Assembly: GCF_003864255.1 (NCBI RefSeq)
Contig: NZ_QWEZ01000001.1
Span: forward strand, 1,364,001-1,428,000
Direction: 5' to 3'
DNA length: 64,000 bases
From: Aestuariirhabdus litorea
GTDB taxonomy: Bacteria > Pseudomonadota > Gammaproteobacteria > Pseudomonadales > Aestuariirhabdaceae
Under the pieces are notes generated by a model. The model saw only the letters and a list, made by a program, of their open reading frames with translations. It made no database searches and was not told the origin of the DNA. The translations under genes were made by a program, and so were the position numbers. Shown here in pieces: positions 1 to 64,000 of this stretch; position 1 is the first letter of the stretch, and each line of letters starts with the position of its first letter.

Positions 1-97
1 GCAGAAAACAGGGCAGGGGGGATTGGTCAACCGGGGATCCTTTTGCTAGGTTAAATATCACACAATCGCTCAACAACCTGACCCCGGAGCGGAGGTA

Positions 98-748
98 ATG
101 CCCATGCAAGGCACCCAGTCCCATGGTACCCCCCAGAATGTACAGATCATCCAGCTCAACCTGAGCTGGAAACGCGAGGCGCGCGCCGTCCTGTTCAATG
201 CCTATCGGGAGTGCCCCCTTTACCAGCGGCTCTTCTCCTCCGAAGTGGAAGGCTTTGTACAGCGATTACGCAGTGGTATCCGGGAGATGTGCAGTATCTA
301 CTTCGACTCCGACGACCTTATTCTGGGGTTACTGGTGAATGATCGACTGAGCGGTGTCGCGGTACTTTGCCCCCCCAATCGCAAACGGCTGGCCGACATC
401 TTCAGCTGGCGTTGGAAGATGTTTCTCACCGCCGGGTTTGGCTGTACCGAGCGAATCAACGAGTACCAGGCGCGGGTCGCCAACCACTTGCACAACTGTT
501 ACCAGGTCCCCCTGATCGGCATCAACGCCGAACAGCGCCACCTGGGGCTGGGTAAGCAGCTGTTCGACGAGATTCATCGCCAGGTTGAAAGCGACCGGAG
601 TGCCCGTGGCGTGGTTATAGATACTGCCAACCCCTATTACCTCGACTACTTCGCCGCCCAGGGCTACCAGGTGATCGAAACACTGTCGATTGACGGGCTG
701 GAGGAGAAGATCCTGTTGCGGCCCAACCCGGTTCGCCTGGTGCAGTAA
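98..748 (+). CDS. GNAT family N-acetyltransferase
   Basis: A 216-aa protein with a GNAT fold. The acetyl-CoA binding signature of the family (Q/R-x-x-G-x-G) is seen as RHLGLG near residue 150, followed by the usual amphipathic helix and a C-terminal segment with the motif YYLDYFAAQGY, typical of the last beta-alpha unit. It should transfer an acetyl group from acetyl-CoA to an amine; the substrate cannot be read from the sequence. The ATG at 98 is chosen because GGAGG lies just upstream. It stands alone: the next plus-strand gene is a 29-aa peptide behind a structured leader, and the next large gene faces it from the minus strand. Confidence 0.8.
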   Translation: MPMQGTQSHGTPQNVQIIQLNLSWKREARAVLFNAYRECPLYQRLFSSEVEGFVQRLRSGIREMCSIYFDSDDLILGLLVNDRLSGVAVLCPPNRKRLADIFSWRWKMFLTAGFGCTERINEYQARVANHLHNCYQVPLIGINAEQRHLGLGKQLFDEIHRQVESDRSARGVVIDTANPYYLDYFAAQGYQVIETLSIDGLEEKILLRPNPVRLVQ

Positions 749-802
749 CCTCACCCCCGGGGAGGTTCGCATAGGGGCCTAAGGGTTGGCCGCAAGCGGA
801 TG

Positions 803-859
803 GGTAGTTCTGCGAATGGTTGCCAGCCGGCTTTGCTGGCAACCTAGGCAATAACTACC
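803..859 (+). promoter_or_regulatory. two-tier stem-loop in the leader of the 29-aa ORF
   Basis: The inner stem is GGTTGCCAGC (818-827) with GCTGGCAACC (835-844), a perfect 10-bp pairing around a 7-nt loop. An outer stem GGTAGTT (803-809) with AACTACC (853-859) closes it, and the outer stem ends directly before the GGAGG ribosome binding site of the ORF at 874. A small CCGC/GCGG hairpin lies just 5'. There is no U-tract, so it is not a simple terminator. It could control translation of the peptide or protect the 5' end of its mRNA (inference). Confidence 0.5.
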
Positions 860-873
860 GGAGGATACCCACC

Positions 874-963
874 ATGTTGGTTTTCAGCCTTATCTTTATT
901 GCCCTGACTGCGGCGCTGATGAGCATCGGCACACCGGCCTTTCTGCAAGTTGAAAAGCAGTAG
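874..963 (+). CDS. 29-aa predicted membrane peptide
   Basis: ATG with a well-placed GGAGG ribosome binding site about 8 nt upstream encodes 29 residues starting MLVFSLIFIALTAALMSIG, a single hydrophobic helix with a short polar tail ending EKQ. No family is recognised. The strong ribosome binding site, the structured leader and the hairpin immediately after the stop argue that it is a real small gene. It might be a small membrane protein that modulates a partner or the envelope, but there is no direct sign of its job. Confidence 0.5.
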   Translation: MLVFSLIFIALTAALMSIGTPAFLQVEKQ

Positions 964-980
964 GGGGCTTTAACGCCCCC
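963..980. terminator. GC-rich hairpin between convergent genes
   Basis: GGGGGC (963-968) and GCCCCC (975-980) form a 6-bp stem around a 6-nt loop at the stop codon of the 29-aa ORF and just before the 3' end of the convergent adaptor gene. No U-run follows on either strand, so it may be a weak terminator or an mRNA 3' end stabiliser. Confidence 0.4.
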
Positions 981-996
981 CGCCAGCAGCACCGGT

Positions 997-2067
997 TCAT
1001 TGGAGCAGGCGGGCGGCCTGTGCCGGTAAGATGAGCGATTCTCCTTCGCTTAAGCCTGCAATCACCTCCAGCCGACCGTCTGCTAATACCCGCCCCAGGC
1101 GCACCACCCGTTTCTCCACGCCGCCCGCGCGGGGCACCCATACCAGATTAAGCTGGCCAACTTCGGTCAGGTATTGACGGGGAATCACCACCCGCTCAAC
1201 GGCCTCGGTGGGGACCCGTATACGCGCGTACATGCCGGGTAACAGCGGCTGGCCAGACACCTGAACCTTGACCAGAAAACTGCGGGTGCTGGCATTAGCG
1301 GCTGGCACGATCTCTTCAATACGCCCGCTCAGCTCTGCCCCCAGTGCCGGCACCTCCACCTCCAGGCTATCCCCCGGTTGCAGGCTGAGTGCCAGGGATT
1401 CCCGCACAGAGGCTTCTACCTGCATCGCAACCGGGTTGTATAGATCCAGCAACGGAATACCGGGTTGTGCCGTATCGCCAGGCTCGGCGTAACGGTCAAC
1501 CACCCGGCCGGCGATCGGGGAACGAATCACAGTGTAGGAGAGGGCCGTGCGCGCCTCACTGAGCGCCTGGGCAGCCGCCCTCAGCTCCGCTTGCAGCTCA
1601 CTGAAACTGGCGCGCGCCCGGTCAAGTTCAGCCTGGGATACCGCGCCCTGGGTAAAGAGGGTTTCCATGCGACTCAACGAACTGCCCACCTCCTTTTGAC
1701 GCGCCTCCAGCAGATCAATACGGGCACTGGCCTGCTGCACACGGGCCGCCAGATCGGCTTGCTCTAGGGTAACCAGGACCTGGTTCGGCTCCACCGTATC
1801 ACCGGCGCGGACCTCAAGCCGCTCTATACGCGCCAGCAAGCGGGACGAGATCTGGGTCGATTGCCGTGCCCGCACGGTAGCGGGGACCGGCTCGCTACGC
1901 TCAACCTGCTCCAGCGCAACCCGGTATCCGGCCTCAGGCGTTACGCCGGAAGCACTCAGTGCCGGGGGAAGCTTGCGGTCGAACAGCCCGGCCATGTAGC
2001 CGAGCCCGGCCAGAAGCACAAGCAGGACCAGTAGCGGCAACAGGGTCTGTGATAGACGAGATCTCAT
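997..2067 (-). CDS. RND efflux periplasmic adaptor (membrane fusion protein)
   Basis: A 356-aa HlyD/AcrA-type adaptor. The N-terminus has a hydrophobic anchor (LLPLLVLLVLLAGLGYMAGL) and then the lipoyl/barrel halves: VRARQSTQISSRLLARIERL opens the first barrel, a helical hairpin of about 70 residues follows, then TVIRSPIAGRVVDRYAEPGD closes the lipoyl domain, and a beta-barrel/membrane-proximal domain ends the chain. It should bridge the RND pump encoded immediately upstream to an outer membrane channel; no TolC-like gene is in the window. The ATG at 2067 was chosen because GAGGA sits at the right distance and it lies 4 nt after the pump's stop codon. Longer reading into the pump gene is possible but has no support. 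Confidence 0.85.
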   Translation of the reverse strand: MRSRLSQTLLPLLVLLVLLAGLGYMAGLFDRKLPPALSASGVTPEAGYRVALEQVERSEPVPATVRARQSTQISSRLLARIERLEVRAGDTVEPNQVLVTLEQADLAARVQQASARIDLLEARQKEVGSSLSRMETLFTQGAVSQAELDRARASFSELQAELRAAAQALSEARTALSYTVIRSPIAGRVVDRYAEPGDTAQPGIPLLDLYNPVAMQVEASVRESLALSLQPGDSLEVEVPALGAELSGRIEEIVPAANASTRSFLVKVQVSGQPLLPGMYARIRVPTEAVERVVIPRQYLTEVGQLNLVWVPRAGGVEKRVVRLGRVLADGRLEVIAGLSEGESLILPAQAARLLQ

Positions 2068-2071
2068 TGGT

Positions 2072-5000
2072 TCAATCCTCAGGGGAAGGGCGGGACAGAG
2101 GCGGGGCCGCAGGAGAGCGCCCCTGTGCTTCGTGACGGGTGGGGTGGTCAAACGCCAGCTGGTAGACCACCGGCACCACCAACAGGGTAAAGAGTGTGGA
2201 AGCGATGATTCCAAAGATAATGGCGAGTGCGAGCCCGTTAAAAACCGGGTCCAGGGTAATGGCCAGATTACCCAGCAGGGTGGTGCCAGCGGTCAGCAAC
2301 ACCGGTCGCATACGTACCGAGCCAGCCTCCAGCAATGCCTCCCTGATCGCCATTCCCTGCGCCCTGGCCTGGGTTATAAACTCAATCAGAATCAGTGAGT
2401 TACGAACCACAATTCCAGCCAGGGCTATCATTCCGATCATCGCTGTGGCGGTGAACAAGACCGGGTCAGGTGCACCGGCTACCGTGCGCTCACCCAGCTG
2501 ATTCAACAACCAAAAGCCCGGCATGATGCCGATAACAGTCAGGGGGATAGCGGACATAATGATCAATGCCAGCGCTACGGAACCGGTCTGTATGCGCAGG
2601 ACAATGAAGATCGCTACAAGGGCAAAGGCAAAGGCAATCCCCATATCGCGAAAGACCCGTACGGTAATGCGCCACTCCCCTTCACCGCTCCAGCTCAGCT
2701 CGGTCCCCTCAGTCAGGCGCCAGGGGAGACCCGCGCCCGGCTCCACAAAGGAACGCTGCTGCCAGTTCCGGGCGGTCGCCGAGCCATTCAGATCCACTCG
2801 ATCACCCGAACCCGAAGGGAGTTGATCAGCGTTCAGGTCTGCGATCACCTCTGCCGGGGTCCGCCCAGAAAGTTCAGCAGTAACATAAACAACGGGCCTC
2901 AAGTCTTTGTGGTGTATAGTTTTCTCAACTTCTGAGAGTTGCCACTCACCCAACTCGCCGAGAGCGACCAACGGTTGTGGCAGACGGTCGAGCCCGCCAT
3001 CCCGACTCTGCTGGGTAACACCCGGCTCCCCCTTCACCAACAGCCGGTCGTAGTCGGCAGGGTCCGCCCGGGACGCCTGCGGAATCCGTAACAGGGCAGG
3101 CAGGGGGGCCGCTTCCCGGGGCTGCAGGATATAGCCGGCAACGACCCCCTGGTTGGCGATCGCCAGGGTATCGTTGAGCGTCTGTGTGGAGATGCCGGCC
3201 AGTGCCGCTTTCTGCTTATCGGCCACAAAACGCAACAGGGGCTGGCTGGCCTCGAGGGTAGAGTCCACCTCCACCACGTGGGGCTCCAGGGCGAGCCGCT
3301 CCATCAGCGTCCGGGCGCTGGCTTCAAGGTGGCGCGCCGGCGCCAGTGGATCACCGTAGATCTCTGCCACCAGGGTGCTCATAACCGGCGGCCCCGGAGG
3401 CACCTCTACCACCTTGATCGATACACCGTCGCGTGCCATGGGGGCCAGCAACTCCCTCAGGCGCAACACCAGGGCATGGGATTGCTGCTCACGCAATGCC
3501 TTGTCAACAAGCACCAGGCGCAGCTCGGCCTGGTGGGGCTGTTGGCGCAGATAGTATCGACGCACCATGCCATTAAAGTCGAAGGGGGAGGGCAGCCCTA
3601 CAAAGCCCGCCGCTGACTCGACTTCGGCCAGCCTCAACACCTGGGCCGCGATAGCGCTGGTGGTGGCCGCCGTGGACTCCAGACTCGCGTCCTCGGGCAG
3701 GTCGATCAACACCTGCACCTCGTTCTTGTTGTCATAGGGCAGTAGCTTTAGAGGAACGGCCCTCAACAGCGGCAGCGAAGCGGCGACCAAAAATAGCAGC
3801 AACATCACCCACAGCAGTGCCTTGGCACGGCGTGGACTGTCCAGCACACGGACCAGAAGCCCTTTGTAGGCAGAGACTAACCGCCCTTCACCGGTCGGAG
3901 CGGATGCTGGGGTCGGATGCAGGAGGTGTCCTGCCATCCAGGGGGTGATCATAAACGCCACCAGGGTACTCATGATTACACTAAGAGGCACATTAAACGC
4001 CATAGGGGCCATGTAAGGACCCATCATTCCGGTGATAAAACCGAGCGGAAGAAACGCCAGCACGATGGTCAGGGTAGACATCAGCAGCGGAACCCGAATC
4101 TCGGCCATAGCCGCAACAATACGGTCTGAGCGGGAGCCCTTTGAGCGACGCAGGTGGCGCTCTATGTTATCGGCACCGGTGATGGGGTCATCGACCAGCA
4201 GGCCGAGCGCCAGGATCAGGGCAAAGAGGGTGACTCGGTTGATGGTATAACCAAACGCCAGGTCAAGGCCCAGGGTAACCCCATAGCAGACCGGTACCGC
4301 TAGCCCCACGACCAACGCAGGTCGCCAGCCCAGAAACAGACCGATAAAGACGATCACGATGAGCACGGCCATCGCCAGGTTGGAGGTCAGGCTGTTGACC
4401 TTTTCGTCAGCGGTTGCCCCGTAATCACGTAATACCTGGACCTGTACACCCGGCGGAAACCAGTTCCGTTTTAAAACCTCCAGCCGCTCCTGGACCGCAC
4501 GCGACACCGCCACCGCATTGCTACCCGGCTGCTTGGCAATGCTGAGTACCACCATCGGCTGGCTGGGGCTCAGGCCGCCAGCTTCACGCTTGTGCATAAA
4601 CCAGCTGTAATGGGTTGCCTCGCTTGGCCCATCCTCAATATGAGCGACATCTCCGAGCAGGATCGGCGTGCCATCAATAACGTTCACCACCAGGCTGCGG
4701 AGCTGTGCAACTTCCCGCAGGGCATCGCCGCTCTCCAGTCGAAAGGAGCGGTTGTCGAGGGTCCAGACACCCTGATCCGCCAACCGGTTGGAGCGACCTA
4801 TGGCGCTGAGCACCTCAGTCGCGCTGGTTCTATGGGCCGCCAGGCGCTCCGGGTTGAGGTAGATAGTGGCGGTACGGGATCGACCCCCTACCACCTCCAC
4901 CGAGCTGGTTTGGTGGATCGCCTGCAGCTCAGTGGACAACTCCTGGGCCAGCCGGCGAAGACCGAAGTCATCCAGCGTTGTGGCCGAGTCACTCCAGATC

Positions 5001-5443
5001 CCAAGCACAAGGATAGCCACGTCGTCGACCTCGACTGGACGCACCTGCCAGCGTTCAACCACCGGAGGAATTAGGTGAGTATTGGAATATAACTTGTTGT
5101 ATGTATTGAGGATTGAGTCTTCCCGATCTTCACCAACAAAAAAACGAAGGGTCACCATGCCCTGGCCACGGGACGAACTGGAGTACACATGCTCGACCCC
5201 TGGAATTTGGGAAAGTAGCTTCTCCAGCGGTATGGTGACCTGGCGCTCCACCTGCTTGGCCGTAAGCCCGGGCGCATCAACCTGCACATCCAGCATGGGC
5301 ACAACGATCTGCGGCTCCTCTTCGCGAGGGGTCAGCTCGAGCCCTATCAGCCCGCTCGCAAGCGCCAAAATAAAAAGGAGAAGGGGAGCCTTGCTGTTCA
5401 GTGAGGCCCTGACCCAGCGACTGAATAGATCATGGTGGCTCAT
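2072..5443 (-). CDS. RND efflux transporter permease subunit
   Basis: A 1123-aa inner membrane pump of the AcrB/HAE1-like RND superfamily, slightly longer than AcrB. It shows the two-fold repeat: one transmembrane helix, a large periplasmic loop, six helices, a second loop and the last helices. The proton-relay aspartate pair of TM4 is present in GLLVDDPITGADNIERH. The TM10 position that is Lys in AcrB reads VVRNSLILIEF, with Arg and Asn. It would expel a substrate by proton antiport together with the adaptor downstream. The ATG at 5443 lies 5 nt after the stop of the ArsR-type repressor gene, which suggests translational coupling; an upstream TTG is less likely. Substrate unknown; regulation by a persulfide-type sensor is inferred. 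Confidence 0.9.
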   Translation of the reverse strand: MSHHDLFSRWVRASLNSKAPLLLFILALASGLIGLELTPREEEPQIVVPMLDVQVDAPGLTAKQVERQVTIPLEKLLSQIPGVEHVYSSSSRGQGMVTLRFFVGEDREDSILNTYNKLYSNTHLIPPVVERWQVRPVEVDDVAILVLGIWSDSATTLDDFGLRRLAQELSTELQAIHQTSSVEVVGGRSRTATIYLNPERLAAHRTSATEVLSAIGRSNRLADQGVWTLDNRSFRLESGDALREVAQLRSLVVNVIDGTPILLGDVAHIEDGPSEATHYSWFMHKREAGGLSPSQPMVVLSIAKQPGSNAVAVSRAVQERLEVLKRNWFPPGVQVQVLRDYGATADEKVNSLTSNLAMAVLIVIVFIGLFLGWRPALVVGLAVPVCYGVTLGLDLAFGYTINRVTLFALILALGLLVDDPITGADNIERHLRRSKGSRSDRIVAAMAEIRVPLLMSTLTIVLAFLPLGFITGMMGPYMAPMAFNVPLSVIMSTLVAFMITPWMAGHLLHPTPASAPTGEGRLVSAYKGLLVRVLDSPRRAKALLWVMLLLFLVAASLPLLRAVPLKLLPYDNKNEVQVLIDLPEDASLESTAATTSAIAAQVLRLAEVESAAGFVGLPSPFDFNGMVRRYYLRQQPHQAELRLVLVDKALREQQSHALVLRLRELLAPMARDGVSIKVVEVPPGPPVMSTLVAEIYGDPLAPARHLEASARTLMERLALEPHVVEVDSTLEASQPLLRFVADKQKAALAGISTQTLNDTLAIANQGVVAGYILQPREAAPLPALLRIPQASRADPADYDRLLVKGEPGVTQQSRDGGLDRLPQPLVALGELGEWQLSEVEKTIHHKDLRPVVYVTAELSGRTPAEVIADLNADQLPSGSGDRVDLNGSATARNWQQRSFVEPGAGLPWRLTEGTELSWSGEGEWRITVRVFRDMGIAFAFALVAIFIVLRIQTGSVALALIIMSAIPLTVIGIMPGFWLLNQLGERTVAGAPDPVLFTATAMIGMIALAGIVVRNSLILIEFITQARAQGMAIREALLEAGSVRMRPVLLTAGTTLLGNLAITLDPVFNGLALAIIFGIIASTLFTLLVVPVVYQLAFDHPTRHEAQGRSPAAPPLSRPSPED

Positions 5444-5448
5444 AGCAT

Positions 5449-5751
5449 TTACTGGCAAAAAATGGAGTAGAGGGCATCCAGAATTTTGCCCACCCGCGGG
5501 TCATCCACACGATAATAAACAGTCTGGGCCTCCTTACGGGTAGCAACCAGGCCGGCATCACGCAATACCGACAGATGCTGGGAAAGGGCCGACTGTGAGA
5601 GCGGAACTCGCTGATTCAACTCGCCGACGGAGAGCTCCTGATCCATCAGGGTGCAAAGCACCATCAGCCGGTTACGGTTAGCCATGCGCTTGAGCAGTTG
5701 CTCAGCGCTGTGAGCATTGTTCAGCAGCATCATTTCGTTGGAGTTGGTCAT
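5449..5751 (-). CDS. ArsR-family repressor, BigR/SqrR/YgaV-like
   Basis: A 100-aa winged-helix repressor with a clear recognition helix (SQSALSQHLSVLRDAGLV) and wing (ARKEAQTVYYRV-like). It has exactly two cysteines, Cys33 in VLCTL and Cys99 in the last residues IFCQ. They are 66 residues apart, the same spacing as the Cys pairs of the persulfide/sulfane-sulfur sensors SqrR and BigR (established knowledge of that family). No ArsR-type CxC arsenic site or SmtB metal site is seen. It heads an operon with the RND pump and adaptor, and faces a DUF2892 gene, a partner often linked to sulfur trafficking proteins such as YgaP. Two matching inverted repeats lie in the divergent promoter. Confidence 0.85.
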   Translation of the reverse strand: MTNSNEMMLLNNAHSAEQLLKRMANRNRLMVLCTLMDQELSVGELNQRVPLSQSALSQHLSVLRDAGLVATRKEAQTVYYRVDDPRVGKILDALYSIFCQ

Positions 5752-5780
5752 GGTAAAGCCCTGATGATTAGGGTTGCTAT

Positions 5781-5796
5781 ATTAGCATTAACTAAT
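5781..5796. promoter_or_regulatory. inverted-repeat operator 1 (ATTAG-N6-CTAAT)
   Basis: ATTAG (5781-5785), six bases, CTAAT (5792-5796) in the AT-rich divergent promoter between the ArsR-type repressor and the DUF2892 gene. The same dyad recurs 30 bp downstream. AT-rich palindromes of this kind are typical binding sites of BigR-type repressors. Confidence 0.65.
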
Positions 5797-5810
5797 TAAG
5801 ATGCAAAAAC

Positions 5811-5826
5811 ATTAGTTTTTTCTAAT
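5811..5826. promoter_or_regulatory. inverted-repeat operator 2 (ATTAG-N6-CTAAT)
   Basis: ATTAG (5811-5815), TTTTTT, CTAAT (5822-5826): the second copy of the dyad, 30 bp from the first (about three helical turns, so both face the same side of the DNA). It lies 21 bp before the DUF2892 start and probably overlaps its promoter. Confidence 0.65.
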
Positions 5827-5846
5827 ATTAATAGCAGGGTAACAAC

Positions 5847-6035
5847 ATGAACATTAATGAATATCTCCGCCTCATCGCAGGCACAGTGGTGATTGCCAGC
5901 ACGCTAGCGGCTGTGTATGTAGACCCCATGTGGCTCTGGTTAACCGGCTTTGTTGGCCTTAACCTGTTTCAGTCTGCTTTCACAAAGTGGTGCCCAATGA
6001 TCACCCTGTTACGCCGCTTGGGCGTCAACGAGTAA
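5847..6035 (+). CDS. DUF2892 family inner membrane protein
   Basis: A 62-aa protein with two hydrophobic helices and the family's end motif FTKWCPMITLLRRLGV, in which the WCP cysteine sits at the membrane edge. This domain also occurs as the membrane part of the E. coli rhodanese YgaP, so a role in sulfane-sulfur handling is plausible (inference). It is divergent from the ArsR-type repressor and shares its two operators, so both are expected to respond to the same signal. ATG at 5847 follows AGGG. Confidence 0.8.
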   Translation: MNINEYLRLIAGTVVIASTLAAVYVDPMWLWLTGFVGLNLFQSAFTKWCPMITLLRRLGVNE

Positions 6036-6043
6036 ACCCTAAG

Positions 6044-6068
6044 CAGCGGGGACCCTGGGTTCCCGCTG
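6044..6068 (+). terminator. hairpin downstream of the DUF2892 gene
   Basis: CAGCGGG (6044-6050) pairs with CCCGCTG (6062-6068) around an 11-nt loop, 9 nt after the stop codon. The T-run is poor, so termination would be weak. Confidence 0.4.
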
Positions 6069-6407
6069 AGCTTCTCTAGATTGCCGCCACACAACCAGGG
6101 TCCTGCCATTTCAAAATGACAGGGCGCTCAGAGTGCCAGAACACGCAGAAGCACAGCGTGATCCATTGGTAACAGCCGCAACCCTAAAACACCTTATACC
6201 GCGCAGGTCGCATCAAAGCCCAAACACCCTAAACCTTTGAGCGCCTGTTAAGGCCAGACTCGGAACAACTACTTATTGCCGCACACTGAGCTGGTGCTTA
6301 ATTTTGTGGCGGGGTAAGCCTGCAATACGATCAATACACCAGCAGGGGATAGAGGCTGTTGTGAAGACACAGACCACCACAGTAGAGCCCTCAGGCTATT
6401 TTAATCT

Positions 6408-6435
6408 ATTTAACATAATATACATTATGCGATAT
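6408..6435 (-). other. dif: dif, XerC/XerD chromosome dimer resolution site
   Basis: Read on the minus strand, the 28 bp are an 11-bp left arm ending CGCATAA, the centre TGTATA, and the right arm TTATGTTAAAT. The XerD arm and the 6-bp centre are identical to E. coli dif, and 7 of 11 bases of the XerC arm match; the differing outer bases are those that also vary in other gammaproteobacteria. On this site XerC/XerD resolve chromosome dimers at the septum with FtsK. Its position implies that the replication terminus lies here. It could also be a dif copy carried by an integrated dif-using element; the neighbouring remnants make that worth testing. Confidence 0.85.
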
Positions 6436-6498
6436 GTCGTATGGAGGGATGGGTAGGCGTTCGCTCGTTAAACTCGCTCCCGTCCCCCATCAATCGGG

Positions 6499-6756
6499 TT
6501 ATTCAGGCTCTACCGCACTGAGCGGATTGCCTGAACCGGCGGCGTTGAGTTTATGGAATCGGTACTCGTGACTCACGAATAAACTGGCCTCGATGGCGGC
6601 CATCTGGCCGCGCAGGTTTGACCAGACCTCTTTCATGCCTGCCTGTATCTGCGCCGCACTCAGGTAGACCTCGTAATTCTGCTTACCGGCTGCCGGCTCA
6701 ATCACGATGATCGCTTGCGCGATCAGCTTGTTGTTCGTTTGCTGCGGTAACTTTCG
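6499..6756 (-). pseudogene. decayed fragment of an unrecognised gene
   Basis: A minus-strand frame of about 85 codons without a convincing start, ending LNAAGSGNPLSAVEPE. Its amino-acid composition (for example QIQAGMKEVWSNLRGQM) looks like real protein. The frame is blocked upstream by a stop at about 6757, and coding-like text resumes in another frame (LTMMLVSGEVRKVIDE), which suggests a frameshift near 6750. I do not recognise the family. It may be the tail of a gene from an integrated element lying 64 bp from dif. Confidence 0.35.
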
Positions 6757-6957
6757 TCAATCACCTTACGGACTTCTCCGCTGACCAACATCATGGTCAG
6801 TGCCTCGCCGATGGGTGCACCAGTTGCTGGTCAAACGCCCAACTCGGTACCGAGACCGGCTGCGCCTCCAGAATGCGAATCAGCGGCACCACATTGGAAC
6901 GATCCACGGACTCCTGGCGCAGAGCGATGTCGAAGCCATGCTCCAGCCACGAGCGGC

Positions 6958-7233
6958 GGGGACAAGCGCTGTTCGCCCAGCACAGCCAAAGCTGCCATGG
7001 CACCGAGGCTGTCGGTGAAACCTACACCATCGAAGGCCTGAGCAACGGCGATTACCTGTTTGCCCGAACCTTGAACGGCACTATGCACGGCTGGCATCAC
7101 ACCGACGAGCAACTGACGCAAACCATTCTCAGCTGAGGCGATCATCGCTTACCTGAAAAAACTTTGGGGAGAGACGCAGCGCCGCTGCCAAGGCCCGGGA
7201 CATATGGACAAAGCCTGTCTGAATTCAAAATAA
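6958..7233 (+). pseudogene. broken c-type cytochrome gene (C-terminal part)
   Basis: The plus-strand frame reads GQALFAQHSQSCHGTEAVG, which matches the start of a class I cytochrome c domain, but the first cysteine of the haem motif CxxCH is replaced by Ser (S-Q-S-C-H). The frame stops at 7134-7136. A +1 shift continues as AIIAYLKKLWGE up to a stop at 7231-7233, which fits the C-terminal helix (IAYLK) of the same family. No start or signal peptide is seen. A haem-site loss plus a frameshift marks it as a dead gene. Confidence 0.6.
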
Positions 7234-7371
7234 GCCGGTAGCGAAGCGTAATGGTAGCCGCGGGGATACGCGGAATGCACTGCGCCGGAGCATCCTGCGG
7301 AGCATGCTCCGAGAACTCAAAACACTCAATCGAGCGATAACGTATATAGAGCGAAAGTAAGCATATACCGC

Positions 7372-8307
7372 TCAACGGTCGATCTCTGTATCAGCCATCA
7401 ACTTGGCGCGTCCCTCCTGCTCGACATAGTCAAGGAAGGTGCGTGCCACCACCGACAGCTGCTTACCGGGCAGACACGCCAGAAACCACTGGGTATTGAT
7501 CGGGAGCCCGCTTACCGACAAGGTGGCCAGCCCCTGGCTGCCTCCAAAGGCCAGTGTGTGCTGCGAGAGGATGGAGACCCCCAACCCCGCCATCACGGAG
7601 TGTTTGATCGCCTCGTTACTCTCAACGGTCATGCGTACATTAAGGTCAACGCCCGCCCGCTCCAGATGGCGTTCGATGGCGTGCCGGGTACCGGAGCCCA
7701 GCTCTCGCATCAAGAACGGCTGGCGCGCGAACGCTTCCAGCGTCAACTCCCCCTCCCCCGCTAATGGATGATCCTGGGGGGCGATTGCGACCAAGGGGTT
7801 GGGAACAAATTGGTGCAAAGCCAGCTCCTGCTCTTGTGGCGGGTGGCTAAACACGTAGAAGTCATCCTCCCCTGCCCCCAGGCGATCGATAATCTGCTGT
7901 CGGTTGCCCACCTTGAAGTCGACGTCGATCATCGGGTAGTGGCGTAGAAAATCCCCCAGCAGGTGGGGAATAAAGTACTTGGCAGTAGTCACCACCGCCA
8001 GGCGCAGGGTACCGGCCTTCATCCCCTGAAGGTCGGCGAGGGTCATAGCTAGACGATCGATACGGGCGAGCACCTCCCGCGCCCCCTCCACCACGGCCAG
8101 CCCCGCCTCGGTAAACACCAGGTTACGACCGACACTGTCGTAGAGCGGCGCCCCCACCCCGTCGGCCAGTTTTTTGAGCTGCATCGATACCGTTGGCTGG
8201 GTCAGGTGCAGCGCGTTGGAAGCCGCGGTAATCGAGCGGTGCTGATAGACCGCGAGCAGGATTTCCAGCTGACGCAGGGTACCGATGCGAGCCGTGGTGC
8301 GGGACAT
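7372..8307 (-). CDS. LysR-family regulator, CbbR/CmpR-like
   Basis: A 311-aa LysR-type regulator. The N-terminal helix-turn-helix reads AASNALHLTQPTVSMQLKKL, and the effector domain follows from about residue 95 (GTLRLAVVTTAKYFIPHLLG), the wording typical of the CbbR/RbcR group that senses carbon metabolites to control CO2-fixation and bicarbonate-uptake genes (established for the group). It is divergent from a small membrane protein, an SbtA-type transporter and purEK. Two A/T-rich dyads lie in the 120-bp gap. The ATG at 8307 has AGGAGG upstream. No RuBisCO gene is seen in the window, so it probably serves bicarbonate uptake here (inference). Confidence 0.85.
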   Translation of the reverse strand: MSRTTARIGTLRQLEILLAVYQHRSITAASNALHLTQPTVSMQLKKLADGVGAPLYDSVGRNLVFTEAGLAVVEGAREVLARIDRLAMTLADLQGMKAGTLRLAVVTTAKYFIPHLLGDFLRHYPMIDVDFKVGNRQQIIDRLGAGEDDFYVFSHPPQEQELALHQFVPNPLVAIAPQDHPLAGEGELTLEAFARQPFLMRELGSGTRHAIERHLERAGVDLNVRMTVESNEAIKHSVMAGLGVSILSQHTLAFGGSQGLATLSVSGLPINTQWFLACLPGKQLSVVARTFLDYVEQEGRAKLMADTEIDR

Positions 8308-8319
8308 AGCGCCTCCTAC

Positions 8320-8363
8320 ATAGATGTTTATCTATCAAGAATATAAAAATAATCGATTTTTAT
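8320..8363. promoter_or_regulatory. likely LysR binding region with two dyads
   Basis: ATAGAT-GTTT-ATCTAT (8320-8335) and ATAAAAAT-N5-ATTTTTAT (8343-8363) lie between the divergent LysR gene and the 61-aa membrane protein gene. LysR regulators bind dyads with a T-N11-A core in such positions, usually one recognition and one activation site. Confidence 0.6.
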
Positions 8364-8427
8364 CTATTCAATTTTCAGGGCATTATCCGCGCACCAACCG
8401 TTTCACTCAAGTATTAAGGAGCCTGCG

Positions 8428-8613
8428 ATGGACAAGACCCTTGCGTTCGAAATCACCTGCATCTTCCTGCTACTCGCCCTTGGCACCGGCCTGTTGACAC
8501 AGGGTCTGCCTGGCTGGGGGCTGGTCAGCGTGTCGGCACTACTTGCCCTTGGCAGCAGTGGGCTGCGACTGCTAAATGGTCGCCAGAACAGCCTGCACCC
8601 CAGCGCATCCTAA
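8428..8613 (+). CDS. 61-aa two-helix membrane protein
   Basis: Two hydrophobic helices (ITCIFLLLALGTGLLTQGL and WGLVSVSALLALGSSGLRLL) joined by a short turn, with a polar C-terminal tail. AAGGAG precedes the ATG. The SbtA-type gene follows after 9 nt, so the two are surely cotranscribed. I do not recognise the family; it may be an accessory subunit of the transporter. In cyanobacteria SbtA works with the PII-like SbtB, which this protein does not resemble. Confidence 0.7.
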   Translation: MDKTLAFEITCIFLLLALGTGLLTQGLPGWGLVSVSALLALGSSGLRLLNGRQNSLHPSAS

Positions 8614-8622
8614 GGAGCAACC

Positions 8623-9555
8623 ATGCAGATCGACGTGGTTGCAGCGTTTTTTCTCTTTGGGGCGGTTGCCCAGCTGTTGCGAGCACCCATCAAAATGCCC
8701 GCTGGGCTCTATCAAACCCTGACCCTATTTTTGTTGGTGGCGATCGGGCTGAAAGGGGGTATCTCCCTGGCCAGCCACGCCAGCATCGCCCTGCTCTGGC
8801 AATCGCTCGCGGTCATCGCCTTTGGTGCCCTGCTGCCTTTCGTGGCTTTTCCACTGCTCTACTATTTTGGCGGCCTGTCGCGGGTAGACTCTGCCTCGAT
8901 GGCAGCCCACTATGGCTCGGTTAGCATTGCCACCTTCGCTGTGGCCCTTGCCCTGTTAGACTCCAGCCAAGTCGCCTACGAGCCCTACTTCGCCCTTTTT
9001 GTCGCCCTGCTCGAAATTCCTGCCATAGCGGTTGGCTTATGGCTCGCCCGCAGTGACAACAGCGCCCATAACCCCAATGAAGTGGTTCGTGAGATCTTTC
9101 TTAACCAGGGTGTTTTGCTACTGGTGGGCTCCTTGCTGATCGGTTTCTGGGCCGGCTCAAGCGCAGACAAGCTGCTACCCTTCTTTGGCACCCTGTTCCA
9201 CGGCGTACTAGCGCTGTTCCTGTTGGAGATGGGGCGTGTAGCCGCCTCCCGTATTGGCTCCCTGCGCCAGTACGGCTCCTTTATTACCTGTTTTGGCGTA
9301 GTCATGCCGCTGATCGGTGCCACCCTGGGCGCTCTATTGGGGCTCTGGTTGGAGCTCTCCATCGGAGGCACCATCCTGATGGCCACCCTGGGTGGTAGTG
9401 CCTCTTACATTGCGGTACCGGCGGCCATGGCGGTTGCCCTGCCCCAGGCAAACCAGAGCCTGTCGATCACAGCCTCACTGTCGGTCACCTTCCCCTTTAA
9501 CGTGCTGGTGGGTATCCCCCTCTACAGCGCCCTTATCAGCCACTTTATGGCCTAA
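8623..9555 (+). CDS. sbtA: SbtA-type sodium-dependent bicarbonate transporter
   Basis: A 310-aa, roughly ten-helix membrane protein. Its wording (MPAGLYQTLTLFLLVAIGLK, AAHYGSVSIATFAVAL, GGSASYIAVPAAM) is that of the SbtA family (former DUF897), which imports bicarbonate with sodium across the inner membrane. The protein has two inverted halves. AAGGAG lies ahead of the ATG. It sits in an apparent operon with a 61-aa membrane protein upstream and purE only 25 nt downstream, under a divergent CbbR-like regulator. Bicarbonate is a direct substrate of PurK, which may explain the linkage (inference). Confidence 0.8.
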   Translation: MQIDVVAAFFLFGAVAQLLRAPIKMPAGLYQTLTLFLLVAIGLKGGISLASHASIALLWQSLAVIAFGALLPFVAFPLLYYFGGLSRVDSASMAAHYGSVSIATFAVALALLDSSQVAYEPYFALFVALLEIPAIAVGLWLARSDNSAHNPNEVVREIFLNQGVLLLVGSLLIGFWAGSSADKLLPFFGTLFHGVLALFLLEMGRVAASRIGSLRQYGSFITCFGVVMPLIGATLGALLGLWLELSIGGTILMATLGGSASYIAVPAAMAVALPQANQSLSITASLSVTFPFNVLVGIPLYSALISHFMA

Positions 9556-9580
9556 CCCGATTCCAATACGGAGCAATAGA

Positions 9581-10063
9581 ATGAATCAACCCCGTGTCAG
9601 CATCATCATGGGTTCCCAGTCCGACTGGGCAACCATGCAAGCCGCTACCCAAGTCCTCAACGAGCTGGAGATCGCCTACGAAACCCGTGTGGTCTCTGCA
9701 CACCGCACCCCGGAGCGACTCTATCAGTTTGCCTCCAACGCCCATCATCAGGGGATTGAGGTGATCATTGCCGGCGCTGGCGGCTCGGCTCACCTGGCCG
9801 GTATGGCGGCGGCCATGACCCACCTGCCGGTAATCGCGGTGCCGGTGGCCAGCAAGCATTTCAACGGTATGGACAGCCTCATGTCGATGGTCCAGATGCC
9901 CCGCGGCGTTGCCGTCGCCTGCCAGGCGGTGGGCGAGGCCGGTGCCTACAACGCCGGCCTGATGGCGGTGCAGATGCTGGCACTGGCAGACCGGGGGCTG
10001 AGCGAGCGGCTGCAGGCCTGGCGTGCCCGCCAGACCGATGGCGTACCCAACGAGGTGGAATGA
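9581..10063 (+). CDS. purE: N5-carboxyaminoimidazole ribonucleotide mutase PurE
   Basis: A 160-aa class I PurE that moves the carboxyl group of N5-CAIR to C4 of the imidazole in purine synthesis. It has the substrate-binding motifs GSQSDW (residues 11-16), SAHRTPER and AGAGGSAHLAG. The ATG at 9581 was chosen because ACGGAG precedes it and homologues start at this point; the open frame extends upstream into sbtA without support. Its stop overlaps the purK start (ATGA), so the pair is translationally coupled, as expected for two enzymes that share an unstable intermediate. Confidence 0.95.
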   Translation: MNQPRVSIIMGSQSDWATMQAATQVLNELEIAYETRVVSAHRTPERLYQFASNAHHQGIEVIIAGAGGSAHLAGMAAAMTHLPVIAVPVASKHFNGMDSLMSMVQMPRGVAVACQAVGEAGAYNAGLMAVQMLALADRGLSERLQAWRARQTDGVPNEVE

Positions 10064-11190
10064 TGAGGATCGCGATTGTTGGCTGCGGGCAGTTGGCCCG
10101 CATGATGGCTTTGGCCGGCTGGCCGATGGGGGTGCACTTTACCTTCCTGGCCAACCCCGAAGAAAACATCGACTGTGTTGCCGGACTGGGTGAAGTCGTC
10201 CGCCTGACTGAGGGCCTCTCGGGTGAGTCACTTTATCAGGCACTGGGCCGCCCCGAGGTGGTGACAGTGGAGCGTGAGCAGGTGGATACCGCCCTGCTGG
10301 CAAGCCTTCGCCCCTTCTGCCCCCTTTACCCGGACCCGGATGCGATCAGCATTTGCCAACATCGCGGCCGGGAAAAGGCGTTTCTGCAGTCTCTGGGGAT
10401 ACCCCTGGCTCCTTATCGCCTGGCGAATAGCGCCGAGAGCCTAACCGCTGCCGTTACCGAACTGGGCTATCCAGTATTCGTCAAGTCCTGCGAGCAGGGT
10501 TACGACGGCCAGAACCAGTGGCGCCTGCGCACACCCGACGAACTGAATGACCTGATTGCCTGCATCCATAGCTGGCCACCACTGGTGGTTGAGGCAAACG
10601 TGGAGTTTAACCGAGAGCTGTCGATCATCGCTGTCCGCTCCGCCAGTGGCGACGTGGCCTGCTACCCCCTAACCGAGAACCATCACCGTGAAGGCATCCT
10701 TATCACCTCCCAGGCTCCGGCACCGGAACTGACCCCGGCCCTGCAGGAGCAGGCCAGCGAGTTGGCGCACCGGCTGCTAACGCATTGGAAGTACGTGGGG
10801 GTACTGGCCATCGAGTGCTTCCAGGTCGACGACCAATTATTGGTCAACGAACTGGCGCCACGGGTGCACAACAGCGGCCACTGGACTCAAGGGGCGGGCA
10901 TCTGCTCGCAGTTTGAAAACCACCTACGCGCCATCTGCGACCAAGGCCTGGGGGCAACAACCCCCCTTGTCCATGCGGCAATGGTTAACCTTCTAGGTCA
11001 GCCCGTCCCTAAGCAGATTACTCGCTGTGGTGACTACCAGGTTCACACCTACAACAAACAAATTAAGCCACGCCGTAAGGTTGGACACTTCAATTTCCAG
11101 GACATCGATCCGCACAGGTTGCGGCTAAGGCTGTTAGCCCTGGAAACCGAGCTGTATCCCCAGGATCAACGCTTACTGAATCTGGGGTAA
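10060..11190 (+). CDS. purK: N5-carboxyaminoimidazole ribonucleotide synthase PurK
   Basis: A 376-aa ATP-grasp enzyme that makes N5-CAIR from AIR, ATP and bicarbonate. The N-terminal Rossmann-like motif IVGCGQLARMMALAG, the ATP-grasp segment with YPVFVKSCEQGYDGQNQW and the catalytic stretch NELAPRVHNSGHWT are visible. The start overlaps purE by 4 nt. It ends the sbtA-purEK operon. The use of bicarbonate gives a biochemical link to the SbtA-type transporter two genes upstream. Confidence 0.95.
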   Translation: MMRIAIVGCGQLARMMALAGWPMGVHFTFLANPEENIDCVAGLGEVVRLTEGLSGESLYQALGRPEVVTVEREQVDTALLASLRPFCPLYPDPDAISICQHRGREKAFLQSLGIPLAPYRLANSAESLTAAVTELGYPVFVKSCEQGYDGQNQWRLRTPDELNDLIACIHSWPPLVVEANVEFNRELSIIAVRSASGDVACYPLTENHHREGILITSQAPAPELTPALQEQASELAHRLLTHWKYVGVLAIECFQVDDQLLVNELAPRVHNSGHWTQGAGICSQFENHLRAICDQGLGATTPLVHAAMVNLLGQPVPKQITRCGDYQVHTYNKQIKPRRKVGHFNFQDIDPHRLRLRLLALETELYPQDQRLLNLG

Positions 11191-11214
11191 TGGCGACCAC
11201 TTTACAAAAAAAAA

Positions 11215-11242
11215 GCTCCGCGCGGATCTAACCGCGCGGAGC
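11215..11242 (-). terminator. rho-independent terminator of the thiolase operon
   Basis: A perfect 11-bp stem GCTCCGCGCGG (11215-11225) with CCGCGCGGAGC (11232-11242) and a 6-nt loop. On the minus strand it is followed by nine T residues. It ends the SDR-thiolase operon and may also stop readthrough from purK. Confidence 0.9.
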
Positions 11243-11263
11243 CTTAACCTGGAGAGCCGCCTG

Positions 11264-12448
11264 TTAGGCTATCTCAAACAGACCCGCTGCTCCCATGCCT
11301 CCACCTACACACATAGAGACAACAACATAGCGAACACCACGACGCTTGCCCTCTATCAGGGCATGGCCCACCATCCGCGCACCACTCATACCGTAAGGGT
11401 GGCCGATAGAGATAGCGCCGCCATTAACGTTGTAGATAGAAGGATCAATACCGAGCTGGTCACGACAATAAAGCACCTGACAAGCAAACGCTTCGTTCAA
11501 TTCCCACAGACCGATGTCGTTGATACTCAGGCCGTGCTGTTTAAGTAGCTTGGGGATAGCGTAAATCGGGCCGATTCCCATCTCCTGTGGTGCACAACCA
11601 GCAACGGCCATACCCCGATAGATACCCAGCGGCTCGAGACCGTTGCGCTCAGCGAAGGCTGAATCGGTCAGGACACAGGCAGAAGCGCCATCAGAGAGTT
11701 GGCTTGCATTACCGCCGGTGATAACCCCTCCTTCAACGACTGGCGCCAGCTGCGACAAGCCTTCAAGAGTGGTGTCCGCGCGATTGCCTTCGTCCTTCGA
11801 GATCGTCTGCTCAAAGTAGGAGATTTCTCCAGTTTCACGATCCTGCTTTTTAGTGCGCACGTTCATTGGGACGATCTCAGCATCGAACAGCCCCAACTCC
11901 TGCGCACGCGCCGTACGCTGTTGTGACTCCAATGCGTAGCGATCCTGATCTTCCCTCGAAATCCCGTATTTGGAGGCTACAAACTCAGCGGTTTGCAACA
12001 TCGGCATATAGGCATTGGGCTCGTTTTTAAGGACACGCTTGTCAACTTCAGCGCCTACCCATTTGAAATACTCATTTTGCACTGCCGAGATGTTCTCCTG
12101 GCCACCTGCCAGAGTCACATCCATACCGTCAACGATAATCTGCTTGGCTGCAGTGGCGATCGCCATCAACCCCGATGAACACTGGCGGTCAATCGTTTGG
12201 GCAGAAACACTGGCGGGCAGTCCTGCAGCAAAGACAGCCTGCCGGGCGAGGTTTCCTCCAGCAGTACCTGCTGCGAGAACGGTCCCCATGATGGCATCAT
12301 CAAAAACATCCCCAGCCAGCCCGGAGCGCGCTACAGCATGCTCAATAGCATGCGCCATCAGGGTTGGAGATTTAGTGTCATTAAAAGCCCCGCGGAAGGC
12401 TCTGCCGATTGCGGTCCTGGCGGTAGAGACAATTACTGCTTCTCGCAT
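11264..12448 (-). CDS. acetyl-CoA C-acyltransferase (thiolase)
   Basis: A 394-aa thiolase of normal length. The nucleophilic cysteine is in DRQCSSG near residue 89, the catalytic His in [11 protein letters not shown] near 348, and the second Cys in [10 protein letters not shown] near 378. It should cleave 3-ketoacyl-CoA or, in reverse, condense acyl-CoA units. The next gene upstream on the same strand is an SDR dehydrogenase resembling the 3-hydroxyacyl-CoA dehydrogenase part of peroxisomal MFE-2, separated by 20 nt, so both probably act on the same acyl-CoA. Chain-length preference cannot be read. A strong terminator follows. Confidence 0.9.
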
Positions 12449-12468
12449 GATATTTTTCCTCTTTATTT

Positions 12469-13395
12469 TTAACTTTTTGGAAGTGCTACGCCTAAGGCAG
12501 TAGCGGCTTTTTGGACAAAGCGCATGGTTTGCTGTGACGCTTCTTTAAGCTCGTGCTGGCCGGTCGAATCACTTATTTCGGCAAAGCGCTCAGCAATCAC
12601 TTCTGGAGTCCGCTCCTGTTCAGGAAGGAACAAACCCTCCGACTCGTACATTCTGCTCACCGCAAAAACACCAGCCCCGGCGCCCATAATCACACGCGAG
12701 GGAGCCTCTTCGCTCACCATGTACAAAACTCCCGGGGTGATCGCCTCGGGAGCCAATAATGGAAGCACCGGCTCGGGGATCAGTCCTTCGGTCATCCGTG
12801 TTGCCGCCGTAGGGGCCAGAATATTCACACGAATATTGTTACGGGCCCCTTCCAGATGGAGCACATTCATTAGTCCGATCATGGCGGCTTTGGCTGTACC
12901 GTAGTTGGACTGCCCAAAATTACCGTACAAGCCTGACGCCGATGCGGTCAGGATAATACGGCCGTAACCCTGCTCACGCATCACATCCCACACCGCCTTG
13001 GTGCAGTTGACAGTACCCTTCAGATGCACATCAACCACCTTCCAGAAATCATCCAGGCTACCCTTTGAAAAGGTGCTATCGCGCAAGATACCGGCATTGT
13101 TGATCAAAATATCAACACGCCCCCAGGCATCAAGTGCCTGTTGAACCATGGCTTCCACTTCGTTGTTGTCAGCCACATTGGCGCCATTGACCAGCGCTTC
13201 ACCGCCTGCGGCACGTATCTCTTCAACCACCTGTTCAGCGGAAGAGAGGCTTCCACCGCTCCCGTCCGTGGCTCCTCCAAGATCATTGACGAGCACGCGT
13301 GCACCTCGAGCAGCGAGGGCCAAAGCATGGGAGCGACCCAGCCCATTACCTGCACCGGTGACAATCGCCACCTGACCATCAAAACGAATTGTCAT
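12469..13395 (-). CDS. SDR family 3-hydroxyacyl-CoA dehydrogenase-like
   Basis: A 308-aa short-chain dehydrogenase. The NAD(P) motif TGAGNGLG starts near residue 12, and [12 protein letters not shown] follows the second strand; that stretch is typical of the hydroxyacyl-CoA dehydrogenase module of MFE-2/HSD17B4. The catalytic Ser-Tyr-Lys set is in [11 protein letters not shown] and [10 protein letters not shown]. The C-terminal extension of about 50 residues is longer than in minimal SDRs. The ATG at 13395 was chosen for its AAGGAG; an upstream frame of 27 codons lacks support. It heads an operon with the thiolase. Several inverted repeats lie just upstream. Confidence 0.85.
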
Positions 13396-13436
13396 ATCCA
13401 ACTCCTTGCTAAATCTGTTTTCACAAGTATCCATCG

Positions 13437-13462
13437 TGACAGCAGCGGGTTTAGCGCTGTCA
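13437..13462. promoter_or_regulatory. inverted repeat TGACAGC-N12-GCTGTCA
   Basis: A perfect 7-bp inverted repeat about 45 bp upstream of the SDR start codon, in a position to act as an operator for the SDR-thiolase operon. It could also form a hairpin in the leader RNA. The regulator is not adjacent. Confidence 0.45.
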
Positions 13463-13477
13463 TGACGGTCTGCCACC

Positions 13478-13493
13478 CTATACGGTCGTATAG
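13478..13493. promoter_or_regulatory. operator-like palindrome CTATACGGTCGTATAG
   Basis: A perfect inverted repeat CTATACG-GT-CGTATAG, the size and form of a TetR-type operator, 83 bp upstream of the SDR start. It probably overlaps the promoter of the acyl-CoA operon. Confidence 0.55.
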
Positions 13494-13539
13494 TCAGCTC
13501 GCCTTCTACCTAAATAGTGAACTCTATAAGGCCGCGAAT

Positions 13540-13555
13540 GTATGTGCGTACATAC
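13540..13555. promoter_or_regulatory. inverted repeat GTATGT-N4-ACATAC
   Basis: A further 6-bp inverted repeat with a 4-bp spacer, different in sequence from the two dyads nearer the SDR gene. It may belong to a second regulator of the same operon. Confidence 0.4.
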
Positions 13556-13930
13556 CGAGTCAAATGGAGTGGAATCCGAAATCAGCCAGGCTAGTGTTCA
13601 GTGGTGTTTGAGCTCAAGAAGCGCGCACATAATGAATACCGAATGTTTCTATCGCTCAACACAATGCCAAAGGGCTAGCGGCTATCTATGCATCCCTGCC
13701 CCCGCCTATTCGACCGCCCTGGTTCGAAGCCTGATTAAAGACGTTATAGGGACAACCGCCTACATTTCTCCGACCTATAGCGTTCAGGCCCAATCCCCGC
13801 AGCTGAAAAAAACTGACCAGCGCACCCGGCTCTTATCGCATGCAGTATTAGTAGCGTCAACCTGCTGGAGCCTGAATCATCCATAGGGGTGATTGGTTCT
13901 GACAGGCTTGATCATGAAACAATAAAAAAG
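13556..13930. other. 375-bp intergenic stretch, no gene seen
   Basis: No frame with a ribosome binding site and plausible protein is found between the inverted repeats upstream of the SDR gene and the MerR-type promoter. A long plus-strand frame (to 13886) has unusual composition and no start signal, so I do not call it. Confidence 0.5.
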
Positions 13931-13962
13931 TTGACCTGTGTGTAACACATAGGATTTACACT
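13931..13962 (+). promoter_or_regulatory. MerR-type promoter with overlapping operator
   Basis: A -35 box TTGACC (13931-13936) and a -10-like TACACT (13957-13962) are separated by 20 bp, longer than the normal 17. An imperfect 19-bp dyad CCT-TGTGT/ACACA-AGG (13935-13953) fills the spacer. This is the classic layout at promoters activated by MerR-family metal sensors through DNA distortion. It drives the regulator gene and copA. Confidence 0.75.
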
Positions 13963-14003
13963 AGGGTTCTACTTCAAACTAACCAGGGAGGCTGGTGGTT
14001 ACC

Positions 14004-14432
14004 ATGAGAGTCAGCGCACTCGCCAAAAAAGCCGGGGTTACGGCCGATACCGTTCGTCACTACACACGCCTGGGGCTGCTTAAGCCGGAGCGGGACCCGA
14101 GCAACGGCTACCAGATCTACGATACTGAAGCGCTCAAATACCTGCGATTTTTCCAAAAGGCCCGCCTGCTGGGGTTCAGCCTCAGCGAGATCGAAACCAT
14201 CGTGCACCACGAACACGAGGGCACCTCACCCTGCCCAATGGTGCGCCAGTTGATGGGGCGGCACCTGACCCGGGTGCGGGAGCAGATTAACGAGCTGCAG
14301 CAACAATTAACCCGAATGGAGCAGGCGATGCAGGCCTGGGAACAGATGCCTGACGGCGAACCCAGCCAGGGATCGATCTGCCCCTTGATCGAACACTGGA
14401 GCAACCAGGAACCTTCAGGAGCAGAGAAATGA
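14004..14432 (+). CDS. MerR-family metal-responsive regulator
   Basis: A 142-aa MerR protein: winged helix (VSALAKKAGVTADTVRHYTRLGLL), then a long dimerisation helix (about 80-112) and a short C-terminal loop. Cysteines are at 77 (SPCPM) and 126 (SICPL). Cys77 is the position that is Cys in sensors of divalent metals such as ZntR/CadR but Ser in the copper sensor CueR, and the CueR pair of C-terminal cysteines is not complete. Yet the gene downstream encodes a Cu(I) ATPase, so the metal is uncertain. The start at 14004 follows family starts; a GTG at 13995 next to GGGAGG is an alternative. It overlaps copA by ATGA. Confidence 0.85.
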   Translation: MRVSALAKKAGVTADTVRHYTRLGLLKPERDPSNGYQIYDTEALKYLRFFQKARLLGFSLSEIETIVHHEHEGTSPCPMVRQLMGRHLTRVREQINELQQQLTRMEQAMQAWEQMPDGEPSQGSICPLIEHWSNQEPSGAEK

Positions 14433-17278
14433 ACACTGAACACACAACTGCCGTCCCCGAGACCGAGCTGTCGCTGGAGGGGGTCAAGTGCAACGGCTGC
14501 GTCAACAAGATCCGCCGCGCCCTCGTCGAGTCCGACCCTGACGCCTCCATTGAGGTGGATCTCGAACAGCGTTTGGCGCGTGTCCACTCGGTGTTAAGTG
14601 CCGATCAGCTGATTAACCTGGTCGAAGAGCTGGGTTACGGGGCCTCGCTCAGCGAACCGGTTGCTCCCCCCCACCACCGCTTCCGGGTAGAGGGGGTCAA
14701 GTGCAACGGTTGCCTCAACAAAATCCGCTCCGCCCTCCTCGATCGCGATGAGGGCGCCGAGGCCAGCGCCGATTTCGATGCCAAAGTGCTGGAGATCCAG
14801 AGCCAGCTGCCTCCTACCGAGGTGATTGAGCTGGTATCCGGGCTGGGCTACGGCATCCAGCCGCTGGAGACAGCAGAACCGACGGAAACGCTCGCCGAAA
14901 CCGATGCCGCCCAGCAAACCGCTGAGCCCGAAACGAGGGAACCGGTTAATGCTGCGGAGCCCGAGCCAGAGCCCGAGCCAGAGCCCGAGCCCGAGCCAGA
15001 GCCAGAGCCAGAGACGGTGGGTCAGGGGCTACAGCTTGCCCTCGAGGGGATGACCTGCGCCGGTTGCGTCAAGAGCATCGAGACGGCGATCCAAGGGGTC
15101 TCCGGCGTGGACCGGGTAGAGGTCAACTTTGGCAGCCGCAGCGCACTGGTCAGCGGGAGTGCGTCGGCAGAGGACTTAATCCATGCGGTCGAGCAGGCCG
15201 GTTATGGTGCCAGCCTGGTCGAGGACCCGGAACAGGCGGAACAGCAGAAGGAGGCCTTTGAAGCCGCAGAGTACCGGCGTAAGCTCATCAATACAGGGAT
15301 CGGCCTCGGGTTGGGTGTCCCCTTGATGATCGCCGGCTTTACGCATGGAATGGAGCTCTCATCCCCCGCCGAGCGTGGCTTCTGGGGACTGATTGGCCTC
15401 CTGACCCTGGCGGTACTGCTCAGCGCCGGCCGTCACTTCTATGTGGGTGCCTGGAAAGCCTTTACCCACCACAACGCCAATATGGACACCCTGATCGCCA
15501 CCGGAACCGGGGCGGCCTGGCTCTATTCGATGGTGGTGGTGGTGGCGCCCGGAATCGTACCCGAAGCGGCCCGCGGTCTCTATTTTGAGGCAGCGGCCAT
15601 GATCATTGGCCTGATCAATCTTGGCCAGGCCCTGGAGCTTAAAGCTCGGGGCCGCACCAGCCAGGCGATCAAGCGCCTGCTGAACCTGCGCACCAAGAGT
15701 GCCCGTGTATGGCGGGAGGGGCGTTACCAGGAGCTGCCCATTGAACAGGTGCAACAGGATGACCTGCTGCAGGTGCGGCCCGGTGAGCAGATCCCCGTCG
15801 ATGGTGTGGTTACCGAGGGTAGCAGCAACCTTGATGAGTCGATGCTGACCGGCGAGCCCATGCCGGTTAAGAAAACCCTTGGCGATGAGCTCTCAGCGGG
15901 CACCCTGAACCGTACCGGTGCTCTTTGTTTCCGAGCCACCCGGGTGGGTAAAGCCACCCGCTTGGCCCAGATCATCGAAATGGTACGCCGCGCCCAGAAC
16001 AGCAAGCCCCCCATCAGCCGACTGGCCGACCAGGTATCGTCGATTTTTGTGCCCGCGGTAATGCTGATTGCCGTGGCGACCGCCCTCGCCTGGTACAACC
16101 TCGGTCCTGACCCCCGGGTCGTGCACATGCTGGTAGCCGCCACCACGGTGCTGATCATCGCCTGCCCCTGTGCCCTTGGGCTCGCTACCCCCATCTCCAC
16201 CATGATCGGGGTCGGCAAGGCAGCCGAGTTCGGCATCCTTATCCGCAACGGCGAGGCGCTGCAAAAGGCCAGCACACTGAGCTATGTGGTGGTGGACAAA
16301 ACCGGCACACTGACCCTCGGCCAGCCCCGAGTCACCAACTTCGAGCTTTACGGGGACGGAGCCAAGGAGCCCACCCTGGCGCTCGTCCATGCCCTCGAAA
16401 GCCGCTCTGAGCACCCCTTGGGGGAGGCTCTGGTCAGCTACTGCCAGGACCAGTCGGGTGAGCAGGAGGTTGAGGCGTTCGAGGCCCTCTCCGGCAAAGG
16501 GCTGCAGGCCCGGGTGGCTGGCCAGCAAGTGCTGATCGGTAACCCTCGCCTGATGGCTGACCACCGGATCGACCTGAGCATTGCCCAGAGTCATGTCGAA
16601 TCCTGGGAAGCAGAGGCGCGCACCCTGGTCTATGTGGCCATCGACGGTCACCTCAGCGCCCTGTTTGGTATCGCCGACCCGATCAAGCCGGATGCCGCCG
16701 AGGCGATCCAGCGCCTCAAGCAGGATGGCGTCAGGGTGCTGATGCTGACCGGGGACAATCCAGCCACCGCCGCTGCGGTGGCGCGACAAACCGGCATCGA
16801 TGAGTACCAGGCGGAGCTGATGCCCGACGACAAGCTGGCGGAGATCCGCCGCCTGCAGTCCCTCGGCGAGCGGGTCGGTATGGCCGGTGACGGGATCAAT
16901 GATGCCCCCGCCCTGTCGCAGGCCGATGTCGGCTTTGCCATCGGCTCGGGCACCGACGTAGCGATCGAAAGTGCCGATATCACCCTGATGCGTGGTTCAC
17001 TGCACGGCATTGCTGACGCAGTTGAGCTGAGCCGGGCAACGCTACGTAACATCAAGCAGAACCTCTGGGGTGCCTTTACCTATAACGCCCTGGGAATCCC
17101 TGTGGCAGCCGGTGTGCTTTACCCCTTTACCGGACTGCTGCTGAGCCCTGTCATTGCTGGTGTGGCGATGTCTCTCTCGTCGGTCACCGTGGTCAGCAAT
17201 GCCAACCGGCTGCGTTTTTTTGCCCCCAGCCACCTCCCCCACACGGATAATGGCCCTGTTGCCAAGGAGTCAGTATGA
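14429..17278 (+). CDS. copA: Cu(I)-translocating P-type ATPase CopA
   Basis: A 949-aa P1B-type ATPase that exports Cu(I) from the cytoplasm. Three heavy-metal-binding domains come first, with CxxC at 21-24, 92-95 and 210-213. The first two share the unusual wording GVKCNGC, while the third has the standard GMTCAGC. Between the second and third lies a Glu-Pro repeat (177-195). Then follow eight membrane helices, the actuator motif TGEP (474-477), the CPC transport site (579-581), the phosphorylation site DKTGT (623-627), and the ATP hinge GDGINDAP. YN in TM7 and MSLSS in TM8 are the Cu(I)-specific signature. Start overlaps the MerR gene; stop overlaps a 26-aa ORF. Confidence 0.95.
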   Translation: MNTEHTTAVPETELSLEGVKCNGCVNKIRRALVESDPDASIEVDLEQRLARVHSVLSADQLINLVEELGYGASLSEPVAPPHHRFRVEGVKCNGCLNKIRSALLDRDEGAEASADFDAKVLEIQSQLPPTEVIELVSGLGYGIQPLETAEPTETLAETDAAQQTAEPETREPVNAAEPEPEPEPEPEPEPEPEPETVGQGLQLALEGMTCAGCVKSIETAIQGVSGVDRVEVNFGSRSALVSGSASAEDLIHAVEQAGYGASLVEDPEQAEQQKEAFEAAEYRRKLINTGIGLGLGVPLMIAGFTHGMELSSPAERGFWGLIGLLTLAVLLSAGRHFYVGAWKAFTHHNANMDTLIATGTGAAWLYSMVVVVAPGIVPEAARGLYFEAAAMIIGLINLGQALELKARGRTSQAIKRLLNLRTKSARVWREGRYQELPIEQVQQDDLLQVRPGEQIPVDGVVTEGSSNLDESMLTGEPMPVKKTLGDELSAGTLNRTGALCFRATRVGKATRLAQIIEMVRRAQNSKPPISRLADQVSSIFVPAVMLIAVATALAWYNLGPDPRVVHMLVAATTVLIIACPCALGLATPISTMIGVGKAAEFGILIRNGEALQKASTLSYVVVDKTGTLTLGQPRVTNFELYGDGAKEPTLALVHALESRSEHPLGEALVSYCQDQSGEQEVEAFEALSGKGLQARVAGQQVLIGNPRLMADHRIDLSIAQSHVESWEAEARTLVYVAIDGHLSALFGIADPIKPDAAEAIQRLKQDGVRVLMLTGDNPATAAAVARQTGIDEYQAELMPDDKLAEIRRLQSLGERVGMAGDGINDAPALSQADVGFAIGSGTDVAIESADITLMRGSLHGIADAVELSRATLRNIKQNLWGAFTYNALGIPVAAGVLYPFTGLLLSPVIAGVAMSLSSVTVVSNANRLRFFAPSHLPHTDNGPVAKESV
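14957..15012 (+). repeat. hexanucleotide GAGCC(C/A) tandem repeat within copA
   Basis: About nine copies of GAGCCC or GAGCCA in frame, encoding an alternating Glu-Pro linker between the second and third metal-binding domains of CopA. A repeat of whole codons can change in length without breaking the frame, so the linker length may vary between strains. A stiff, charged EP rod would keep the first two domains away from the membrane part. Confidence 0.85.
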
Positions 17279-17355
17279 GCGCGTTTATCGTCAATCTACT
17301 CGGCCTCGCCTTGATGGCGGCCATCGTCTGGTGGTTCTGGCTCTACCGGGGCTAA
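17275..17355 (+). CDS. 26-aa membrane peptide coupled to copA
   Basis: It begins inside the copA stop (ATGA overlap) and encodes MSAFIVNLLGLALMAAIVWW plus FWLYRG: a single hydrophobic helix with an aromatic-rich end. A terminator follows directly. The helix is like the N-terminal anchor I remember from small cupredoxin-domain proteins of copper operons, but without the cupredoxin part, so it may be a remnant anchor or a genuine small subunit acting with CopA (inference, not checked). Confidence 0.6.
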   Translation: MSAFIVNLLGLALMAAIVWWFWLYRG

Positions 17356-17360
17356 GTCAG

Positions 17361-17399
17361 CAGGCCCGGTGATACCTGACCGGGCCTGATCTCTTTTCA
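17361..17399 (+). terminator. terminator of the copA operon
   Basis: CAGGCCCGGT (17361-17370) pairs perfectly with ACCGGGCCTG (17379-17388) around an 8-nt loop, followed by the T-rich GATCTCTTTT. It lies between the convergent copA and arsJ operons. Confidence 0.8.
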
Positions 17400-17401
17400 T
17401 C

Positions 17402-18667
17402 TTAAACTGTGCGATGGCGGGGTAGCCCGAGGGAAAGCAAGGCTGCCAGCGCCAGAAACAGGGTGGAGACCAGCAGGCAGCTTTGCAGGTCGTAGAGCTG
17501 GAACAGCCAGCCGGAGAGCAGGGTTCCCACCAGTCGCCCCATGGCGTTGGCCATGTAGTAAAACCCCACATCGAGGGATACCCCCTCCTCCCGGGCATAG
17601 CTGAGGATGAGGTAACTGTGGAGCGACGAGTTCACAGCAAATACGGCTCCGAACAGCAGCAAGCCTCCCACCAGCAGCGGCTCGGTGCCTGGCAGGTAAG
17701 CGCGCAGAGAATAGTCCAGGACCTCACCATCGAGCCCCAGGGCGATCAACAGGGGGATCACCGACAGCAGTCCGGCCCAGCAAAAGGCACTGCCCCCATC
17801 GGGTAGCCGGCCGCTGCGCTTGCCGGTGATCAGCGGAGCCATCGACTGGACGGCGCCATACCCGATGATCCAGAGCGCAAGAAAGCTCCCCACCTCGGCA
17901 TGGCTCCAGCCCAGGTTGGCACTTAAAAAAACCGGCAGGGCCACCACAAACCAGACATCCCGGGCACCGAACAGAAACAGCCGGGCGGCCGAGAGCAGGT
18001 TAACGGCACGACTCTTGGAAAACAGCTCCCTGAACCTGGCTTTGCTGTTTGCCTTGCCAAGGTCCTGCCTCAGCCTTCTCAGGCTGGAAAGCCACAGCAG
18101 CGCCAGCGCCAACGCCATCCAAACCAGCGCCCCGCGAAAGCCGACCCCCGCCAACAGCGCACCACCGAGGAAAAAGCCCACCCCTTTGAGAGCATTCTTT
18201 GAGCCGGTCAGTAGCGCTACCCAACGATAGAGTCGTCCCTGCTGATCGTCGGCGGCCAGTAGCTTGATGCTGCTCTTGGCGCTCATCTTGTTCAGGTCCT
18301 TGGCGATGCCGGAGAGCGCCTGAGCAAACATCACGTAGGGAACACTGAGCAGCTCCACCGGCACCGTCAGTAGCAACAGCGCCACCACCTGTAGCCCCAG
18401 GCCGATATTCATGGTGCGGTTAAGCCCCAGGCGGGCTCCCAGCCAACCGCCGACCAGGTTGGTCACCACCCCGAACAGCTCATAAAAGAGAAACAGTAGT
18501 GCAATACCGAGAGGGGAATAGCCAAGCTGGTGGAAATGGAGTACCACCAGCATTCGCAGGGCACCGTCGGTGAGGGTAAAGCCCCAGTAGTTGGCCGTTA
18601 CCAGAAGGTATTGGCGGCGACCGCTACGCAGTTGCGCCGTCCCGGAAGGGGAATCCTGAACTGACAC
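17402..18667 (-). CDS. arsJ: organoarsenical efflux MFS transporter ArsJ
   Basis: A 421-aa, 12-helix MFS protein with ArsJ wording (YWGFTLTDGALRMLVVLHFH, ALSGIAKDLNKMSAKSSIK). ArsJ exports 1-arseno-3-phosphoglycerate, the unstable product formed when GAPDH uses arsenate in place of phosphate (established). The partner GAPDH gene lies 8 nt upstream in the same operon, which is the standard arrangement. The start is GTG at 18667. It is the last gene of a four-gene operon with a permease and a thioredoxin-like protein. No ArsR-type gene is adjacent, so the regulator is elsewhere or is not ArsR. Confidence 0.9.
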   Translation of the reverse strand: MSVQDSPSGTAQLRSGRRQYLLVTANYWGFTLTDGALRMLVVLHFHQLGYSPLGIALLFLFYELFGVVTNLVGGWLGARLGLNRTMNIGLGLQVVALLLLTVPVELLSVPYVMFAQALSGIAKDLNKMSAKSSIKLLAADDQQGRLYRWVALLTGSKNALKGVGFFLGGALLAGVGFRGALVWMALALALLWLSSLRRLRQDLGKANSKARFRELFSKSRAVNLLSAARLFLFGARDVWFVVALPVFLSANLGWSHAEVGSFLALWIIGYGAVQSMAPLITGKRSGRLPDGGSAFCWAGLLSVIPLLIALGLDGEVLDYSLRAYLPGTEPLLVGGLLLFGAVFAVNSSLHSYLILSYAREEGVSLDVGFYYMANAMGRLVGTLLSGWLFQLYDLQSCLLVSTLFLALAALLSLGLPRHRTV

Positions 18668-18675
18668 CTTGCGCC

Positions 18676-19683
18676 CTACACCCCTTCCCGCGCGACCTTA
18701 CGGGCCAGCTCGACGGTCCGGTTCGCGTAGCCCATTTCGTTGTCGTACCAGGCATAGAGCTTGACCAGGGTGCCATTAACGACGCGGGTAAAGGAACCAT
18801 CAAGAACGCCGGATCGACGATCACTGCGATAATCGATCGAGACCAGGGGGCGCTCCTCATAGCCAAATATGCCCCGCAGGCTTCCCTCGGAGGCCTCTTT
18901 AAACAAGCGGTTGACCTCCTCGATACTGGTCTCGCGATTGAGCTCGAACTGGGCGTCGGTGATGGAGGCATTGGCCAGGGGAACCCGAACGGCATGGCCA
19001 TCCAGACGCCCTTTCAGCTCCGGATAGATCTCCATGATGGCGGTGGCCGAGCCGGTGGTGGTGGGAATCAGGGACATGCCACAGGCCCGGGCACGGCGCA
19101 GGTCCTTGTGGGGTTGGTCGAGAATACTTTGGGTGTTGGTGATGTCGTGAATAGTGGTAAAGGCTCCATGGCGTATGCCGATGCTTTCGTGAAGTACCTT
19201 CACCATGGGCGCAAGGCAGTTGGTCGTACAGGAGGCGGCGGTCAGGATCCTGTGCTGCTCCCGGTCGTAGAGATGGTCATTGACCCCCATCACGAGGTTC
19301 AACGCCCCCGCCTCTTTAACCGGCGCGGTGACAACCACCCGCTTGACCCCCTGCCGTAGATAGTCGTTGAGCTGTTCGACCCGGCGAAACTGGCCACTGG
19401 CCTCGATCACCAGGTCGCATCCGGACCAGTCGGTCTCATCGATGGTGGCGTTGGCGCTCAGCCGGAGGCTTCGGCCCTCGATAAGCAACGCCTGATCACG
19501 GTGCCCTACTTCGTGCTCCCAGCGCCCGTGGACGGAATCAAAGTTCATCAGGTGAGCCAGGCTGTGTGCATCACCGGCCGGCTCATTCACCTGCACAAAC
19601 TCCAGATCGGGCCATCCCCAGGCAGAGCGCAGTGCCAGGCGCCCCATACGTCCAAACCCATTGATTCCTACTCGCACGCTCAT
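18676..19683 (-). CDS. ArsJ-associated glyceraldehyde-3-phosphate dehydrogenase
   Basis: A 335-aa type I GAPDH. The NAD-binding start [15 protein letters not shown], the active-site [10 protein letters not shown] with the catalytic Cys near residue 152, and the C-terminal [11 protein letters not shown] are complete. In ars operons such enzymes combine glyceraldehyde-3-phosphate with arsenate to give 1-arseno-3-phosphoglycerate for export by ArsJ. GAGGAG precedes the ATG. It lies 8 nt from arsJ and 29 nt from the thioredoxin-like gene. A housekeeping role is less likely given the context. Confidence 0.9.
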
Positions 19684-19712
19684 TCTCGCTCCTCGCCCTG
19701 TGCCATCCCAGA

Positions 19713-19946
19713 TTAACCGCTCAACCAGCGCTCGATCTCATCGCGGTGGGGAATCGAGCCGCTGTGCACCAGCGTGCCGTCAACCACCACCCCCGGTGTA
19801 CTCATTACTCCCAGCGCCACGATCTGCTGCAGGTCGGTCACCTTGACCACACTGGCATCGACCCCAAGCTCGCGGGCAATGCGGGATATGGATTCCACCG
19901 TTTTTTCGCACTTCGCGCAACCGCTTCCCAGTACTTTTATCTCCAT
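19713..19946 (-). CDS. thioredoxin-family small redox protein (CxxC)
   Basis: A 77-aa protein of the small 'redox-active disulfide' thioredoxin-like family. The redox motif is CAKC (residues 10-13), and the cis-Pro region is [15 protein letters not shown] lies upstream of the ATG. Proteins of this group often sit beside YraQ/ArsP-type permeases, as here, and may reduce or hand over thiol-bound substrates. Its place between permease and GAPDH suggests a role in arsenic metabolism (inference). Confidence 0.85.
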
Positions 19947-19982
19947 CAGGGCTCCCTCCTTAGTGGATTTTCATCGAGGGTC

Positions 19983-20966
19983 TCAGATCACCCAACCCGC
20001 AAATGCATTTAACAACCAGCCGGCCAGGGTAAAGGAGACCAGTAACATCACAAAAAGTATCGCCAATAGGCGCCACTGCATCACCTGCTTCAGCAAAATA
20101 AACTCGGGGAAGCTGGCCGCCACCGTGCTCATACAAAAAGCTAGGGTCGTCCCCACAGGCAGGCCGTTGAGGATCAGGCTCTCCATCACCGGAATAACAC
20201 CGGTGGCATTTGAGTACAGGGGGATACCCACCAGTACCGCAGTGGGTACGGTCCACCACTGGCCGGCGCCCAGGTTCTGCTCAATCCACCCTTCAGGCAC
20301 AAAGCCATGCAGGGCCGCTCCCAGGCCGACGCCGATAAACACCCATTTCCAGACACGACGCAGAATCTCCTCTAGCTCGGCAGCGGCAAAGCGGTGCCGA
20401 TCGGCCAACGTCAGCCGTCTTTGCCCCGTGGCGCTGGCCGGAGACGCCCCCTGCCCGCTCAGCTGCTGAACCAGTGGCTGCAGCATGCGCTCCGCCCCAA
20501 TACTGTCCAGGAACAGACCTCCCAATATCCCCACGCCCATACCAATAAGGATATAAACCGTTGCAAACTTCCAGCCCAGCAGTCCACCTAAAAGCACAAT
20601 GGCCACCTCATTGATCAAGGGAGAGGTCAGCAGGAAAGCCATGGTTGCCCCCACCGGTATGCCGGCCGAGGTAAAGCCTAAAAAGAGCGGAATACTTGAA
20701 CAGGAACAAAAGGGGGTAACGGCGCCAAACATGGAACCCAGGCCATAGCCTAACAGGCGATGCTGGCCCGCCAGATAGTCACGTACCCGTTCGATCCTTA
20801 AAGAGGCCCGGGCCAGGGCGATCAGGTAGATCATGATCATCAGGAGGACAAAGATCTTGCTGGTGTCTTCGATAAAAAAGTGCAGGGCCTCCCCCAAAGG
20901 CTCCGACTTATCCACACCAACCCTGATCAGAACCCAGTCGGCCAGGAGACTAAACCAGTGCAGCAT
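19983..20966 (-). CDS. permease of the YraQ/ArsP (DUF318) family
   Basis: A 327-aa membrane protein with about eight helices in two repeats. The family hallmark TPFCSCSSIPLFLGFTSAG carries the cysteine pair CSC near residue 105, and ATMAFLLTSPLINEVA follows. Some relatives (ArsP) export organoarsenicals; many occur in ars or redox-linked operons. It is the first gene of the operon permease, thioredoxin-like, GAPDH, arsJ. The ATG at 20966 has AGGTGG 5 nt upstream and is preferred to the GTG nine bases earlier. Confidence 0.85.
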   Translation of the reverse strand: MLHWFSLLADWVLIRVGVDKSEPLGEALHFFIEDTSKIFVLLMIMIYLIALARASLRIERVRDYLAGQHRLLGYGLGSMFGAVTPFCSCSSIPLFLGFTSAGIPVGATMAFLLTSPLINEVAIVLLGGLLGWKFATVYILIGMGVGILGGLFLDSIGAERMLQPLVQQLSGQGASPASATGQRRLTLADRHRFAAAELEEILRRVWKWVFIGVGLGAALHGFVPEGWIEQNLGAGQWWTVPTAVLVGIPLYSNATGVIPVMESLILNGLPVGTTLAFCMSTVAASFPEFILLKQVMQWRLLAILFVMLLVSFTLAGWLLNAFAGWVI

Positions 20967-21082
20967 AGAAACCACCTTATGGTATTCACGCCTTTATCGA
21001 GCCACCAACAAGCCAGCAGCAAGTGGCCATAACTCCTCTCTGAGAATAGTTCATCTTTATGACCAGCAGAGATCCGGGCCCG

Positions 21083-21096
21083 GGTTACCGGTAACC
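21083..21096. promoter_or_regulatory. 14-bp perfect palindrome GGTTACCGGTAACC
   Basis: It lies about 117 bp upstream of the arsenic-operon permease start, between that gene and the stop of the upstream cyclase gene. The position fits an operator for the operon, which has no regulator gene of its own nearby. No U-tract follows, so it is not a terminator. Confidence 0.45.
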
Positions 21097-21117
21097 ATCG
21101 CTGGCTGCGTTACTGCA

Positions 21118-22338
21118 CTACCCTGGAGTTGAAGAGGGCTCATAAAGCAGGTTTTGCGGCGCAAAGATGAAACGCTCGCCGGCGACACCACGGAGCGGGA
21201 AGCTGCCGAGGTTCTGCCACTTCTCCATTGAGCTGATCTCAACAAACTGGCGGGAAGCAAGCAGAGGCCTGCCCAGGGTTTTGGTGAGGTCCTGTATGCG
21301 CGCCGCCTCATTGGCGGCTGCTCCAATGGCAGTAAACTCGAGACGACCCGGAGCGCCTATATTGCCGTACATGACCGTTCCGAAGTGAAGTCCGATGCCA
21401 AACTCAAGGGAGCCGCATTGCGACTCAGCGGACATGCGGCCGATGGCAGCATAGGCAGCGCTCAGTGCGTTTTGCGCCACTTCCCCTGGCAGCGACGCAC
21501 AACCGTGAGCACCGATTGGAAAGATCGCCAGCATCGCATCACCGATATATCGCAACACCTCGCCGCCCTGGTCGAGCACCGAGTCGGCCATGATCTCAAA
21601 AAAGCGGTTAAGCAGCTCGATAAAAGGTTCCAACCCCATTTGCTCGGCCAGCTGAGTAGAGCCCCTGAGATCACAAAACCAGATAACCGCTTCAATTTGC
21701 TCACCGTCGCCACGCTTGACGCGCCCCTGCAATACCTGGGTACCGGTCCGCTGGCCAAGATAGGTCTCCAACAGGATGCGCGAGGTAGCACGAAGGGCAT
21801 GGATCTCCAGCAGCCTCGAAAGTACAGGCAATAGCTCGTAAATCATGGCCAGGTGATGAACTGAAAAGCCCTCAGCTACATTAGTAGCCAGCGTCATGGC
21901 GTGGATAGTGCCATCCATAAAGGAAATCGGCAGGGCCACGTAGTCGGTAGCTCCGGCCTCGGCCAACTCGACCAGCAGCGGATAGTCAAGCTGAGCATCA
22001 GGCCCGGCCAGGCGCCGACGTATGGCACCCGCCCCCTCTTCGAATATGGCCCAGTAGGGGCTATCCCTGTAGGTTTCCGAACGCAGCATCTCATGGGGGG
22101 GGCGGTAAACTTCAATCCCCTCTTTATCCGCCACCCAGGTATAGCTGAAGCCGGTTACCTGGGGGTGCAGCAGGCGCAACGTAATGCGAATGCGATACAG
22201 GGGGACGCCAAGCGCCAAGAGTCGATCCACCAGAGCCTGGGTCAGGTCGCCGGCGTCAGTAATCTTCCACCCCTCGTGCAACATCCATTGTGAGAGGGGC
22301 TCGGGAGTAAGCGGGCTTCCGGACGCTGACAGACTCAA
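21118..22338 (-). CDS. class III adenylate/guanylate cyclase, soluble
   Basis: A 406-aa protein without membrane helices. The C-terminal half (about 225-400) is a class III nucleotide cyclase: the first metal Asp is in VIWFCDLRGSTQ, the second in RYIGDAMLAIF, and GIGLHFGTVMYGNIG follows. The N-terminal 200 residues resemble a GAF-like sensor, which I cannot assign firmly. It would make cAMP (or cGMP) in response to an unknown signal. The start is taken as TTG at 22338 because AAGGAG lies 9 nt upstream. A second class III cyclase is encoded at 33.8 kb. Confidence 0.85.
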   Translation of the reverse strand: MSLSASGSPLTPEPLSQWMLHEGWKITDAGDLTQALVDRLLALGVPLYRIRITLRLLHPQVTGFSYTWVADKEGIEVYRPPHEMLRSETYRDSPYWAIFEEGAGAIRRRLAGPDAQLDYPLLVELAEAGATDYVALPISFMDGTIHAMTLATNVAEGFSVHHLAMIYELLPVLSRLLEIHALRATSRILLETYLGQRTGTQVLQGRVKRGDGEQIEAVIWFCDLRGSTQLAEQMGLEPFIELLNRFFEIMADSVLDQGGEVLRYIGDAMLAIFPIGAHGCASLPGEVAQNALSAAYAAIGRMSAESQCGSLEFGIGLHFGTVMYGNIGAPGRLEFTAIGAAANEAARIQDLTKTLGRPLLASRQFVEISSMEKWQNLGSFPLRGVAGERFIFAPQNLLYEPSSTPG

Positions 22339-22482
22339 GAAATTTTACTCCTTGCCGCTACCCATAGGCGGATTGCGCAGGGGCATAGGTATTACTACCC
22401 CTCGCACTGTGGCATCTGCCAATGGTGAGAAAAAAAGCCAGTCGCTACCCTAATCCTACCCCTACAGAGCCTGAGCAACGCA

Positions 22483-22614
22483 ATGATTACCGTAGCAACC
22501 CCAACCCTCAACGAATGCCTGAAACGTTTGATACAGCTCGGTGCAAGCCACTTCACCTTGAAACGAACCCGGGGCCGCTGGGTAGCCACCCTGGCACTGC
22601 AGCCCCTTTCTTAG
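22483..22614 (+). CDS. 43-aa hypothetical protein
   Basis: The ORF begins MITVATPTLNECLKRLIQLG and ends one base before the convergent galU stop codon. The predicted fold is a helix followed by two short strands (HFTLKRTRGRWVATLAL). The codons are GC-rich like those of neighbouring genes, and the tight fit against galU argues for a real gene. There is no strong ribosome binding site. Family not recognised. Confidence 0.45.
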   Translation: MITVATPTLNECLKRLIQLGASHFTLKRTRGRWVATLALQPLS

Positions 22615-22615
22615 G

Positions 22616-23443
22616 TCAGTCGCCGCGGTAAACATTCTCGTAGCAGTAGTTGGTGGCTTCAATGTATCCGTCGACGCTGCCGCAATCAAACCGCTTGCCC
22701 TTGAATTTATAGGCCAGTACGCACCCATCCTTGGCCTGCTGCAACAGGGCATCAGTGAGCTGGATCTCTCCCCCCTTTCCGGGCTTGGTGTTGCGAATAA
22801 TGTCAAAAATATCAGGCGTTAAAATATAGCGACCGATAATCGCCATATTGCTGGGGGCATCTTCGGGGGCCGGTTTTTCAACCATATTGTTGATGCGAAA
22901 AATATCTTCCTTGATCATCTCGCCATCGATCACGCCATATTTATAGGTTTCATCGGCCGGGACTTCCTGAATCGCGACGATACTGCAGCGAAATTGACGA
23001 AACAGCTTCACCATCTGTGACAAAACGCCATCGCCGGGGTTAACACAGAGATCGTCCGCCAGAACCACCGCAAAGGGTTCGTCGCCAATCAACGTCTCAC
23101 CGGTGAGGATCGCATGGCCCAGCCCCTTCATCTCCCGTTGGCGGGTATAGGAGAAGGTGCAGGCATCGATCAGGTGGCGAATATCGTTCAGCATGGCCTC
23201 TTTCGAGCTGCCGGCGATCTGGTGTTCAAGCTCGTAATTGGTGTCGAAGTGGTCGGCCAGTGCCCTTTTACCGCGACCGGTCACAATACTGATCTGGTCA
23301 AGACCTGCTTCCAGAGCTTCTTCAACACCGTACTCGATAAGCGGTTTGTTGACTATCGGCATCATCTCCTTGGGCATCGACTTGGTAGCCGGAAGGAAGC
23401 GGGTTCCATACCCTGCAGCGGGGAAAAGGCATTTTCGAATCAT
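22616..23443 (-). CDS. galU: UTP--glucose-1-phosphate uridylyltransferase GalU
   Basis: A 275-aa nucleotidyltransferase making UDP-glucose from UTP and glucose-1-phosphate. The signature KCLFPAAGYGTRFLPATKSMPKEM-like start (residues 4-26, with G11-T13-R14 and the catalytic Lys) and the second motif KPLIEYGVEEA are intact, as is the sugar-binding region VEKPAPEDAPSN. Length is normal. Its start overlaps the stop of manC (ATGA), so both are one operon supplying nucleotide sugars for surface polysaccharide. Confidence 0.95.
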   Translation of the reverse strand: MIRKCLFPAAGYGTRFLPATKSMPKEMMPIVNKPLIEYGVEEALEAGLDQISIVTGRGKRALADHFDTNYELEHQIAGSSKEAMLNDIRHLIDACTFSYTRQREMKGLGHAILTGETLIGDEPFAVVLADDLCVNPGDGVLSQMVKLFRQFRCSIVAIQEVPADETYKYGVIDGEMIKEDIFRINNMVEKPAPEDAPSNMAIIGRYILTPDIFDIIRNTKPGKGGEIQLTDALLQQAKDGCVLAYKFKGKRFDCGSVDGYIEATNYCYENVYRGD

Positions 23444-24885
23444 TTATTCTGTGTCCCTGGTAATCTTTCGCTTTCGGCACGCCCATAGATATCATCAAAG
23501 CGGATGATGTCATCCTCGCCAAGATAACTACCTGACTGAACCTCTATAAGATCAAGGGGTATCTTACCCGGATTTTCCAGGCAGTGCTTCTCGCCCAGTG
23601 GAATGTAGGTGGATTCATTCTCACTCACCAGAAACTGTCGCTCACCGCAGGTGACCTTTGCGGTTCCCTGCACCACCACCCAGTGCTCGGCTCGATGATG
23701 GTGCATCTGTAGCGATAGCCGGGCGCCCGGGTTGACCCGGATATGCTTTACCTGGAAACGGTCAGAGGTATCGATCTCCTCATATTTACCCCATGGGCGA
23801 TAGACCGTACGGTGCTGCAAGGCTTCGGTCCGCCCCTCTTTTTTCAGCAGGGCTACCACCTCTTTTACCTGCTGCGCCCTGGAGCGGTCTGCAACCAGTA
23901 CGGCATCATCGGTCTCGACGACAATCACCCCCTCCAACCCAACGGCGGCAACCAGGCGGCTATCTGCATGCACGTAGCTGTTTTTGCAGTCAACGAGCAG
24001 CCGGTCACCCACCCCGCCATTGCCCTTCTCGTCCACCGGTTGAAGGTCCGCAAGGGAATCCCAGGCCCCCACATCACTCCAGCCAATATCCGAGGGCACG
24101 ACTGCGCCCTTCCCGGTGTGTTCCATAACGGCGTAATCGATGGAGATATTGGGCGATGCAGCGAACTCCGTTTCGGCTAAACGGATAAAGTCCAGATCCT
24201 CGGTAGCCCCTTCCACCGCGCGGGTGACCGCCGCCAAAAGATCCGGCTGATGAGACGCCAACTCCTCTAAAAAGCTGGCAGCCCTAAACATAAACATGCC
24301 ACTGTTCCAGAAGTAATCCCCGCTGGACACCAGCGCTTTCGCGCGTTCCGGAGAGGGTTTTTCAACAAAGTGATCCAGAACAAGGCCTCCACCCAACAAC
24401 TCAGCGCCGCCCTTTATATAGCCATAACCGGTTTCTGGACGGTTTGCGACGATGCCGAAGGTGACCAACAACCCCTGGTCAGCCAGGTGGCTGGCCACCT
24501 TTATCTGTTGGTGCAGCTCACCCACTCGCTCGACCATATGGTCTGCCGGCAAAACCAGGAGGGTCGGGTTGTCTCCATTTCGATGAGCGATCAGGGCCGC
24601 CGCCGCTATAGCGGGCGCGGTATTTCGACCGCAGGGCTCCAATACGATCGATGCCCCTTCGGCTCCGCACTGCTGCATCTGCTCGGCAACGATAAAACGA
24701 TGCTGCTGGTTGCAAATAATCAGGGGGGGATCAACGGCTTCCAGGTTGCTCAATCGCTTCCAGGTCTGCTGAATCATGCTGTCACAGTCAGACAGCATAC
24801 GAATGAGCTGTTTGGGGTAAGACTCCCTGGACAGAGGCCAGAGCCTGGATCCGCTACCCCCGGATAAAATTACCGGAACAATCAT
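23440..24885 (-). CDS. manC: mannose-1-phosphate guanylyltransferase / mannose-6-phosphate isomerase
   Basis: A 481-aa bifunctional enzyme of the ManC/AlgA/CpsB type. The N-terminal GTP:mannose-1-P transferase begins VPVILSGGSGSRLWPLSRES (with PKQ after it), and FVEKPSPERA lies near residue 180. The C-terminal type II PMI cupin (about 350-470) has RPWGKYEEID and LQMHHHRAEHWVVVQG with the metal-binding histidines. It makes GDP-mannose. It is the first gene of the manC-galU operon. Confidence 0.95.
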   Translation of the reverse strand: MIVPVILSGGSGSRLWPLSRESYPKQLIRMLSDCDSMIQQTWKRLSNLEAVDPPLIICNQQHRFIVAEQMQQCGAEGASIVLEPCGRNTAPAIAAAALIAHRNGDNPTLLVLPADHMVERVGELHQQIKVASHLADQGLLVTFGIVANRPETGYGYIKGGAELLGGGLVLDHFVEKPSPERAKALVSSGDYFWNSGMFMFRAASFLEELASHQPDLLAAVTRAVEGATEDLDFIRLAETEFAASPNISIDYAVMEHTGKGAVVPSDIGWSDVGAWDSLADLQPVDEKGNGGVGDRLLVDCKNSYVHADSRLVAAVGLEGVIVVETDDAVLVADRSRAQQVKEVVALLKKEGRTEALQHRTVYRPWGKYEEIDTSDRFQVKHIRVNPGARLSLQMHHHRAEHWVVVQGTAKVTCGERQFLVSENESTYIPLGEKHCLENPGKIPLDLIEVQSGSYLGEDDIIRFDDIYGRAESERLPGTQNK

Positions 24886-24974
24886 GAACTATCCCTGTTG
24901 TAAGGCCAGTCGAATGTACTTACAGATAGTAGCGGATATTTGCGGAGGAGGCCTGAGATGGCCGGGGAAAGGGG

Positions 24975-25061
24975 TGGTGCCCGGAGCCGGAATCGAACCG
25001 GCACGACCTAACGGTCGAGGGATTTTAAATCCCTTGCGTCTACCAATTTCGCCATCCGGGC
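24975..25061 (-). tRNA. tRNA-Leu (anticodon TAA)
   Basis: An 87-nt class II tRNA with encoded CCA. The acceptor stem GCCCGGA pairs with TCCGGGC, the anticodon loop TTTAAAA carries TAA, the long variable arm is TCGACCGTTAGGTCG-like, and the T arm has GGTTCGATTCC. It is the last of three tRNA genes after pgsA, equivalent to E. coli leuZ in position. Confidence 0.95.
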
Positions 25062-25237
25062 CAGGAATGGCAGCGGCCTTTGAGCCGGCAGCGTGGCTAG
25101 TTTACAACGGATAACTTTAACGTAACAAGCTGTTTTAACAGAGATTTATCCAAAAACAGGTAAAACTTTTAGCGGGGTAAAAATGTACTTTGGGGATATT
25201 GGTGTTGCCGAAAACGTCCCTGTTTTCAAGCGAGAGA

Positions 25238-25311
25238 TGGAGGCTGAGGTCGGAATCGAACCGGCGTACACGGAGTTGCAGTCCGCTGCATGACCACTCT
25301 GCCACCCAGCC
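25238..25311 (-). tRNA. tRNA-Cys (anticodon GCA)
   Basis: A 74-nt tRNA with encoded CCA. The acceptor stem GGCTGGG pairs with CTCAGCC (one G-T pair), and the anticodon arm GGACTGCAACTCC carries GCA. It is the middle gene of the Gly-Cys-Leu set, equivalent to E. coli cysT. Confidence 0.95.
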
Positions 25312-25361
25312 TTATCAGGGTTGGATAGCGCCCATTGGCGATACCCAAAATGCAGAAAATT

Positions 25362-25437
<76 letters not shown>

Positions 25438-25554
25438 CCTGTAAGTTTACCCAGCTACCGCTGCACCTGTGGTCAGGTGGTGCGTATTGTATTCGCTCGA
25501 GAATTCCTGTCAACCCATTGATTCAAAAAAGAGTTTTGGTCAGATTTTAAACAC

Positions 25555-26118
25555 TCAGTCGTGGTCATCCGAAGGCATCAGGTCACCCCAGGCAGCCGCA
25601 AGATATTGCCACATGGACCAGATCGTCAAGACTGCTGCCAGGTAGAGAAACCCGTAACCGACCAGCCCCATCAGGGTCTTGAGCTCAGCAGGAGTAGCCA
25701 GCAGGAAGAAGATGGCCCCCATCTGGGCCGCGGTTTTGATTTTACCGATGTAAGAGACCGCCACACTGGTTCGCTTGCCCAGCTCGGCCATCCACTCCCT
25801 GAGGGCTGAAATCACAATCTCTCGGCCAATGATGATCATTGCGGGGACGGTTACCCAAAAGCTGGCGTACTCATGAACCAGAAGGGTCAGGGATACAGCG
25901 ACCATCAGTTTATCGGCCACCGGGTCCAGAAAAGCACCAAAGGGGGTACTTTGATTCCAGCGACGGGCCAGGTAACCATCCAGCATATCGGTGCAGCCGG
26001 CAATAAAAAACACCCCGGCAGCCGCCATATAGCTCCAACCCACCGGGAGGTAATAGACGACCACAATCACGGGGATCAGCACCACCCGCAGCAACGTTAG
26101 GATATTGGGGATATTCAT
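25555..26118 (-). CDS. pgsA: CDP-diacylglycerol--glycerol-3-phosphate 3-phosphatidyltransferase
   Basis: A 187-aa integral membrane enzyme making phosphatidylglycerol-phosphate in the inner membrane. The CDP-alcohol phosphotransferase motif D-G-x2-A-R-x8-G-x3-D-x3-D is complete in [20 protein letters not shown] followed by LDPVADK. N-terminal [14 protein letters not shown] is the family's first helix. It lies between uvrC and the tRNA-Gly gene, the conserved gammaproteobacterial arrangement. Confidence 0.95.
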
Positions 26119-26165
26119 TGAGCCCTTAAAGCGATACGTACGCAGAAGCGTAGATATTAGAGTGA

Positions 26166-27998
26166 TTAATCTGGATGTAAAGCGTCATGAATCTGATGGG
26201 CCAAATGAGCGCTGATCCCCTGCACCTTTTGAAGCTCGGAAACCGGCGCCTCAACGACTCCCTGCAGACCCCCGAAATATTTCAATAGCTGCTGGCGGCG
26301 CTTGGCCCCAATTCCCGGTACATCCTCAAGCCGTGACCTGTTTCTCGCCTTGGCCCTGCGTTGGCGATGGCCCGTAATCGCAAAGCGGTGCGCCTCATCA
26401 CGAATGGACTGCACCAGTAGCAAGGCTCCCGACCCCCTGGGTAGCTGAATCTCCTCGAAACTGCCATTGACGATCAGGGTTTCCAGACCAGGCTTACGAG
26501 TCTCGCCCTTGGCAACCCCCACCAGTAACATGCCACTTAAGCCCAGCTCCTCAACCACCTGATTGGCCATGGATAGCTGGCCTTTACCGCCATCAATAAA
26601 TAGCAGGTCGGGGAGCGCTGCTCCCTCCTTCAACACACGACTGTAGCGGCGCTGCAGTGCCTGTCGCATGGCTGCATAATCATCACCAGGGGTTACCCCA
26701 CGGATGTTGAAGCGCCGATAGGAGGACTTAAGGGGGCCCTCCTCATTAAAAACCACGCAGGAAGCAACGGTCGCTTCGCCCGAGCTATGGCTAATATCGA
26801 AACATTCCATCCGGGCTGGCACCCTGTCCAGCTCCAGCAGCTGCTGCAGTTCAAGGTAACGCTGGCGAATACTGCTTTTACTGCTGAGCCGGGCACTGAG
26901 GCTTTGCTGGGCATTTTTAAGCGCCAACCGTACCCAGTTTGCCCTGTCCCCCCGCACGCGGTGACGTATTTTGAGAGGTTGCCCCAGCCCCTTGGCGAAC
27001 GCTTGTTCCAGCAGGGTCGCATCTTCTACCGCTTCTGCGGTAACCACCTCCTCCGGTAGCTCAGTGGACGAACGTTGCCCCAGGTACAGCTGTGCCAAAA
27101 AGTCTGCGTAGATCTCTCCAGTGCCGTCATCCGTTTTGCGCTGATGGAAACTACTGTGACTTGCAATCACCCGTCCACCACGAATCCCGAGCCTTGAAAA
27201 ACACAGATGATCACCCTGCTCAGCCATCGCCACAACATCTACATTGCCACCATTGCGGTCAATTACCTGCTGTTCCTGGGCCGAACGTAGCTGAGTAACC
27301 TGGTCCCTGAGCTCGGCAGCTTTCTCGAACTCAAGGGCAGCGGCTGCAGCTTCCATCTCCTCCAGCAGCTTGTAGATCAGCTCCTGGCTTTTGCCTTGCA
27401 GAAAGAGGCGCGAGCGCTCTACATCAACGGCATACTCCTGCTCGCTGACAAGCCCTGTACAGGGCGCTTTGCACCGTTTGATCTGGTATTGCAGGCAAGG
27501 GCGGGTTCGATTGCGAAAGTAGCTGTCCTCGCACTGGCGAACGCGAAACACCCGCTGCAATATGTTCATACTTTCACGGATGGCTCCTGCACTCGGATAG
27601 GGGCCAAAATACTCAACGCCGGGCCTCTTTCGTCCCCGGTAAAAACCCAGTCTCGGGTAAGCTCGGTCAGTGGATATAAACACGTAGGGGTAGGATTTAT
27701 CGTCGCGCAACAGAATGTTATAGGGGGGGCGCAGCTGTTTAATCAGGTTCTGTTCAAGGATCAGCGCCTCAGCCTCGGTATTGGTGACGATGGTTTCAAT
27801 ATGGGCTATACGGGCTACCAGCGCCGCGGTCTTGGGGGCAAGGCCTGAACTACGAAAATAGCTGGAAAGCCGACTCTTCAGGCTTTTGGCTTTACCCACG
27901 TAGAGAATGGCGGCCTCAGCATCGTACATCTGGTAGATGCCCGGCTGGTGCTGCTGAGAAGAGAGAAATGCCTTATGGTCAAAAACAGCGGAGGTCAC
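26166..27998 (-). CDS. uvrC: excinuclease ABC subunit UvrC
   Basis: A 610-aa nucleotide excision repair nuclease of normal length that makes both incisions with UvrB bound at the lesion. Domains in order: GIY-YIG ([20 protein letters not shown], residues 19-38), Cys-rich zinc-like part ([20 protein letters not shown]), UVR motif for UvrB contact (about 203-238), RNase H-like endonuclease ([22 protein letters not shown]) and tandem HhH at the end ([20 protein letters not shown]). The start is GTG at 27998. gacA lies 41 nt upstream. Confidence 0.95.
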
Positions 27999-28039
27999 CG
28001 CCTACCCCCCTGATGGCGGATCCACAGTAGGCGCAAAGA

Positions 28040-28693
28040 TTAACCGGCTATGCTTTCACTATCAACCATGCCGTGGCGCACAGCCAGTAGCGTTAACTCA
28101 ACGTCACTGCTGATCTCCAGCTTATCGAAAATCCGGTAGCGGTAACTGTTGACGGTCTTTGGGCTAAGGCACAACTTATCCGAGATCACCTGAACCTTAT
28201 GGCAGTTAACAATCATCATGGCGATCTGGATCTCACGTTCAGAGAGCTGATCGAAGGGGGACGACGCCTCCTCGTCCTGAAAAGGTTTTAACGCCATCTG
28301 CTGGGCGATATCGGCGCTAACGTAACGCTTCCCGCTCGCCGCCATACGAATCGCGTTGACCATATCGTCCAGACCAGCCCCTTTTGTTACATAGCCGGAA
28401 GCTCCTGCCTTCAATAAACGGGATGGAAAGGGCTCATCCTCACACACTGTAACGGCAATCACTTTTACATCCGGGTTTGAACGGACGATCTTACGGGTCG
28501 CTTCAAGCCCACCGATCCCCGGCATCTTGACATCCATCAGCACAACATCAACATCCACACGGCGGACAAGATCAACGGCGGCTTCGCCATTATTGACCTC
28601 GCCGACCACGAGGATACCCTCGACATCGGCCAACATACGTGTAATCCCGGTACGAACCAGATCGTGGTCGTCTGCCACCAATACTTTAATCAA
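28040..28693 (-). CDS. gacA: GacA/UvrY-type response regulator
   Basis: A 217-aa NarL/FixJ-type response regulator: receiver with acidic pair VADDHDL, phospho-acceptor Asp in VVLMDVKMPG (near residue 54) and conserved Lys in YVTKGAG, then a LuxR-type helix-turn-helix (LSEREIQIAMMIV, SDKLCLSPKTVNSYRYRIF). With the kinase GacS/BarA it activates the small RNAs that bind CsrA/RsmA. I set the start at TTG 28693: GGAGG lies 9 nt upstream, and E. coli UvrY also starts with TTG. An ATG 18 nt earlier lies before that ribosome binding site. It is followed by uvrC as in E. coli. Confidence 0.92.
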   Translation of the reverse strand: MIKVLVADDHDLVRTGITRMLADVEGILVVGEVNNGEAAVDLVRRVDVDVVLMDVKMPGIGGLEATRKIVRSNPDVKVIAVTVCEDEPFPSRLLKAGASGYVTKGAGLDDMVNAIRMAASGKRYVSADIAQQMALKPFQDEEASSPFDQLSEREIQIAMMIVNCHKVQVISDKLCLSPKTVNSYRYRIFDKLEISSDVELTLLAVRHGMVDSESIAG

Positions 28694-28818
28694 GCGCCAA
28701 CCCTCCGCCATTTTTCTTTTTTTTCAATACGTTATAGAGCCTTTCTAACAGAGCACCTATAAGTAAAACGCCTGCCCGAGCATTAAAATAGCAGACTGGT
28801 GGTTTTATAGACACAAAA

Positions 28819-28848
28819 AAAGGCCTACACCAAAGCGGTGCAGGCCTT
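28819..28848 (-). terminator. rho-independent terminator after etfA
   Basis: On the minus strand AAGGCCTGCACC pairs with GGTGTAGGCCTT around a 5-nt loop, followed by a run of T residues, 24 nt after the etfA stop. Confidence 0.9.
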
Positions 28849-28871
28849 CTGTGAAGCTCATCACAACGAAC

Positions 28872-29801
28872 TTATAGAAGCTTTTCCAGAGCAGGAACCG
28901 CCTCAAAGAGGTCAGCAACCAGGCCATAATCGGCAACCTGGAAAATAGGTGCCTCTTCGTCCTTATTGATGGCCACAATGACCTTGCTGTCCTTCATTCC
29001 CGCCAGGTGCTGAATAGCCCCGGAGATACCGACCGCAACGTAGAGGTTAGGCGCTACCACCTTACCCGTTTGTCCAACTTGCATGTCGTTGGGTACAAAG
29101 CCCGCATCCACAGCGGCTCGTGAAGCACCAACAGCGGCACCCAGCTTGTCAGCAAGGGTGTAAAGCAACTCAAAGTTTTCACCGTTACCCATGCCACGAC
29201 CACCGGAAACAACAATATCGGCAGCGGTCAGGTCAGGACGATCAGACTTAGCCAGCTCCTCCCCAACAAAGCTGGAGACTCCGCTGTCTTGGGCCGCTGC
29301 AAGCGTCTCAATCGAGGCGCTTCCACCCTCGGCAGGGGCGGCATCGAAACCTGTGGCCCGGACCGTGATAACCTTGATAGCGGCACTGGATTGCACTGTG
29401 GCGATCGCATTACCGGCATAGATAGGACGAGCGAAGGTATCAGCGCTGTCGACTCGGATCACCTCAGAGATCTGATCCACATCCAGCAGGGCTGCTACGC
29501 GAGGCATATAGTTCTTGCCGTTGGTGGTCGCAGGAGCCAGGACATGGCTGTAGGACTTGCCAACTTCAGCAGCCAGGGATGCAATATTCTCGGCCAGCTG
29601 GTGACCGTAGGCAGCATGATCGGCAACCAAAACCTTGTTGACCCCTGCAATTTTTGAAGCCGCTTCAGCCGCTGCCCCACAGCCGCTCCCGGCAATCAGG
29701 AGGTCGATGTCACCACCAATCGCCTGTGCTGCGCTGATCGTATTTAGGGTAGCGCCGGCAACAGCATCGTTGGAGTGTTCTGCAATTACTAGAATAGCCA
29801 T
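28872..29801 (-). CDS. etfA: electron transfer flavoprotein subunit alpha
   Basis: A 309-aa FAD-binding ETF alpha subunit. The C-terminal FAD motif is present ([14 protein letters not shown], then [20 protein letters not shown]). With EtfB it takes electrons from acyl-CoA and other dehydrogenases and passes them to ETF-quinone oxidoreductase, encoded divergently next door. Its ATG overlaps the etfB stop by one base (TAATG), so translation is coupled. Confidence 0.95.
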
Positions 29802-30550
29802 TAGATCACCTTCGCTTCGTTCTTCAGTTTCTCAACCAGCTCCTCGACACTGGCCACCTTGATGCCGGCTTGACGCTCCGCAGGCGCCTCAACCTTTAGC
29901 GTGGTCACTGTAGACTCGACCGTCACACCAAGATCCGCAGGGGTCTTGGTGTCCAGCGGCTTGCGCTTGGCCTTCATAATGTTCGGCAGGGAGGCATAGC
30001 GTGGCTCGTTTAGACGAAGGTCAACGGTAAGGACAGCAGGCAGGGAGAGGGAAATCGTCTGCAGTCCACCATCCACCTCACGAGTGACCGCCACCTTGCC
30101 GTCAGCCACACTGACTTCAGAGGCGAAGGTACCCTGAGGCAGGCCCGCCAACGCAGCCAGCATCTGGCCAGTCTGGTTATTATCGCTGTCGATCGCCTGC
30201 TTACCCAGAATCACCAGGTCAGGCTTCTCCTCGTCTACGAGCGCTTTTAGCAGCTTGGCCACACTCAAAGAGCCGAGTTTTTCATCGGTTTCGACCAGAA
30301 TGCCGCGGTCAGCACCGAGCGCAAGAGCGGTACGAATCTGCTCCTGGCACTCCTTACCACCCATGGAGACCGCAACCACCTCCGTTGCTACCCCGCTCTC
30401 CTTCAAACGCACAGCTTCTTCAACTGCGATCTCGTCGAAAGGGTTCATGGCCATTTTGACGTTGGTCAGATCAACATCAGTGTTATCCGCTTTTACACGG
30501 ACCTTTACGTTGTAATCTATGACTCGCTTTACAGCTACAAGAACCTTCAT
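29801..30550 (-). CDS. etfB: electron transfer flavoprotein subunit beta
   Basis: A 249-aa AMP-binding ETF beta subunit starting [20 protein letters not shown] and holding the family stretch [20 protein letters not shown] and [18 protein letters not shown]. The ATG at 30550 has GAGGA upstream; an in-frame extension of 45 codons has no support. It is the first gene of etfBA, divergent from ETF-QO. Confidence 0.95.
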
Positions 30551-30921
30551 GGAATCCTCGTATAATGTCCGTTTTTTAGAAATAGCCACCGACCGATACA
30601 GCGCCAGTGGAGCCGATGCAATACCCCGAAGCAGACCGCAACAAGGCGTTACTGATAATTTAAGTGGCCGGTATCTTGAACCCATCCCTATAGCAGGTCA
30701 AGGCGCCCACCCAGCTCCCAGGCCATCTTCACTCCAACGAGTGAGTGTATTCGACAGCCAATAAATCCAGATTCCGATCTACGCAAAACCGAAAACTGAA
30801 TCCTTTCGAAACAACCAGTTAGACAATATTAAAACAGTTGTTTAAAATCGGGCAAGCATCTTTTGGGAGCTGTGCCCTAGCTGGCTCCAAATAACAACAG
30901 AAAACCTTGAGGAGATACAGC
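30551..30921. promoter_or_regulatory. divergent etfBA / ETF-QO control region
   Basis: A 371-bp gap without a gene. It holds the box AAAC-AGTT-GTTT at 30832-30843, which fits the AAAC-N4-GTTT core of sites bound by PsrA, the fatty-acid-responsive TetR regulator known to control etfBA and ETF-QO genes in Pseudomonas. A neighbouring AAACAAC at about 30810 is similar. Fatty acid control of both units is therefore likely (inference). No convincing promoter boxes could be fixed. Confidence 0.5.
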
Positions 30922-32574
30922 GTGGAACGTGAATCGATGGAGTTTGACGTCGTCATCGTAGGTGCCGGACCGGCTGGTTTGTCAGCTGCCTGCCGACTTA
31001 TGCAGCAAGCCCAGGAGGCCGGCAGCGAGCTTAGCGTGTGTGTAGTTGAAAAAGGTTCCGAAGTCGGCGCCCACATCCTTTCAGGGGCTGTTATTGAGAC
31101 CACCGCGATCGACGAGCTCTTTCCCAACTGGAAAGAGCTGGGAGCACCGCTTAACACACCGGTCACCGATGACCAGATCTTTGTCCTCAAGAGCCAGGAA
31201 AAGGCGCAAAAGGTTCCCAACCTCTTCGTGCCAAAGACCATGCACAACCATGGCAACTACATCGTCAGCCTCGGCAACCTGTCCCGCTGGCTGGCTGAGC
31301 AGGCAGAATCCCTTGGAGTAGAGGTATTCCCCGGTTTTGCGGCTTCCGAAGTCCTGTTTAACGATGATGGCAGCGTTAAGGGTGTGGCCACAGGCGACAT
31401 GGGTATTGCCGCTGATGGCAGCCAGAAAGACAGCTACATGCCCGGTATGGAGCTACACGCCAAGTACACTCTCTTCGCCGAGGGGTGTCGGGGACACCTT
31501 GGAAAGCAGCTCATTAGCCGCTTCGAGCTCGATAAGGATGCCGGCCCCCAGCATTATGGTATCGGCATCAAGGAGCTTTGGGATATCAACCCCGAGCAGC
31601 ACAAAGAGGGGCTCGTGATGCATACCGCCGGCTGGCCGCTGAGCGAAAGCGACAGCAAAGGCGGCGGCTTTCTGTACCATGCTGAAAACAACCAGGTGGT
31701 ACTTGGCCTGATCACTGACCTTTGCTATAGCAATCCACACGTCAGCCCCTTCGACGAAATGCAACGCTTCAAGCAGAACCCTGTCGTCAAACAATATCTG
31801 GAAGGAGGCAAGCGCGTTTCTTACGGCGCCCGTGCCATTGCCAAGGGTGGCCCACAGGCCCTGCCCAAGATGAACTTCCCCGGTGGCCTGCTGATCGGTT
31901 GCGAAGCAGGCACACTCAACTTCGCCAAAATCAAGGGCACTCATACGGCGATGAAATCCGGAATGGTTGCCGCTGAAGTGGTCTTCAAAGTGATACAAAA
32001 CGGTAGCCAGGGCGGTGACAACCTGGAAGGGTTCAAAACTGAATTTGAAGCTTGCTGGGCGTATAAAGAGCTTCACCAACAGCGCAACTTCGGCCCAGCC
32101 ATGCATAAGTTTGGCAACATCATCGGTGGTGCCTTTGCGTTTGTGGATCTCAACATTTTCAACGGCAAGCTGCCATTCACCCTGCAGGACAGCACCCCTG
32201 ACCACGCTACACTCAAGCCCGCCAGCGAGTGCAAGGTGATTAACTATCCAAAACCCGATGGGGTCATCAGCTTTGACAAGTTGAGCTCGGTTTTCCTCTC
32301 CAACACAAACCATGAAGAGGACCAGCCATGCCACCTCAAGCTGGCGGATGACAGTATTCCTCTGGGGGACAACCTTGCAAAGTTTGATGAACCGGCACAG
32401 CGCTACTGCCCCGCAGGCGTCTATGAGATTATCGAGGATGAAGCCGGCAAACGCTTCCAGATCAACTCCCAGAACTGCGTTCACTGCAAAACCTGTGACA
32501 TCAAGGATCCGGCGCAGAACATTACCTGGGTAACCCCGGAAGGAGCCGGCGGCCCTAACTACCCTAACATGTAG
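30922..32574 (+). CDS. electron transfer flavoprotein-ubiquinone oxidoreductase
   Basis: A 550-aa monotopic membrane flavoprotein that oxidises reduced ETF and reduces ubiquinone. The FAD motif VVIVGAGPAGLSAACRL is near residues 9-25, and the [4Fe-4S] site is in the C-terminal NCVHCKTCDIKDP with a further Cys in RYCPAGVYE. Length is normal. The start is GTG at 30922, with GAGGAG 7 nt upstream; the first residues MERESMEFD match family starts. It is divergent from etfBA and followed by a strong terminator. Confidence 0.95.
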   Translation: MERESMEFDVVIVGAGPAGLSAACRLMQQAQEAGSELSVCVVEKGSEVGAHILSGAVIETTAIDELFPNWKELGAPLNTPVTDDQIFVLKSQEKAQKVPNLFVPKTMHNHGNYIVSLGNLSRWLAEQAESLGVEVFPGFAASEVLFNDDGSVKGVATGDMGIAADGSQKDSYMPGMELHAKYTLFAEGCRGHLGKQLISRFELDKDAGPQHYGIGIKELWDINPEQHKEGLVMHTAGWPLSESDSKGGGFLYHAENNQVVLGLITDLCYSNPHVSPFDEMQRFKQNPVVKQYLEGGKRVSYGARAIAKGGPQALPKMNFPGGLLIGCEAGTLNFAKIKGTHTAMKSGMVAAEVVFKVIQNGSQGGDNLEGFKTEFEACWAYKELHQQRNFGPAMHKFGNIIGGAFAFVDLNIFNGKLPFTLQDSTPDHATLKPASECKVINYPKPDGVISFDKLSSVFLSNTNHEEDQPCHLKLADDSIPLGDNLAKFDEPAQRYCPAGVYEIIEDEAGKRFQINSQNCVHCKTCDIKDPAQNITWVTPEGAGGPNYPNM

Positions 32575-32604
32575 GGGGTAGTCGGCGCGGTTATCCATGC
32601 ATTT

Positions 32605-32630
32605 AAAGGGGCCTAAGGCCCCTTTTTTAT
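32605..32630 (+). terminator. rho-independent terminator after ETF-QO
   Basis: AAGGGGCC (32606-32613), loop TAA, GGCCCCTT (32617-32624), then TTTTAT. It cleanly separates ETF-QO from the cyclic-nucleotide-binding gene. Confidence 0.92.
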
Positions 32631-32706
32631 CCTATCCGGGCTCTACGCTTGCCCGCTGCGGCTTTCTTGCGCAAAATGAACCAGAAAAGGGTCAGGAGTT
32701 TTTAGA

Positions 32707-33171
32707 TTGGATATTGAAGAGGAGGTCTGCCAGCTGGCGAAGGTGCCGATGTTTTCCAAACTGGAAACATCAAAACTTCGCTTGATCGCCTTTACCAGCG
32801 AAGCACTGACCTATCAGGCGGGAGAGACTCTGTTTGAGAAGGACCAGCCCGCCGACAGCGCCTTTGTAATTATGTCCGGTGCCGTTGAAGTCCTTGCCAA
32901 TGGCGCCGGTACCGAGTTGGTGGTTGCTGTACGTGGGGCCAACTCTCTGATCGGCGAGATGGCCGTCATTACCAAGCAGCCACGCTCTGCTACCATTCGC
33001 GCCCGCTCGGAAGTGGAAGTGCTCCGCATCGGCGAGGATATTTTCATCAAACTCCTGACCGAAAACCCGGAAGTATCGCTGGATGTCATGCGCCAACTCA
33101 GCCATAAACTGGCGGAGGCACAAACCGCCTATGAAGCGTTGCAGGAGAAGCTGCGCTTAGCCGGCGGATAG
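32707..33171 (+). CDS. cyclic nucleotide-binding domain protein
   Basis: A 154-aa protein that is almost only a cNMP-binding (CRP-like) beta barrel: YQAGETLFEKDQPADSAFVI opens it, and the phosphate-binding cassette reads SLIGEMAVITKQPRSATIRA (family consensus FGE-x-A-x-x-x-x-x-x-R-x-A). A helical tail follows, with no DNA-binding domain. It could be a free cAMP receptor that acts on a partner protein. The start is TTG at 32707, supported by AGGAG 8 nt upstream. An HD phosphohydrolase gene starts 7 nt after its stop, and a membrane class III cyclase gene is convergent. Confidence 0.85.
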   Translation: MDIEEEVCQLAKVPMFSKLETSKLRLIAFTSEALTYQAGETLFEKDQPADSAFVIMSGAVEVLANGAGTELVVAVRGANSLIGEMAVITKQPRSATIRARSEVEVLRIGEDIFIKLLTENPEVSLDVMRQLSHKLAEAQTAYEALQEKLRLAGG

Positions 33172-33177
33172 AAGATC

Positions 33178-33798
33178 ATGGACAGAACACGATTTCTCCG
33201 GCTATGGACAACCCTTTTCGATAACCAGGCTGCATTCGATGCACAAACGGTATGGGTGCATATTGCTACCCATTACGCTGGAGAAGGACGCTTCTACCAC
33301 AATCAGGACCATATCGGCTTTTGCCTGCAGCAGCTGGATAAGATCTCCAGCAGGCTGGGCTCCCCGGCAGAGGTAGAGATGGCGCTCTGGTTTCATGACG
33401 TAATCTACCGTATCAACAGCGACAGTAACGAGGCCGACAGCGCCAATTTTTTCTGCCAACTGGTAGGCACCTCTTCCGACTGCCTGCAGAGACGGGATCG
33501 CATTGCCGAGCTGATCATGGACACGACTCACCAGAACCCGCCCGCCAGCCAGGACGGTTGCTATTTAGCGGACATTGACCTTTCCTCGCTGGGAAGGCCC
33601 TGGGAAGCGTTTCTTCAAGACAGCCGCAATGTGCGTAGGGAAAGCCCACACCTCAGTGACGAAGACTACAACGCGGCGCAGCGTAAATTCTTTCAGATGC
33701 TGCTCAGCAGGCCCCACCTGTTTCACACTCAACACTTTCGCGACCACCTGGAGCAGCAGGCACGCTACAACCTGACCCGGGTTCTCTCCGCGAGCTAA
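33178..33798 (+). CDS. HD-superfamily metal-dependent phosphohydrolase (COG4339-like)
   Basis: A 206-aa protein with an HD-type metal site: RFYHNQDHIGFCL, ALWFHDVIY (the HD pair), MDTTHQ and a later Asp in DIDLSSLG. Such proteins hydrolyse phosphate esters or nucleotides; the substrate is not known for this group. It is cotranscribed with the cNMP-binding protein, and its stop overlaps that of the convergent cyclase by 4 nt. A role in breaking or reading a nucleotide signal would fit the neighbours, but this is inference. Confidence 0.85.
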   Translation: MDRTRFLRLWTTLFDNQAAFDAQTVWVHIATHYAGEGRFYHNQDHIGFCLQQLDKISSRLGSPAEVEMALWFHDVIYRINSDSNEADSANFFCQLVGTSSDCLQRRDRIAELIMDTTHQNPPASQDGCYLADIDLSSLGRPWEAFLQDSRNVRRESPHLSDEDYNAAQRKFFQMLLSRPHLFHTQHFRDHLEQQARYNLTRVLSAS

Positions 33799-35201
33799 GG
33801 CTCCATCTCGCCAGCAAGGGTATAGAGCTTCGTCAAACCTCGGCGGCCACGCACCATCACCTCGGCAACCTCAACAAAGTCGAACACCCCCTCCGCCTGG
33901 CGACGGGTTGCTTCGGACAGCAAGATGCAGGTTCCATACTCCTTATTGAGTTGCTCCAGTCGCGCGGCCAGATTAACCGTGTCACCGTGGACGGTGTAAC
34001 TCAAGCGTTCGGGTGTTCCCACCAGCCCCCCCACTACACTGCCGGTGTTGATCCCGATCCGGGTGACCAGTGCAGCGTCTTCGGTGCGCAATCGTGCTTG
34101 AATCTCCAGCGCCGCACGGATCGCATTAACCGCATGATTCCTATCCTCTATAGGCATATTAAACGATGCCAGTACCGCATCCCCCTGGAACTGGTTAATC
34201 GCCCCGCCCCTGCTCTCAATCGGACCCGAAAGAACGCTGAAATAGCGATTCAGGCGTCTAATCAGGTCCACGGGGGGGGTCTGCTCACTGAGCGAGGTAA
34301 ACCCCTCGATATCGCTAAAGAGTATGGTCGCCTCCCCCACTTTGCCACCACCGAACTCCAGGTCGGGGTCGTCCCTGGATACCTGACGCGCCACCTCAGC
34401 CGGAACAAAGCGGGCTAAATCGGTGGCAATCTTGGTCTCCACAACGGCCTCAAACAGTAGCGCGCGCGCCCGCGTAATCGCCAGTGCCAGAATCGAGGTC
34501 ACAATCACCATAGAGATCATCTTGTCGAACTCAGCCCCCAGAAGCACCGAGTTCGAGGTCAGGTAATGGACATAATCCCGGGTCAGGGGCATCTCTCCGC
34601 CACTGGCATAGAGAACGTAGTAAACAAGCAGCATCCAACCAACGACCGCACAGCCCCCTGCAAAGAGTACGTAACGGGCCTCGAAGCGGAGCGCCCTGAT
34701 AGCAATAAATATGAAAACATAGAGCAGTGTAGGTGCTTTCAGGTAAAACGCCGGGGGTTGCTGGTACTGCACATGGAAGCTCCAGATCAAACCATAGAGC
34801 AACGCAAAATTAAGTACGATGGCACTGTAGGAGCGCCAGCTCAGCAGACGCTCAGAGTAGGCCTGCAGCAAACCACCAAGCGTCACCACCAGATAGAGCC
34901 CAAGGGCCCAGGGCACGGGTTCCCTGCTAATCGCCTCCAGCAGTTGCGGCCACAGGCTCGCGTCGAATGAAACGTTCAGCTCCGGTGCCACAAAGGTCTT
35001 GGGGGTCAACAGGTAAAGCAATAGAAAGGTCAAAACAACCGCCAACTCTACCCAGGCAATCAGGCGCTCACTGCCCTGCTGCTGCCGATAGATAGCGGCA
35101 CTCACCCGGGAGCTCTTGAGAATCGGGCCAGCCTCATGGTTCAAATCACCATGAGCCCGATCTGAGATTAGCCCATATCCCCACTGCAGTAGTTTGTTCA
35201 C
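33795..35201 (-). CDS. membrane-bound class III adenylate/guanylate cyclase
   Basis: A 468-aa protein. The N-terminal half (about 45-235) has roughly six hydrophobic helices, and the C-terminal half is a class III cyclase domain: first metal Asp in ILFSDIEGFTSLSEQ, second in FQGDAVLASFN, then GINTGSVVGGLVG and YTVHGDTVNLAARLE. The membrane part is probably a sensor. The start is GTG at 35201 with no clear ribosome binding site, so it is less certain. Next to it, tail to tail, lie a cNMP-binding protein and an HD phosphohydrolase. Confidence 0.85.
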   Translation of the reverse strand: MNKLLQWGYGLISDRAHGDLNHEAGPILKSSRVSAAIYRQQQGSERLIAWVELAVVLTFLLLYLLTPKTFVAPELNVSFDASLWPQLLEAISREPVPWALGLYLVVTLGGLLQAYSERLLSWRSYSAIVLNFALLYGLIWSFHVQYQQPPAFYLKAPTLLYVFIFIAIRALRFEARYVLFAGGCAVVGWMLLVYYVLYASGGEMPLTRDYVHYLTSNSVLLGAEFDKMISMVIVTSILALAITRARALLFEAVVETKIATDLARFVPAEVARQVSRDDPDLEFGGGKVGEATILFSDIEGFTSLSEQTPPVDLIRRLNRYFSVLSGPIESRGGAINQFQGDAVLASFNMPIEDRNHAVNAIRAALEIQARLRTEDAALVTRIGINTGSVVGGLVGTPERLSYTVHGDTVNLAARLEQLNKEYGTCILLSEATRRQAEGVFDFVEVAEVMVRGRRGLTKLYTLAGEMEP

Positions 35202-35357
35202 ACGGATAGCTATCCTGGCGCCGTTGCCTGTTTAGAGATAAGAACCGACCCTCTGCTTATTTCTTTCCTCAGGGAAGGTACAAATTGACTTGTCAGTCAC
35301 TTATAGTATGACTCCAGCAACGGATGCCTGCCGCTTGCCCATGACGTTGAAGGAACC

Positions 35358-36578
35358 ATGAAGCAGTCTATTAAGCCCGACGCGCGAGTGCTCATCTACA
35401 GCCATGACAGCTATGGGCTGGGTCACCTGAGGCGCTGTCATACCATTGCCCACGCCCTGGTCAGGCATTACAAATCGATCTCCGTACTGATCCTTACCGG
35501 CTCCCCCATCATTGGGCGATTTGATTTTCGCGCACGGGTAGACTTCGTACGCATTCCTGGCGTTATCAAGCTCTACGATGGCGACTACACCAGCCTGGGC
35601 TTGCACATTGACCTTGCACAGACCCTGGCGATTCGCGAATCGATCATTTACAGCACTGCGCTCAGCTTCTCGCCGGACATATTTCTCGTTGATAAGGAGC
35701 CCCTTGGTCTCAAGGGCGAAGTAAAACATACCCTGAAGATGCTAAAGGCTCTGGGAACCACCAACGTGCTGGGGCTAAGGGATGTCATGGACGAGGCCGA
35801 AGCCCTGGATCGGGAGTGGCAGTCCAAGGGCATCCCTGAGCACCTTGACGCCCTGTTTGACCAGGTTTGGGTATACGGCCCCAAGTCAATGGGCAACCCG
35901 TTACAAGGGGTCAGCCTCCCACGCCCGATCGATGACAAGATGCGCTATACCGGCTACCTCAACCGGAGGCTGCCCAAGGCCGCTTTAAACCAGCCATTAC
36001 CCCTCGAACAACCCTACCTGCTGGTGACCACAGGAGGGGGAGGTGACGGGATCGAGCTGGTTGACTGGGTGTTACGCGCTTATGAACAGGCCGAAACAGA
36101 GCTTCCACTGCCGGCCCTGATTGTCCTCGGTCCCTTTATGCCCAGCGAGGAACGAGAGCGGTTTGCCGCCCGTGCGGCCTGCCTGCAACGGGTCAAGGTG
36201 ATTACCTTTAACAATCACCTTGAAGGGCTGATCGCCAAGGCGGAAGCCGTTGTATCCATGGGGGGCTACAACACCTTCTGCGAAATTCTCTCCTTCAGCA
36301 AGCGGGCCATTATAGTGCCCCGTAAAACGCCCCGCCTCGAGCAGTACATCCGTGCGAGTAAGGCCGCGGAATGCGGATTAGTGCAGATGGTGGACCCCGA
36401 CGATCTCGACAATACCGACACCATGATCAGTGCCCTCAAAGCCCTGAGCACGACCCCGCCACCTACACGGGAGATGTGCAAAGGGATGCTCAACGGTATT
36501 GATAACGTCGTCTCGACGGTTTATCGGATCATGTGTGAGCGAGGCCATAACCTGCAACCCAATCAGCCTGAAGAATGA
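35358..36578 (+). CDS. predicted glycosyltransferase, COG4671-type (first copy)
   Basis: A 406-aa GT-B fold protein related to MurG-like transferases. The N-terminal IYSHDSYGLGHLRRCHTIAH is the hallmark of the COG4671 group, and the C-terminal donor site has VTTGGGGDG and VSMGGYNTFCEILSF. It should transfer a sugar from a nucleotide donor, but acceptor and product are unknown. AAGGA precedes the ATG. It overlaps the next glycosyltransferase gene by ATGA; a deacetylase-like gene follows in the same way, so the three form one tightly coupled operon. Confidence 0.85.
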   Translation: MKQSIKPDARVLIYSHDSYGLGHLRRCHTIAHALVRHYKSISVLILTGSPIIGRFDFRARVDFVRIPGVIKLYDGDYTSLGLHIDLAQTLAIRESIIYSTALSFSPDIFLVDKEPLGLKGEVKHTLKMLKALGTTNVLGLRDVMDEAEALDREWQSKGIPEHLDALFDQVWVYGPKSMGNPLQGVSLPRPIDDKMRYTGYLNRRLPKAALNQPLPLEQPYLLVTTGGGGDGIELVDWVLRAYEQAETELPLPALIVLGPFMPSEERERFAARAACLQRVKVITFNNHLEGLIAKAEAVVSMGGYNTFCEILSFSKRAIIVPRKTPRLEQYIRASKAAECGLVQMVDPDDLDNTDTMISALKALSTTPPPTREMCKGMLNGIDNVVSTVYRIMCERGHNLQPNQPEE

Positions 36579-37732
36579 GTCCCTCCGCCCCTCGAATACT
36601 TTTTTATGTGCAACACCTGCTTGGTATAGGGCATCTCAAGCGGGCCGCGCTGATTGCTGAGGCATTAACGCAGGCAGGTATGGAGGTCCACCTTGTCCAA
36701 GGTGGCTTGCCGTCCCCGGTCCGGTTCAATGTCAAAGCCTGTTACCAGCTGCCACCGGTCACCTGCTGCAATGCCGACTTTTCCAACCTGGTTGACCCTC
36801 AGGGCGTTCCCATTGACGCCTCCTATCGTCAACAGCGTGCCGAGCAGCTTTTGCAGATCACCGCTGCCATCCAGCCCGACCTGCTGCTCATCGAGCTGTT
36901 CCCCTTTGGCCGGCGCCAATTTCGCTTTGAGCTGCTTCCGCTACTGGAGCAGGCCCGGTCGCAAGGCATACCCACTGCCTGCTCGCTGAGGGATATTCTG
37001 GTTCAAAAGAGCACTCCCCACCCGAAGCGTGAAGAGGAGACCGTGGCTTATGTGGAGCAGTATTTCAACCGGGTGCTGGTACATAGCGACCCCTCCCTGG
37101 TTACCCTTGAACAAAGCTGCCCCTTTACCCACCGCATCAGGCATAAGCTCAGCTATACAGGGTACGTTGCGGATAGCGGCTCTTCCCCATCGACTCCCCG
37201 GCCCCGCGAGGGGGTCGTGGTGTCCGCGGGTGGCGGTGCCGTGGGTTATCCCCTACTGGAGGCGATCGTCCAGTGCAAAGGAGAGACCTCGCTGGCCAAC
37301 CAGCCCTGGACGCTGATTACCGGCCCAGGGCTCGATGATGTACGGTTTTCCCGCCTGCAGCAAGTGGCCCTGAAGGCCGGCATCGTGGTTGAGCGCTTCC
37401 GCGATGACTTTGTCTCGCTGTTAGCCAAAAGCTCCCTCTCTATCTCCCAGGCGGGTTACAACACCACCATGGAGGTGTTGGCTACCGCAACCCCGGCCCT
37501 GGTGATTCCCTACGGGGAGGGTGGCGAAACCGAACAGCGCCAACGGAGTGAAATTTTGCAACGTAAAGGGTTGATTCAATGGTTGCCTGCCGACTCGCTT
37601 AGACCCGAAATTCTCGCTCCGGCTATCGACCGGGCCGCTCAACAGTCACCCCCGCCCTTGAGCATTGATTTGAGCGGTGCCCATACGACCGCGCGGCTGC
37701 TGCAGGATATGCTTCAGGAGGTCGGACCATGA
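36575..37732 (+). CDS. predicted glycosyltransferase, COG4671-type (second copy)
   Basis: A 385-aa GT-B protein distantly similar to its upstream neighbour: FYVQHLLGIGHLKRAALIAE at the N-terminus mirrors the GLGHLRR motif of the first copy, and the donor site has VVSAGGGAVGYPLLEAIV and SQAGYNTTMEVLATATPALV. Two divergent copies in tandem suggest sequential or heteromeric action on one glycan. ATGA overlaps join it to the genes on both sides. Confidence 0.85.
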   Translation: MSPSAPRILFYVQHLLGIGHLKRAALIAEALTQAGMEVHLVQGGLPSPVRFNVKACYQLPPVTCCNADFSNLVDPQGVPIDASYRQQRAEQLLQITAAIQPDLLLIELFPFGRRQFRFELLPLLEQARSQGIPTACSLRDILVQKSTPHPKREEETVAYVEQYFNRVLVHSDPSLVTLEQSCPFTHRIRHKLSYTGYVADSGSSPSTPRPREGVVVSAGGGAVGYPLLEAIVQCKGETSLANQPWTLITGPGLDDVRFSRLQQVALKAGIVVERFRDDFVSLLAKSSLSISQAGYNTTMEVLATATPALVIPYGEGGETEQRQRSEILQRKGLIQWLPADSLRPEILAPAIDRAAQQSPPPLSIDLSGAHTTARLLQDMLQEVGP

Positions 37733-38493
37733 GCAGGGCTACCCCCTGGGAGGAGCTGGCGGCCGAGCTTGAGCTCTGGGTCGCGGCGGACAAGCCCCTT
37801 AGCCTATGGTGGCGGGACGATGACGCCACCGGCGACTCAGCCCCCCTCAGGCAGCTGCTGGCGTTTGCCGACCGCCACCGTATTCCACTGGCAGCGGCCG
37901 TCATTCCCGCGCAGCTTAGCCCCTCACTGGCGCTGCGACTACGACAGCACCCGTCAGTCAGCTGCCTGCTGCATGGCTACGACCACATCAGCTATGCCCC
38001 CCCGCAAGAGCGCAAACAGGAGTTGGGCGCGCATCGTCCCCCGGCCCTGGTGTTAAGCCGACTGCAGCAGGGTGACCTGCGCTTGCGTCAGGAGCTGGGT
38101 GATCAATACCAGTCGATCCTGGTACCCCCCTGGAACCGTATCAGCCCGGAGCTCATCGCCGGGCTAGGGGAGATTGGCCTTAAAGGCCTTTCGACCCTGG
38201 GACCCCGACCAGCCAACCCACCGCTGCCCATCAACAATGTCCACGTTGACCTTATCGACTGGAAGCTGCGGCGCTTTGCCGGTATCAAGCGGGTCATAAG
38301 CCAATTGCTCCAGCACCTTCGCCAACGGCGCCTGGGTGAAGTGGATAGCCTCGAAGCCAGCGGCATCATGAGCCACCACCTGGTGCATGACACTGAGTGC
38401 TGGGAGTTTATGGAGCAGCTGCTGGAGCAGTTAAGCGCCTGCCCCCAGGTCCGCTGGCCAAAGATTGCCCACCTATTCGAAAGGTCTCCCTAG
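37729..38493 (+). CDS. polysaccharide deacetylase-like (NodB-fold) protein
   Basis: A 254-aa protein with the metal triad of the carbohydrate esterase 4 fold: Asp-rich motif WWRDDDATGD (residues 24-33), HGYDH near 84 and PPWNR near 128, which match motifs 1, 2 and 3 of NodB-type enzymes. It has no signal peptide, so it should act in the cytoplasm, on the product of the two glycosyltransferases encoded just upstream (inference). It overlaps the second of these by ATGA and the convergent histidine phosphatase gene by 4 nt. Confidence 0.75.
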   Translation: MSRATPWEELAAELELWVAADKPLSLWWRDDDATGDSAPLRQLLAFADRHRIPLAAAVIPAQLSPSLALRLRQHPSVSCLLHGYDHISYAPPQERKQELGAHRPPALVLSRLQQGDLRLRQELGDQYQSILVPPWNRISPELIAGLGEIGLKGLSTLGPRPANPPLPINNVHVDLIDWKLRRFAGIKRVISQLLQHLRQRRLGEVDSLEASGIMSHHLVHDTECWEFMEQLLEQLSACPQVRWPKIAHLFERSP

Positions 38494-39074
38494 TCACCTT
38501 CCAGGGGCAGGTTACACTGCACAAAACAAAGCCCCTGCTCCGCTGACCATGAGAACTCCAGCAACCGTCCCCAATCCGGCTTCACCGGGCAGCGCTCCAC
38601 CATATCCCAGCGGCACGCCTCAGCAAGGGCCGCCCGGATAACCCCCTTGTGGGTCACCACCCCAATGTCCGTTTTTGGCTGCAGGGTAGCCAGCCAGCTC
38701 AGTAGCCGGTCGATTACCTGTTGAGGGCACTCCCCTCCCTCAGGGGTCATAAAGCGGCCTCGAGCCTCTTCACGGGCCATCTGCTGCGGGGCGGCCCGAC
38801 GCAGTCCCTCAATGGTTTTCCCCTCCCAGCTTCCCCACGCCATCTCGATCAGTGCAGGCTCCGGAGTGGCCACAAGGCCGATCGCCTGGGCGGTTTGCCG
38901 GGTTCGGGTAAGGGGGCTGCAATACCAGGCGAGATCCCGGTAGCGGGAGGCCAGCCTGAGCTGAGACAGCTCCTGCCGGGTGTCAGGCAGAAGCGGTATA
39001 TCGGTGTGCCCTTGTACCCTTTTTTCCAGGTTCCAGGCGGTTGTTCCATGGCGCAGCATAAAAAGGCTAATCAT
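38490..39074 (-). CDS. histidine phosphatase family protein
   Basis: A 194-aa phosphoglycerate-mutase-like phosphatase. The phospho-histidine motif is LRHGTTAWN (residues 7-15), with Arg and Glu in YCSPLTRTRQT and EMAWGSWEG, and the second His in VVTHKGVIRA. It overlaps the glycosyltransferase gene upstream by 8 nt. In glycan clusters such enzymes can remove phosphate from a sugar phosphate, but the substrate is not readable. Confidence 0.85.
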   Translation of the reverse strand: MISLFMLRHGTTAWNLEKRVQGHTDIPLLPDTRQELSQLRLASRYRDLAWYCSPLTRTRQTAQAIGLVATPEPALIEMAWGSWEGKTIEGLRRAAPQQMAREEARGRFMTPEGGECPQQVIDRLLSWLATLQPKTDIGVVTHKGVIRAALAEACRWDMVERCPVKPDWGRLLEFSWSAEQGLCFVQCNLPLEGD

Positions 39075-40191
39075 AGTGCGCCCCTATTATTTCCTGTAGG
39101 GTGGCGACCGCCTTTTCCAGGCTACAGTGACGCCGCATCAACTCTGGGCACTTGTCAGCAGCCCGCGGGATCAGAAGCGGATCGCTCAACAGCCGCCTCA
39201 GTTCATGCTCAAAACGCTCACAACTGTTATCGGTGGTCATGATCAGCGCTCCCCCCGTTCCTGCCAGGGGAAACAGGGTGGGGCTGTAGCCGGATAGAAC
39301 CGGCACCCCTGCGTTCATCGCTTCCAGCATTGCCATACCAATCGCCTCATTAACCGCCGGCCAGACAAAGAGATCGCAGCACCCAACCCATTGCGCCATC
39401 GTTTCCACAGGCTGCTCACCCACGAACACTACCCTCTCGCGCACAGGGCTGAACAGCGCCTCAACCGCAGCCCTCTCGCGACCATCCCCGATGACCAACA
39501 AGCGCCACGGGTAATCACTGACGCCCTGGAGGCTGGTCGCCAGCCGCTGATAGCTGCTGAGCTTATCACCCGGCCGCATCATTGCGCAGGTGACCAGCCA
39601 GGTATCGTGCGGATCAAGCCCAAGGGCGGCGGCCAGCGCGTTACGGTTGGGTTTTGGTAAAGGGTCAGGGGCGAGAAAAGGCAACATGGAATGGATGCGC
39701 TCGGCAGGTAGATAGTCGCGCAGGGCCACCTCATCCCTGGGGTTAAGCGCCAGCACCGCCGCCGCCTGTCGAAGGGCAACCATCGACTGCTCCCAGCCTT
39801 GATGCCAGGGGCCTCCCCGTTGCTTGTTGGCGATCGAGGCCTCGGCCACCACGTAAGGGATGCCCATCACCCGGGAGACCTCGGGTCCTATCCAATCGGG
39901 AGCCTTGTGGTAAAGGTGGTAGGTAAACCAGCAGCGGGGTCTCTCTTTCTCCGGTAATGTCTGGTATCGGGTGATCAGTCGCCGGCACTCCGCTTCGGCA
40001 CTCGCACGAATCTGCTGCTGGCTTAGGGGGTCCCCTTTCCCCTCCCAGCTTCTCAGGGTACTGGCAATCTCAACCCGATAGTCCGCCTGTTGCAGGGCCT
40101 CAAAAAACAACCGTGCGATGCGCTGATCCCCCGAGGGTATCGGATGATTCAGCGGCTTCATCGGCGCATAAAAAGCGATGGTTCGGCTCAC
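39067..40191 (-). CDS. glycosyltransferase family protein (GT-B)
   Basis: A 374-aa GT-B transferase. The donor-binding C-terminal part has VTCAMMRPGDKLSSYQRLA, RLLVIGDGRER and FVWPAVNEAIGMAMLEAMNA, the last being the E-x7-E element of GT4 enzymes. The N-terminus MSRTIAFYAPMKPLNHPIPS starts with GTG, which overlaps the stop of the preceding glycosyltransferase. It belongs to the three-gene minus-strand operon GT4, GT, phosphatase. Confidence 0.85.
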   Translation of the reverse strand: MSRTIAFYAPMKPLNHPIPSGDQRIARLFFEALQQADYRVEIASTLRSWEGKGDPLSQQQIRASAEAECRRLITRYQTLPEKERPRCWFTYHLYHKAPDWIGPEVSRVMGIPYVVAEASIANKQRGGPWHQGWEQSMVALRQAAAVLALNPRDEVALRDYLPAERIHSMLPFLAPDPLPKPNRNALAAALGLDPHDTWLVTCAMMRPGDKLSSYQRLATSLQGVSDYPWRLLVIGDGRERAAVEALFSPVRERVVFVGEQPVETMAQWVGCCDLFVWPAVNEAIGMAMLEAMNAGVPVLSGYSPTLFPLAGTGGALIMTTDNSCERFEHELRRLLSDPLLIPRAADKCPELMRRHCSLEKAVATLQEIIGAHYD

Positions 40192-41435
40192 CCCTGCGCC
40201 TCGAACTGGCTATAGATGCGGTCAATTCCCTCTGCCAGGGAGAAGTGTTCACGCACCCGCTGGTAGCCCGCTTGCGCCAACCGTTGCCGAAGCGCAGGAT
40301 CGCTGATCAGAAGCACCAAAGCGTCTCGCAAGGCCCGCTCATTCTCCGGCGGCACCAGAAGCCCGCTCTCGCCATCGATGATCAGCTCAGGGATTCCCGA
40401 TATATCCGTTGACAGGCAGGCAACCCCCTGACTTTGTGCCTCCATCAATACGTTCGGCAGCCCGTCCCGGTCACCATCAGCATTCACCCTTGACGCCAAT
40501 ACAAAGATATCGGCCTGCTGGTAAGCCTGCAAAACCTGTTGCTGCGAACAAGCGCCCTGCCAGGCGATACGTTCTTCAATACCCAGGTCGGCCGCCTGGC
40601 TCTTGAGCGCGGCTAACCCCTCCCCACCTCCAATGTGGGTAAAGCGCCAGTTAAGCTCTGCAGGCAGCAGCGCCAGCGCATTGAGCAAAAAATCATAGCC
40701 TTTTTTGGGCACCGCACGCCCAACCGAGAGTATCTCTACCGGAGCCTGGTGGTTCACGGCCAGCTCAAGCTGAGGGATAGTTGTCGCCAGCTGGCCACTC
40801 GCAGGTTCGGGAAAGCGGTCGAAGTCGAGACCGTGGTAGCTCAGGAAAACAGTGTCCGGTCGATCGCTGAGCCCTTTGAGGTAATCGGTGTTGGCCTGGG
40901 TGCAGGTGGTCAACCAGCTCAGGCTGGCCAGTTTTTCCTTGAGCTCCCAGCGCGGGCTGGTCCAGATATCCTTGGCATGGGCGGAGGCGCACCATTCAAG
41001 CCCGGTCAGCTCGCTGGTATAACGGGTGACGGAAGCGGGGGTATGGATGAAATGGGCATAGAGGACCTCGGTATCGGGCGGCAGCTCGCGAGCAAGCACC
41101 AATGCCTGGCCAAAGCGGCGTACACGGTTGGCGCTCGGATCCCGCAGCAGGTCGTTCCACCAGGTTCCCACCGTGCCCCAAAAACGACGCGTCAGGCAGC
41201 CAGACAACAGCGCTCTCGCAACTCGCCAGGGCTCCTGATAGAGGTATTCAGGCAGATAGAGCACCGAAGCCTTTATTTCGTCATGAATGGGGTGTCGCTT
41301 TTTGTCCGTTGGGTGGCGCAGGGAAACCAGTGCAATCTCCACCCCCCGCCTTTCCAGCTCACGAATCTCTTGCGCAATAAAGGTTTCCGATAAGCGTGGG
41401 TAACCTTTTAATACCAATGCGATTTTTTTCGCCAA
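40188..41435 (-). CDS. glycosyltransferase family 4 protein
   Basis: A 415-aa GT4 enzyme. VLKGYPRLSETFIAQEIREL at the N-terminus is typical of the WcaL/colanic-acid-type group, and the C-terminal site reads LSVGRAVPKKGYDFLLNAL, HIGGGEGL and GLPNVLMEAQSQGVACLSTD. The start is taken as TTG at 41435, with GGAG 8 nt upstream. It is divergent from the ABC exporter-like gene, with a 117-bp gap for both promoters. Confidence 0.9.
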   Translation of the reverse strand: MAKKIALVLKGYPRLSETFIAQEIRELERRGVEIALVSLRHPTDKKRHPIHDEIKASVLYLPEYLYQEPWRVARALLSGCLTRRFWGTVGTWWNDLLRDPSANRVRRFGQALVLARELPPDTEVLYAHFIHTPASVTRYTSELTGLEWCASAHAKDIWTSPRWELKEKLASLSWLTTCTQANTDYLKGLSDRPDTVFLSYHGLDFDRFPEPASGQLATTIPQLELAVNHQAPVEILSVGRAVPKKGYDFLLNALALLPAELNWRFTHIGGGEGLAALKSQAADLGIEERIAWQGACSQQQVLQAYQQADIFVLASRVNADGDRDGLPNVLMEAQSQGVACLSTDISGIPELIIDGESGLLVPPENERALRDALVLLISDPALRQRLAQAGYQRVREHFSLAEGIDRIYSQFEAQG

Positions 41436-41552
41436 GACAGAGTCTCCAACCTTCTTATTGTTTCAGCCTTGTGGCTCGCGCCGATTTTCAACGATAATGC
41501 TATCGGGACCTTCCTGCGAGGTTCCCCCTCTCGCTGGAAGTGATTGGAGCAG

Positions 41553-44090
41553 ATGGATAGATCTATCTACAGATACATCATTAAAAACACGCTGAGGGAT
41601 CAGGTTCTTATCCTTCTGCTCACGCTCGTCGCTTTTCCGCTGGTCTATGCCTCTCTCGATGTCCCGAAGCAGATCATCAACCGGGCATTAGCGGGCACCG
41701 ACATCCCGGAAACTGTTCTGGGGTATGAGCTGAACCAGATATCCTATCTCTTTTTCCTCTGCTCCCTGTTTCTCCTCCTGGTCATCCTCAACGGAGCGTT
41801 GAAGTATGTCCTCAACGTTTACCGGGGAGTAGTAGGCGAGCGGATGTTACGAAATTTGCGCCTGGAGCTCTATAGCCGGATTCTGCGCTTCCCGCTCCCC
41901 CACTTCAAACGCATCTCCCAAGGAGAGATCATACCGATAATTACGGCTGAAACAGAGCCCCTTGGCGGCTTTATCGGCGACGCTTTTGCCCTCCCCGCCT
42001 TTCAAGGGGGTCTTTTATTGACCTACCTGTTCTTCATATTCAATCAAGACCCCCTGCTGGGGCTGGCGGCCATCTCTCTCTATCCCCTGCAGATGTACGT
42101 GATCCCCAAGCTGCAACGCAAGGTCAACGCCCTCTCTAAGCAGCGGGTGCTGGCGGCCAGAAGGCTCGGCGACAAGGTGGGAGACAGTATGGCGGGTATT
42201 CAGGATGTGCATACCCTGGGCACTTCTGAGTTTGAACGGGTCAAAATAGCAGCCCGCTTACAGGACATCTTCCTGATCCGCTTTGATATCTACAAGCGCA
42301 AGTTTTTTATCAAGTTTTTGAACAATTTTTTATCCAAAGTCACCCCCTTCTTCTTCTATTCGATCGGTGGTTACTACGTCATTCAGGGGGAGTTGACCAT
42401 TGGCGCACTGGTGGCGGTCCTGGCCGCCTACCAGGATCTGGATGCCCCCTGGAAGGAGCTTCTTAAGTACTACCAGACCAAAGAGGATGTGCGCGTCAAA
42501 TATGAGCAGATCGTCGAGCAGTTCACACCGGTGCCGATGTTTCCCCCCAGTCGCCTCAACGAGGGCGATACAAGGCTTGAGCTGGTCAACGAGGAGATCC
42601 GTTTTGACCGGGTTTTCTTCTCCGACCCGGATGCCAGTGTGAAACTCGACAGCATCACCATGACACTGGCCATGAAGCAGTCGGTTGGATTGATGGGTGA
42701 CAACGAGAGCGGGGCCTCCGAGCTGGCCCAGCTGATCTGTAAACTTCAAACCCCGGACCGGGGAGCCATACAGATTTTTGGTCACGACCTGAAGCGTATC
42801 AACGAGCCCGCCCTGAGCCGGACACTCTGCTTTGTCGGCCCCCGCTCGCACCTTTTCGCAGGCACCATCCGCGAAAACCTCCTCTACGGACTGACTCAGC
42901 CCGAGGGCTTCTCCCCAAGCGACCTTACAATCTACGAGCAACCCATCGGGCACGACTGGCTGGACCTTGAACAGACCCCTTACGACTCCCTACAGGCGCT
43001 ACAGGCGGAGATCTTGTCGCTCTGCACCCTGTTTGAGCTCGATGCCGACCTCTACCGCTTCGGCCTGCAACAGTCGATGGCCAACGCCCCTGACGAGCAG
43101 CTGGCCCACAAGCTGGTGACACTGAGGCAAGAGCTGCGTGATCGCTTGTCGGAGGCGGGGATGGATGACCTGATTGAGACCTTCGACAGCGAACGCTATA
43201 ACACCAATATCAGCGTGGCTGAAAATATCCTTTTTGGCAGCTGCTCGGACCCCTCCCTGAGCGCCGACACCTTGCACCTCGACGGCTCATTACAACGCTC
43301 TCTGCTGAATAACCAACTCATGCCGACCGCTCTGAGCATCGGTTACAAGGTTGCCGAAACCATGATCGAACTCTTCGCCGACCTGGAGCCCGGCAACGAT
43401 ATCTACGAACGGTTCAGCTTTATCAGTGCAGAGGACCTTCCTGAATACAAGGAGCTGCTGGCCAAACACCCGATCGAAAAGGTGGAATCACTGCAGGCTG
43501 AACAGCGGGAAAAACTGCTTGCCCTCTTTATGAAACTCACCCCGGCCAGGCACCGACTGGGGCTGATCGACGAGTCGATACAGGCGACCCTGGTCAAGGT
43601 TCGCCAGGAGTTCGCACAGCTCCAGCAAGGACGCCGTGAGCTTGTCCATTACCGGTTTGATCAGTTCAACGGCCTGCTCAGCATTCAGGAGAACATTCTC
43701 TTCGGCAAGCTGGTGTACGGCAAAGCCAATGCGCAACAGAAGGTTGCTGACGTCATCGACCAGCTGATCGACGAGCATCACCTGAGGGCGGATATCCAGC
43801 ATTACGGCCTGGAGTATGAGGTCGGGACCGCGGGTTCAAAACTGCAGACCGCCACCCGGCAAAAGCTGGCACTGATCAGGGCCATGATTAAGCAGCCCCG
43901 CGTTATGGTCGTTGACCAGGCGACCAGTGCCCTTGACGAGCAGTCCGAACAGCGGCTGATCGAACGTTTGCTGACGTCGGGCCGCTGTGCGTTTGTCTGG
44001 GTCGTCAACCGACAACACCTGATGCCCCTGTTTGAGCACCGGGTCGAGCTCGCTGGAGGGCGCATCATCGACTCCACCCCCTCTAACTGA
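41553..44090 (+). CDS. ABC exporter-like protein with degenerate nucleotide-binding domain
   Basis: 845 aa. The first 325 residues are a type I exporter domain with six helices. The nucleotide-binding domain starts near 340 but has lost its catalytic residues: Walker A reads GLMGDNESGAS (Lys replaced by Ala), the signature LSGGQ reads LQTAT (before RQKLALIRAM), Walker B reads VMVVDQATSALDEQ (Glu replaced by Gln), and the H-loop His is Asn (VVNRQH). About 300 residues separate the Q-loop region from the signature, against about 60 normally, and the motif 'ENxLxG' occurs three times (about 441, 556, 712), as if this segment were triplicated. The frame is intact over 2.5 kb, so it is not a pseudogene. 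A TTG at 41544 is an alternative start. It lies among glycosyltransferase genes. Confidence 0.8.
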   Translation: MDRSIYRYIIKNTLRDQVLILLLTLVAFPLVYASLDVPKQIINRALAGTDIPETVLGYELNQISYLFFLCSLFLLLVILNGALKYVLNVYRGVVGERMLRNLRLELYSRILRFPLPHFKRISQGEIIPIITAETEPLGGFIGDAFALPAFQGGLLLTYLFFIFNQDPLLGLAAISLYPLQMYVIPKLQRKVNALSKQRVLAARRLGDKVGDSMAGIQDVHTLGTSEFERVKIAARLQDIFLIRFDIYKRKFFIKFLNNFLSKVTPFFFYSIGGYYVIQGELTIGALVAVLAAYQDLDAPWKELLKYYQTKEDVRVKYEQIVEQFTPVPMFPPSRLNEGDTRLELVNEEIRFDRVFFSDPDASVKLDSITMTLAMKQSVGLMGDNESGASELAQLICKLQTPDRGAIQIFGHDLKRINEPALSRTLCFVGPRSHLFAGTIRENLLYGLTQPEGFSPSDLTIYEQPIGHDWLDLEQTPYDSLQALQAEILSLCTLFELDADLYRFGLQQSMANAPDEQLAHKLVTLRQELRDRLSEAGMDDLIETFDSERYNTNISVAENILFGSCSDPSLSADTLHLDGSLQRSLLNNQLMPTALSIGYKVAETMIELFADLEPGNDIYERFSFISAEDLPEYKELLAKHPIEKVESLQAEQREKLLALFMKLTPARHRLGLIDESIQATLVKVRQEFAQLQQGRRELVHYRFDQFNGLLSIQENILFGKLVYGKANAQQKVADVIDQLIDEHHLRADIQHYGLEYEVGTAGSKLQTATRQKLALIRAMIKQPRVMVVDQATSALDEQSEQRLIERLLTSGRCAFVWVVNRQHLMPLFEHRVELAGGRIIDSTPSN

Positions 44091-44099
44091 GCGACCCCC

Positions 44100-45260
44100 T
44101 CAGTGCTTATAGGGGTCCGCCGCATCCCTTAGGCCATCCCCCAGGAAGTTAAACGCGAGAATAACGCAAATGACCGGCACCACCGGCAGCATCAGCCAGG
44201 GGTAAATGGCCACCACATTAACATTCTGGGCTTCCGCCAGCAGTACTCCCCAGCTGGTGATCGGGGGGCGCAAACCCAGCCCCAGAAAGCTGAGTGCAGT
44301 CTCACCGAGGATCATGGCTGGTATCGACAGGGTCGCTGAGGCGATCAGGTGGCTGAAAAACCCGGGAAGCAGGTGTTTGCGAATGATACGTGGGGGGGAG
44401 GCGCCCATCAGGGCCGCCGCACTGGCATAATCCTCCTCGCGTAGCGCCAGCAGCTTGGAACGGACGGCTCGCGCCAACCCGGTCCAGTCCATCAGTGCCA
44501 GAATCAGGGTGATGCCGAAAAACACCCATAGTGGACTCCAGGTGACCGGAATAATCGCCGACAGCGCCATCCACAACGGCAGTTCAGGGAAGGAGCGAAT
44601 CACCTCGATCACCCGCTGCACCAGATTATCCACCCAGCCGCCGTAATAGCCGGCGAGGCTGCCAATAACTACCCCCATGATCATGCTCAGGCAGATACCC
44701 ACCAGCCCGATGGTAATGGAGATGCGAGTACCGTAGATGATTCTCGACAGCATATCCCGCCCCAACCGGTCGGTGCCCAGCAAGAACAGCGTTCCGCCCT
44801 CCTCAACACAGAGCAGATGCAGGTCGGAGTTCAGGACACCCCAAAAACGGTACTCCTCGCCGGGACAAAAAAACCCTATGCGGTAGATTTTACTCCTGTC
44901 CTCTGAGTAGACCCGTAGCAGGCGATCCATATCCAGGGTTTGCTGCCAGCCGTATACGAAGGGTCCCACCCACTCCCCCTCATGAAACAGGTGCACCGGT
45001 TGCGGTGGTGAGTAGATGGAGTCGACATGGCGACTGTGTAGCGTATAGGGCGCAAGGAACTCGCAGATCAGTATGGAGAAATAGAGCAGGAGAATGAACA
45101 GCCCGCTGTACAGGGCCAGCTTGTGCTGTTTGAATTTCCACCACATCAGCTGCCACTGGGACGCCAGGAAAAAAGCCTGCTGCGCGGCCTGGGCCTTTTC
45201 CGTGGACATCGGGTCAAACTCGTCCTTGCAAACAAAGTGAGGATTAGCCGGTTGTTTCAT
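44100..45260 (-). CDS. ABC transporter permease (DppC/OppC type)
   Basis: A 386-aa inner membrane permease with six helices. The ATPase contact loop is EEDYASAAALMGASPPRIIRKHLLP (EAA motif), and GTDRLGRDMLSRIIYGTRIS marks the DppC-type domain. Between TM1 and TM2 there is a periplasmic insert of about 120 residues (CPGEEYRFWGVLNSDLHLL), longer than in standard DppC. It overlaps the DppB-type gene by ATGA and is the last gene of the importer operon. Confidence 0.88.
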   Translation of the reverse strand: MKQPANPHFVCKDEFDPMSTEKAQAAQQAFFLASQWQLMWWKFKQHKLALYSGLFILLLYFSILICEFLAPYTLHSRHVDSIYSPPQPVHLFHEGEWVGPFVYGWQQTLDMDRLLRVYSEDRSKIYRIGFFCPGEEYRFWGVLNSDLHLLCVEEGGTLFLLGTDRLGRDMLSRIIYGTRISITIGLVGICLSMIMGVVIGSLAGYYGGWVDNLVQRVIEVIRSFPELPLWMALSAIIPVTWSPLWVFFGITLILALMDWTGLARAVRSKLLALREEDYASAAALMGASPPRIIRKHLLPGFFSHLIASATLSIPAMILGETALSFLGLGLRPPITSWGVLLAEAQNVNVVAIYPWLMLPVVPVICVILAFNFLGDGLRDAADPYKH

Positions 45261-46255
45261 CGGCGAGCCCCTCCCTCAAGACGAATGCGAGGGTCGAGCA
45301 CCGCCAGCAGCAGATCCGAGATCAGCACCCCAATCACCGTTAACGTAGCCAGGAACATCAGGAAAGAGCCCGCCAGGTACATATCCTGGCTCTGAAGCGC
45401 ACCCAGTAACATAGGACCTGTAGTGGGGAGCGAGAGGACCAGCGCAACGATTTCAGCCCCCGAGATAATACTGGGCAGCATATTGCCAATATCCGCGACA
45501 AAAAAATTGAGCGATACCCTGAACGGGTACTTCAGCAGCAGGCGGGTTTCGGGCAACCCTTTCGCCCTGCCGGTCACGACATAGGGTTTATGGAGCTCGT
45601 CAAGCAGGTTCGCCCTGAGGCGCCTGATCATACCCGCTGTGCCTGAGGTGCCGATGACGATTACAGGGATCCACAGGTGTTCAAGAATGGAGCTTACCTT
45701 CGCCCAACTCCAGGGCTGGTTGATGTACTGCTCATCCATCAAGCCTCCGATGGAGGTGCCGAAATAGACGTTGGCAAAATAGAGCATCACCAGCGCCAAC
45801 AGGAAGTTGGGGGTCGCCAGGCCGATAAAGCCAAGCAGGGTCAGTCCATAGTCCCCCCAGCTGTACTGGTGCGTGGCAGAGTAAAGACCGATAGGGAACG
45901 CAATCAGCCAGGTAAAAATAATGGTAAGCATAGACACCAGGATGGTGAGATACATCCTGTCTCCAACCACCTCCGACACCGGTAGGTCATACTCAAAGGA
46001 GTAGCCGAAATCGCCCTGTACGAAGCCTGTCACCCACGACAGGTACTGCTCCATAAAACTCTTGTCGAGACCGTATTCAGCACGCAGGTAGGCGACTTTT
46101 TCCATATCCACACTTTCACCCTGTGCCTGCAGTTCAGCAATATAGCTTTCCAGGTAGTCACCGGGCGGAAGCTGAATGATGACAAACACAACCAGGCTGA
46201 TCAGCAGCAGGGTTGGAACCATCAGCAATACCCGTTTAAGGATATAAGTGCCCAT
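45257..46255 (-). CDS. ABC transporter permease (DppB/OppB type)
   Basis: A 332-aa permease. The N-terminal helix (ILKRVLLMVPTLLLISLVVF), the EAA loop (YVVTGRAKGLPETRLLLKYP) and the C-terminal ISDLLLAVLDPRIRL are as in the DppB family. Its ATG follows the stop codon of the solute-binding protein gene without any gap. It pairs with the DppC-type permease to form the pore. Confidence 0.9.
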   Translation of the reverse strand: MGTYILKRVLLMVPTLLLISLVVFVIIQLPPGDYLESYIAELQAQGESVDMEKVAYLRAEYGLDKSFMEQYLSWVTGFVQGDFGYSFEYDLPVSEVVGDRMYLTILVSMLTIIFTWLIAFPIGLYSATHQYSWGDYGLTLLGFIGLATPNFLLALVMLYFANVYFGTSIGGLMDEQYINQPWSWAKVSSILEHLWIPVIVIGTSGTAGMIRRLRANLLDELHKPYVVTGRAKGLPETRLLLKYPFRVSLNFFVADIGNMLPSIISGAEIVALVLSLPTTGPMLLGALQSQDMYLAGSFLMFLATLTVIGVLISDLLLAVLDPRIRLEGGARR

Positions 46256-48109
46256 CTATCGAGCCCCCTCTGCATCCCTGAGCCAAAAGGTGTCGGGATT
46301 GTAGATACCGAAGTAGGATCCCGGCTCCCAGCTATACCACCCCTGTACCGGAACATTCCTAAGCCGGTTGCTGACCACAATCGGCTGCATGATCCCCGTC
46401 ACCGTTCCAATACTGAATACCTGGTTGGAATAGATCCTTAACATCTCCTGCCAGATATCCCAACGCTGCTGACGGTTACGGGAGCTCTCCCAGGTCTCGA
46501 CCAGTGTTCGTAAACGCTTGGCAGGGAGTAGGTCCGGGGGATCGCCTTTACCGGTTTCGTAGTAGTTCCCCCACATCGGCCATTGCAACTGCTGCTGTGA
46601 GTAGGGGGCAAGCTCCCATGGACTCATGTCGCTGGTCGCCAAGGCGTTATCAAGCCCCTTCCACACTGACATGATTGCTTCACCGGAGAACACCCGGTTA
46701 CGAAATACCTCTCGTTGGGAGGGCCTTATGTGAAGCTTGATGCCAACCTCCATCCAGTGATCGTGCACCAGTTGAAGCACATCGGTCTCTTCGGTTTCCT
46801 CACCCGCTGTGTGGACCACCACCTCCATCGGGCGTCCATCGGGTAGCAGGCGGATTCCCCTGGCATCCCGCTCAAGCAGCCCCAACTCATCCAGCAGGTC
46901 GTTCGCTTGCCGGGGGTCGTACTGGTTCCAGGCTTTCATAAAGTCCTCCTGGAACAGAGTGCTCTCCGGCAGCAATGTATTCCCCCCCTCCTCCGCCAGG
47001 CCGTAATAAACCACCTGGTTGATCTCATGCCGGTTAATGGCCAGCGACAGAGCGCGACGGAAGCGGACATCCCGATTCAGTGTTCTCCACTGATCATCCT
47101 TGGCATTGAGGTTGGGGTAAATAGCAAATTGAGATCCCCGAGCGGCTTTCCAAAAGCGCACCTGATACCCCCCGGACTGCTCACCCTGTTTAAGAAAGGT
47201 ATAGTTATCCAGGCGAATATAGCGGCCCTGTAGATCACTTTCTCCAGCGCGTGCCTTGGCCGCGATCAGGCTGCTGCCCACAATATTGATAACCACCTCG
47301 TCAATGTAGGGTAGCTGGGTGCCGCGGGCATCCACGCGGTGAAAGAAGGGGTTACGCAGAAACACAAAGCGGTCGGCTGGAGCAGGCGTTGAGTTGTACC
47401 AGGGTTGCAGGGTGGGCAACTCCGGGTTATCCATCTGGTAAAGATGTGCACGGGACTTAAGCAGCGCAACCCAGTTGCGCTTGGAGGCCTTCTCTTGCCG
47501 GTCCTGCAATCGCTCCGGCTCCGCGTAGCGCGCATGAAACTGCCTCATGTAGTGGGCAGGCAGGTAAAGGTCCAAAGCCCTGGGACCTGCCAACTGCGGT
47601 AAAAAGTTGGGGTTAGGCGAGCTCCAGCTATAACGCAGGGTCAGCTCATCGATCACCTCTAACACAGGGGGCTCACCGTCGACCATCATCGATTGGGGCG
47701 GCCCAAAGGGGGACAGCTCCTCATTGAGGGCAACATCCTCCCAGTAGAAACGAAAGTCCTCACTCGTGAAAGGAACCCCGTCTGACCAGCGATGCCCGGG
47801 ACGAAGATGGAAGGTAAAAATCCGGTCATCCTCGTTTTCATAGGCCAGCAAGATATCGGGTATTAACTCAAAGTTTCGGTCGTAACCCACCAGGCGCGCG
47901 TAACCATAGACATTCATCATCCTGATGTCCTTGGACTTCGCCATCAGCATATGGATGGAACCGCCGCTTTTGCCGAGGGTTTGAGGCGGTAATAACTCCA
48001 TAACCCGGGGACTGTCGGGAGGCTGGGGCTGTATCGCCTTTAGCGGAGCGCTCAACAGACCCAGGAGCGAGTAGAGAAGTAGTCCTGTTAACGCCCACCT
48101 AGCTTTCAT
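46256..48109 (-). CDS. ABC transporter extracellular solute-binding protein (family 5)
   Basis: A 617-aa periplasmic binding protein with a cleavable signal peptide (ALTGLLLYSLLGLLSAPLKA) and no lipobox cysteine. The family 5 motif FHLRPGHRWSDGVPFTSEDF is near residues 97-116, and FRRALSLAINRHEINQVVYY near 350. It would bind a peptide or oligosaccharide; long YejA-like members have a similar size. It overlaps the dual ATPase gene by 11 bp and is followed directly by both permeases. Confidence 0.88.
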   Translation of the reverse strand: MKARWALTGLLLYSLLGLLSAPLKAIQPQPPDSPRVMELLPPQTLGKSGGSIHMLMAKSKDIRMMNVYGYARLVGYDRNFELIPDILLAYENEDDRIFTFHLRPGHRWSDGVPFTSEDFRFYWEDVALNEELSPFGPPQSMMVDGEPPVLEVIDELTLRYSWSSPNPNFLPQLAGPRALDLYLPAHYMRQFHARYAEPERLQDRQEKASKRNWVALLKSRAHLYQMDNPELPTLQPWYNSTPAPADRFVFLRNPFFHRVDARGTQLPYIDEVVINIVGSSLIAAKARAGESDLQGRYIRLDNYTFLKQGEQSGGYQVRFWKAARGSQFAIYPNLNAKDDQWRTLNRDVRFRRALSLAINRHEINQVVYYGLAEEGGNTLLPESTLFQEDFMKAWNQYDPRQANDLLDELGLLERDARGIRLLPDGRPMEVVVHTAGEETEETDVLQLVHDHWMEVGIKLHIRPSQREVFRNRVFSGEAIMSVWKGLDNALATSDMSPWELAPYSQQQLQWPMWGNYYETGKGDPPDLLPAKRLRTLVETWESSRNRQQRWDIWQEMLRIYSNQVFSIGTVTGIMQPIVVSNRLRNVPVQGWYSWEPGSYFGIYNPDTFWLRDAEGAR

Positions 48110-49994
48110 CGGTATGCATCCTTACCCAGTGATTGGGCTCCAGCTCCACCAGGTGGCTGCTGATGTGCGGCGATAGCGTAAAAGGCGCTGGCCAGAATTC
48201 CGGTTGCGCCAACCCGGCCTCCTGCAGTTCAAAATCAAGCAGCTGATTCATATCCGGAGCCGGAACCGCATCAATCAAGGCCTGGGTATAGGGGTGAAGC
48301 GGCCGCGCAAACAGCTCTCCAGATGGGGCGATCTCTACGATTTGACCATGGCACATCACCACCACCCGCTCTGCAATGTAATCAACAACGGCGAGGTTAT
48401 GGCTGATAAATAGATAGGTGAGCCCCAGTTCTGCTTGCAGGTCCTTCAGGAGGTTGAGTATTTGCGCCTGGACCGACACATCCAAAGCTGAAACCGGCTC
48501 ATCCAGAATCAGCAGATCCGGGGACAGGGCCAGGGCTCGAGCAATACTGATGCGCTGGCGCTGGCCGCCAGAAAAGCTGTGGGGATAACGATTGAGAAGC
48601 TCGGGCCTGAGTCCCACCAGCTCCATTAAATCCTGCGCGCGCCTTTGACGGAAAGCCTTATCACCCACCTGGTGAATAACCAGGGGCTCGGTAATAATAT
48701 CATTCACCGTCATCCGCGGGCTTAACGCACTATAGGGGTCCTGGAACACCAGCTGCATTCTGGGACGAAACTGTTCAAGCGCCCTCCCCTCCAGCTCCAG
48801 CAGCGACCGCCTGATTCCCCTGTCGTTGTAAAAGATCGATCCTGAGCTCGGCTCAAGGCCGCGCATCAACATTTTCGAGAGCGTGGTTTTTCCGCAGCCG
48901 CTTTCACCCACCAGACCAAGGGACTCGCCAACGGCAATATCCAGGCTGAAATCCCGTACCGCATGGATCACCTCCTCATCGCCGACTCCAAACCAGCCAC
49001 TGGAACGCTGAAGGTACTGCTTGGAAAGGTTCTGAATACTCAGGTGAGGTGCCTGCTGCCGTTCGGATTCAGCCCAGGGAGTGTATAGCTCCTGAATATG
49101 AGCGAGCCCAGTCTCGCAGGAGCGTATCGGGCTGAGCCGCTCCTCAGGCCCCAGATTGAAACGGGGTACCGCCCGGAACAGCGACTGCAGGTAGCTATGC
49201 TGCGGATTACCAAAAATCGTCTCTACCGGCCCCTTTTCAACCACCCGCCCGTGGTACATAACAACCACCTCATCGGCCATGTTGGCGACGACCCCAAGGT
49301 CATGGGTGATTAACAAGACCGCCATATTGAGCTCTGCCTGCAACCGGCGAATCAGTTTGAGAATCTGCTTCTGGACCGTCACATCAAGGGCGGTGGTGGG
49401 CTCATCGGCGATCAGTAAAACAGGGTGACAAATAAGCGCCATCGCTATCATCGCTCGCTGCCGCAGGCCACCGGAGAGCTCGAAAGGGTAAAGGTTCATC
49501 GCCTGCTGCGGGTTACGAAAGCCCACCAGAGCCAGCATCTCCTGCGTTAACTCGAGGCCTTCGGCGCGTTTCATTTTACGGTGCAGAAACAGGGCTTCGC
49601 TGATCTGGTTACCGATGGTGTGCATGGCCGACATCGAAACCATCGGCTCCTGGAAAATGATCGATATTTGCCCTCCCCGAATCTGGCGAATTTCCGGCCC
49701 TCTCGGATCAATGGCTGCAATGTCCACGCAACTACCCGCCTGCGCTGGATCCCTGAAGAGAATACTGCCTGATCGAATACGTGCGTTGCCTGGCAATATC
49801 CCCAATATGGATTGAGAGCAAACGGACTTACCGGACCCTGACTCACCGACCAGGGCCAGCGTCTTTCCCTCGCGAACGTTGAAAGAGACCCGGTCGAGGG
49901 CTCGAATGCTTCCACCCGGCATCTCGAAATCGACCACCAGATCCCGGATTTCGAGCATTTCAGGCTGATCAGGGTTAGACGAGATTGATAGCAA
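48099..49994 (-). CDS. ABC transporter ATPase, fused DppD-DppF type
   Basis: A 631-aa protein with two complete nucleotide-binding domains. Domain 1: Walker [10 protein letters not shown], signature [15 protein letters not shown], Walker [13 protein letters not shown]. Domain 2: [36 protein letters not shown]. This fused form resembles YejF of the yejABEF system. It energises the importer encoded downstream. The start is taken as TTG at 49994 with AAGGA upstream; an ATG 36 nt later is possible. First gene of the operon ATPase, binding protein, DppB, DppC. Confidence 0.9.
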
Positions 49995-50024
49995 GTCGCA
50001 TCCTTAACGTGAGGTATGAGGCGG

Positions 50025-50591
50025 TTAGGAGTCTGCAAGCTCTCCAAGGGAATGGTATTCGCCCTCGCTGAGAACTCCCAAGTGGGGCCGACCGTCAATT
50101 GTGCGCTCAACCCCGTGGTGTTCTACTAGATGGTAGAACAGATTCCTGTGGATGCGCGCCTTCAACGCTCCCCGAACTCGAATGGAGGGAGGTATTTCGC
50201 TACGGCCGATACCCTCAACCTCAAGGGGATGAGACCGATCCAGCGGAATCCGGTCCCCCAGGTTGGTGATAAACAGAAGACGCTCCGGAGCCACGGGGTC
50301 CGAGCCGACATCGACGACGACAAAGGGAAGATCATCGACCTGAATCGACAGCTTCTCGACAGGGGTAACCAGAAAGTAATCCTCCCCATCCCTGCGCAGG
50401 ATGGTCGAAAACAGGCGTACCATTCCTGCTCGCTCAATGGGGGTACTCTGGTAAAACCAGTCACCATTCCGATCAATACGCATCTGGCTATCGCCTTCCA
50501 CCTCAGGGTGCCAACTATCGACAGGTGGCACTCCCTGCTTGGGAAGTACATCCGCAAGGGCTCGGGCAAGCGTACCCGGTGTTGAAGCCAT
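50025..50591 (-). CDS. DUF1285 domain protein
   Basis: A 188-aa protein of the DUF1285 family: PPVDSWHPEVEGDSQMRID, GDWFYQSTPIERAGMVRLFS and DYFLVTPVEKLSIQVDDLPF are typical of it. Function is not established. It is cytoplasmic, without membrane helices. It lies 30 nt before the importer operon on the same strand and 21 nt after the DUF4823 lipoprotein gene. Confidence 0.85.
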   Translation of the reverse strand: MASTPGTLARALADVLPKQGVPPVDSWHPEVEGDSQMRIDRNGDWFYQSTPIERAGMVRLFSTILRRDGEDYFLVTPVEKLSIQVDDLPFVVVDVGSDPVAPERLLFITNLGDRIPLDRSHPLEVEGIGRSEIPPSIRVRGALKARIHRNLFYHLVEHHGVERTIDGRPHLGVLSEGEYHSLGELADS

Positions 50592-50612
50592 TATTCGACC
50601 CTAGCCTCCTGC

Positions 50613-51218
50613 TCAGTGGTTGCCGTACAGCTGTTTGGCATATTGTTGAATGGCAGGGGCAAGGAGGTCGGCCGGATCACTGTTAATAAAGGTGAGCCAG
50701 CCACTTCGCCCCTCAATATAGGCATTTTCCATCAGCTGTCCGGTGCCGACAGTGTAAAGCGCGAGGGAAATTTTGATCTTGTCCCGCCCTACCTTGGATA
50801 GTTCCTGGGATTCCTGCCACTGGGCCCAGTCGCCGATGGCATCGTCATAAACCAGTAGCTGGGGTACCAAAAGGTAATCAGCCCGCTCTTGACGGGCCCG
50901 TGTCAGCGCCCGATTGAAGCTGGTCGCCTGTTGCGCCTGATGCATGTGGGGAAAGTAGCTACGAAGGTTGGCCACTACAGTAGCGTACAGGCGGCGGTTG
51001 TACTGCTCAGCCTCGGGGTTAAGGCTCTTGATCCCGATGACCGATATGGCCGGATCTTTGGGCAATCCCCAGTTGCCGGTGCGGTAGAGATCAAAGGAAT
51101 CCAGCAGGCGAGCATCACGCGCATAACGCTCGGTTTCCGAGTAGATATCGGAAGGCATACAGCCCGTCAACAGCAAAAGCATGGCGGCCAGGCCGGCTAA
51201 TCTTACAACTCCCTTCAT
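50613..51218 (-). CDS. DUF4823-type lipoprotein
   Basis: A 201-aa lipoprotein: signal peptide with lipobox LLLTGC (Cys near residue 20), then a globular domain (ISVIGIKSLNPEAEQ, ARQERADYLLVPQLLVYDD, KISLALYTVGTGQLMENAYI) like DUF4823. It should sit at the inner face of the outer membrane or in the inner membrane. The ATG at 51218 directly precedes the signal peptide and has GGGGGAG upstream; the longer frame adds nine doubtful residues. Confidence 0.8.
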   Translation of the reverse strand: MKGVVRLAGLAAMLLLLTGCMPSDIYSETERYARDARLLDSFDLYRTGNWGLPKDPAISVIGIKSLNPEAEQYNRRLYATVVANLRSYFPHMHQAQQATSFNRALTRARQERADYLLVPQLLVYDDAIGDWAQWQESQELSKVGRDKIKISLALYTVGTGQLMENAYIEGRSGWLTFINSDPADLLAPAIQQYAKQLYGNH

Positions 51219-51226
51219 AACTCCCC

Positions 51227-52120
51227 CTATAACCCCCGCTGCCATTCCTGTCTCAGCCCCGCCTGGGCGGGGTTTGCCATCGCCTGGCGAACCTCTTGCA
51301 GGAGGCGCTGCTTATCACGACCGAGGCGGCCCTTCAGTACCAAGTAGTTGGAAGCATGATCACTCCTGAACACCGTATTCTGAAGCTCAAGCTGACCAAT
51401 CAACAGCTCCATTTCCTCAAAAAGTTCTCCCTGCTGCAAGGGAATATAGTCAGGAAACCCCTTTCTGAATCGGGTTTCTCCAAGCGGAAAACTGACCACC
51501 AGAGTAGAGAGGTATTCCGGCTGCGTGGCGTTGGCAAGCAGCGCAGACTGGATGGCATGCTGCCGGCTCAGTTGTGAGCCACCCAGGCCATTGAGGATCA
51601 TTACCGAACGTTTGATACCCGCTTCTCCGGCGAGCAGGAGTGCGTCGCGTGTACTGCCATGAGTCTCCCCTTTATTGACGCGCTCCAGCACCTCGTCATC
51701 CCCCGACTCGGCCCCCACATAGAGCAGGCTTAGCCCCATCGAGCGCAGCAACTCCAGCTCCTGCAGGCTTTTTCCCTTGAGGTTTCGGGGCAGGCAGTAG
51801 GCCGAGACTCGCTCAACACCCGGAAGATGACGCTGAATCATCTCAAGGATCGACACCAGACGCCTGACCGAAAGTGCCATCGCGTCACCATCCGCCAGGA
51901 AAACACGTCGTATTCTGCCTGCATAGGCTGCGGCGGCCTGCAGGTCCTGCTCAACCTCAGCGTCTGGGCGCACCCCAAACTTCTTCTGCGGCGCTGTGTA
52001 CATCTCGCAAAAGGTGCAACGATTCCAGGAGCAGCCGTTGGTCACCTGAAGGATCAGGGATGAGGCCTCGCTGGGAGGACGGTAGAGGGGCTCAATATAG
52101 GAAAAGGGTTGCCGGCTCAT
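51227..52120 (-). CDS. radical SAM protein
   Basis: A 297-aa enzyme with the [4Fe-4S] site in NGCSWNRCTFCEMY. The cysteine spacing is CX4CX2C and not the usual CX3CX2C; a subgroup of radical SAM proteins (COG1032-like) has this form. YVGAESGDDEVLERVNKGET and MILNGLGG are the SAM-binding strands. The substrate is unknown. Its ATG overlaps the stop of the TetR-type gene (ATGA), and the DUF4823 gene follows after 8 nt. Confidence 0.85.
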   Translation of the reverse strand: MSRQPFSYIEPLYRPPSEASSLILQVTNGCSWNRCTFCEMYTAPQKKFGVRPDAEVEQDLQAAAAYAGRIRRVFLADGDAMALSVRRLVSILEMIQRHLPGVERVSAYCLPRNLKGKSLQELELLRSMGLSLLYVGAESGDDEVLERVNKGETHGSTRDALLLAGEAGIKRSVMILNGLGGSQLSRQHAIQSALLANATQPEYLSTLVVSFPLGETRFRKGFPDYIPLQQGELFEEMELLIGQLELQNTVFRSDHASNYLVLKGRLGRDKQRLLQEVRQAMANPAQAGLRQEWQRGL

Positions 52121-52821
52121 GGGTAGTCACCTGAGGAAACAAACTCCGACTCCCCTTTTCCCGTTAACGGGCGACTACGGCCCCGGTTACCCATACGCAC
52201 ACCAATGTCCATCATATAACGGAAAAAGCCCTCCTTGTCCTTGATCACCTCTCGCCAAAAGGGCGAGTGATACATGGCAACCCCTCCTGATATCAGCGCC
52301 CAGGCCGCACAATAGTGATAATACTCCGGTACATCCTCAAGGCTACCATCAGCGATGCGCGCCCTGATAAGATCGGCCAGGCGATCAAAGTTTGAAGCCC
52401 TGATTTGATGAAGCTGGTCCAGCATACCGGGAAGTGGATTCCTTTGTGCCAATTTTTCCTCAAGGCGCTCAAACAGATAGTATTTTTCCGGGTCTTTCAG
52501 GCGATACTCAAAATAGCTGCGCGCCAACGAATCCTTATCCCGTGTCACCTCTTGCGATTGAAAAAGGTCGGCCAGCTCACGCTCATAGTCGATCATCATC
52601 CTGAGATAAATTTCTGCTTTGGAGCGAAAGTGTTTGTAGATTGTACCTTTGCCGATACCCACTTCTTCAGCAATCAGCTCGACGGTGACATTTTCCTCCC
52701 CTTTGCGAAGGAAAAGGTCCAGGGCAACATCCAGAATCTCCTGCTCCCGGCGAACAAACTCTCTCTCTTTGCGTGATTTTTTCATCGGACGAGTGTGGCC
52801 TTCCATCAGTATCAACCCCAT
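52117..52821 (-). CDS. TetR/AcrR-family regulator
   Basis: A 234-aa regulator with the helix-turn-helix VTVELIAEEVGIGKGTIYKHFRSKAEIYL (written with residues about 45-73). The C-terminal ligand domain has several charged helices, and its ligand is unknown. Three in-frame ATGs (52821, 52806, 52785) are possible starts, none with a strong ribosome binding site. It heads the unit TetR, radical SAM, DUF4823, DUF1285 and may regulate these genes itself. Confidence 0.85.
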   Translation of the reverse strand: MGLILMEGHTRPMKKSRKEREFVRREQEILDVALDLFLRKGEENVTVELIAEEVGIGKGTIYKHFRSKAEIYLRMMIDYERELADLFQSQEVTRDKDSLARSYFEYRLKDPEKYYLFERLEEKLAQRNPLPGMLDQLHQIRASNFDRLADLIRARIADGSLEDVPEYYHYCAAWALISGGVAMYHSPFWREVIKDKEGFFRYMMDIGVRMGNRGRSRPLTGKGESEFVSSGDYP

Positions 52822-52999
52822 TGCAGCAAATTAACCCGGGTTGTAAGGGCTTAGCGTGAGGCCGGTCGAGGCCAGGCCATCTATCTTAACATCACCCCGC
52901 CGCAGAGGGAGAAAATGGCACCATCGTATAATGATCCGCCCGATCCCTGCGAGATAGAGGGCTCGGCTATCAACGCGGAGACTGTCCGCTTTAAATTAC

Positions 53000-53242
53000 T
53001 ATAATAAAAGTGCGCACCCTAAAATAAGCATATGCAAAAAAAGTGTAAAAACAGCCCCTCTGCCATTGGACGTTTTCTAATCAAAGAACAATACTTGGTT
53101 AACCGAGGCGGCTCCTATCCCCCATTTCGCCGTCTTCGGGCCTGGTCAGCAATGACCGAGTAACGTAGGAATGTGTACCTTTGTTTCACTCCTAATGGTC
53201 TTGCCCCGGTATCCACCCCCCAGGATTACCGGGGTTTTTTTT
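53000..53242 (+). ncRNA. candidate structured small RNA
   Basis: In the 521-bp gap between the TetR gene and the membrane protein gene a TATAAT box lies at 53000-53005, and a strong plus-strand terminator ends at 53242, yet no plus-strand gene precedes it. Between them is a hairpin GGTCA-GCAA-TGACC with a GNRA tetraloop (about 53144-53157), and several GGA triplets occur. No good -35 box is seen. A 43-codon frame (53032-53163) lacks a ribosome binding site. A small RNA of about 230 nt is the simplest explanation. The rest of the gap (52822-52999) shows no gene. Confidence 0.4.
53204..53242 (+). terminator. strong rho-independent terminator
   Basis: CCCCGGTA (53204-53211) pairs with TACCGGGG (53227-53234), extended by TCC/GGA across a one-base bulge, followed by eight T residues. 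It points in the plus direction, although both neighbouring protein genes are on the minus strand. Confidence 0.9.
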
Positions 53243-53342
53243 GCCCTACGACCTCAGCCAGCGAGAGACGAGCTACCGGCAACCGGGCCCCCCCATAAAG
53301 TTAGATATCCTCAGGTTTAACCCACACTTCACGCGCGGGCTT

Positions 53343-53690
53343 TTAGCAGGTCATCTCAAAGTGGTGTTTGAGGCTTTTCATTATTTCGCGATATCTCTCG
53401 CACGCCTCACGAGAGGGCTTGCGAGACCCCTCGCCGGCCAACTCTTCATCACGCTCCACCTTAAGGCAGTCCATTCTCACCGCTTCCAGAAAGGGGTCAT
53501 AGTGGATCGGCAGGGAGAGAAAGGAGACCCAGCGAATCTCTTCATCGGTACCATCAATTCTCGACTGAATCAGCGCCAGTATGGTTTCTCGGTTTAAAGG
53601 CCTACGGGGTTTCTGGGCAAAATGTATAACGGCGTAAAACACCATCATAAAGAGTGTCACTAAAATGACCGTTGCCACCAGAGTGCTCAT
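53343..53690 (-). CDS. 115-aa single-pass membrane protein, unknown
   Basis: One N-terminal membrane helix (LVATVILVTLFMMVFYAVIHF) followed by about 90 mostly charged cytoplasmic residues with a cysteine pair near the ends (MDCLKVERDEE and EMTC). I do not recognise the family. Its ATG overlaps the stop of the J-domain gene (ATGA), so it is made together with it. It is the last gene of the operon coiled-coil, VWA-like, J-domain and this protein. Confidence 0.75.
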   Translation of the reverse strand: MSTLVATVILVTLFMMVFYAVIHFAQKPRRPLNRETILALIQSRIDGTDEEIRWVSFLSLPIHYDPFLEAVRMDCLKVERDEELAGEGSRKPSREACERYREIMKSLKHHFEMTC

Positions 53691-54400
53691 CGTGTTTCCT
53701 CCAGTAGTCTCTCTTTCGCTTCGTTCAATTGCGCTGCAAGGAAGGCACTTCCCCCTTTATCCGGGTGCAATCGAGAGATAAGTCGCCGGTGTGCTTCCAG
53801 GATCTCAGATCGAGTCGCCCCTTCCGTTAAACCCAGAATCCGATAGGCATCACGCCTGCTCAAATCGCCAGAGGGCGGAGGCGACGACTGTGCCTTAAGG
53901 TGATCTTCCCACTGGCGAGGGTACATCCTCTCAAGGTAGGCTTTCAGAAGCTGGCGGGTATCCTGTTGGTGCTCAGGACAGTAATCAAACAGCTTAACCA
54001 CCTTCTCAAAGCCCAGCTCACTGAGCTTGCTTCCTTGATAGCGCCCCTGCAGTACCTCACCGTCCATCTCCCCGGTGACTTGATTGAGCGTCATCCTCAC
54101 ACCATCAGAAACCACTTCGGAGACCGAGTCGGCGGGTTTTCCAGCCCGCCTGCGGCGCCATAGCCGGCTAAGCAGTGGAAACCACCTCATCAGTGCGAGC
54201 AGGCGCCGGCCAAAGGGAAGCAGCGCGGCAAACAGGGCAAAAAGAACAGCCCCCTTCCCCGTCACCAAGAGATAGACCCCTCCGCAAGCCAGCAGCGCTA
54301 CCGCTAGCAGCAGTGCAATTCGGCGTTTATGTTGAGGGGAACGGGAGCCAACCCAGATCAGGGCCGCTACAACAATGAGCACCAGTAGCAGGTATTGCAT
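53687..54400 (-). CDS. membrane-anchored J-domain protein
   Basis: A 237-aa protein with three hydrophobic segments in the first 80 residues and a C-terminal J domain (about 180-237): SRRDAYRILGLTEGATRSEI, then the HPD motif in SRLHPDKGGS. The J domain is at the C-terminus, as in Pam18/Tim14 and some DjlA-like proteins. It should recruit DnaK to the membrane. A TerB-like central part is possible (FEKVVKLFDYCPEHQQDTRQ), but I cannot confirm it. It lies 3 nt after the VWA-like gene. Confidence 0.85.
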   Translation of the reverse strand: MQYLLLVLIVVAALIWVGSRSPQHKRRIALLLAVALLACGGVYLLVTGKGAVLFALFAALLPFGRRLLALMRWFPLLSRLWRRRRAGKPADSVSEVVSDGVRMTLNQVTGEMDGEVLQGRYQGSKLSELGFEKVVKLFDYCPEHQQDTRQLLKAYLERMYPRQWEDHLKAQSSPPPSGDLSRRDAYRILGLTEGATRSEILEAHRRLISRLHPDKGGSAFLAAQLNEAKERLLEETR

Positions 54401-54403
54401 CGA

Positions 54404-55111
54404 CTAGGGTTCCAGCTGCCGGGTTAGCTGTGCAAGGTGTACAGCCTGGTCTGAGGGTAAACGACGTACCCCATCGACCCCACCGACACTGAAGGCCGCT
54501 GCCGCACTCAGCAACGCCTCCAGCGCCTTGGAGCCGTTGTGGGTAAAGGGCATGTACACCCCTCCGCTCACGCGAGCAATCTGTTTGAGCGCACGAGCAG
54601 CAGCGGGTTCTCCGCCTTCGTGAAAGACAAACAGTGGGGTGCCGCATAGCTTTAACTGGCCAGCTAAATCACAGAGCTGATCCACAGGCTCTTCAACCGC
54701 ATCACCTATAAACACCACGCCCTGAACCGGCTGCTGGCGGCACTCATCAATGGCATGGGAGAGCACCCGGGCAATCTGCGTTTGCCCTCCCAGACAGCGG
54801 ACAGGCTCCATCATCCTCATTAGCTGATCTGGGCCCTCTACCCAGGGGCTGGCCACAAACTGCCGATACCCACGGTAATAGCAAAGCTGGACACTAAGGT
54901 CCCCCAGAGCCTTTGTATTGGCAAACATGCTGGATTGAAGGTGGGATGCCTGGTCCCAGGTTGGCTCTCGACTGGCGGTCGCATCAAGGGCAAAAATCAA
55001 ACGGCCTCGATGCGACCCCTTAACGAGGGGCATTGCTTCGGCCCGCTGTAAAAACAGCGCTATCTCCGCCGAACTGGAGCGTGACTTTAACTGCTTCGAT
55101 CGATCACCCAT
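54404..55111 (-). CDS. VWA-like domain protein
   Basis: A 235-aa cytoplasmic protein with a von Willebrand factor A-like fold. The metal site is DATAS (in IFALDATASREPTW), a variant of the usual DxSxS with Thr in the middle; a Thr/Gly-rich loop GGQTQIARVL and VVFIGDAVEE follow. VWA proteins usually hold partners in metal-dependent complexes. The ATG at 55111 has GGAG upstream. It is encoded between a coiled-coil protein and a membrane J-domain protein. Confidence 0.75.
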   Translation of the reverse strand: MGDRSKQLKSRSSSAEIALFLQRAEAMPLVKGSHRGRLIFALDATASREPTWDQASHLQSSMFANTKALGDLSVQLCYYRGYRQFVASPWVEGPDQLMRMMEPVRCLGGQTQIARVLSHAIDECRQQPVQGVVFIGDAVEEPVDQLCDLAGQLKLCGTPLFVFHEGGEPAAARALKQIARVSGGVYMPFTHNGSKALEALLSAAAAFSVGGVDGVRRLPSDQAVHLAQLTRQLEP

Positions 55112-55189
55112 CTCAGGACTCCGCCTCAAAAGGCCCGTGAGTCCAGTATAACGCTTGCCTCTCTGAGGGAAAATGGCCAGCGTAAAGCC

Positions 55190-55621
55190 TTAGGCAACCT
55201 GTTGCGCAGGCTCCTGATCCGCAGCCTGACTGGCCTGCTCTAGCTCGATCTTCAGCTTTTTGACCTGCTCATTGAGCTGTTTGTTTTTCCCCTTCTGGGC
55301 ATTCAAATCTGCAGTCAGGGCACGATTTTGTTCCTGCAGACGCTTATTTTGCTTCTTCATGCGCTCGGGGTTGAGTGCACGCAGTGACTTCAACTCATCC
55401 TCCAAAGCACGCAGGCGCTGGGCAGCACCACGCTTTTCACCCTGCAAAGCCTCGCTCGCTCGCTCAGCCTGTTGTTGAGCGTCTTCCAACTGGGCCGTCA
55501 ATTCCGCAACCTGGGTGTTGTGCTTCTCGGTAATCTCAAGCAGGGCAGCAAGACGCTGCTGCTCCATGGCCTCCAGCTCCTCCTGTTTAATAAACCTTCC
55601 ACCCATGCTCAGTTTGGACAT
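55190..55621 (-). CDS. coiled-coil protein, unknown
   Basis: A 143-aa protein, nearly all predicted coiled coil from residue 15 to 130 with heptads rich in Leu, Gln, Glu and Lys (LEDELKSLRALNPERMKKQN). The short N-terminal MSKLSMGGRFIKQEELEAME may be a docking peptide. GGAGG stands 7 nt before the ATG. It is the first gene of an operon with a VWA-like and a J-domain gene and could act as scaffold (inference). Confidence 0.75.
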   Translation of the reverse strand: MSKLSMGGRFIKQEELEAMEQQRLAALLEITEKHNTQVAELTAQLEDAQQQAERASEALQGEKRGAAQRLRALEDELKSLRALNPERMKKQNKRLQEQNRALTADLNAQKGKNKQLNEQVKKLKIELEQASQAADQEPAQQVA

Positions 55622-55654
55622 AAATTGACCTCCGCCGTAAAAAAATGAGGGCGC

Positions 55655-55660
55655 ATTATA
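55655..55660 (-). promoter_or_regulatory. -10 box (TATAAT) of the coiled-coil/VWA/J operon
   Basis: A perfect TATAAT on the minus strand, 34 bp upstream of the coiled-coil gene. A weak TTTAAT at the -35 distance (17-bp spacer) lies further upstream. Confidence 0.5.
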
Positions 55661-55699
55661 CAGAAATTAGCAGCCAGATTAAACCAAAACCGTGCCCGG

Positions 55700-56218
55700 T
55701 TAATGCCCGACAATCATCGGGTAGCGAGGATCGGGTCGACAATAGGTCGCCTGAATATGCTCATTAAACCGGTGCAGGCTGATGCGCTCCCACTCACCGG
55801 CTGTCAGTTGGGTCATGGTCATTGCCAACACATCGGGCTCAGCCTCCCGCACCAACTGAACACTCAAGTCACAAATATGTTTAAAGATCTCCGCCCTTGC
55901 GGCGCTCCCCAGCACACACGCCCTGACCAGCTCCACATAGCCCTGTATGACCAGCTTCCTGCCTCTGGCAACCACATAGTTATCTTTGTAATCAGGAAGA
56001 TAGGGCTGCTTTTTAATAATACTTTTCAGTTGCCTTTGCCAATAAAAGCAGCCCTCTCCCAGCGGCTCGCCACTCAAAACCGGCTCCGCAGACACCACTG
56101 TTGGTGATACCGCCCTAGCGGTAGCCCCACTCACTGAAAGGGCGGGAGCGGGGTAGCCGAGAAGTAGCGCCCAACCCAGTATCAAAGTCCCCAGAGGTAC
56201 CCGTTTCATCGTTTCCAT
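55700..56218 (-). CDS. secreted protein of unknown function
   Basis: A 172-aa protein with an N-terminal signal peptide (TLILGWALLLGYPAPALS) and a mature part holding four cysteines (CFYW, RACVLG, HICDLS, TYCRPD), which may form disulfides in the periplasm. No family recognised. A second ATG at 56209 would give a more typical signal peptide. It lies 87 nt after sdaA on the same strand. Confidence 0.65.
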   Translation of the reverse strand: METMKRVPLGTLILGWALLLGYPAPALSVSGATARAVSPTVVSAEPVLSGEPLGEGCFYWQRQLKSIIKKQPYLPDYKDNYVVARGRKLVIQGYVELVRACVLGSAARAEIFKHICDLSVQLVREAEPDVLAMTMTQLTAGEWERISLHRFNEHIQATYCRPDPRYPMIVGH

Positions 56219-56305
56219 ATCCCGATATAGACCGATGGACTATGCCTTAAGCGGCCCCTACCACGACCAAAGAGCGGCCCGGCAAAGCTAGCCCGGGACG
56301 AGCGT

Positions 56306-57679
56306 TTAACACTCCACCACATTCACAGCCAGGCCGCCCTGCGAGGTTTCTTTATATTTTGACTGCATATCAATACCCGTCTGGTGCATGGTCTCGATCA
56401 CAGAGTCGAGGCTGACGCGATGCTTCCCATCGCCACGAAGGGCCAACCGCGCCGCATTGATCGCTTTGATCGCCCCCATGGTATTGCGCTCGATGCAGGG
56501 GACCTGTACCAAGCCACCAATCGGATCACAGGTCATTCCAAGGTTATGCTCCATGCCGATCTCAGCTGCATTCTCTATCTGCTCACAACTCCCCCCCATA
56601 ACGGCGGTCAGGGCGCCTGCCGCCATAGAGCATGCAACGCCGATTTCACCCTGACAGCCAACTTCCGCCGCCGATATGGAAGCGTTGTGCTTGTAAAGCA
56701 TGCCGATAGCGGCGGCCGTCGCCAGGAAGGATCGAGCCCCCTCCTGATTGGCGCCATGCATAAACCGCATGTAGTAGGCCAGGACGGCGGGTATAACACC
56801 TGCGGCACCGTTGGTGGGCGCTGTCACCACCCGCCCACCGGCAGCATTCTCCTCATTCACCGCCAACGCATAAAGGCTTACCCAGTCCATGACCGTCAGC
56901 GGGTCCCGCAGGGCGGCCTCTGGCTTCGACTTGAGGTCCTCACAGAGTCGCCTGGCCCGCCGCCTGATACCCAGCCCACCGGGCAACACACCCTCACTGC
57001 GGCAGCCTTGCTCAATACTCTGCTCCATGACCTGCCAGATATGATCCAGCATCTGGAACACAAGCTGAGCGTCACCTTGAATACTCACTTCGTTTGCCAG
57101 CATCAACTCACTGATGGAGATTGAGTGCTGCTGGCACAATTCCAACAACTGCGCGGCTGTCGTAAAGGGGTATGGGGGCGATGCCCCGCTTGCGTCCAGA
57201 GCCACGGCCTGCTCTTCACCCTCTTCCACTACAAAACCGCCCCCCACCGAAAAATACTCACGATGCACCACAAGCGAGCCACAGGAGTAGGCCTCAACGC
57301 GCAGGCCGTTGGGGTGGCGCGCCAGACTTTCAGAGTGAAAATGGATGTCCTGTTCGGGATCGAAGCTGACCAGGCGGCCGTCCAGCACCAGCTCCCTCCG
57401 TAGCGCTACCTGCTGGCAGATCGCTTCGGCCTCCTCGGGTAATAGCCGGTCAGGTCGACAGCCAGACAAGCCCAGGATCACAGCCCGATCGGTAGCGTGC
57501 CCCTTCCCGGTCAGGGAAAGTGATCCATAGAGGTGAACCTGGAGGCCATCAACCTTACCCTGGAGAGGGTGGAGAGCCAACCGCTGCAAAAAGCGACACA
57601 TGGCCCACATAGGGCCAACCGTATGGGAGCTGGATGGCCCTATTCCTACCTTGAAGAGATCAAAGATACTGAGTTGCAT
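56306..57679 (-). CDS. sdaA: L-serine ammonia-lyase SdaA
   Basis: A 457-aa iron-sulfur L-serine deaminase converting L-serine to pyruvate and ammonia. The N-terminal [16 protein letters not shown] is the family's allosteric/beta domain, and the [4Fe-4S] cysteines lie in [18 protein letters not shown] and VQVPCIERN. The C-terminal Cys (NVVEC) at the very end is also typical. It lies 65 nt after pepD on the same strand, which suits joint use of peptides as a carbon and nitrogen source. Confidence 0.95.
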
Positions 57680-57744
57680 ACCGCCCCCGGAAGCAAAGGC
57701 CGAACCGCGTTCAACACAACCCTGAGTGTAGCTCCCTCTTCTCC

Positions 57745-59199
57745 CTATGCCTCAGGAACGCTCGCTAAAGCGGCAGTCAGCAATTGCCAGAAACGCCCTA
57801 CTGACTTGATATCAACCCGCTCATCCGGTGAGTGCGGGTAACGTATCGTGGGGCCGAATGAGATCATGTCCCAATGGGGATAGGTTGCCCCCAGCAGCCC
57901 GCACTCAAGTCCCGCATGAATCACCTTGATTTTGGGCTCGGCTCCAAACAGGCGCGCATAGGTCGTGGACAGGACCTTCAGAATGGGTGAACCCAGGTTC
58001 GGCCTCCACCCGGGTGATGGCGCTTCCAGCCGGGTGCTACCACCGGCCAGATAGAATGCACTCTGCACCGCATCCGCCAGGTCGACAAGGGCGCTATCAA
58101 CGGCACTGCGGGCCATGCATGCCACATCAACCCTACCGCCGCCGATAGCCACCGTGGCCAAATTATTGGAACTTTCGACCACGCCGGGGACGCTATCACT
58201 CATACGCTGGACACCGTTCGGGCAGCAAGACAGGGCCGCCAGCCACTGCTGCTGAACCAGCGCTGGTAGCTGCTCTTGCAGCGGGGATATCGCTTTGATC
58301 TGTATAGCAACCCCCGGATCTACTGCCGCCAACTCCACCTTTACCTGCTCCGCAAGTTCTGCAAGCCTTGCCCGCAGCTTTTCAACCTGGGCCGCCGGCA
58401 CAACAACCTGAGCTACCGACTCCCTGGGGATCGCGTTGCGCATGCTTCCACCCTTTATGGATGAGACCCTGAGATCCAGATCCTGCACAGCCTTCAACAG
58501 CCGGTTCATGATCTTGTTCGCATTACCTCGGCCAAGGTGGATATCGCAGCCGGAGTGTCCTCCTTTAAGACCGCTCACGAAAATTTCAAAACTCTTGCTA
58601 TTGGCTGTGATTGGCTCGGGCTGGTAACTACCTCCGGCAAGAATATCAACCCCGCCAGCACAGCCAACAAAGAGCTCGCCCTCATCCTCAGAGTCAAGAT
58701 TAAACAGGATATCGCCTTTGAGCACACCAGGCTCAAGCCCTTCGGCACCACTCATGCCACTCTCTTCATCGACCGTAAACAGGGCCTCAATAGGGCCGTG
58801 AGTGAGATCATCAGCCGACAGCACCGCCATCATGGACGCCACCCCAATCCCGTTGTCTGCACCCAGCGTAGTGCCATCGGCCCGTACCCACCCCTCCTCT
58901 ACCAGAGGCCTTATCGGGTCAGTAAGAAAGTCGTGCCTGGTATCGCTGTTTTTTTGCGGAACCATATCGAGGTGACTCTGCAAGATAACCCCGTGGTAGC
59001 CCTCACACCCTGATGTTGCCGGTTTTCTCACAATCAGGTTGCCTACCTGGTCCACCTCGTATTCGAGCCCCTTTTCAGAGGCGAAGTCGACAATCAGCTG
59101 ACGAACCGCCGCCTCTTCTCGAGAGACACGTGGCACTTGGCACAGCTGGGCGAAGTAGTTCCATAAAGGCTGAGGTTTCAGGTCTTTGAGATCACTCAT
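57745..59199 (-). CDS. pepD: aminoacyl-histidine dipeptidase PepD
   Basis: A 484-aa M20-family zinc dipeptidase that splits Xaa-His and other dipeptides in the cytoplasm. Metal-binding motifs are visible: LQSHLDMVP (His, Asp), LGADNGIGVA (bridging Asp), TVDEESGMSGAEG (catalytic Glu), NLDSEDEGE, and HAGLECGLLG near the C-terminus. Length is normal for PepD. A 287-bp gap upstream holds two inverted repeats (AGGTA-N4-TACCT at 59288-59301 and GCCATG-N3-CATGGC at 59305-59319) that could be operators. Confidence 0.95.
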   Translation of the reverse strand: MSDLKDLKPQPLWNYFAQLCQVPRVSREEAAVRQLIVDFASEKGLEYEVDQVGNLIVRKPATSGCEGYHGVILQSHLDMVPQKNSDTRHDFLTDPIRPLVEEGWVRADGTTLGADNGIGVASMMAVLSADDLTHGPIEALFTVDEESGMSGAEGLEPGVLKGDILFNLDSEDEGELFVGCAGGVDILAGGSYQPEPITANSKSFEIFVSGLKGGHSGCDIHLGRGNANKIMNRLLKAVQDLDLRVSSIKGGSMRNAIPRESVAQVVVPAAQVEKLRARLAELAEQVKVELAAVDPGVAIQIKAISPLQEQLPALVQQQWLAALSCCPNGVQRMSDSVPGVVESSNNLATVAIGGGRVDVACMARSAVDSALVDLADAVQSAFYLAGGSTRLEAPSPGWRPNLGSPILKVLSTTYARLFGAEPKIKVIHAGLECGLLGATYPHWDMISFGPTIRYPHSPDERVDIKSVGRFWQLLTAALASVPEA

Positions 59200-59358
59200 T
59201 CACGATTCCTTTTCTTTAAAAGCCTGGCCTGCCATTTGGCGACCGCTATCCAAAGGATTTATAGCAGTTAACGGGAGCCCGCGAACTAGGTAATGATACC
59301 TATCGCCATGGGACATGGCATTGGTGATCAAGTGACACAAGGCTATGCATTAATCATC

Positions 59359-59387
59359 TAACACCGTGCGGTGCAGTTCTCTATAAT
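59359..59387 (+). promoter_or_regulatory. promoter with dyad in the spacer
   Basis: TATAAT at 59382-59387 with a weak -35 (TAACAC, 59359-59364) and a 17-bp spacer. The inverted repeat CACCG-TG-CGGTG (59363-59374) lies between the boxes, where a repressor could block polymerase. It would drive the 147-aa protein gene. Confidence 0.5.
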
Positions 59388-59486
59388 CGACTCGAGGCAC
59401 GAAACAGAAAAAAACGCCTCAACCCGCAGCCTCATGGAAAAGCCGCCCCCGTTTTGGCTGCAGGGACCTTACGCAGGAGGCTTGTT

Positions 59487-59930
59487 ATGCTGCTTGTTAA
59501 ATCTCTCGACTGGAACAACCAGCTCGCGAGCTACGGAGTCAGTGTTCTCCACTACCAGAACGGAAGAGTTGTCGTCCTGACGGAGCTGGATGGTAACCCC
59601 GGCATGCCGATCCCCCAAGCGGCTGAGCGCTACCTGCAAAACCTTCAGGAAAAGGGCCTGTGGCACCCCGACGAGCTGGATTCGCTCTGCTTTGTGGAGC
59701 ACTTGCCCGCCATGCGCTACACCCCGGAGCATTTTCAGCGCATTGTTCCGCGACTTGACCGGGATAACCGAGTGTATGCGATTGACTGGACCCCTCTCGA
59801 TACTGAGCTCAAAGCGATGATCGCTGATACACTGCGGTGCCACACCCCTATCCCCCTGCGGGATGCCTACCCAAGCCCCCTTCGCGAGGAGAGCGAGGAT
59901 ACTGCCAGCCTCACCGCAGCGGTAGGCTAA
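59487..59930 (+). CDS. 147-aa hypothetical protein
   Basis: A soluble protein starting MLLVKSLDWNNQLASYGVSV, with AGGAGG 6 nt before the ATG. The N-terminal 60 residues look like a small beta sheet (VLHYQNGRVVVLTELDGNPG), and the rest is mainly helical with conserved-looking DWTPLDTELKAM. No family recognised. It is monocistronic, flanked by a promoter with a spacer dyad and followed by a candidate small RNA. Confidence 0.65.
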   Translation: MLLVKSLDWNNQLASYGVSVLHYQNGRVVVLTELDGNPGMPIPQAAERYLQNLQEKGLWHPDELDSLCFVEHLPAMRYTPEHFQRIVPRLDRDNRVYAIDWTPLDTELKAMIADTLRCHTPIPLRDAYPSPLREESEDTASLTAAVG

Positions 59931-59989
59931 CCGCCTGCAGCAGGAGCTGCATAGGTAATTGTCACTACAGGATGCGCACATCTACCAAT

Positions 59990-60096
59990 GGTTATCCTCT
60001 CCCCAGGGAGTAGAATTAACCCCAGATACTCCTCCTGTTGATATCTTGTTGTTGTGCTTTATAGTTTCAATCCCGGCCTTGCCGGGATTTTTTTTA
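59990..60096 (+). ncRNA. candidate small RNA upstream of the DUF167 gene
   Basis: About 105 nt with the layout of Hfq-type small RNAs. The 5' hairpin GGTTA / TAACC encloses CTCCC-CA-GGGAG, then an unpaired U-rich stretch follows (GATATCTTGTTGTTGTGCTTT), and a strong terminator with a long U-tail ends it. A possible promoter lies just upstream (TTGTCA at 59959-59964, 18 bp, TACCAA at 59983-59988). It may instead be the 3' UTR of the 147-aa gene. Confidence 0.4.
60069..60095 (+). terminator. strong rho-independent terminator
   Basis: AATCCCGGC (60069-60077), loop CTT, GCCGGGATT (60081-60089) and a run of eight T residues. Confidence 0.92.
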
Positions 60097-60120
60097 TCCG
60101 CTTCCGGTGAAACCTTGCAC

Positions 60121-60432
60121 ATGGACCAGCCCCTACCCTTTGCCTGGCAGGACAACCGGCTCATCCTGAGCCTGCTACTGCAACCCAAGGCGTCCGCCAA
60201 CCGCTTCTGCGATCTGAAGGAGGGACGAATAAAGGTCCAGATCAAGGCCCCACCCGTAGACGGAAAGGCCAACAGCGAGCTCATCACCTTCCTGGCCAAG
60301 CAGTTCCGTACCCCCAAAGGGGCCGTTTTCCTCATCAGTGGCGAGAGCTCACGCCGTAAGCGCGTTGCCATCGAGTCACCCAAATGCCTTCCTGAACCAC
60401 TACTACGGCTAGGGCTGGCGGCACCTGAGTAA
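60121..60432 (+). CDS. DUF167 (YggU-like) family protein
   Basis: A 103-aa protein of the YggU/DUF167 family: LLQPKASANRFCDLKEGRIK, then KAPPVDGKANSELITFLAK with the family's PPVxGKAN motif, and SGESSRRKRVAI. Function is not established. ATG 60121 is used because the terminator at 60069-60095 would otherwise lie inside the gene. Confidence 0.85.
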   Translation: MDQPLPFAWQDNRLILSLLLQPKASANRFCDLKEGRIKVQIKAPPVDGKANSELITFLAKQFRTPKGAVFLISGESSRRKRVAIESPKCLPEPLLRLGLAAPE

Positions 60433-60452
60433 CCCTCTTCAGAACAAAAAAA

Positions 60453-60478
60453 ACGGGCCCACAAACCAGCGAGCCCGT
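60453..60478. terminator. bidirectional terminator between DUF167 gene and asnS
   Basis: ACGGGC (60453-60458) pairs with GCCCGT (60473-60478) around a 14-nt loop that may pair further (GCTGG/CCAGC-like). Runs of A before and T after give U-tails in both directions, so it serves both convergent genes. Confidence 0.8.
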
Positions 60479-60501
60479 CTTTTTAATGAAGGCGGCTTAC
60501 C

Positions 60502-61899
60502 TCAGAAAGGGGCGCTTTTAGGGGTGCGGGGGAAGGGTATCGCGTCGCGAATATTTTCCATGCCGGTGACGTAGTTGATCAACCGCTCAAAGCCAAGCCC
60601 GAACCCGCCATGTGGCACTGTGCCATAACGGCGCAGATCCCGGTACCAGCCGAGCTCCTGCCCAAGCCCCACCTCGGCCATACGACGGTCCAGCACATCC
60701 AGGCGCTCTTCACGCTGGCTACCACCGATAATCTCACCGATGCCGGGAGCCAACACATCCATGGCGGCCACGGTTCGCTGGTCATCATTGAGACGCATAT
60801 AGAAGGCCTTGATCTCTTTGGGGTAATTCATCAGCACCACCGGCCGTCCCACGTACTCTTCCGCAAGGAAGCGCTCATGCTCGGACTGCAAGTCCAGCCC
60901 CCACTTAACAGGGTACTCGAACGACTTGCCGCACTTCTCCAAAATGGAGATCGCCTCGGAGTAATCCATGCGCTCGAAAGCCGAGTTGGCAACATGCTCG
61001 AGGCGCGAGATCGCCTCTTTATCGATACGCTGGGCAAAAAACGCCATATCCTCGGCGCGCTCATCCAGTACCGTTTTAAAGAGGTGCTTAAGCATCTCCT
61101 CCGCAAGGTCCGCGCAATCATCCAGGGTGGCGAAGGCGATCTCCGGCTCGATCATCCAGAACTCGGCCAGGTGACGGCTGGTGTTGGAGTTTTCCGCACG
61201 GAAAGTGGGACCAAACGTGTAGACATTCGACATCGCCAGGCAGTAAGCCTCTACGTTGAGCTGACCGGAGACCGTCAGAAAGCTCTCACGACCGAAGAAA
61301 TCCTCAGTGTAATCGATCGCTCCCTGTTCGTTGCGAGGCAGATTCGCCATATCCAGCGTACTCACCCGGAACAGCTCGCCGGCCCCTTCACAATCACTGG
61401 CGGTGATCAGCGGGGTGTTAATCCACTGAAAGCCCTTTTGGTAAAAGAAGTTATGGACGGCATTGGCCAGCGTTGTTCTTACCCGCGTGATGGCGCCAAA
61501 GGCGTTGGTTCGCGGGCGCAGATGCGCCACGGTGCGCAGATACTCGAAGCTGTGATGCTTTTTGGCGATCGGGTAGGTTTCAGGGTCATCAACCCAACCC
61601 ACCACCTCAACCCGGCTGGCCTGGATCTCAAAACGCTGCCCCTGCCCCTGGGACTCAACCAGCTCCCCTTCAATAATCACGGAGCAGCCAGCCCCCAGCT
61701 TGAGCACCTCGGTTTCGTAATTCTCGAGACTGGAGGGCACCACCGCCTGCAGGGAGTCAAAGCTGGAACCATCATTAACACTGATAAAGGAGATACCGGC
61801 TTTTGAGTCCCGGCGAGTTCGCACCCAGCCTTTAATCTGGACGGGGCTGCCAGCGGCTATTTCGCCAGCAAGCAAAGACTTGGTCGTGTAGCTGTTCAT
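60502..61899 (-). CDS. asnS: asparagine--tRNA ligase
   Basis: A 465-aa class IIb synthetase of normal length. The N-terminal OB-fold anticodon domain begins [20 protein letters not shown], motif 2 is [20 protein letters not shown], and motif 3 is [20 protein letters not shown]. It charges tRNA-Asn in the cytoplasm. The gene is monocistronic. Confidence 0.97.
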
Positions 61900-62019
61900 T
61901 GTGGGAAGTACTCAATCAAATAAAGAGGGGCTAGCTTGAATAAGCTGATTTCAAGGCGGGAATTCTAGCACGGAGATATCTCCTGTCATCCCAAATCGCC
62001 CCAGAGGCCCGCTGGCGCC

Positions 62020-62048
62020 TTGATCTATGGCTATCATTAACGCACTAT
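62020..62048 (+). promoter_or_regulatory. possible sigma-70 promoter of the cysteine desulfurase gene
   Basis: TTGATC (62020-62025), a 17-bp spacer and CACTAT (62043-62048), 55 bp before the start codon. Confidence 0.45.
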
Positions 62049-62102
62049 GGCGCCCCACCATTTAGGGCCTCCTCCAGCCCCCTGAACAGCCCCTACCCCA
62101 AC

Positions 62103-63788
62103 ATGCCTGCTCTTGATATCCAACAGCTAAGAAAAGAGTTCCCCCTGATTGACGAGGGTGCGCGCCGGGATAAGCTTATCTACCTGGATAACGCCGCCAC
62201 CACCCAAAAGCCCCTCTGTGTGCTACAGGCAATCGATCGCTATTACAGAGAGTACAACGCCAACGTGCACCGGGCGGCTCACCGGCTCGGGGATCGTGCC
62301 ACCCTTGCTTATGAAAACGCACGAGATACAGCACAGCGCTTTCTTAATGCAGCCCACCGTTCTGAGGTCATCTGGACCCGCGGTGCCACCGAAGGCATCA
62401 ACCTGCTGGCCAACACCCTTCCACTGACAGCCGGTGACGAAATCCTGATCAGCGCGCTGGAGCACCACGCCAATATCGTGCCCTGGCAGTTGGCTTGCGC
62501 ACGCGCCCAGGCTCACCTTAAGGTGATCCCCTTGACCCCCGAAGGCGATATCGACAGCGAGGCCTATGGCAAGCTGCTGAGCCCCCGAACCCGCCTGGTG
62601 GCAATGACCCAGTGTTCCAACGCAATAGGTACAGAGCCGCCGCTTGCGCCCCTGATTGCTATGGCCAGGGCGGTGGGAGCCCTGTTCCTGGTGGACGGCG
62701 CCCAGTCGATCGCCCACCGCCCCATCGACCTGCAACAACTCGGCTGCGATTTTTTTGTCTGCTCAGGCCATAAGGCGTTTGCACCAACCGGTATTGGACT
62801 GCTGTACGGAAAAAAAGCCTTACTGGAGAGGCTCCCGCCCTGGCAGGGTGGAGGCGAAATGATCTCGAAGGTCAGCTTTACCCACAGCAGCTTTCAGCCC
62901 CCTCCCCTGCGCTTTGAAGCCGGCACCCCAAACATCAGTGGCGCTATAGGCTTTGCCGCGGCCTTGGAGATGCTGGGAAGCCTTGATCGCAACGCGCTGA
63001 TCGAGCATGAGCAGGCCCTGCTGCACAGGGCCATTGAGCGGTGCCAGCAGATACCGGGCGTTAGGCGCATTGGGAACCCTCGCCAACAGGGCCCCGTGCT
63101 ATCACTCGAGGTTGCAGCCATGGACCACAAGGACATTGCCGCCCAGCTCGATATGGCGGGTATTGCGGTGCGCACCGGTCACCACTGTGCCATGCCGTTG
63201 ATGGAGCTATTGGGTGTTAAGGGCACGCTGCGCGCCTCCTTCTCGCTCTACAACACGCTGGAGGAGGTGGATCAATTTGCCGATCGACTGGAACAGATCG
63301 TAACGGGGGAGCCGCCAGCGCCTGCTCAACCAAGACCTTCCCCGCCAGCAGGCAAGGATCAGGACTACCGGCGCCTGGGGCGCGAGATCAGTTTTGGTGG
63401 ACTGTGCAAGCCGCTGCTCGAGAAACGGGACTGGCAGCAGCGTTATCGCCAAATCATCCGTCTCGGGGAACAACTCCCCACACTGCCTCCCGCCATGCGG
63501 ACAGAGGAAGCACTGGTCAGTGGCTGCGAAAGCCCGGTCTGGCTCCACGCCCAGCGAACGGACAAGGGAACGCTTTGGTTTATGGCGGACAGTGAGTCAC
63601 GCCTTTTGCGCGGCCTGCTGACGCTGCTGCTGTCGCTGGCCAATCACCAGAGCGGCGAGGCACTAAAGGCATTCGACCCCAGGGAGCGTTTTGCTCCGCT
63701 CGGGCTGGAGCGTCACCTCAGCCCATCGCGAAGCAATGGCTTACATCGAATTATTGAGCAGATTCGCCAGCAAGCTGAGGCGCTTTAG
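62103..63788 (+). CDS. fused cysteine desulfurase-SufE protein (CsdA-CsdE type)
   Basis: 561 aa. Residues 1-402 are a group II cysteine desulfurase: PLP lysine Lys224 in CSGHKAFAPTG and catalytic Cys362 in RTGHHCAMPL. A Pro-rich linker (403-418) leads to a SufE/CsdE domain (about 425-561) with sulfur-acceptor Cys475 in LVSGCESPVW. In E. coli these are separate proteins (SufS/SufE, CsdA/CsdE) that pass persulfide sulfur from one cysteine to the other; fusion would make the transfer intramolecular. No suf scaffold genes are near, but tcdA (csdL) overlaps the 3' end, so the CSD pathway fits best. The ATG has no clear ribosome binding site. Confidence 0.92.
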   Translation: MPALDIQQLRKEFPLIDEGARRDKLIYLDNAATTQKPLCVLQAIDRYYREYNANVHRAAHRLGDRATLAYENARDTAQRFLNAAHRSEVIWTRGATEGINLLANTLPLTAGDEILISALEHHANIVPWQLACARAQAHLKVIPLTPEGDIDSEAYGKLLSPRTRLVAMTQCSNAIGTEPPLAPLIAMARAVGALFLVDGAQSIAHRPIDLQQLGCDFFVCSGHKAFAPTGIGLLYGKKALLERLPPWQGGGEMISKVSFTHSSFQPPPLRFEAGTPNISGAIGFAAALEMLGSLDRNALIEHEQALLHRAIERCQQIPGVRRIGNPRQQGPVLSLEVAAMDHKDIAAQLDMAGIAVRTGHHCAMPLMELLGVKGTLRASFSLYNTLEEVDQFADRLEQIVTGEPPAPAQPRPSPPAGKDQDYRRLGREISFGGLCKPLLEKRDWQQRYRQIIRLGEQLPTLPPAMRTEEALVSGCESPVWLHAQRTDKGTLWFMADSESRLLRGLLTLLLSLANHQSGEALKAFDPRERFAPLGLERHLSPSRSNGLHRIIEQIRQQAEAL

Positions 63789-64000
63789 CTTCGGATCGTT
63801 TGAGTAAACGTTCAACCCCCTTGGCCACGGCCACCAGGCCGAAGTTCGCCGTCACCATAGTGGCGGCTCCAAACCCACCACTGCAGTCGAGCCTGACCTC
63901 ACCGTCACTAAGGCTTTTCTGGTTACAGACCGAGCCATCGGGCTGCGGATAGATCAACTGCTGGGTCGAAAACACACAGGGAATACCATAGTTGCGCCGG
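63751..64000 (-). CDS. tcdA: tRNA threonylcarbamoyladenosine dehydratase TcdA (3' part)
   Basis: The last 82 or so residues of a gene that runs off the right edge. The C-terminal TcdA/CsdL wording is clear: PQPDGSVCNQKSLSDGEVRL, then LDCSGGFGAATMVTANFG. TcdA makes the cyclic form of t6A at position 37 of tRNAs and gets functional support from the CSD sulfur system in E. coli. It overlaps the convergent cysteine desulfurase-SufE gene by 38 bp at the 3' ends. The C-terminus is intact. Confidence 0.88.
   Translation of the reverse strand, partial: RRNYGIPCVFSTQQLIYPQPDGSVCNQKSLSDGEVRLDCSGGFGAATMVTANFGLVAVAKGVERLLKRSEAKAPQLAGESAQ

Follow-up and report, generated by a model that had tools for sequence, protein, structure and literature searches.

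A widespread family of ABC-exporter-like proteins with an eroded ATPase domain, a triplicated helical segment and a cyclic-nucleotide-binding partner

In a widespread bacterial family, the pump-shaped body of an ABC exporter has been kept over a very long time while its ATP-burning parts were lost. The member described here (the pseudo-ABC) is encoded in the window, i.e., the whole stretch of 64,000 nucleotides of Aestuariirhabdus litorea that was analyzed (contig NZ_QWEZ01000001.1, positions 1,364,001 to 1,428,000), and we lean slightly towards regarding it as an ABC-derived gate or platform in the membrane that works without ATP, is regulated by cyclic nucleotides and would serve a surface-glycan locus.

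The reading frame (41544/41553-44090, + strand) runs without interruption from the ATG at 41553 to its stop, as stated in the earlier note made from the letters alone, and the same-genus relatives are likewise free of internal stops. Pfam profiles place an ABC_membrane domain (77 bits vs. a cut-off of 28, which assigns the protein to the type IV ABC exporters) ahead of an ABC nucleotide-binding domain (NBD; ABC_tran, 56.6 bits vs. a cut-off of 25). Among named exporters, identity with the lipid A flippase MsbA was rejected (NCBIfam equivalog TIGR02203, 159.4 bits vs. a cut-off of 602), and so was membership of the canonical MsbA/HepA/CydD equivalogs, with scores well under the cut-offs. The features of the gene are as follows:

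41553..44090, + strand: predicted pseudo-ATPase ABC exporter half-transporter, 845 aa, with a transmembrane domain (TMD) and a degenerate NBD carrying a triplicated helical insert (ABC_membrane E 2.6e-21, ABC_tran E 5.6e-15, AF2 pLDDT 84)
41553..42527, + strand: TMD, residues 1-325, the most conserved portion of the family
42696..42722, + strand: degenerate Walker A, residues 382-390 GDNESGASE, Lys388 to Ala (motif reading/alignment)
42831..42857, + strand: degenerate Q-loop, residues 427-435 FVGPRSHLF, Gln to Pro at 430 (alignment)
43842..43856, + strand: degenerate signature, residues 764-768 LQTAT (alignment)
43902..43919, + strand: degenerate Walker B, residues 784-789 VMVVDQ, Glu to Gln (alignment)
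44007..44009, + strand: H-loop position 819, His to Asn (alignment)

Measured against the motif set of an active type IV exporter (Walker A, Q-loop, LSGGQ, Walker B Asp-Glu and H-loop), the window protein is without the Lys, the Gln, the signature, the Glu and the His. The four substitutions first read from the sequence (Walker A Lys to Ala, LSGGQ to LQTAT, Walker B Glu to Gln, H-loop His to Asn) are all present, and the Q-loop change Gln430Pro brings the altered motifs to five; the wording that every catalytic element is altered was too broad, as this copy still has Walker B Asp788, Ser389 and the SALD of the D-loop. Judged by these motifs, the window protein very probably lacks ATP hydrolysis, and the proposal that it is a pseudo-ATPase rather than a pump is supported by the motif loss across the family, the purifying selection, the predicted intact fold and the existence of TMD-only relatives. 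In the AF2 model of the full monomer (pLDDT 84, pTM 0.77) the ABC-exporter architecture is predicted to be kept, in agreement with the suggestion that the fold had survived: it matches the ComA NBD (Z 26.4, 224 of 239 residues, 2.5 Å) and exporter half-transporters at Z about 25 (TM287/288, TmrAB, Atm1, MsbA).

Relatives were found at increasing distance, from two genomes of the same genus (77% and 65% identity over the full length) through another family of the same order (53%) to further members of the class (37-49%). A scan of the genome collection confirmed at least 437 relatives, and the best 80 of these, which were fetched, belong mostly to Alpha- and Gammaproteobacteria, including Azospirillum, Tistrella, Inquilinus, Nisaea, Thalassobaculum, Marinobacterium, and Zooshikella; the insert is present in 31 of 398 sampled Pseudomonadota genomes. 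Within the genus the open reading frame is under strong purifying selection (pN 0.15 vs. a saturated pS of 0.81), most tightly so in the TMD (pN 0.067 vs. 0.17-0.21 in the NBD/insert).

The earlier note had named two results that would have spoken against its reading, i.e., homologues with intact motifs or a single decaying copy. Seven ATPase elements were scored in 87 aligned full-length relatives, again mostly from Alpha- and Gammaproteobacteria, and none of the 87 carries all seven (the best keeps 5); nor is this a decaying copy, given the intact frames within the genus, the low pN and the full-length relatives across classes. The Walker A Lys is kept in 54/87 relatives, though followed by Ser/Thr in just 8 and by Asp/Glu in 66; the Q-loop Gln is kept in 24, the catalytic Walker B Glu in 55 and the H-loop His in 33, while the Walker B Asp is found in 10 and replaced by Asn in 62. 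The LSGGQ signature occurs in 0/87, the commonest form being LSAAQ, with the Ser kept in 64 and the Gln in 72 (LSxAQ). More distant members are more degenerate still, and erosion in the window lineage also goes beyond the family average. From general ABC biochemistry, Mg-ATP should be disfavoured where the Walker A Lys is followed by Asp or Glu and the Walker B Asp is replaced by Asn, the pattern of most members; residual nucleotide binding is possible in parts of the family, as the Walker A Lys survives in many members, and GKS together with the Walker B Asp-Glu in one lineage (L102-L104) that has lost the signature, Q-loop and H-loop residues.

The second peculiarity of the NBD is its length. 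In canonical exporters roughly 55 residues separate the Q-loop from the signature; here the distance from Q-loop 430 to signature 764 is 334 residues, and the large insert claimed at about 300 residues is thus real but closer to 280. The region from residue 405 to 790 was divided into non-overlapping units, each reaching from the strand before the Q-loop through ENxLxG to the helical part, which were compared profile against profile with hhalign:

42897..43667, + strand: insert, residues about 449-705 (stretch 449-745, modelled alone by AF2, predicted to be well folded, pLDDT 93.2, pTM 0.86)
42765..43109, + strand: repeat unit 1, residues 405-519, with the native Q-loop strand, GTIRENLLYG and helical part (hhalign)
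43113..43589, + strand: repeat unit 2, residues 521-679, extra copy with SVAENILFG (hhalign)
43593..43922, + strand: repeat unit 3, residues 681-790, with SIQENILFG, continuing into the signature region (hhalign)

All three units align in one common register (unit 2 vs. unit 3, E=2e-14; unit 1 vs. unit 2, E=6e-5; unit 1 vs. unit 3, E=7e-5), with the TMD as control at E=0.1 and a probability of 0.6%, and the threefold ENxLxG pointed out earlier is accordingly a true repeat and not just three similar words. In the AF2 model, a short strand and then the ENxLxG helix recur in every unit (425-428/439-447, 541-543/555-560, and 697-699/711-716). Structural matches of the insert (VIA-align) were nearly all to the Q-loop/helical stretch of ABC NBDs, and unit 2 superposes on the Q-loop/helical subdomain of canonical NBDs; at a Z of about 5 such matches fit a duplication and are weak taken alone. 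No Pfam family above the cut-off was found for the insert; among PDB sequences, a profile of residues 490-745 had no relative at E<0.3, and Foldseek gave nothing at E<1 for the insert model. The most apt description of the triplicated insertion is that the Q-loop/helical segment has gained two further copies.

Some relatives have no NBD. TMD-only proteins of 400-434 residues, with 41-45% identity to the window TMD and ending directly after it, are encoded on Phaeobacter and Azospirillum plasmids and on one sampled chromosomal contig, and Sulfitobacter and Pseudosulfitobacter plasmid records show the same match confined to the TMD. The proteins carry one more helix at the N-terminus and have lost parts of the intracellular loops, which in ABC exporters normally touch the NBD, and the genes examined lie within copper-resistance clusters with copper oxidase and azurin-like genes. 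These proteins show that the membrane domain of the pseudo-ABC can dispense with an NBD altogether. In a tree of TMDs they fall into a single clade (support 0.999) nested in the pseudo-ABC group. This group stands apart from the five exporter paralogues of the window genome (0.993) and has low backbone support within it; because the NBD-less clade is nested, the motor was probably lost first and the whole NBD later. One IMG/VR contig also carries a TMD-only relative, beside an apparent host aminotransferase gene; a phage gene or viral carrier was rejected for this contig, as its neighbour looks like a host gene and there is no evidence of a phage gene.

The surroundings of the pseudo-ABC were compared in 47 loci with at least 8 kb of flanking sequence on both sides. 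In the window, the neighbours are:

32707..33171, + strand: stand-alone cyclic-nucleotide-binding protein, 154 aa, with the phosphate-binding cassette GEMAVITKQPRSAT (Pfam cNMP_binding E 4e-21)
33178..33798, + strand: putative HD-like hydrolase, assigned by its motif (no Pfam match; syntenic in 14/47 loci)
33795..35201, - strand: class III adenylate/guanylate cyclase (Pfam Guanylate_cyc E 1e-23; syntenic in 16/47 loci)
35358..36578, + strand: GT28-type glycosyltransferase (42/47 loci)
36575..37732, + strand: GT28-type glycosyltransferase with distant MurG similarity (42/47 loci)
37729..38493, + strand: polysaccharide-deacetylase-like protein (weak DUF2334 match below cut-off; 38/47 loci)
38490..39074, - strand: histidine phosphatase, branch 1 (38/47 loci)
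39067..40191, - strand: GT4 glycosyltransferase (40/47 loci)
40188..41435, - strand: GT4 glycosyltransferase, nearest NCBIfam model EpsE, below cut-off (44/47 loci)
44100..45260, - strand: oligopeptide-type ABC permease (neighbour cluster and profile match)
45257..46255, - strand: oligopeptide-type ABC permease (syntenic cluster)
46256..48109, - strand: solute-binding protein SBP_bac_5 (31/47 loci)
48099..49994, - strand: fused double ATPase of an importer, GsiA/YejF-like (36/47 loci)

The most constant partner is the cyclic-nucleotide-binding (cNMP) gene, a relative of which is no more than about 10 kb from the pseudo-ABC in 46 of the 47 loci and less than 600 bp away in 57 of 80. In most Alphaproteobacteria it is found about 100 bp downstream; in Gammaproteobacteria, including the window, it stands several genes off, with intervening genes on both strands. 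Its phosphate-binding cassette (GE..A..R.A[TS]) is present in 33 of 34 family proteins. A cNMP domain is moreover fused to the C-terminus of the pseudo-ABC itself at several loci (L086, L102-L104, L128-L133, and TM1040_RS03855 of Ruegeria sp. TM1040), where the cassette is weakened in some members, and the fused members of one family (f261) are without glycan neighbours. Fusion and near-universal linkage are good evidence that the two proteins act together, and we hold it quite probable, from gene arrangement, that the cyclic-nucleotide partner acts on the pseudo-ABC.

Next after the cNMP gene, glycosyltransferases are the most constant neighbours in the 47 loci, and the glycan synteny is conserved from Aestuariirhabdus to Azospirillum, Rhizobium, and Sinorhizobium, the same gene block being found on R. 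etli p42e and S. meliloti pSymB. A role of the pseudo-ABC in a surface-glycan pathway is fairly probable. From gene numbering we guess that SMb20813 may be the S. meliloti member of the family. The gene has been called an msbA homologue (PMC10945364). Another pSymB ABC exporter of S. meliloti, MsbA2 (SMb21191 operon), has been connected with the glycosyltransferases of an unknown polysaccharide (PMC3687685, PMC12239276); it resembles the S. meliloti family member in replicon and glycosyltransferase link but occupies a separate locus, and identity of the two was rejected from their pSymB positions (about 938 kb for MsbA2 vs. 842 kb for the family member).

In the mechanism that we propose, the pseudo-ABC, as a member of an old ABC-exporter-derived family, would dimerise as other ABC exporters do, without ATP hydrolysis, and its NBD would have become a non-catalytic regulatory platform, enlarged by the two extra helical-subdomain copies. 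The cNMP-binding protein would dock on this platform, with the class III cyclase as the probable source of the signal at the window locus, and would change the state of the TMD via the conserved intracellular loops. The TMD could then serve the glycan pathway that appears to be encoded around it (four glycosyltransferases, the deacetylase-like protein and the phosphatase), be it as a gate that needs no ATP, as a flippase or as a membrane anchor. Cyclic-nucleotide regulation is the likely part of this scheme; substrate and gating role are what we infer, and whether gated translocation is involved rather than a pure scaffold seems to us evenly balanced.

A passive scaffold, which would transport nothing and would anchor or organise glycosyltransferases and a cyclic-nucleotide sensor at the membrane, suits a dead NBD with extra helical modules, suited to docking, and the rank of the glycosyltransferases among the neighbours. 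We nevertheless consider it unlikely, since the conservation of the TMD (pN 0.067 vs. about 0.2) is higher than would be expected of a mere anchor and the TMD-only forms in copper-resistance clusters persist without glycosyltransferases. Exporters with one degenerate site are common (PMC7756269), and the pseudo-ABC could be such a half, contributing a TMD and a signature motif to a heterodimer (as in TM287/288 or TAP) in which a canonical half encoded elsewhere in the genome hydrolyses ATP. The genome does contain five other proteins with exporter-type TMDs, three of them with Walker A GKS and LSGGQ, and the retention of the signature Ser and Gln in most relatives would fit. The degenerate half of such heterodimers, however, normally keeps a good signature and usually Walker A too, and here erosion extends to Walker A, the Q-loop, the signature and Walker B alike, with LQTAT in the window. 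The conserved neighbour clusters contain no recurring canonical exporter half; the neighbouring ABC genes are those of an oligopeptide importer. A further point against an active partner half comes from one alphaproteobacterial family, where two or three pseudo-ABC copies are present in most positive genomes and the five co-occurring copies that were read (two in G518, three in G490) are all degenerate; with TMD-only relatives that need no NBD, the heterodimer is quite unlikely.

Decidedly unlikely, too, is a slow switch that binds ATP and does not hydrolyse it, sensing ATP as do the degenerate sites of SUR or CFTR: the Walker A Lys and Walker B Glu kept by many relatives, and the GKS and Asp-Glu of L102-L104, would allow for it, but the acidic residue after the Lys and the Walker B Asn of most members should disfavour Mg-ATP, and the Lys is also gone from the window copy. 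The layout of cyclase, cNMP domain and membrane protein is that of Pycsar, and the pseudo-ABC might be the membrane effector of a Pycsar-like defence or of another one triggered by cyclic nucleotides; the cNMP protein matches PADLOC Pycsar models, although through the shared domain only. The pseudo-ABC is without a PADLOC match of substance, the cyclase is found in only 16 of 47 loci, and the locus is syntenic with glycan genes, not defence surroundings, in distant genera; we regard defence as highly improbable. A decaying pseudogene or lineage-specific relic, for which the above-average degeneracy of the window lineage might speak, can practically be discounted and was rejected, given the intact frame in all three genus members, the low pN at saturated pS and the full-length relatives across classes.

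With type IV (ABCB/MsbA-like) exporters, the pseudo-ABC shares the ABC_membrane TMD, the TMD-NBD order and the overall predicted fold, and it differs from them in the eroded nucleotide-contact motifs and the insert of about 280 residues. Degenerate NBDs are familiar as one site of a heterodimer (PMC7756269), and systems such as TM287/288, TmrAB, TAP, CFTR and SUR likewise combine non-canonical NBD residues with a retained fold; each of their dimers retains a single consensus site, and they bind ATP, whereas any pairing within the pseudo-ABC family would, by motif, have both sites dead. SUR1/SUR2 (ABCC8/9) are a conceptual analogue in which an ABC-exporter body serves as a regulator rather than a pump, but nucleotide binding and the gating of a separate K+ channel set SUR apart: the partner here is a cNMP-binding protein and no channel subunit was seen. 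The window cNMP protein shares its cNMP_binding domain and phosphate-binding cassette with CRP/cNMP-domain proteins lacking a DNA-binding domain and with Pycsar effectors; it has no HTH and no TIR or effector domain, and its family is fused to or syntenic with the pseudo-ABC exporter. In the openly accessible literature covered (pseudo-ATPase ABC proteins, NBD-less ABC proteins, and cNMP/ABC/exopolysaccharide) we found neither a description of this family nor a paper on one that combines two dead sites with a triplicated helical segment and a cyclic-nucleotide partner.

Annotated members are named "ABC transporter ATP-binding protein" or "transmembrane-domain-containing protein", and the ATP-driven pump that database names imply is contradicted by the motifs for hundreds of genomes, including those of nitrogen-fixing symbionts. 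As forms with a pseudo-NBD, with a pseudo-NBD plus cyclic-nucleotide domain, and without an NBD coexist, nature has in this family already run an experiment on what an exporter still needs without ATP hydrolysis. The family also suggests a point at which cyclic nucleotides may directly control a surface-glycan locus. More tentatively, and with considerable doubt, an ABC-exporter body may have been turned once, anciently, into a cNMP-controlled, ATP-independent gate by way of a pseudo-NBD with a triplicated helical module, later giving rise to single-chain cNMP-gated fusions and to NBD-less copper-handling gates. If true, this would be a lineage in which an ABC transporter ceased primary pumping yet remained a working membrane device.

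Eight class III cyclase-type genes and 18 matches to the cyclic-nucleotide-binding (cNMP) domain were found in the source genome, and the window itself holds two cyclase-type genes of this class (21118-22338 and 33795-35201). A cyclase also adjoins the pseudo-ABC relative at locus L136, which belongs, together with L115-L118, to a subgroup that retains the pseudo-NBD and the insert, but whose membrane domain at the N-terminus has diverged so far that the family TMD profile does not match it.

Most positive genomes of the alphaproteobacterial family f261 carry two or three pseudo-ABC copies each (e.g., genomes G490 and G518; loci L128, L129, and L131-L133), and the copies that were read are pseudo-ABC-cNMP fusions, degenerate without exception. 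It looks as if two different subunits, both degenerate, formed a heterodimer. L010 (G347:C45), a second pseudo-ABC copy in a gammaproteobacterial MAG, has an interrupted frame, and its TMD clusters with the f261 fusion type. L030, filed as Anaerolineae, has the gene order typical of alphaproteobacterial loci and is probably a misbinned MAG contig. In Sinorhizobium meliloti, the match begins at query residue 2 in strain 2011 (L142) and at residue 114 in strain 1021 (L147, pSymB, ~842 kb); the late start may reflect a frameshift or a record difference in 1021.

Relatives of the pseudo-ABC that consist of the TMD only, without an NBD, include:

L141, 13773-15074, TMD-only relative
L143, 7770-9026, TMD-only relative
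L144, 7770-8969, TMD-only relative
L176, ~6543-7781, TMD-only relative

These four are set among copper-resistance genes, in clusters that include copper oxidase, azurin-like and cytochrome c genes, and some NBD-less relatives are carried by conjugative Roseobacter plasmids.

Beside the pseudo-ABC, the window encodes an oligopeptide-type ABC importer (44100-49994) with a fused ATPase resembling GsiA/YejF, and this adjacency is conserved from Gamma- to Alphaproteobacteria. The importer may have a role in the same pathway, taking up one of its products or precursors.
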